Shown piece by piece: positions 1 through 21,759 of a DNA stretch of 21,759 nt. The notes beneath the pieces were generated by a model. It ran no database searches and was not told the DNA's origin. It was given only the letters and a program-made list of their open reading frames with translations. The position numbers were made by a program, and so were the translations under genes. The stretch's first letter is position 1; every line of letters begins with the position of its first letter. This DNA is from a virus: the IMG/VR virus record IMGVR_UViG_3300025438_001059, positions 1-21,759 of that record, one strand, 5' to 3'.

Positions 1-681
1 GATACCGTTTCCAGGGTCTGGAATACCTTTTAAGTCATTTAATTTTATAGAATAAATGTCAGCATTTTTTGCCCAACCGAAGGTTTTTCCGGCAACAGTA
101 GCTGCTACATGCGTACCATGTCCGTCGTAGTCAGTATAAAAGTTTGACGGCATAGTCCCTGAGACGCCGCTAACCGCGTACCAATCAATTTCTTTAACCC
201 TGCTTATACCCTGCGAATTTTGAAACTCAGGGTGATCTGCCTGAATTCCACTATCAACAATAATAACATCTACACCTGTACCATCAAGAACATAATTATA
301 AGTTCCACCTGGATCTGAGGTAGAGGTACCAAAAACATTAGAAGTATTTATATGTCTTAAAAGTCCCCAGTTTTGTTTGTCTCCTGTGCTTACAGTATCT
401 TTACTAAAAGTTCCATTTTGAAGCGCAAGTTTTACTGGTTTTACTGAGTCTACCGAAAAAACATCTAAAACACGAGGGTCTTTTTTTAGTTCTTCTGCTT
501 CTTGATCAGTCAAGTAGTACGAGGTATTAATTGGATTACTATTTCTAGGATTAGCAATTTCTACTTTTCTTTCAGGTACTTCTTTAGTTGAAGCTCCTTC
601 TTCGATAAGATCATCCCAAAGAGAGTCTGTTGTTTCTGCATCAACTGTGGTAATCATATACTCACGATTTTTATTTGACAT
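1..681 (-). CDS. Subtilisin-family (S8) serine protease, N-terminal part
   Basis: The reading frame opens at ATG 681-679 and runs off the left edge after 227 codons, so the C-terminus is missing. Residues about 5-75 look like an I9-type inhibitory propeptide, ending near PRVLDVFSVD. The catalytic domain follows. The aspartate motif VIIVDSGI places the catalytic Asp at residue 143, and DGHGTHVA places the catalytic His at residue 188. The oxyanion Asn and nucleophilic Ser would lie outside the window. No signal peptide is visible, which suggests action inside the infected cell or on the virion rather than Sec-dependent secretion. The Shine-Dalgarno AGGAT overlaps the stop codon of the 481-residue fibre gene 8 bases upstream, so the two are probably co-translated. 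A role in maturing fibre proteins, or in degrading host surface protein, is inferred from the neighbours. The family assignment is firm; whether the protease is active cannot be judged here. Confidence 0.93.
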   Translation of the reverse strand, partial: MSNKNREYMITTVDAETTDSLWDDLIEEGASTKEVPERKVEIANPRNSNPINTSYYLTDQEAEELKKDPRVLDVFSVDSVKPVKLALQNGTFSKDTVSTGDKQNWGLLRHINTSNVFGTSTSDPGGTYNYVLDGTGVDVIIVDSGIQADHPEFQNSQGISRVKEIDWYAVSGVSGTMPSNFYTDYDGHGTHVAATVAGKTFGWAKNADIYSIKLNDLKGIPDPGNGI

Positions 682-686
682 AGACT

Positions 687-692
687 ATCCTA
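687..692 (-). promoter_or_regulatory. Ribosome binding site overlapping upstream stop (protease gene)
   Basis: On the minus strand TAGGAT combines the TAG stop of the 481-residue fibre gene with an AGGA Shine-Dalgarno five to six bases before the protease ATG. This fixes the protease start at 681 and suggests translational coupling. Confidence 0.6.
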
Positions 693-1076
693 GGATATGG
701 AACTTAAAGATTTTATAGACAAAATTCCCACCATACTTGCATGTACTTGACAAATATATCTCCAAGAAGACGCGCTTGTAATAGGAACTTGCCAGTAGAC
801 AATTCCACTTGTCTGCCCTTGAGCGCCGGAATTTAGAGTAACAGTTCTGTTGTCTGCTACATGGATAAGTCCTGTAGTAATATTAGCAAACCCTCCACCA
901 GAATTTTCTTGGATTAGAAAAGGATGCGACGCAGAAACGTTTGTTAAATCAAAAGCAATAGTTGCCCCTCCAAGCGCATAAACAGTTGGGTTGTTGCCGG
1001 AGTAGTGACTATTAAATGTATAAGCAGAAGAGCTAGCATTAGCAACATCTAAAATTGCAATAGCGTTATAAAGAAC
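690..1076 (-). other. Cupredoxin-like domain with complete copper ligand set
   Basis: Residues 354-481 of the 481-residue fibre. His404 in SHPF and Cys462, His465, Met468 in YICQVHASM match the His, Cys, His, Met order of plastocyanin and amicyanin type-1 copper sites. The short C-x2-H-x2-M loop is the amicyanin length. The fold and the metal are inferred from motif order only. Confidence 0.6.
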
Positions 1077-2135
1077 TCCTGTGTTTGTGTCTATTGGCTG
1101 CCACGCTAGACCTGTAAAGTAGTATGCCTTACCTTCATCTGTATTGAATACAATAGACCCAGCGCTTGAGACTAACGTAGAGAGTTCTGCGTTAGTCTTT
1201 CCTACTAATTTAACAGGAGCATTATTAATAATTTCATCAACAGGATCTATAGTAATTGTTGTTGGGGAACTAATAGTGTAAGTACCCACTAAAGAACTTG
1301 GTGCAGACACGTTTGCTGTTTGAATCTCCGTAACAGATAAGACTTGACTTGTTGCATTATAAGTAATTCCAGAGTTTGTTTTTCCACCAATAGTTCCTGT
1401 TGCATCTTCGTAAAGACCTACAAAAGTAGTAGCATCGGTAGTAGTAATTACATCAACACTTCCACCAGACCCTGCAGGACCAGTGGGCCCAGTAGGACCA
1501 ACAGGACCTCCGGGATCACCGGCTGCACCGGCTGCACCGGTTGGACCTGTTACTTGGGATGCCGCTCCGGTAGGTCCAGTTGGACCAGTAGGACCTGTAG
1601 CTCCTGAGCCACCTGAATCTGTTCCCACCGTCTCCCAGTCGCCTGAAGTTTTGACTTCTAGTTTTTGAGTTTCAGTATTGAATCGTACATACCCTTCTTC
1701 AGCACTTAAACGTCTTTCAGCAAGAGTTCCTTTATCAAGATAAATTGTATTATCTAAACCGCGAATAAACTTATTAGTAAATGTTTGTGGAAGGCTTTGC
1801 GGTAGCACACTATCTTCTTGAGGTAAACCATTACATGAGAAGGAGGTTGTACCTGCACTTGATCGAACATACAATGTATCACCAGCATTTACGCCAAATC
1901 TAAACGTCTCGAAGGACTGCCCAAGACCAACATTTAGGTTAAAACATATGTATGCGTATTGAATATCTAGAGTTGCATTTGATGGTACTACCCATATAGA
2001 TACCTTTGTCAGTGGTGTAGAAGTTACTGCTTTATTTGCAACCGTGACAGAGATAAGATGCGCAGCTGAAAACGATACAATAGGAGCGGGGAAGTTTGCT
2101 TCCGGATTCACTACGCCTAGTCTTTGAATTGACAT
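690..2135 (-). CDS. Collagen-like tail-fibre protein with C-terminal cupredoxin-like domain
   Basis: This 481-residue protein has at least four parts. Residues 1-105 are a beta-rich module (AHLISVTVANK, GQSFETFRFGVNAGD) of a kind I recall from tail proteins of aquatic phages. Residues 125-172 and 310-348 are two short sandwich-like modules ending in W-x-x-V/I (DWETVG, AWQPID). A short collagen-like Gly-x-y stretch lies at 177-223. The C-terminal domain, about 354-475, has cupredoxin features: SHPFLI with His404, then YICQVHASMVG with Cys462, His465 and Met468. The spacing C-x2-H-x2-M-x-G is that of amicyanin, so all four type-1 copper ligands are available. Copper binding is inferred, not shown. 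The start has a strong GGAG Shine-Dalgarno overlapping the stop of the 1935-residue gene. It was probably made as a distal fibre or tip protein. Confidence 0.85.
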   Translation of the reverse strand: MSIQRLGVVNPEANFPAPIVSFSAAHLISVTVANKAVTSTPLTKVSIWVVPSNATLDIQYAYICFNLNVGLGQSFETFRFGVNAGDTLYVRSSAGTTSFSCNGLPQEDSVLPQSLPQTFTNKFIRGLDNTIYLDKGTLAERRLSAEEGYVRFNTETQKLEVKTSGDWETVGTDSGGSGATGPTGPTGPTGAASQVTGPTGAAGAAGDPGGPVGPTGPTGPAGSGGSVDVITTTDATTFVGLYEDATGTIGGKTNSGITYNATSQVLSVTEIQTANVSAPSSLVGTYTISSPTTITIDPVDEIINNAPVKLVGKTNAELSTLVSSAGSIVFNTDEGKAYYFTGLAWQPIDTNTGVLYNAIAILDVANASSSAYTFNSHYSGNNPTVYALGGATIAFDLTNVSASHPFLIQENSGGGFANITTGLIHVADNRTVTLNSGAQGQTSGIVYWQVPITSASSWRYICQVHASMVGILSIKSLSSIS

Positions 2136-2140
2136 AGTGG

Positions 2141-2147
2141 CTCCTTA
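2141..2147 (-). promoter_or_regulatory. Ribosome binding site overlapping upstream stop (481-residue fibre gene)
   Basis: The minus strand reads TAAGGAG: the TAA ends the 1935-residue gene and GGAG serves the ATG at 2135, with a five-base spacer. It is one of the strongest Shine-Dalgarno matches in the window and decides this start. Confidence 0.75.
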
Positions 2148-5100
2148 CGCCTGAGCTTCAGACCACGAAAGTTTCGCTGATGTTAGTGTATCTGCACCTG
2201 TCAATCGTGATACAGCAATTGTAATAATGTCCGGTCCATCGGGGAATACCGAGTCACCACCAAGAATTGAGTTTGATAGTTCAAACAATGTACTAACATC
2301 TACTGAGGTAGTTGCCTCTGCATTGTTTGTTCCTCCCTCGGCCTTAAAGTTGTAGACCTGAACTCCACCAGACACCGTATCAGCAGCCGTGTGCTCAACG
2401 ATTTGAGTCAAGGATGGTGCATCTACACCTGTAAAGTTTAGGTTATTGAGACGAGGATTGAGAAGCAACTTAACATCCACAAGTTGAGTACTAGAAATAC
2501 CAATTTCTTTCAGCCTAAGTTGCATTCGGTTAATAATGTCTCTGTCCCCAAGTTTACCTGTCAAACCTGATGACACGGATGGGCTCAGTCTTAGGGATAT
2601 AAGAGGTTGATAGTTTGCACCAGATGTATTATTAATAGATCCGTCGGGATACAATACATATGTATACTGCGTATTCCCTTGAGTTGTAAAGTTCAACACT
2701 TCGGAAATAGCTGCGGAAGGAACTACTGTAGAAGTTACAGTCTGAGACCCGTCGACGGGGAAAGTAAATGTCGTAGTATTTGTGACAGTTACAGGGCCTA
2801 CATACTGAGTCGGCAAGTTTGTAATTGCAACTCCGTTGTTGAGAATACCGTAAACACCTACGTTATTACTTACCGGAATTCCGTGTGGATTAGCTGTAAC
2901 AACCGTAACTGTCGATCCAGACCTAGAGAATGTTGCCCCAGATGTAATAACAGCAGTAAGTGGTGTGAGATGGATCAAGTTTGGTGAGTTAACAAATACT
3001 TTGTATTTAGCACTATTTGTCAAGTTAGCTAGTGTTTGATTACCGATAACTTGAGTAGCAGGATGCTGAGCATTACTTCCTGGAAGACCGTTAGCCGCTA
3101 TGGACTGGAACTGAACAATCTCTCCAGTTCGGAACCCATGCGTCTGAACTGTAAATAAATCAGTTGTAATGTTAATTCCAGTGGAAGCAAAAGACTTAGC
3201 AGTAGTTCCTAACACATTCAATGTTTGACTGGACTCGGTAAACAGGTAAGCATTGTCATCATCAAACCTGCCGTCCATCATTACCGAAGTACCCCAGTGG
3301 AATAGAAATGGGATATATGTTGGGTTATCGTAAGTAACTACTTCATATCGTGCAGGCAAGTTACCTGAGCGGAAGTAGGACTCGTAGAGACTGTTATTAT
3401 GGACAAACTCATGAACATACTGAACTTGTCCGTCACCTGTCTTAAACCCGAAGCGAATTTTACCAGCGCCGTACCACGAGTAGTCAATGTAGACCATTTG
3501 AATTCTTGATAGGTCTAAGTTATACCCGGTCGGTCCTGAACCATCGCAGGGATCAATAGAAAAGTCTTCTTGCGGTACTCGAGTATCCACAGTCTTTGTG
3601 ACAATAATTCCAGATTTAGCAGGTGTAAATGAATGAACAGTAGTTGTACCTAAACTAGATAAATCTACGTTGACTACTGAATTAGGAGATGACAGTAACT
3701 TAAAACTATTATTATCAACAATATCTATGTAGTATGTTCGTCCATTAACAAGACCGCCAATAGGCTCACCGTCAATAGAGTTATACGTTACTGGAAGCAC
3801 ATTAGAGAATCCATGACCATTTATTGCAAAGTTATTTGTAGAAATATTTACAACAGTAGTGGGGTTGAATTCTTTTTCTGTTCCTGAAGAACCTTTATAC
3901 TCTGGACGAACTGACATTCTAGTGTCAGAATCAATCTGTGTTACGCGATAAGACTGACCTCGCATAACAATATAGTCTCCAACATCTATTTGAGCCGTAT
4001 ATTTTGTTCCCGTTCCAAAGATAAGTTCTGCTCCTTGTTGTGCTGCAGAGGAACCAGCCATTTGCTGCGTTGAAGAACGACGAACTGCGTAGAGTTTTTG
4101 ACCATCAAACTCGTAAAACATTCCGTTTTGAAAGTCAAACATTCCAGATCGAAGAGCACCATTCTGCCAGTTACGAACAAAGAACTGAGGAAATCCGTAT
4201 GCTCTTGCTTCGCTGCCCTCTGGGACAGGAGAAGAAGCGGTAATTCTGAACTGAGTTAGGTTGACAGTAGTTACTTGGAATTCACCGTTATACAACTGGC
4301 TAGGGATATTGAATGAGTCTACTGCCTGACTTACAACAACGAATAGTCCAGAAACTAGTCCGTGAGGTCGCCGTGTTGTACACGTTATTGTGGTTGCACT
4401 AAATCTTTCCATTGACTCTAGATCAATAGATGGCTTAAAGTTAATACCAGCTGAAGTCTGCAACCCCTTACCTGACTGGTAACGGAAGTACTTACGAGTC
4501 TGACGAATAATTTGTCCAAGAGATGTTTTTGCTCCAACCGACATCTCAACGCCACCATCAAATGGACGGTGAAGTGAGTACCCTTCTGGGCGAACATAGA
4601 CAAATGTTGGGTATGAATATTGAACAGCGCTGTATGCACTGGAGTACGGACGATCAACAGTGAGCTGTGTATCGGATCCAACAGCAGTAATCCTACGAAT
4701 AATTGGTGAAACAGGTGATGTTCTCTTTAGTGAGAAATTTGTTCCTGTACCTTGAGTTGATAGGTCAATTGCTCCAGTATTTGCAGTAGCATCTGCTGCA
4801 GAATTATGAAGTGTTACAGCTGTAGCGGATATCTCTCTAATAAAGTAGTAATATCCATCTACTAATGGGCTAGGAGACACTCCGCCATCAGCAGAAAATA
4901 CTACTGTATCGGCGGTGCTGTAGTTGTGATTAGATCCAAACGTGATTCTATTGGTTGTTGTATTTACATCCCCTGCCCCAAACACTCTAGTAACTGTATT
5001 GTTCAGCGGGAAAAGTCGGAAAGTGTCACCTACTTTTAGAATCTTTGAGAATGACGTTCCTACACCGTCTACTAAAACCGATCCTGCAACAATACTTACA

Positions 5101-7952
5101 GACCCGCCACCAGTAATATTTCCGTTAATTTGATTAGTAACAAATGAGTGTGCAACACCAGTACCATAGTCACTTACAGTAATAGTAATACCAGCTGCTG
5201 CATTTTCTGAACTGGTAGCGAGACGAATGTAATCTTTATTAATTGCCACTACATAATAAACGGTCTGATCTGTAAGACCTGTTACAACAGTTGCTGCATC
5301 TCCCTTTGAGTATGTCACAGCGGTCTCGGTTAGCAACCCGTGAGAAGGAATAAAGAACGCATCAATATTTAGATCTATAGATGATCTTGGGTTAAATACC
5401 TTTGTAAGATTTGGTACAGATCCTCTAGCCTCTACTGTAAATGTGTCGGGTGTAGGCACAGAAGTGATAGCGTAGATACCATCCGGAGTCTTGCTTAACG
5501 ATTGCAGACTATGTCGTCCAACACCAGATGGAGATGATGCAAGGTCAACCGATATACCTGCATCGGCATTCTCTGGAGTAGTGGCAAGTTTAATATTGTC
5601 ACCGTTAATAAAAATTACATAGTATGGAGTTGCAGTAGTCAACCCTGCAACTACTTGCTGACCTCTAGAGTCATACTGTACGAGCTCTCCCTGCAAAAAT
5701 CCATGTTGAGGTAGCGTAAGTATGTTATTAGTAAAATCAAGAGAAGTAACAATCAAAGATTGAGTTCCAGTACCAGCGCCAGTAATATTTACTACGTTTG
5801 TTAAAGCACTATTAGTGGCTAGTTTTACAATTGAGTTATCTACCTTGATAATGTAATAAGTAGCATCGTTTGTAAGACCTGGAATAGTGCTCCCGCCACC
5901 ATTTGAGTATCTAATTGCTTGACCAGACACTAACCCGTGGTTCGGGATATATAAATTGTCTTCGGAGGCATTGACAGTTAAGAAAATAAAACTGTGGGCA
6001 GTTCCTGTACCAGCAGCAGCAAAGTTAATTGGTAGTGGTGCATCTAGACTTGTCTTAAGTCTAATCTGATTAGCATTAAGAACCTGAGCTACATAATAAG
6101 TAGCTTGATCTTGAAGAGGATTAATAGGCGTCCCGCCACCAGCGTCATACCTGAGTGGCTGATCGACAAGGAACCCGTGATTGTTAATTGTAAGGGTCTC
6201 AGTTGATGTATTTACAATTACTCTACTGATTACTGAAGAAGTTGTAGTTTCTCTTCCTGATGGAACTGTAAGGTTTAACGTATTAAACGAAGGACCAGGA
6301 TTAGAGCTTAGACGGTATGAATAGTTGTTTAGTCTATTTACATAGTAAATTGTTCCGTTTACTAGTCCAGTCGGCGGGGTATTGTTAAATGTAAGTGTCG
6401 CAGCTTCTCCACTTATAAGATTGTGTGGAGCAGCACTATGTATGAAATTATTTTGAATATCAAAATTAATTGGTACAAAGGCGTGGTATGAATTTCCAGC
6501 AGATTCAATAGCAATCTTATTTGTTCCAGCCTCTGCATCAGGTGCGGTTGGGTAGACCTCGTTTCCACTAGTAAATTTGGAAACAATTGACATAACCACA
6601 GAGCCTTCACCTGTGTTAAAGGAGTTTAAATTTGTAATTGATACACCATTAAAAAATGGTTCTCCATCAAAAGTTCCGGTAGATGTTGCTACATTTGTTG
6701 CAAATACCGATATAAATGATCCTCCACCGCCACCGCTCTGTTGCGCAATACTCGTACGAGCACCGCCGCCACCAGAATATCCACCGGCTCCTCCAGCTTG
6801 ACCTGTGTTGGTTCCGTCTGAAGACCCACCACCACCAAATCCACCATTTCCGCCGACTCTAGCGCCATTATCTTCAGATGTAAGTCCGTCTAAGAAAGAT
6901 CCTCCACCTTTTTCACCGAATGTAGAATTTTGACCGCGAGAATTAAAACCTCCACCAGCAGCAGAAGGTCCTCCTGTTGCTCGTCCGCCAAAGCCAGGAG
7001 TAGTTGCGTTAGCTAATGATTCATTTGTCGACGTCCCTGCAAGTTGAGCTAACTCGGCGTCTCTACCACTGCCAGCGTTTGGTTCAGCCGTTCCGCCACC
7101 TGCAATAAATAATGGATCATTTCCAGTTTTACGAACGACAAATGTTCCGCCACCGGAGCCACCATATGGTCCTGATGCAGGTGCCTCACCTACTTGACCT
7201 ACGGCAATGGTAATAATTTCACCCTTAGTAAGAGACACCCGACCTCTAACTACGGCACCCCTACCGATTCCTCCAGCTCCAGAACCGTTAAAACCTGATG
7301 CACCCCGCGCCTCAAACTGGTAGATACCTGAGATTGGTACTGTCCAGTCTTGATACCCATTAAAAGAACCTTCTTGTATAAATGTACCATGCCAAGGAGT
7401 GCTATATCCAACAGAAATTTGAGCACTACTGGGGCCTTGCCTTCCAGTTTGACCGCAAGTAGAGAACGTGTGAGTATTTCCAGATATTTCATAAAGGGCT
7501 TGTGTTCCAGAAAAAGTTGCTTCAACATTTTTTAAGAAGTAAGTATTACCGGTTGTCAGACCGGTAAGAGGGGTTCCGCTGGTGAGATACTTGACGGCTT
7601 GATTTGATGCAGTAGGACTATTTATGTTTAGGGTACTGTCGAATATTATTGGTAAATTTAGACTTGTCCCGCCGGCTGTAGCGCTAGTTAGTGAAATTAT
7701 TTCATCACTTAAGTCTCGAAACTGCAAAATAAACTTAGTAGCTATATCTGCATAGACAAGATCACCTTCGGTAATACCACCAATAGACCCAATACCTGAG
7801 GTATAAATGTAGCTAGCACCACTTACTATTGACGTAGGAATGTTGTCAGTACCTAAACTTGAAAAGTAGACATAATTATCAACGGTGTTGACGTTTACTC
7901 TTCTAAAGGTGTGAGTACCCGAGGCACCTGCCGCCGTGATGTCAATAGCCAT
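2145..7952 (-). CDS. Giant multidomain phage structural (tail or baseplate fibre) protein
   Basis: This 1935-residue protein is the largest in the window. Residues 1-190 are beta-rich, and the opening GASGTHTF looks like the end of one repeat described next. Residues about 195-455 form a glycine-rich domain with the WTVPISGIYQFEARGASG entry strand typical of phage Gly-rich domains. Residues 497-817, 853-939, 1362-1443 and 1588-1665 carry 75-90-residue repeats with the pattern N-H-G-F/L, (V/I)xY, GLTxxTYY(V/I), K/RLAT, GTGTHSF. Residues 1115-1570 include KYFRYQSGKG, FFVRNWQNGALRSGMFDFQNG, KTVDTRVPQ, IDYSWYGAGKIRFGF, SGNLPARYEV and HWGTSVMMDGRFDDD. I recall this block as conserved in structural proteins of T4-like cyanophages. 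The last 150 residues are a separate beta-rich tail. There is no transmembrane segment or enzymatic motif. A weak Shine-Dalgarno (AAGAG) precedes the ATG; the 33-base gap upstream suggests co-transcription with the 921-residue gene. Confidence 0.85.
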   Translation of the reverse strand: MAIDITAAGASGTHTFRRVNVNTVDNYVYFSSLGTDNIPTSIVSGASYIYTSGIGSIGGITEGDLVYADIATKFILQFRDLSDEIISLTSATAGGTSLNLPIIFDSTLNINSPTASNQAVKYLTSGTPLTGLTTGNTYFLKNVEATFSGTQALYEISGNTHTFSTCGQTGRQGPSSAQISVGYSTPWHGTFIQEGSFNGYQDWTVPISGIYQFEARGASGFNGSGAGGIGRGAVVRGRVSLTKGEIITIAVGQVGEAPASGPYGGSGGGTFVVRKTGNDPLFIAGGGTAEPNAGSGRDAELAQLAGTSTNESLANATTPGFGGRATGGPSAAGGGFNSRGQNSTFGEKGGGSFLDGLTSEDNGARVGGNGGFGGGGSSDGTNTGQAGGAGGYSGGGGARTSIAQQSGGGGGSFISVFATNVATSTGTFDGEPFFNGVSITNLNSFNTGEGSVVMSIVSKFTSGNEVYPTAPDAEAGTNKIAIESAGNSYHAFVPINFDIQNNFIHSAAPHNLISGEAATLTFNNTPPTGLVNGTIYYVNRLNNYSYRLSSNPGPSFNTLNLTVPSGRETTTSSVISRVIVNTSTETLTINNHGFLVDQPLRYDAGGGTPINPLQDQATYYVAQVLNANQIRLKTSLDAPLPINFAAAGTGTAHSFIFLTVNASEDNLYIPNHGLVSGQAIRYSNGGGSTIPGLTNDATYYIIKVDNSIVKLATNSALTNVVNITGAGTGTQSLIVTSLDFTNNILTLPQHGFLQGELVQYDSRGQQVVAGLTTATPYYVIFINGDNIKLATTPENADAGISVDLASSPSGVGRHSLQSLSKTPDGIYAITSVPTPDTFTVEARGSVPNLTKVFNPRSSIDLNIDAFFIPSHGLLTETAVTYSKGDAATVVTGLTDQTVYYVVAINKDYIRLATSSENAAAGITITVSDYGTGVAHSFVTNQINGNITGGGSVSIVAGSVLVDGVGTSFSKILKVGDTFRLFPLNNTVTRVFGAGDVNTTTNRITFGSNHNYSTADTVVFSADGGVSPSPLVDGYYYFIREISATAVTLHNSAADATANTGAIDLSTQGTGTNFSLKRTSPVSPIIRRITAVGSDTQLTVDRPYSSAYSAVQYSYPTFVYVRPEGYSLHRPFDGGVEMSVGAKTSLGQIIRQTRKYFRYQSGKGLQTSAGINFKPSIDLESMERFSATTITCTTRRPHGLVSGLFVVVSQAVDSFNIPSQLYNGEFQVTTVNLTQFRITASSPVPEGSEARAYGFPQFFVRNWQNGALRSGMFDFQNGMFYEFDGQKLYAVRRSSTQQMAGSSAAQQGAELIFGTGTKYTAQIDVGDYIVMRGQSYRVTQIDSDTRMSVRPEYKGSSGTEKEFNPTTVVNISTNNFAINGHGFSNVLPVTYNSIDGEPIGGLVNGRTYYIDIVDNNSFKLLSSPNSVVNVDLSSLGTTTVHSFTPAKSGIIVTKTVDTRVPQEDFSIDPCDGSGPTGYNLDLSRIQMVYIDYSWYGAGKIRFGFKTGDGQVQYVHEFVHNNSLYESYFRSGNLPARYEVVTYDNPTYIPFLFHWGTSVMMDGRFDDDNAYLFTESSQTLNVLGTTAKSFASTGINITTDLFTVQTHGFRTGEIVQFQSIAANGLPGSNAQHPATQVIGNQTLANLTNSAKYKVFVNSPNLIHLTPLTAVITSGATFSRSGSTVTVVTANPHGIPVSNNVGVYGILNNGVAITNLPTQYVGPVTVTNTTTFTFPVDGSQTVTSTVVPSAAISEVLNFTTQGNTQYTYVLYPDGSINNTSGANYQPLISLRLSPSVSSGLTGKLGDRDIINRMQLRLKEIGISSTQLVDVKLLLNPRLNNLNFTGVDAPSLTQIVEHTAADTVSGGVQVYNFKAEGGTNNAEATTSVDVSTLFELSNSILGGDSVFPDGPDIITIAVSRLTGADTLTSAKLSWSEAQA
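3243..4610 (-). other. T4-like structural block within the 1935-residue protein
   Basis: Residues 1115-1570. Aromatic-rich, non-repetitive and apparently the constrained core of the protein: KYFRYQSGKG near 1154, NWQNGALRSGMFDFQNG near 1261, IDYSWYGAGKIRFGF near 1489 and HWGTSVMMDGRFDDD near 1552. I recognise it from memory as common to T4-like cyanophage structural proteins. A 9-repeat-type insert (residues 1362-1443) splits it. Confidence 0.55.
5136..6464 (-). repeat. Tandem H-G-F/L beta repeats (protein level)
   Basis: Residues 497-939 of the 1935-residue protein contain five diverged copies of a 75-90-residue unit: a HNL, HGF, HGL, HGF or HGL turn, then a Y-containing strand, a GL(T/V)xxxxYY(V/I) segment, a K/RLxT/S strand and a GTG(T/V)(A/T)HSF-type end. 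More distant copies occur at residues 1362-1443 and 1588-1665. DNA identity between copies is low, so the duplication is old. Confidence 0.75.
6588..7370 (-). other. Glycine-rich (polyglycine-type) domain in 1935-residue protein
   Basis: Residues 195-455. It starts with a tryptophan strand (QDWTVPISGIYQFEARGASG), passes through interrupted Gly-Gly runs, includes FIAGGGT and GGFGGGGSSDG, and ends with GEGSVVMSIV, the closing strand expected for this family. It resembles the Gly-rich domains of phage adhesins whose glycine runs pack as polyglycine-II helices. Confidence 0.65.
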
Positions 7953-7985
7953 TAATTGCTCTTTTCTACTAAAATGTGGGTCATC

Positions 7986-10751
7986 TTACGGTTCTAACGG
8001 ATATAGGACACAAACTATTCCGTTTACTCCATTTCCAGTTCCACCGTTTCCTGCACTACCTCTTAGTGGATCAGTAGAGTTTCCTGGTACACCAGTAAAA
8101 CTTCCATTTACGATAGTTGTACCTAGACTAGAACCACCGCCACCGCCGTTAGCGGTTACACCGTCTGCATTTGGGTATCGTCCTCCGGTCCCCCCTCGAA
8201 GGCCACCACCGCCACCGCCACCCCCTTGAGCATCAAACGGAGGCTGAGTACCTGCGGTACCATTGCTATTAGAAGACGCCCCTGTAATACCTGGGTTGCT
8301 TCCTGCACCGCCTGCTCGTCCATTCTCACCACCACCGCCACCGCGACCGTCACCGCCACCACCTTCGGAACCGCCGCCTCCGCCACCACCACCGGAAGCT
8401 GCAAGAATTACACCACTTCGCAAGAAAAGACTGCCGCCGCCTCCGCCTCCACCGCTGCCGCCCGATCCCGTAGCGCCAGAGTTACCGCCTCTACCCCCAG
8501 CGGCACCATAGAATCCAGCTCCGCCTGCTCCACCGGCGCCATTAGTCAATTGCGCGTCGTTTCTAACTCCACCGCCACCAACGCTAACATTATAAGCGGC
8601 AACTTCAATTCCACTAATTGTTGCTTGAACGTAAGCGCCACCGCCGCCAACCGCTCCTCGCCCAAGGGAACCACCTTGAGCACCGCCAGCTCCCCAGAGT
8701 CTAACGTCAACTATATTAGAAATATTCCCTAAAGAAGTGACATTAAACGTGTTAGCCCCGGTTGAGGTGAAAGTGTGCATTCTAAAGTTACGACCACCAA
8801 CTACTATTGAGCTAATAGCCCCCCCTGTTGCTTGCATAGGAATTGGGTTTATGCTGGAGAATGGAATATCGTTTGGTCCCTCGTCTTGCGGGTAAGCAAT
8901 GTCAACTCGACCACCCGAATTTACAACTACTGCTATATTTTCTACGGCGGCTACTCTAGTACCTTGAGAAGTCACTCCGCCGAATGATCCTCCATCCACT
9001 GTAAATTTTAAACTTTGATCAAACGTGCCAGCGTCAGAAATTTGAAGGCTAAACGTCCCTGGTGTAGTAAACCTGTGAATCGTATATAGTCTTCCTAAAT
9101 ATGTAACAGTCTGCGTGACATTTCCGCCAAAGACCGTAATAAAAGATTCTGCAACAGGATTTAATTGATAGTTGTGTTGATCATAAGCTGTCACAACAAA
9201 GTAAAAAATTTTTTCATTGTCAGCTTTAAAATTTCCACTTTCTGGAAACTCGTACTCAAGCATGTCTTTAGCAGCATAGGATGAATTTCTAATGTGCACA
9301 ATATCTTTATCTGAAGACACACCAATTTTAGAAAAAGTCTGAGAGCCGCTTCCCCCCGTAGGAGTTATTACAGAAAGAGAGTCTGGAAACTCTTTTATTG
9401 TTATATTGTAAAGATCTGAAGCGGCATTCGGTTCGTAAGTGTCAATAAAATAAGTTCTGTTATTGACAAGACCAGATGCGGCTGCGCCTGTTGTTGTGTA
9501 CCTAATCATTGCCCCTGTGTAGTAGTCAAGACCTGCGTCTGGGCTAGTACTTACCAAAATAGTATCTGAATATCCTAAAACAGTAGAAAATCCATTAGTT
9601 ACCTGATCACTTGCAAATCCTTGATTTCCTCCATCAAAAACAATTGGATTCTGTCTTACAACTGTAAGACCGGTTTGAGTTAAAGGATTTACGTTGTTTC
9701 CTGCAAAAGTACGAGCCTGGTTTGCAATCTGAAATGTTCCAGACATGCTTGACTCAATATTAATAGCGTCCCCGTCAGGAACTTCACTTACCTGAAAAGT
9801 GGATTGAGCCGACCCAAGGCCATCTGTAGTTTTAAGAAAAACTACACCTCTAGGGTTAGTTGCAAAGTATCCTGTAGAAGCTAAAACATTGTAATAAAGA
9901 GGAGAACCAAGTGGCAACCCATTAAATGTTTCGGTTGAGTGAGAGACTGTAAGTGTGTCATTAGTTGTACTCACTGTAGAAATTGTACTAACAACACCTC
10001 CCGTTGTTGCGCTATTAGACCAGTCAATGTTTGTACTTGAAAGGGTGTTAGACCCATCAAAAGTCTGAGCGGTTGCGGAGTTGGAAGAGTCAAAAGACTT
10101 TGCTGCTGTGTTAGTTGCTTCAAACTCTTGAGAAATTGTAGAGTTTAGATTGAGGAAGTAAAACGGAGTGTTTACACCGAACCCATGAGTAGACTCTGTT
10201 TTAACTGTAAGAACAGAGGTTGCAGCACCGTCAGTAATAATTCCTTCGGCATTAGCTACTCGAACCTGAGATCCTTGAAAGAACTCTCCTGTAATAATCG
10301 AAGTGTATAGATCTTCAATGGAATTGTCACCAACTTGATTGTCTCTACATAGATAGGTGAAGGTTGTTGAGTTTGGAATTGAGTTAATGATATAAGCACC
10401 ATCAGCGGTGACAGATTTAGTTCCTGTAACACTAATAGGAATTCCAACTGCAAGACCGTGATCTAGTCCTGTTGTAACCGTAATCTCTCTAGTTCCGTCG
10501 TTTGTAATAACAGATTGAATGCCATCAATTGTGGTGTCTCCACCTTTTGAGAAGAATGACGGAGTATTATTAATAAGTTCAACAGTTTCCCACTTAGTAG
10601 GCTGAAGACCATACTCAAAGTCGGTATCAATAAGGTTTTCAGGTTGACTAACTCGGAGTTTGGTTACCGGATCAATAAACTCCTTGGGAAATGAGATCTC
10701 CCCACCACCACCCCCAGTGCTTCCTCCACCACCACCTAAAAATCCTGGCAT
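7986..10751 (-). CDS. Phage tail or baseplate protein ending in polyglycine adhesin-like domain
   Basis: This 921-residue protein starts MPGFLGGGGGSTGGGGG, a flexible glycine leader. IDTDFEYGLQPTKWE at residues 41-55 is a motif I recall from structural proteins of T4-like aquatic phages. The middle (about 60-680) is beta-rich, with HGLAVGIPISVTG-type and GLVNNRTYFID segments related to the repeats in the neighbouring 1935-residue protein. Residues 687-911 form an extreme glycine-rich domain with uninterrupted runs of eight glycines (GSGGSGGGGGGGSLF; AASGGGGGGGGSEGGGG), a FYGAAGGRGG stretch and the closing strand NGIVCVLYP. This architecture fits a receptor-binding tip built from polyglycine-II helices. 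An AAAGGTG Shine-Dalgarno precedes the ATG. An 85-base gap separates it from the 216-residue gene upstream. The adhesin role is inferred. Confidence 0.82.
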   Translation of the reverse strand: MPGFLGGGGGSTGGGGGEISFPKEFIDPVTKLRVSQPENLIDTDFEYGLQPTKWETVELINNTPSFFSKGGDTTIDGIQSVITNDGTREITVTTGLDHGLAVGIPISVTGTKSVTADGAYIINSIPNSTTFTYLCRDNQVGDNSIEDLYTSIITGEFFQGSQVRVANAEGIITDGAATSVLTVKTESTHGFGVNTPFYFLNLNSTISQEFEATNTAAKSFDSSNSATAQTFDGSNTLSSTNIDWSNSATTGGVVSTISTVSTTNDTLTVSHSTETFNGLPLGSPLYYNVLASTGYFATNPRGVVFLKTTDGLGSAQSTFQVSEVPDGDAINIESSMSGTFQIANQARTFAGNNVNPLTQTGLTVVRQNPIVFDGGNQGFASDQVTNGFSTVLGYSDTILVSTSPDAGLDYYTGAMIRYTTTGAAASGLVNNRTYFIDTYEPNAASDLYNITIKEFPDSLSVITPTGGSGSQTFSKIGVSSDKDIVHIRNSSYAAKDMLEYEFPESGNFKADNEKIFYFVVTAYDQHNYQLNPVAESFITVFGGNVTQTVTYLGRLYTIHRFTTPGTFSLQISDAGTFDQSLKFTVDGGSFGGVTSQGTRVAAVENIAVVVNSGGRVDIAYPQDEGPNDIPFSSINPIPMQATGGAISSIVVGGRNFRMHTFTSTGANTFNVTSLGNISNIVDVRLWGAGGAQGGSLGRGAVGGGGAYVQATISGIEVAAYNVSVGGGGVRNDAQLTNGAGGAGGAGFYGAAGGRGGNSGATGSGGSGGGGGGGSLFLRSGVILAASGGGGGGGGSEGGGGDGRGGGGGENGRAGGAGSNPGITGASSNSNGTAGTQPPFDAQGGGGGGGGLRGGTGGRYPNADGVTANGGGGGSSLGTTIVNGSFTGVPGNSTDPLRGSAGNGGTGNGVNGIVCVLYPLEP
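8019..8693 (-). other. C-terminal polyglycine domain of 921-residue protein
   Basis: Residues 687-911. Roughly half the residues are glycine, in several parallel runs separated by short polar turns, opened by VRLWGAGGAQGG and closed by GNGVNGIVCVL. The plus strand shows the mirror image as proline-coding ccaccgcc tracts, which creates spurious proline-rich frames there. Confidence 0.7.
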
Positions 10752-10836
10752 TAAAAGACACCTTTCATCAGAGAATTTAACGCAAACTTGATACTGATAA
10801 TATCATGAAATGCTATAGTTAAGTACGTAAAACTGG
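10752..10836 (-). promoter_or_regulatory. Intergenic gap with weak promoter-like sequence
   Basis: This 85-base gap lies before the 921-residue gene. Read on the minus strand it contains a TATTAT hexamer (10794-10799 region) with TTAACT about 14 bases before it, which is a poor sigma-70-like spacing. No terminator hairpin with a T-run is visible. It may be a weak internal promoter or simply a leader. Confidence 0.25.
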
Positions 10837-11487
10837 CTATGAACTGAGCCACCATGCAGATGAGATCGCAAATGACCCTGGCACTCCTCTAGGACCAGTA
10901 GCCCCTAAATTGCCTCCAGCTGCCTGTAAAAATACTCCTTCATAGAATATATATGTAATTCCCGTATTAATATCAAACCACGCATCACCGTTAACCGAGG
11001 TTTCAATCGGAGGTTGGGTGGCAGAGGCAGTAAATTTTCCAGTAGAGCCCGTTGGACCAGTTGGGCCAGGTACTTCGGAATCTGCACCAGTTGGTCCCGT
11101 AAAACCGATAAACCCTCGAGGACCAGTTGGGCCTGTAGGTCCTGTAACAAATGAATCTGCTCCGGTAGGTCCAGTAGAACCAGTCGGTCCTTGAATTCCT
11201 TGCAATCCTTGTGGTCCCGTTGGGCCCTGCGGACCTAGATCTCCGGTAGGTCCTGTCGGTCCAGCCACAGTAGAATCTGGACCGGTAGGTCCTACATCAC
11301 CCTGCGCACCTGTTGGTCCTGTAAATCCAATTGGCCCTGTAGGACCTAAATCTCCTTGAGGCCCAGTGGGGCCAACGGGGGCTGTGCGCTTGAGGACCCA
11401 TACAGATCCACTCCAAATCCAAGTGCTGCCACCGCCAGTAAACTCTTCACCTACCGATACGGGGGTAGGAAAATCAATGGCAGCCAT
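10837..11487 (-). CDS. Short collagen-like tail-fibre protein (FPS-module paralogue)
   Basis: This 216-residue protein opens with the module shared by three other genes here: [14 protein letters not shown] then [14 protein letters not shown] (residues 3-34). Residues 38-150 are collagen-like Gly-x-y triplets, mostly GPT, interrupted by D-S-x-V segments ([24 protein letters not shown]). Residues 160-190 form a small [10 protein letters not shown]...YEGVF module, related to the GDAWFN modules of the 1521-, 548- and 552-residue proteins. The end is very short (SAWWLSS), with no obvious globular tip. It is probably a trimeric stalk or connector. The Shine-Dalgarno AGAGAGGA lies eight bases before the ATG. 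A promoter-like motif shared with the start of the collagen gene cluster lies just upstream. Confidence 0.85.
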
Positions 11488-11513
11488 AAAACAAATCCTC
11501 TCTAGGGATACTT

Positions 11514-11524
11514 AGTATTGTACG
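11514..11524 (-). promoter_or_regulatory. Candidate promoter motif CGTACAATACT, copy 2
   Basis: The minus strand reads CGTACAATACT 27 bases before the start of the 216-residue gene, with TACAAT as a plausible -10 element. The identical 11-mer occurs before the 1521-residue gene at 21296-21306. No convincing -35 is seen in either copy; GGAACA lies about 18 bases upstream here. Occurrence of the same word in two of the three longest gaps supports a regulatory role. Confidence 0.4.
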
Positions 11525-11528
11525 TTAT

Positions 11529-11699
11529 TTAGCTAGGCTGTTCCGGAGATACGGCACCTGCATTGAGCGCGTTAACATACATAGTTGCCCATGTTTCAGC
11601 AGATTCTTTTGACTCCCAAGGGCCACTAAGATCTATAATGACAGCTCCCTTAATAATTTGACACATAGGGGGGCTCCCTAAAACTTTATAACTATACAT
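11529..11699 (-). CDS. Small hypothetical protein (56 residues)
   Basis: This frame, too short for most ORF cut-offs, starts at ATG 11699-11697 and ends with TAA at 11531-11529. It begins MYSYKVLGSPPMCQ and continues with IIDLSGPWESKESAETWA, then MYVNALNAGAV. It has no signal peptide, membrane segment or recognisable domain. The C-terminal half looks helical (ESKESAETWATMYVNAL). The start has an excellent AGGAG Shine-Dalgarno that overlaps the TAG stop of the propeller gene upstream, leaving an 11-base gap, so it is probably translated with that gene. Small GPW-E-x-x-E-x-A-E-x-W proteins near fibre genes seem familiar from aquatic phages, but I cannot assign a function. A fibre-assembly helper is one possibility. 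Confidence 0.72.
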   Translation of the reverse strand: MYSYKVLGSPPMCQIIKGAVIIDLSGPWESKESAETWATMYVNALNAGAVSPEQPS

Positions 11700-11707
11700 A
11701 TCTATTT

Positions 11708-11713
11708 CTCCTA
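11708..11713 (-). promoter_or_regulatory. Ribosome binding site overlapping propeller stop
   Basis: The minus strand reads TAGGAG: TAG ends the 310-residue propeller gene and AGGAG serves the 56-residue gene, eight bases before its ATG. This is the main evidence that the small gene is real. Confidence 0.7.
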
Positions 11714-12643
11714 AATCGAGTAACTAATTTTTCCCGAGTTGCCTACGGCTACTGCAGTATTAGATCCCACATAAATATCATTTATGCCACTAGATCCAAA
11801 CTGAGACACTCTCTGTGACCATACATACTTATCAAAACTTGTAGCAAGTTTTCCTGACGCTCCCGCTGCGACAAAAGGGTCACTACCTTCATTATTGACT
11901 GCAACTGCTCTAAGACTAGAAGTTACAAAAGTTGTCGTAGGGAATACTTGAGACCAAGAAGTTCCTCCTGAAGATATAGAAATTTTCCCTGAATCTCCGA
12001 CTGCTACATATTCTGAGCCCCGAGCAGCTACATCGTAGATAGGAGTAATCCCAAACGCAGAGAATCTTTGGGTCCATGTAAGTCCATCAGTGGATGTAGC
12101 AAGTTTACCGTCATCTCCTACGGCTATAAGTAGAGTGTCTGTTACATGAATTGATCGAATAAAAGAAATGCCGAAAGATGACAATCTTTGGGTCCAGCTA
12201 TTTCCATCTACTGATGTAGCAAGTTTTCCACCTCCACCTGCCGCAATCCAAATGCCACTGGAACCGCCAATATTTGGAGCATAGACAATAGTAAGAACTA
12301 CACCAGAACCAAAAGAAGAATTTAAAGTAGACCATGTTTCTGCATCTGAAGAGGTAGACATTTTTCCTATGCTGCCCCCGGCAATATATTTACCATCACC
12401 ATAAGCAAGAGAAAATATGGAGCTTGTACCAAAAGTTCCTACCTGTGCAGTCCAATCAAGAATGTTTGTAGATTTTGCTATTTTACCCCCACTCCCAGCA
12501 ATAACATATTCAGAGGTATCTTCGTTATAGATAACTTTATTTATATTTGAAGAACCAAAGGTACTATTGACAACTCCTGTCCAAAGAGCAGGAGTAAATG
12601 GAAAAGGTATTGTTGACATCACCGCATGGGTAGTAATAATCAT
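11711..12643 (-). CDS. Seven-repeat beta-propeller protein
   Basis: This 310-residue protein is almost entirely seven repeats of 40-46 residues. Each starts at a tryptophan (residues 21, 64, 104, 150, 190, 230, 275) and continues with S-x-FG (six repeats; the sixth has TTF), a hydrophobic strand, a (V/I)A(V/A/G)G strand and GK(I/L/M)xxS. Best-conserved copies read WTQRLSSFG and VGDDGKLATSTDGLTW. The SxDGxxW element resembles an Asp-box or BNR-type turn. Seven units suggest a closed seven-bladed propeller, the fold of many glycan- or protein-binding proteins. No signal peptide is seen. The first ATG (12643) has no clear Shine-Dalgarno and lies six bases after the upstream stop, so reinitiation is likely. 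The in-frame ATG at 12619 (MSTIPF) is an alternative start. It interrupts a series of collagen-like fibre genes; a receptor-binding or fibre-capping role is inferred. Confidence 0.8.
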   Translation of the reverse strand: MIITTHAVMSTIPFPFTPALWTGVVNSTFGSSNINKVIYNEDTSEYVIAGSGGKIAKSTNILDWTAQVGTFGTSSIFSLAYGDGKYIAGGSIGKMSTSSDAETWSTLNSSFGSGVVLTIVYAPNIGGSSGIWIAAGGGGKLATSVDGNSWTQRLSSFGISFIRSIHVTDTLLIAVGDDGKLATSTDGLTWTQRFSAFGITPIYDVAARGSEYVAVGDSGKISISSGGTSWSQVFPTTTFVTSSLRAVAVNNEGSDPFVAAGASGKLATSFDKYVWSQRVSQFGSSGINDIYVGSNTAVAVGNSGKISYSI

Positions 12644-12649
12644 ATGCGT

Positions 12650-14308
12650 CTACACAGACAAGTTGCCAGTTAGAAGCCATTGATTTGTTCCAAGCTTAAT
12701 TAACGAAGTCACGGCATATCGAGCCTTAGTAATAAATCGTCCTCCCTCACTCAAAACTGAAACTCCTGCTTCACCAGAAAAAGTGACTTGACCTATCCCT
12801 AATTGAACAACAAGAATTTGAGTTCCAATGGGGAAATTGAACGTAGCATCTGTCGGAACAGTAACTGTTGTTGGAGTGCTTTTATTTATTTTTACTAATT
12901 TAGATTGATCTGGCGACTGCAAAGTTATTGAGTCAAAGTATGTGTTTCCTGTTAATTCAAACGTCGGCGGTCCGGTTGGGCCTGTTGCACCTGTGGGTCC
13001 GGAGGGGCCAATAGGACCAGTAATTCCAGTAGGTCCTGTTACTTGGGATGCTGCTCCAGTAGGGCCAGTAGGGCCTAAAGGTCCTGTTGGTCCAGCTACA
13101 GTAGATGGTTCTGTAGATACACCACCTGTTGGTCCTACTTCTCCAGCAAGAGTAAATTTCCACGAAGTCTGAACGCCAGATCCGCTAGATCTCTCGACAG
13201 AGACCGTAATATTAAGACCTGAAATAGCAGTAATAGTACCTTCCATCCACAAAGAAAAGTTTGAGGATTGAATAACTCGTACTCGGTTACCAGAAATATA
13301 CGCACCGACACTTGACACTACAAATACTTTTGACCCGAGGCTAATTGTTATAGAACTTGTAGATGTTGTGCTTGCATATGATGATCCTTGTGGACCAGTG
13401 GGGCCAAAGTTGCCGGTAGGTCCTGTTGGTCCTGTAGGGCCTGGATTAATTGAGTCCGCACCGGTTGCACCTGTAGGTCCCGTAGACCCACGAATACCTT
13501 GATCGCCTTGCAAACCTGTTGCACCTGTTGCACCTGTTGCGCCTGTAGGCCCCGTTGGTCCTCCTGATGGACCCGTTGGTCCAGAAGGTCCAGTAGCTCC
13601 AGTAACAGATGCACCTGTCGGACCTGCTGCCCCGCCAGGACCTGTAGGTCCAACAAAACCACGAGGGCCAGTTGGTCCTGTAACATTTGAAGGTGTTCCT
13701 GGAATACCATTTGCACCCGTAGGGCCAGTTTCTCCCGAAAGACCAGTTCCACCTTGATCTCCTTGCGGTCCTGTAACCCCTCGTTCTCCTTGAGCACCAG
13801 TTGGTCCTAATGAACCTGTTGGACCTTGAGGACCAGTGGGACCACCAGCCCCTGTAACAGAAAGACCAGTTGGCCCAGTCTGCCCTCGAGCACCAGTCGG
13901 ACCTGTCTGCCCCACCGCACCTGTAGGTCCTGTAACAAAGGAGTTAGCTCCAGTGGGACCTGTAGGTCCTACACTTCCTGGAGGGCCGACATTGCTTGAT
14001 GCTGACTCAACCCATGCCGCGCTTGTGCCATCGTTATAGTAAACAAAAATTTGTCCAGTGGCGGAGTTAAACCACGCATCTCCACTGTCTGCGTCCGCTG
14101 GGGGGATGTTCGCAACAGTATTGAAATTTCCTGTAGGTCCTGTTGGGCCTGTTACGTTAGATGGCAACCCTATAGAACCCGTAGGTCCTGTAGGCCCTAC
14201 AACTTCAGAAATGACGAGGTTCCATGAAACCCCATCCCACTCCCATGTTTGTACTCCATCTACATAAGTATCACTTATAGACGGTAGTGAAGGAAAGTCA
14301 ATAGCCAT
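12650..14308 (-). CDS. Collagen-like tail-fibre protein (FPS-module paralogue)
   Basis: This 552-residue protein opens [18 protein letters not shown] and [12 protein letters not shown] (residues 1-32), the N-terminal module shared with the 548-, 227- and 216-residue proteins. Residues 37-60, 107-308 and 390-448 are collagen-like, dominated by GPT triplets with interruptions such as [16 protein letters not shown] and [25 protein letters not shown] module sits at 76-104. Residues 311-390 form a small globular module ([28 protein letters not shown]) that I recall as widespread in phage fibres. Residues 455-552 form the C-terminal domain ([32 protein letters not shown]), also a common phage fibre tip of presumed trimerising function. 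The start has only a weak AGG Shine-Dalgarno, overlapping the TAG stop of the upstream gene. It is likely a side or tail fibre. Confidence 0.87.
13648..13682. repeat. 35-base segment identical to 17280-17314
   Basis: Thirty-five identical bases are shared by the 552-residue and 1521-residue fibre genes. They encode the same [10 protein letters not shown] peptide in the same frame. The match includes third-codon positions, which indicates recent DNA exchange rather than protein-level convergence. Confidence 0.85.
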
Positions 14309-14316
14309 TTTTATGC

Positions 14317-15000
14317 CTAACTTAAGTCTGACTCGTATTGAAATTGCAACAACATTCTATCGTTAGAACTAAAAAGAAATGGTGTGTCTGATGTTGCTGC
14401 ACTACCCTGGTCAAAAGATGCAACTTGAGTGTGCATAAAAAGCTCTAATCTTTCTCCGTTATTGCTATTAAACAGTGCAGTACCAAAGTATGTAACGCTA
14501 GGTCCTTCATCTCGCATAACAACAGAACCTACAGGCTGAAGATTGTCATACACTCCTAATGTTGGAAGAGACAAGTAATATACTCCTGAACCTCTGTTGA
14601 ACCCAACAACTCCTGCTTGAAGTCTAATTTCACCAATAATAGTTGCTCCGATATTTACATATCTTCCTGTAAGGCTTCCGTTTCCTAACGCAGGCTGAGT
14701 ACCGCTGGAACTCCATGTAGGTGCGTAAGAAGTCCATGCTGTCAATCCAAAACTTCCTACAGGACCTGTCGGTCCCGTTGGGCCCTGGACTGTGCTATCT
14801 GCACCAGTTGGTCCCTGTGAGCCTGTAGGTCCTAACGGTCCCTCAACTGTAGACGCTGGCCCTTGAGGACCTGCAGGACCTGCAGGACCTACGACGAATG
14901 TTCGTACTATCCTCCACGCAATACCATTCCACACATACACCTGCGAGTTGTATGTGTATTGATCATTTACGTTAGGTCCCGATGGGAAATCAATAGCCAT
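14317..15000 (-). CDS. Short-stalk collagen-like fibre protein (FPS-module paralogue)
   Basis: This 227-residue protein has the shared N-terminal module ([32 protein letters not shown], residues 1-32), a short collagen-like stalk at 38-83 with GPASTVEG and GADSTVQG interruptions, and a C-terminal domain of about 140 residues. That domain begins [20 protein letters not shown] and continues with [24 protein letters not shown] and [11 protein letters not shown]. Wxx-Y-x-PTW starts and G-x-GRY-x-x-IG strands are common in phage tail-fibre heads, so this is probably a globular receptor-facing tip. The AAGGAAGG Shine-Dalgarno overlaps the TAA of the upstream 548-residue gene. A SYTPVW-type domain at the end of that upstream protein looks like a diverged relative of this tip. 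Confidence 0.85.
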
Positions 15001-15008
15001 GTGTCATT

Positions 15009-15017
15009 CCTTCCTTA
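15009..15017 (-). promoter_or_regulatory. Ribosome binding site overlapping upstream stop (227-residue gene)
   Basis: The minus strand reads TAAGGAAGG; the TAA ends the 548-residue gene and AGGAAGG precedes the ATG at 15000 by eight bases. Confidence 0.65.
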
Positions 15018-16661
15018 ATTATCCGCTGCTATGTACGTTCCGGTTAAATACATAAAAGAACTCGTATCTAATGTCGCTGGAGCAGCTCCGGTAAGAGGGG
15101 TGAGAAGTCCATTAGCTCCTAAGAAAAACAAAGGAACAATAGCAGATCCCGCATTTAAAACTGCTCTAATATCATATTGAGCTACGCCAGTCGTATTATC
15201 AAGAACTCCAGTAAATGAGTCCCTAATAATTTCTTGAGGAAGCACCGGAATCGTAAGTGTGTACTGTCCAGTTCCTACGTTAGAAACGTTAGAAAAATTA
15301 ACAAAAATTCTAAAATGTACAAGGTTGCCAAATCTTAAAAACTCACCAACTGTTGGAGTTCCAATATATGTGAGTCCTGGTCCAGACCATACTGGAGTGT
15401 ATGAATTTTCAAGAGGAGTTCCAGCAGGTCCTGCAATACCCGTTGGGCCTGTAGGTCCTTGTTTATCAATAATATCAATAACGCCTGCAATGTTTGTATC
15501 AGTAACATCTTGATATAAAATTTGGGTTGGAGCATTTAGGGGAACGTCATACACAATAGTAGGATCTGTGCTTGAAATATTTCTACCTAATGTTGTGCTG
15601 TTATTTATTGTGCCCGGCACAGTGGATGTGCTGCCTGATGTAAGGCGTAGTGCTACAGAGTTTGTGATTTGAACTCCTGCTACATCAAAATACAATCTTT
15701 CACCTCGAACAGCTACAAGGTTTGGGTTACTTCCCACGACTCCTTCAGCAGCAAATTCGGTCTCATTTGAGGAAACTTTATAAGTTACACCGCCTTTAGA
15801 CCCTGTTGGTCCTGTTGCTCCTATTGGACCAGCAACCTGAGACGCTGCACCAGTTGGTCCTGTAGGTCCTACCGTTCCTGCGGGTCCAGGAGTCGTAGAT
15901 GGTTCCGTAGAAACGGGCCCTGTTGATCCTGTAGGACCAGTAACGCCAGCTGGACCAGGAACAGTACTAACTCCACCTGTTGGGCCAGTCGGACCCGTGG
16001 CACCAATTAATGCTCCAGCTTCAATCCAACCATTTTCTTGAGTATAAATATAGATAGTGTCTTCATCGTAAATGACCCAAAAGTCTCCTACTGTACCGGC
16101 AGTAGCACCAGCTCCTACAGCAAAGTCAAGATATGTTTGATAATATCCCTGCGCCTCGGAACCAAATCCTTGTGCACCAGTTGGGCCTGTAGGTCCTACT
16201 ACACCTTGTGAACCTGTTGGTCCTGTTACTACGGAATCTGCACCGTCCGAACCATTATCACCAGCGGCTCCCGTAGGGCCAGTAGGTCCTACTACACCTT
16301 GTGAACCTGTTGGTCCTGTTGCTCCTCCAAATTCTGAAGTACCTATTTCAACCCAGAAAGAGTCATAGTAAACGTAAACCGCGCCACTTTCGGTGTCAAA
16401 CCATGCGTCTCCAGGAGTGGGGGAGGTGGGTGGACTTCCAGCCGAGGGTACAAACTCTCCTTCAGGTCCTTGAACTCCCGTAGGACCTGTGGGACCTGTA
16501 GGTCCTAGATTTCCTTGAGAACCTGTAGGGCCTGTGGGACCGGTAGGTCCCAGTACAGTTGAACGGACAACATTCCATGTTGTTCCATTCCAAATCCAAG
16601 TGCGACCTCCCTCGGAGTATTGATCTCCAATAGTAGGTGTGCTGGGGAAATTAATAGCCAC
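15015..16661 (-). CDS. Collagen-like tail-fibre protein (FPS-module paralogue, GTG start)
   Basis: This 548-residue protein starts at GTG 16661-16659, chosen because the conserved [14 protein letters not shown]...[13 protein letters not shown] module begins there and an AGGTGAT Shine-Dalgarno lies six bases upstream. Collagen-like stretches at 38-66, 113-165, 219-292 and 401-415 alternate with small modules: [22 protein letters not shown] at 84-106, and [25 protein letters not shown] at 191-215. Residues 294-398 resemble a cupredoxin-like domain ([30 protein letters not shown]) but the copper ligands are absent. The C-terminal domain 419-548 opens [12 protein letters not shown] and ends [13 protein letters not shown], a tip of the SYTPxW type. 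Two 39-base direct repeats lie in its collagen part. A structural fibre is firm; its receptor is unknown. Confidence 0.87.
15468..15782 (-). other. Ligand-less cupredoxin-like domain in 548-residue fibre
   Basis: Residues 294-398. It shares [13 protein letters not shown] and VPxNAPTxIxYQ with the C-terminal domain of the 1521-residue fibre. The position of Cys-x2-His-x2-Met is occupied by [11 protein letters not shown]. The fold is inferred from that similarity and from the copper-competent relative in the 481-residue fibre. Confidence 0.5.
16189..16320. repeat. Pair of 39-base direct repeats in collagen-coding DNA
   Basis: Positions 16189-16227 and 16282-16320 are identical over 39 bases, 93 bases (31 codons) apart and in frame. 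They encode a repeated [13 protein letters not shown] peptide. Confidence 0.85.
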
Positions 16662-16667
16662 TGTTTA

Positions 16668-16674
16668 TCACCTA
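16668..16674 (-). promoter_or_regulatory. Ribosome binding site that supports the GTG start
   Basis: The minus strand reads TAGGTGA: TAG ends the 1521-residue gene and AGGTGA lies six bases before GTG 16661. It decides the start of the 548-residue gene. Confidence 0.65.
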
Positions 16675-19600
16675 ATCGTTGTAGTACGGGATCTTGGCAA
16701 TGTTTCCATTGACGGTTGTCACAATATATCCAGCTACCTGACCGGGAATAGCTCCATTTGATCCCGTAGTTGCTGTAGTGGCATTAAGATCAGTAATTAC
16801 TGGATCTCCAATAAGAATCTGACCAACTACTGCAGAAGATGTGGTTGACTGATACACAATTGATGTTGGAGCATTAAAGGGAACTGTATAGACAATCACT
16901 GTATTGGTACTTCCAGAAAATCTTCCATCTACCGTACTGTTATTTATTGTACCTGGAACTTCAGAAAGATTTTCACTAGACAACCGTAGTGCAAATGGCT
17001 GATCAACAGATACCGTACTTGCATTAAAGAGATATGTATTTCCTCTTGCAAGATGCAGTACCGGAAATGTTGTGTCTGCTACTCCTGTAAATCCATAATT
17101 AAACCCAGTCTGAACAACATTATAAATAGGAGCACTAGCAGGGCCAGTAGCACCGGTCGGTCCAAGTCCACCTGTTGGGCCGGTAATTGCAGACGGAGGA
17201 CCAGTTGGGCCTGTTGCACCTGTGGGTCCTAGAGGACCTGATGGCCCGATAGGTCCCGTTGGTCCTGGGGGGCCTGTGAGTCCAACAAAACCACGAGGGC
17301 CAGTTGGTCCTGTAGGTCCAATATCAGCGGAGGCAGCTTCAACCCAGAAGGAGTCATAGTAAACATAAACACTTCCATTTGTTGAGTTAAACCATGCGTC
17401 TCCAACTACAGGATTTAATGGAGGTGTAGATGCTTCTGTCGAAAAAGTTCCATCTGGTCCTGTAGGGCCTGTAGGTCCCTGAGAACCCGTAGGTCCTGTC
17501 GGTCCCGTTACCTGTGAAGCAGCTCCAGTTGGTCCGGTTTGACCTATAGGTCCTGTAAATCCTGTAGGGCCTGTCTCTCCTCGATAGCCTGTTGGTCCTG
17601 TAGGGCCAAGGACGGTACTTACTGCTCCAGTTGGCCCAGTCTGCCCTATAGGACCTGTAGGTCCGATAGGTGCTGCACCAACCTCAACCCAGAAAGAGTC
17701 GTAGTAAACATAAACTTTCCCGTTGGCAGTGTTAAACCATGCGTCACCAATTTGTGGACTTGATGGTGGTGTTGCTTCCGTAGGTGTAAATCCTCCAGTG
17801 GGACCTGTAGGTCCTACATCTCCAGTAGGACCTGTTGCACCTGTAGGACCTGTAGATCCTGTAGGACCTTGAATGTTTCCTACATTGTTCCATTGGCTGT
17901 TCAGTTCATCCCATACATACAAATCTCCGCCGACGAGATAACCGTCTCCAGAGTTTCCTGACGCAGGGAGTTCAGAAGAGCTAGCAAAACTACCAAGAAT
18001 TGTAACGCCAGTTCCCTGTGATCCGGTTGCACCTGTTGGGCCCTGCGAACCCGTAGGTCCTGTTACAGAACTATCTGCACCTGTGGGCCCTGCAACACCT
18101 GTCTCACCTGTAGGTCCTGTTGGGCCTAAGTCACCTTGCGAACCTGTGGGCCCTGCAACACCTGTCTCACCTGTAGGTCCTGTTGGGCCTAAGTCACCTG
18201 TTAACCCTTTACCTGCAAGAATTTGCCATTCTGAAGGAGAGGAGTCTGGAAGATTATTTAAGGTTGTGCTTATAGCGATATACGAAGTTCCATTGTATTG
18301 AACAATGTCATCTACAACATAGGAAGTACTGCTATTCCACGGGCCTGTCCATGTAGCTCCGACATTTCCTTGCTCACCTGTTGGACCAGTAGGTCCCATA
18401 ACTCCTTGCGCTCCAGTAGGCCCAGCGGAGCCTGTTGCACCTGTGGCTCCGGTAGCACCAATAACGCCTTGAATACCTTGATCGCCTTGCGAACCTGTTG
18501 GTCCTGTGGCTCCGGTGGGGCCTGTATTACCTAAAACACCTTGCGCACCGGTTGGACCTGTTACTTGAGAATTAGCACCCTGCAACCCAGTTGGACCAGT
18601 AGGACCAGAAAGATTTCCAACGCTAATCCATGCGCTTGTAGCTACATCCCAAACATAAAGAATATTTACAACTAAATATGCGTCCCCAAGATTTCCTGTT
18701 GGGTGGCCACCTTGAAGTTCTGAAAGATTTGCGTAGGATCCGAGGATGGTTGTTGCTTCACCTTGTGGGCCAGTAGGACCGGTAGGTCCTGTAGGTCCTG
18801 GGACTGTCGATGGTTGAGTAGATATAGGTCCGGTAACACCTTGTGGTCCTGTAGGTCCTAGTGGACCAGTCGGTCCTTGAGGTCCTGTAACACCTTGAAT
18901 ACCTTGTGGTCCGATATCACCTGTACGAGCAAAGGTAATGATTACATCTTCATTATTGTCAAACGAGGATGCAAGACCAGACACCCACGAAACAGGAACT
19001 TTAAAATATCCAGCTGCCTCTGTAATACTGCCAGTAATAGAGAAAAGTGCAAAGTCAGCAGTATTAGTTTTATTGCTAACTCGAAAGTGTCCTTTTAGTG
19101 GACTTGTTGAGTCATCAATTGTTTGAAGGAACGCTTGAATATCAATCGAGTTATCGTCTTCATCATCAATAAAAAGGAAATTAGCAAGCGTTACGTTTGC
19201 ATTATTAAATCTAAGTTTTCCTGTGCCAGGATCTGTATCACTGACAGAAGTATTAAATGTATAGTCAAAGCTTGCTCCGCCAAACACACCTGCGGGACCT
19301 TGTGTACCTGTTGCTCCAGTAGGTCCCTGTGAGCCTGTAGGTCCTGCAACACCCGTTGGACCAGTAGGACCGGCAACTGTAGATGTCGCACCTGTTGTGC
19401 CTGTAGGTCCCTGAGAACCCGTGGGACCTGTAGGTCCTGTTACCTGTGAAGCAGCTCCAGTTGGTCCTTGCGAACCTGTAGGTCCTTGAATTCCATCAGG
19501 ACCGCTAAGACCTGTCGGACCTGTAACACCCTGACCTCCAGCTACTCCGGTAGGCCCTGTAGAACCAGTTGCTCCATTAGCTCCAGGTTGACCAACAGCA

Positions 19601-21237
19601 CCAGTAGGTCCAGTCCCGCCTGCAACACCTGTAGGTCCTGCTACACCTGCGGCACCTGTTGCACCAGCAGACCCAGGTTGGCCAACAGCACCTGTTGATC
19701 CTGTAGGACCCGTTACTGTCGAGGCTGCACCTGTTGATCCTGTAGGACCAGTAACACCCTGAGTACCCGCTGGACCCGTTACTGTCGAGGCTGCACCTGT
19801 TGGACCTTGCAACCCTGTTGCACCTGTTGCACCTATAGAACCGTTAGTACCCGCTGGGCCCTGGGATCCGGTAGGCCCTTGAGCCCCTGTTGGGCCAGCA
19901 ACACCTTGTGCACCAGCAGAACCGGTAGAACCCGTTGGTCCGGTTACATTAGAGTCAGCACCCTGAGAGCCAGTAGGACCTGTTGTACCAATAGATCCGG
20001 TTGCACCTGTTGGGCCTTGCGGTCCCATGTCTCCTGTGCGAGCAAAAGTAATAACGACATCTTCAGCAGAAGAAAAGTTAGCTGCCAGTCCGCTAACGTA
20101 TGAAACAGGAACTTTGAAGTATCCTGTTGTTTCAGTTATAGTTCCAGTAATAGCAAAGAATGCAAAATCATTTGCATCCTGTTTGTTAGCAACACGAAGG
20201 TGTCCTTTTATAGGAGAAGTGCTGTCATCAATTGTTCGCAAGAAAGCTTGAATGTCTATTGATCCATCGGCTTCGTCATCAATAAACATAAATGTTGCGA
20301 CAGGTAGACTTGCTTGGTTAAATTTTAAAGTTCCTGTTCCTGGATCAGAATCGTCTGTCTGAGTAGAGAACGTGTAGTCAAATGTTGCTCCGCCAAAAGA
20401 TCCTGCTGCACCTGTTGCTCCAGTTGGTCCTTGAGTCCCTACTGCTCCGGTAGGTCCTGCAATACCCGTTGGGCCTGTAGGTCCGGGAGTAGTACTGACT
20501 GCTCCAGTAGGGCCAGTGGTCCCTTCAGGCCCTTGAGCTCCCGTAGAGCCTAGATTGCCTTGAATTCCCTGAACACCTTGTGGTCCTGTTACACCCTGTG
20601 GCCCTGTTGGACCTTGCAAACCTGTTGGACCTGTTAATCCTTGTGCTCCCATTGAGCCTGTGGGCCCAGTAAAGGGACCAACATTTTCCCAAGAAGATGT
20701 CTCTGTACTCCAGATATATAGGTTTAAGCCAACAACATACGCATCACCAGCAGCCCCTGTTGGGTGTGCAGTAGTTAGTGCACTCTCTGTTGCGTACTCT
20801 CCTAAAAGTTGAAAAGAATACCCGGCAGGTCCCGTTGGTCCTTGAGGCCCTAATGGTCCTCGCGCAATGCCTGAACCGGCTGGCGTTACTGTAGATGGAT
20901 CTGCAGTGTCGAGACGAGTAATGTCAACATCGCTCTCGTCACCTATAGGTAGATAGAATCTAAACTCGTAGGGCCTAGCACCTCTAATGCGAATTCTGGC
21001 GGTGTAGTACCAACCACGAGGACTTAAATCCCGATCGTCCGTGCAAGGAAGCTCTACCGAAAATTCACCGTTAGCATTGAGTGTTGCTTGAACGGGACCA
21101 GAAAGAATTACCGCGTCATCAAGATCTTCAATACGACTAGACGCATTAAAAGTGATTGTCCCCGAGGCAGCTAGACCGTTCACTTTTGTGAATTGGCCAA
21201 CAACTACTCTCGTGGATACGTCAACAGGGTAACTCAT
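16672..21237 (-). CDS. Giant mosaic collagen-like tail-fibre protein
   Basis: This 1521-residue protein begins with a globular N-terminal domain (1-112: [55 protein letters not shown]). That layout recalls attachment domains of minor tail proteins in actinobacterial phages. The rest alternates collagen-like segments (about 127-139, 191-280, 402-650, 774-827, 878-960, 1012-1075, 1124-1148, 1191-1262, 1307-1368) with small modules. These include three LGxYA...GDAYLV...LYVWD...W modules (144-188, 831-877, 1080-1123), two near-identical 121-residue beta domains (281-401, 652-772), a carbohydrate-binding-like module (960-1010) and two GDAWFN...[10 protein letters not shown] modules (1150-1190, 1264-1303). 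Residues 1371-1477 form a cupredoxin-like domain lacking ligands, before a 44-residue tail. A GGAG Shine-Dalgarno precedes the ATG. It is probably the longest stalk of the adsorption apparatus and leads the fibre transcript. Confidence 0.88.
16807..17127 (-). other. Ligand-less cupredoxin-like domain in 1521-residue fibre
   Basis: Residues 1371-1477: [20 protein letters not shown], then [17 protein letters not shown] and AVVGQILI. Alignment by eye to the 481-residue fibre puts Gln in place of the first His (DQPF versus SHPF) and [10 protein letters not shown] over CQVHASMVG, so no copper site remains. Confidence 0.5.
17280..17314. repeat. 35-base segment identical to 13648-13682
   Basis: Partner copy of the segment shared with the 552-residue fibre gene; it encodes [10 protein letters not shown] in the collagen-like part near residue 1310. 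Confidence 0.85.
18079..18199. repeat. Perfect 63-base-period tandem duplication
   Basis: Positions 18079-18136 and 18142-18199 are identical over 58 bases, with period 63 bases (21 codons). The unit encodes [20 protein letters not shown] plus one residue, in frame. Perfect identity at synonymous positions marks a very recent duplication or active slippage. Confidence 0.92.
18208..18360 (-). other. Carbohydrate-binding-like module in 1521-residue fibre
   Basis: Residues 960-1010: [20 protein letters not shown] followed by GTSYIAIS and [10 protein letters not shown]. The W...Y..DD.V.Y.G..Y.A.....P....W layout resembles the small chitin-binding CBM5/12 type. It is a single copy inserted between collagen segments. 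Confidence 0.5.
18922..19284 (-). repeat. Duplicated 121-residue domain, copy 2
   Basis: Residues 652-772 ([10 protein letters not shown] ... [13 protein letters not shown]). It aligns over its full length, without an obvious gap, to residues 281-401; [28 protein letters not shown] and ITFARTGD are shared. Confidence 0.9.
19706..19802. repeat. Pair of 31-base direct repeats in collagen-coding DNA
   Basis: Positions 19706-19736 and 19772-19802 are identical over 31 bases, 66 bases (22 codons) apart and in frame. They encode the GAASTVTG collagen interruption and its flanks. Confidence 0.85.
20035..20397 (-). repeat. Duplicated 121-residue domain, copy 1
   Basis: Residues 281-401 ([10 protein letters not shown] ... 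[13 protein letters not shown]). The partner lies 371 residues downstream. Acidic residues cluster at [13 protein letters not shown] in this copy and [13 protein letters not shown] in the other, so calcium binding is conceivable. No family is recognised. Confidence 0.9.
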
Positions 21238-21264
21238 ACACTCTCCAGCTCAGGCAGGTTGAAG

Positions 21265-21283
21265 AGACTGAGGTTCTCAGTCT
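21265..21283 (-). other. Perfect 8-bp hairpin in leader of 1521-residue gene
   Basis: AGACTGAG and CTCAGTCT flank a three-base loop. No T-run follows on either strand, so it is not a standard intrinsic terminator. It lies between the promoter-like motif and the Shine-Dalgarno, where it could act as a leader stem or mRNA-stabilising structure. Confidence 0.5.
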
Positions 21284-21295
21284 ACTGGTACCATA

Positions 21296-21306
21296 AGTAT
21301 TGTACG
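21296..21306 (-). promoter_or_regulatory. Candidate promoter motif CGTACAATACT, copy 1
   Basis: In the 112-base gap before the 1521-residue gene the minus strand reads CGTACAATACT, with TACAAT as a possible -10. TTGAAT is present upstream but 21 bases away, too far for a standard -35. The same 11-mer recurs at 11514-11524 before the 216-residue gene. Confidence 0.4.
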
Positions 21307-21349
21307 ATCTTTTCGAGTATGCGAGATTCAAAAAAGGTCTAAATATCGC

Positions 21350-21759
21350 TTAAAGATGTGTTGATATGATACTAATGTCTTTCCTTGGGTCGTGCCCGGC
21401 ACCAATTACTAGGGACAAAATACCTGTAGAAGACTCTAAACCTTGACGATCCCTAAACCATGCAGATCCAGGATCTGTAGTCGGGGCTTGTAGCCAGAAT
21501 CGTTGACCTATATCCATAGTTTTGAAGTTATGAAAGTGTCCTGAGATCCACAAGTCAGCCATCCCTAAAGAGGTTTGACCGGCTGCTTGGCCAGATAGAT
21601 ATTTAATAACGTCTCTTCCGGCTTGATGCCCATGAAAAAGACCAAGCATTGTTCCATTAACGTCTACGGTTAATGTCTGATGATCTTTGTCCGGATATCG
21701 GAATTCAATATGCGATAGTGCCGGATTTTCCGCGCAAGCGTCTTGACATGCACTGGCAA
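21350..21759 (-). CDS. Calcineurin-like metallophosphoesterase, C-terminal part
   Basis: The frame is open from the right edge to TAA 21352-21350, giving 135 visible residues; the N-terminal metal-binding motifs (DxH, GD, GNHD) would lie outside the window. Visible motifs are MLGLFHGHQAG, which supplies a metal-ligand histidine, and WISGHFHNFKTMDIG, which contains the family's GHxH signature. APTTDPGSAWFRD and STGILSLVIGAG follow, as in many phage-encoded family members. The ATG at 21649 is internal, because the frame continues upstream through CQDACAENPALSHIEFRYPD without a stop. It probably acts on nucleotides or nucleic acid; the substrate cannot be told. It ends 112 bases before the 1521-residue fibre gene, whose leader has its own promoter-like motif, so the fibre cluster may be a separate transcription unit. 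Confidence 0.9.
   Translation of the reverse strand, partial: ASACQDACAENPALSHIEFRYPDKDHQTLTVDVNGTMLGLFHGHQAGRDVIKYLSGQAAGQTSLGMADLWISGHFHNFKTMDIGQRFWLQAPTTDPGSAWFRDRQGLESSTGILSLVIGAGHDPRKDISIISTHL

Follow-up and report, generated by a model that had tools for sequence, protein, structure and literature searches.

A predicted cupredoxin-fold domain with a type-1 copper ligand set at the C-terminus of a collagen-stalked phage tail fibre protein

The window, i.e., the whole stretch of DNA that was analysed, is a virus record of 21,759 bases. Near its start it encodes a fibre protein with a collagen-like stalk and a C-terminal domain that carries the residues of a type-1 copper site, and two further fibre genes toward the other end encode paralogous domains. 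The features are the following (positions in the window, residues in the 481-aa protein):

1..681, minus strand: peptidase gene of the subtilisin-like S8 type, truncated at the edge of the window (Pfam S8, 6.8e-11)
690..2135, minus strand: fibre gene, 481 aa, ATG start
residues 1-110: N-terminal head of the fibre protein
residues about 125-171: gp9/gp10-like neck region
residues about 175-225, 1461..1613, minus strand: collagen-like Gly-Pro-Thr repeat stalk (Pfam Collagen below cut-off; GPTGPTG read directly)
residues 267-476: PHROG_677-like part
residues 354-481, 690..1076, minus strand: C-terminal domain, predicted cupredoxin fold (stop codon at 690-692)
1005-1007, minus strand: codon of His377, an extra His, in FNSHYSGNNP
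924-926, minus strand: codon of His404, first (N-terminal) copper-ligand position, in SHPF, directly before a strand
861-863, minus strand: codon of His425, an extra His, in GLIHVA
750-752, minus strand: codon of Cys462, thiolate ligand position, last residue of domain strand 104-109
741-743, minus strand: codon of His465, second His ligand position, in the C-x2-H-x2-M loop
732-734, minus strand: codon of Met468, axial ligand position, Gln in some relatives
15468..15791, minus strand: second paralogue of the domain, within the 548-aa fibre protein (15015-16661), with N, D, D and I in place of the ligands
16672-21237, minus strand: 1521-aa fibre protein
16810..17133, minus strand: paralogous cupredoxin-fold domain (predicted) at the C-terminal end of the 1521-aa fibre; ligand positions Q, S, S, V

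An earlier note on this DNA had proposed a complete amicyanin-type set of copper ligands in the domain at 690..1076, and a letter-by-letter check found His404 in SHPF and Cys462, His465 and Met468 in YICQVHASMVG at the positions that it gave. The spacing C-x2-H-x2-M is the loop length of amicyanin (YDYHCTPHPFMRGKVVV, YDYHCTPHPFM). The term amicyanin-type holds for this loop spacing but not for the domain as a whole, as the best whole-domain sequence match is rusticyanin and the first ligand stands in His-Pro-Phe and not in the His-Asn of amicyanin. The domain forms the C-terminus of a 481-aa collagen-stalked fibre and is not a free periplasmic electron carrier.

AlphaFold2 (AF2), run with the 43 relatives of alignment A1 described below, predicted a beta-sandwich for the domain (690-1076) with a mean pLDDT of 92.7 and a pTM of 0.87. 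Strand 53-58 starts shortly after His51 (domain numbering), Cys109 ends strand 104-109, and His112 and Met115 sit in the loop before strand 116-122. The same strand-loop arrangement of His, Cys, His and Met is established for amicyanin, plastocyanin and azurin. In the predicted structure the His, Cys, His and axial Met are found in the order and in the strand and loop positions that are canonical for type-1 sites, with Cys closing the penultimate strand and the second His and Met in the loop after it. A Foldseek search against the PDB returned 34 matches at E<=0.001, 33 of which are laccases, rusticyanins or amicyanins, while the lone non-cupredoxin is a sodium-channel beta4 domain; the TM-scores are moderate with about 0.4-0.50 by query and up to 0.61 by target (purple cupredoxin 5fc9). 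Both AF2 and Foldseek gave the Greek-key beta-sandwich that had been expected, and not the non-sandwich fold that had been named beforehand as refuting the idea; the PDB matches were almost all cupredoxins and included amicyanin. The fold is also matched by a protein of the giant virus Fadolivirus that is annotated as blue type 1 copper protein (BFVD A0A7D3QVK4); other viruses thus have cupredoxins, too.

On the level of sequence, the window domain alone gave only chance matches against Pfam and no copper family, and the adhesin and TRIM matches obtained by phmmer with the single sequence against the PDB (E>0.1) were judged to be chance as well. A profile of close relatives matched almost only cupredoxins, each of them weakly. 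The profile of the diverse alignment A3 matched rusticyanin in the PDB at E 1.1e-4, followed by amicyanin, copper nitrite reductase (NirK) and plastocyanin, with the four ligands in register with those of rusticyanin (GHSF vs GHPF; YYVCQIPGHAATGMFGKIVVK vs YYQCtvHaaMvGtIvik). A homologue from cyanophage ACG-2014b matched copper nitrite reductase by itself at E 0.083. Sub-threshold support comes from Pfam Copper-bind, weakly matched by 23/43 and 13/34 relatives in the two alignments, and from the NCBIfam amicyanin or halocyanin models, matched by some relatives. The assignment of residues 354-481 as a cupredoxin domain is supported by the predicted fold together with the profile sequence match.

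Three groups of known copper proteins can be compared with the domain. Rusticyanin (PDB 1a8z, 1rcy, 1gy1), the best whole-domain PDB profile match (E 1.1e-4) and also a Foldseek match, aligns in His (GHSF/GHPF), Cys, His and Met, and neither protein has an Asn after the first His; rusticyanin, however, is a free periplasmic electron carrier with a longer C-x4-H-x4-M loop, whereas the window domain is a C-terminal fibre head. Amicyanin (PDB 1aac family; NCBIfam TIGR02657) has the exact C-x2-H-x2-M spacing and appears among both profile and Foldseek matches, but it is a free periplasmic partner of methylamine dehydrogenase and has His-Asn where the fibre domain has His-Pro-Phe. The type-1 domains of multicopper oxidases and laccases are the top Foldseek matches, and their type-1 His is followed by Pro-Phe; laccases have HPFHL- at this position and relatives of the window domain have GHPFHLQ at the first ligand. 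In contrast to laccases, the fibre domain has a shorter C-x2-H loop and no type-2/3 His-x-His motifs were seen in it, which argues that there is no oxidase site. Small blue copper proteins usually have a second-shell Asn after the first His, and with the laccase-like His-Pro-Phe at this place the potential and the colour of the putative site may differ from those of amicyanin.

Conservation was analyzed in two alignments. In A1, which contains 43 relatives from viral contigs, Cys and Met never vary and each His is present in 42/43, the single exception being without both His. A3 is more diverse, with 34 relatives whose identity to the query goes down to 25%, and its only invariant columns are P30, H51, P52, Y107, C109, H112 and M115 (domain numbering), four of the seven being ligands; as the ligand-free paralogues and L024 were left out, A3 measures constraint among ligated members. 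The first-ligand His is followed by Pro in all 34 members, the His-Asn of amicyanin being found in none. Among 1140 ORFs with a length of 200 aa or more, 342 contain a C..H..M pattern, compared with a mean of 0.55 and a maximum of 2 when each protein is shuffled, and since the loci were fetched for this domain family the count shows constraint and not an unbiased frequency. Two extra His residues, His377 and His425, are each present in 41/43 members of A1; His377 is not conserved in A3, and both are specific to the subfamily and not conserved in the cyanophage gp9-like heads. They are possibly a second metal site or an inter-chain site.

An iterated HMM family built from all family loci and clustered at 60% identity gave 44 clusters, of which 28 have H-C-H-M and 2 have H-C-H-Q, while nearly all others have neither the Cys nor the His-His pair. 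No representative of the 44 clusters retains Cys while missing a His; at finer clustering the L024 group is an exception, in which both His were lost together (SLPF, CPSFTPM). Both His ligands are lost with Cys and Met kept in L024, L025, L027 and L032, which are large T4-like contigs, and gp23 is present in the L024 and L032 records. The axial Gln variants (NHPLMFS...YYWCHYHTGQG) occur in fibre proteins encoded beside gp9, and Gln is the axial ligand of stellacyanin. Cyanophage-type fibre proteins of L207, L035, L117, L128 and relatives contain tandem cupredoxin-like domains, one with axial Gln (C-x2-H-x2-Q) and the others ligand-free. A tree of 93 members shows six or more changes of the ligand state, among them several separate losses. 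Two 'H---' rows of the tree are alignment artefacts and were rejected as partial sets because the Cys-His-Met part lies further along those proteins. L076_+1_4736 looks like a false HMM hit and was rejected as family member. An independent-pairs test of co-loss yielded 4 pairs, all or most in the same direction and never opposite, too few for significance, so that the co-loss of the ligands stands as a pattern and not as a p-value. In these sequences the ligands, where retained, are retained as a set, which is what a bound metal would impose.

The paralogues in the window belong to the ligand-free group. For the domain of the 1521-aa fibre AF2 gave a pLDDT of 94.1 and Foldseek returned mostly cupredoxins (best E 6.9e-3), so a ligand-free paralogue is still predicted to be cupredoxin-folded and the fold appears to have no need of the ligands. 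The L172 counterpart of the 1521-aa protein, which is 49% identical, has H, C, H and M (SASHPFALRL / IVYQCAVHSNMIG). Within the collagen repeats of the 1521-aa fibre, a CBM_5_12-like module of the chitin-binding type lies at residues 967-1004 (E 4.7e-5, below the Pfam cut-off).

The earlier note had supposed that similar motifs exist in other aquatic phage fibres, and hundreds of phages from oceans and lakes indeed carry the same domain on their tail proteins. A tblastn search at E<0.01 found it in 262 phage records; the names of 260 contain Synechococcus, Prochlorococcus or cyanophage, while one is named 'Marine' and the last is an actinophage, and most among the matches listed are annotated 'baseplate wedge tail fiber connector'. 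Scans of contigs gave 85, 109 and 357 related places, in overlapping lists of which the best 80 each were listed, and the domain also occurs in an actinophage from a lake and in some 100 environmental contigs. One contig scan identified no cellular donor, as all it gave was a partial match of 26 residues in a Bacteroidales MAG.

In the cyanophage family Kyanoviridae, gp9-like proteins carry the domain as C-terminal head, and the four ligands are complete in 12/12 cyanophage gp9-like heads and in the four other cyanophage fibre heads that were read. The N-terminus of the ACG-2014b gp9-like protein matches T4 gp10 (E 1.7e-8) and gp9 (9e-5), and by these matches the protein is composed of a wedge-binding base and a predicted cupredoxin head. 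PHROG_677 ('baseplate wedge tail fiber protein connector', T4-like cyanophages) contains the same domain in the same C-terminal head position and matches residues 267-476 of the window protein at 1.3e-20 and the domain alone at 1.4e-23. As judged from these profile matches, the window domain is homologous to the head of the cyanophage gp9-like baseplate-wedge/fibre-connector proteins. The cyanophage proteins have a T4 gp9/gp10 N-terminus, whereas the window protein has another N-terminal head, which is common to the actinophage DSL-LC01; its residues 1-170 had no PDB match and a gp9/gp10 N-terminus was not detectable in them. S-SZBM1_206 (498 aa) has the full domain with complete ligand set at its C-terminus, and this protein was detected by mass spectrometry in CsCl-purified virions with 9 peptides and 24.9% coverage (PMC9146016), which places the domain on a protein of real particles.

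The reading that we favour, with moderate confidence, is that the domain is the metal-loaded, most likely copper-loaded, cupredoxin apex of a collagen-stalked fibre, docking on the host or on a neighbouring fibre protein. Concerning metal binding, metal identity, loading time and docking role, we infer that each chain would hold a single soft metal ion in the ligand site, with copper as the likeliest. The bacterial cytoplasm contains almost no free copper, so the metal would probably be picked up late, after lysis, from the water. It would pin the His404 loop to the Cys-His-Met loop, the pinned loops would give a rigid, exposed apex, and with this apex the fibre would dock on the surface of the host or on an adjacent fibre protein. 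The predicted fold, the profile match, the four ligands among seven invariant columns, the all-or-none loss of ligands, the axial exchange of Met to Gln as known from stellacyanin and the presence of the homologue S-SZBM1_206 in virions support reading the residues as a metal site. Against a metal-loaded head stand the Pro where a second-shell Asn is usual, the single window sequence without match to a Pfam copper family and the persistence of ligand-free versions in the same virus, which indicates that the metal is dispensable for the fold; a further point against it is that the fibre protein is assembled in the copper-poor cytoplasm.

The main rival to copper is zinc from the cytoplasm. According to this explanation, which we regard as unlikely, zinc or another cytoplasmic metal fills the site and copper has no role, the metal being purely structural, like the iron in T4 gp37 and P2-type spikes. 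Assembly of the fibres in the cytoplasm agrees with it, and cupredoxins made in the cytoplasm of E. coli often carry Zn(II). Phage fibre tips that hold a metal also speak for it, as in T4 gp37, which binds iron on HxH motifs (cited in PMC11705849). However, the Met/Gln fourth ligand and the trigonal Cys-His-His set are of the copper type, and the ligand pattern offers no argument for Zn. For the alterophage R22Y an iron-binding fibre tip (HxH) was predicted only (PMC11705849). The window domain, with its putative metal site, shares with T4 gp37 and R22Y the character of a metal-type fibre tip, but these hold octahedral iron between chains on HxH, with unrelated fold and ligands.

Alternatively, the site might act as a redox switch, in which reduction of Cu(II), at the surface of the host or by its exudates, changes the head and helps to trigger the baseplate, a role that we hold to be quite improbable. 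One-electron redox is what type-1 sites are made for, the N-terminus of the cyanophage homologue is of the T4 gp9/gp10 type, which puts that protein at the wedge, and the position of gp9 in T4 links the movement of the fibres to the baseplate. This explanation nevertheless lacks a redox partner, the window protein has no detectable gp9/gp10 N-terminus, and the idea is weakened because type-1 sites barely change shape between oxidation states and are therefore poor conformational switches. Equally improbable is an inherited scaffold, i.e., a captured cellular cupredoxin whose ligands are kept for packing and hydrogen bonds without metal: the paralogues that keep the fold without ligands do suggest a generic use of the beta-sandwich by the phage, but constraint is strongest at the ligand positions, even at identities as low as 25%, the ligands disappear jointly, and the axial change from Met to Gln is a functional substitution, a pattern not expected from packing alone.

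Returning to the proposed copper-loaded apex, the domain presents, by sequence and predicted structure, a known fold and site in a new setting, the head of a phage fibre. In the open-access literature nothing was found on a cupredoxin with a bacteriophage virion or tail fibre, nor on blue copper with a phage structural protein or virion. One article that mentions copper, nirK and the gp9 connector (PMC8115048) was rejected as precedent, as it concerns a separate metabolic nirK gene. The known metal-bearing phage fibres carry iron on HxH motifs, and the 'Ferrojan horse' idea on phages and trace metals is relevant here (PMC11705849). Going further, it is conceivable, and we put it forward only tentatively, that the tail machinery of marine and lake tailed phages contains several working type-1 (blue) copper centres in each virion and that these serve in infection, for host recognition or redox-sensitive triggering. 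If true, virions would count as copper proteins and as a reservoir of copper in organically bound form in surface waters, and viruses would join the copper-ligand pool of the ocean. In Kyanoviridae, a type-1 copper site on a baseplate/fibre protein would introduce a metal and a ligand chemistry that are both new for virions, and it would give a testable reason for effects of copper availability or redox state on the adsorption of cyanophages. The ligand-full and ligand-free paralogues within one phage constitute a natural control.

The nearest known phage is the Actinomycetia phage DSL-LC01 from Dishui Lake, with 53-56% identity for neighbouring proteins. DSL-LC01 encodes WhiB near its fibre genes, contigs with counterparts of the 548-aa protein carry WhiB as well, and WhiB is an indicator of actinophages (PMC10202952). 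As psbA was not found in 11 relative contigs, a cyanobacterial host cannot be assumed; WhiB and the relationship to DSL-LC01 indicate an actinobacterial host instead. The window phage is related to phages of actinobacteria rather than of cyanobacteria and probably infects actinobacteria. A fragment of an MRE11-type exonuclease (21350-21757, minus strand) is closest to actinobacteriophages. The fibre-region protein WJZ48554 of DSL-LC01 has its own full-ligand cupredoxin domain (GHPFWIK...YYICQFHSLMQGTI), so the domain occurs in cyanophages as well as in actinophages and is not restricted in its use to phages of photosynthetic hosts.

The S8 peptidase gene adjoining the fibre gene has its nearest relatives among cyanophage subtilisins. 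PHROG_9158, which joins an S8 peptidase and the cupredoxin domain in a single protein, matches the peptidase at 2.5e-29 and the domain at 1.6e-8, and this suggests a recurrent fusion of the two; PHROG_27200 is alike in that its model also matches both. On the other side of the fibre gene lies a glycine-rich virion protein (2145-7952, minus strand; in L269 at 430-8991). Its counterpart in DSL-LC01 is annotated 'ALK tyrosine kinase receptor', a label that is probably a misannotation via the ALK_LTK glycine-rich Pfam domain.
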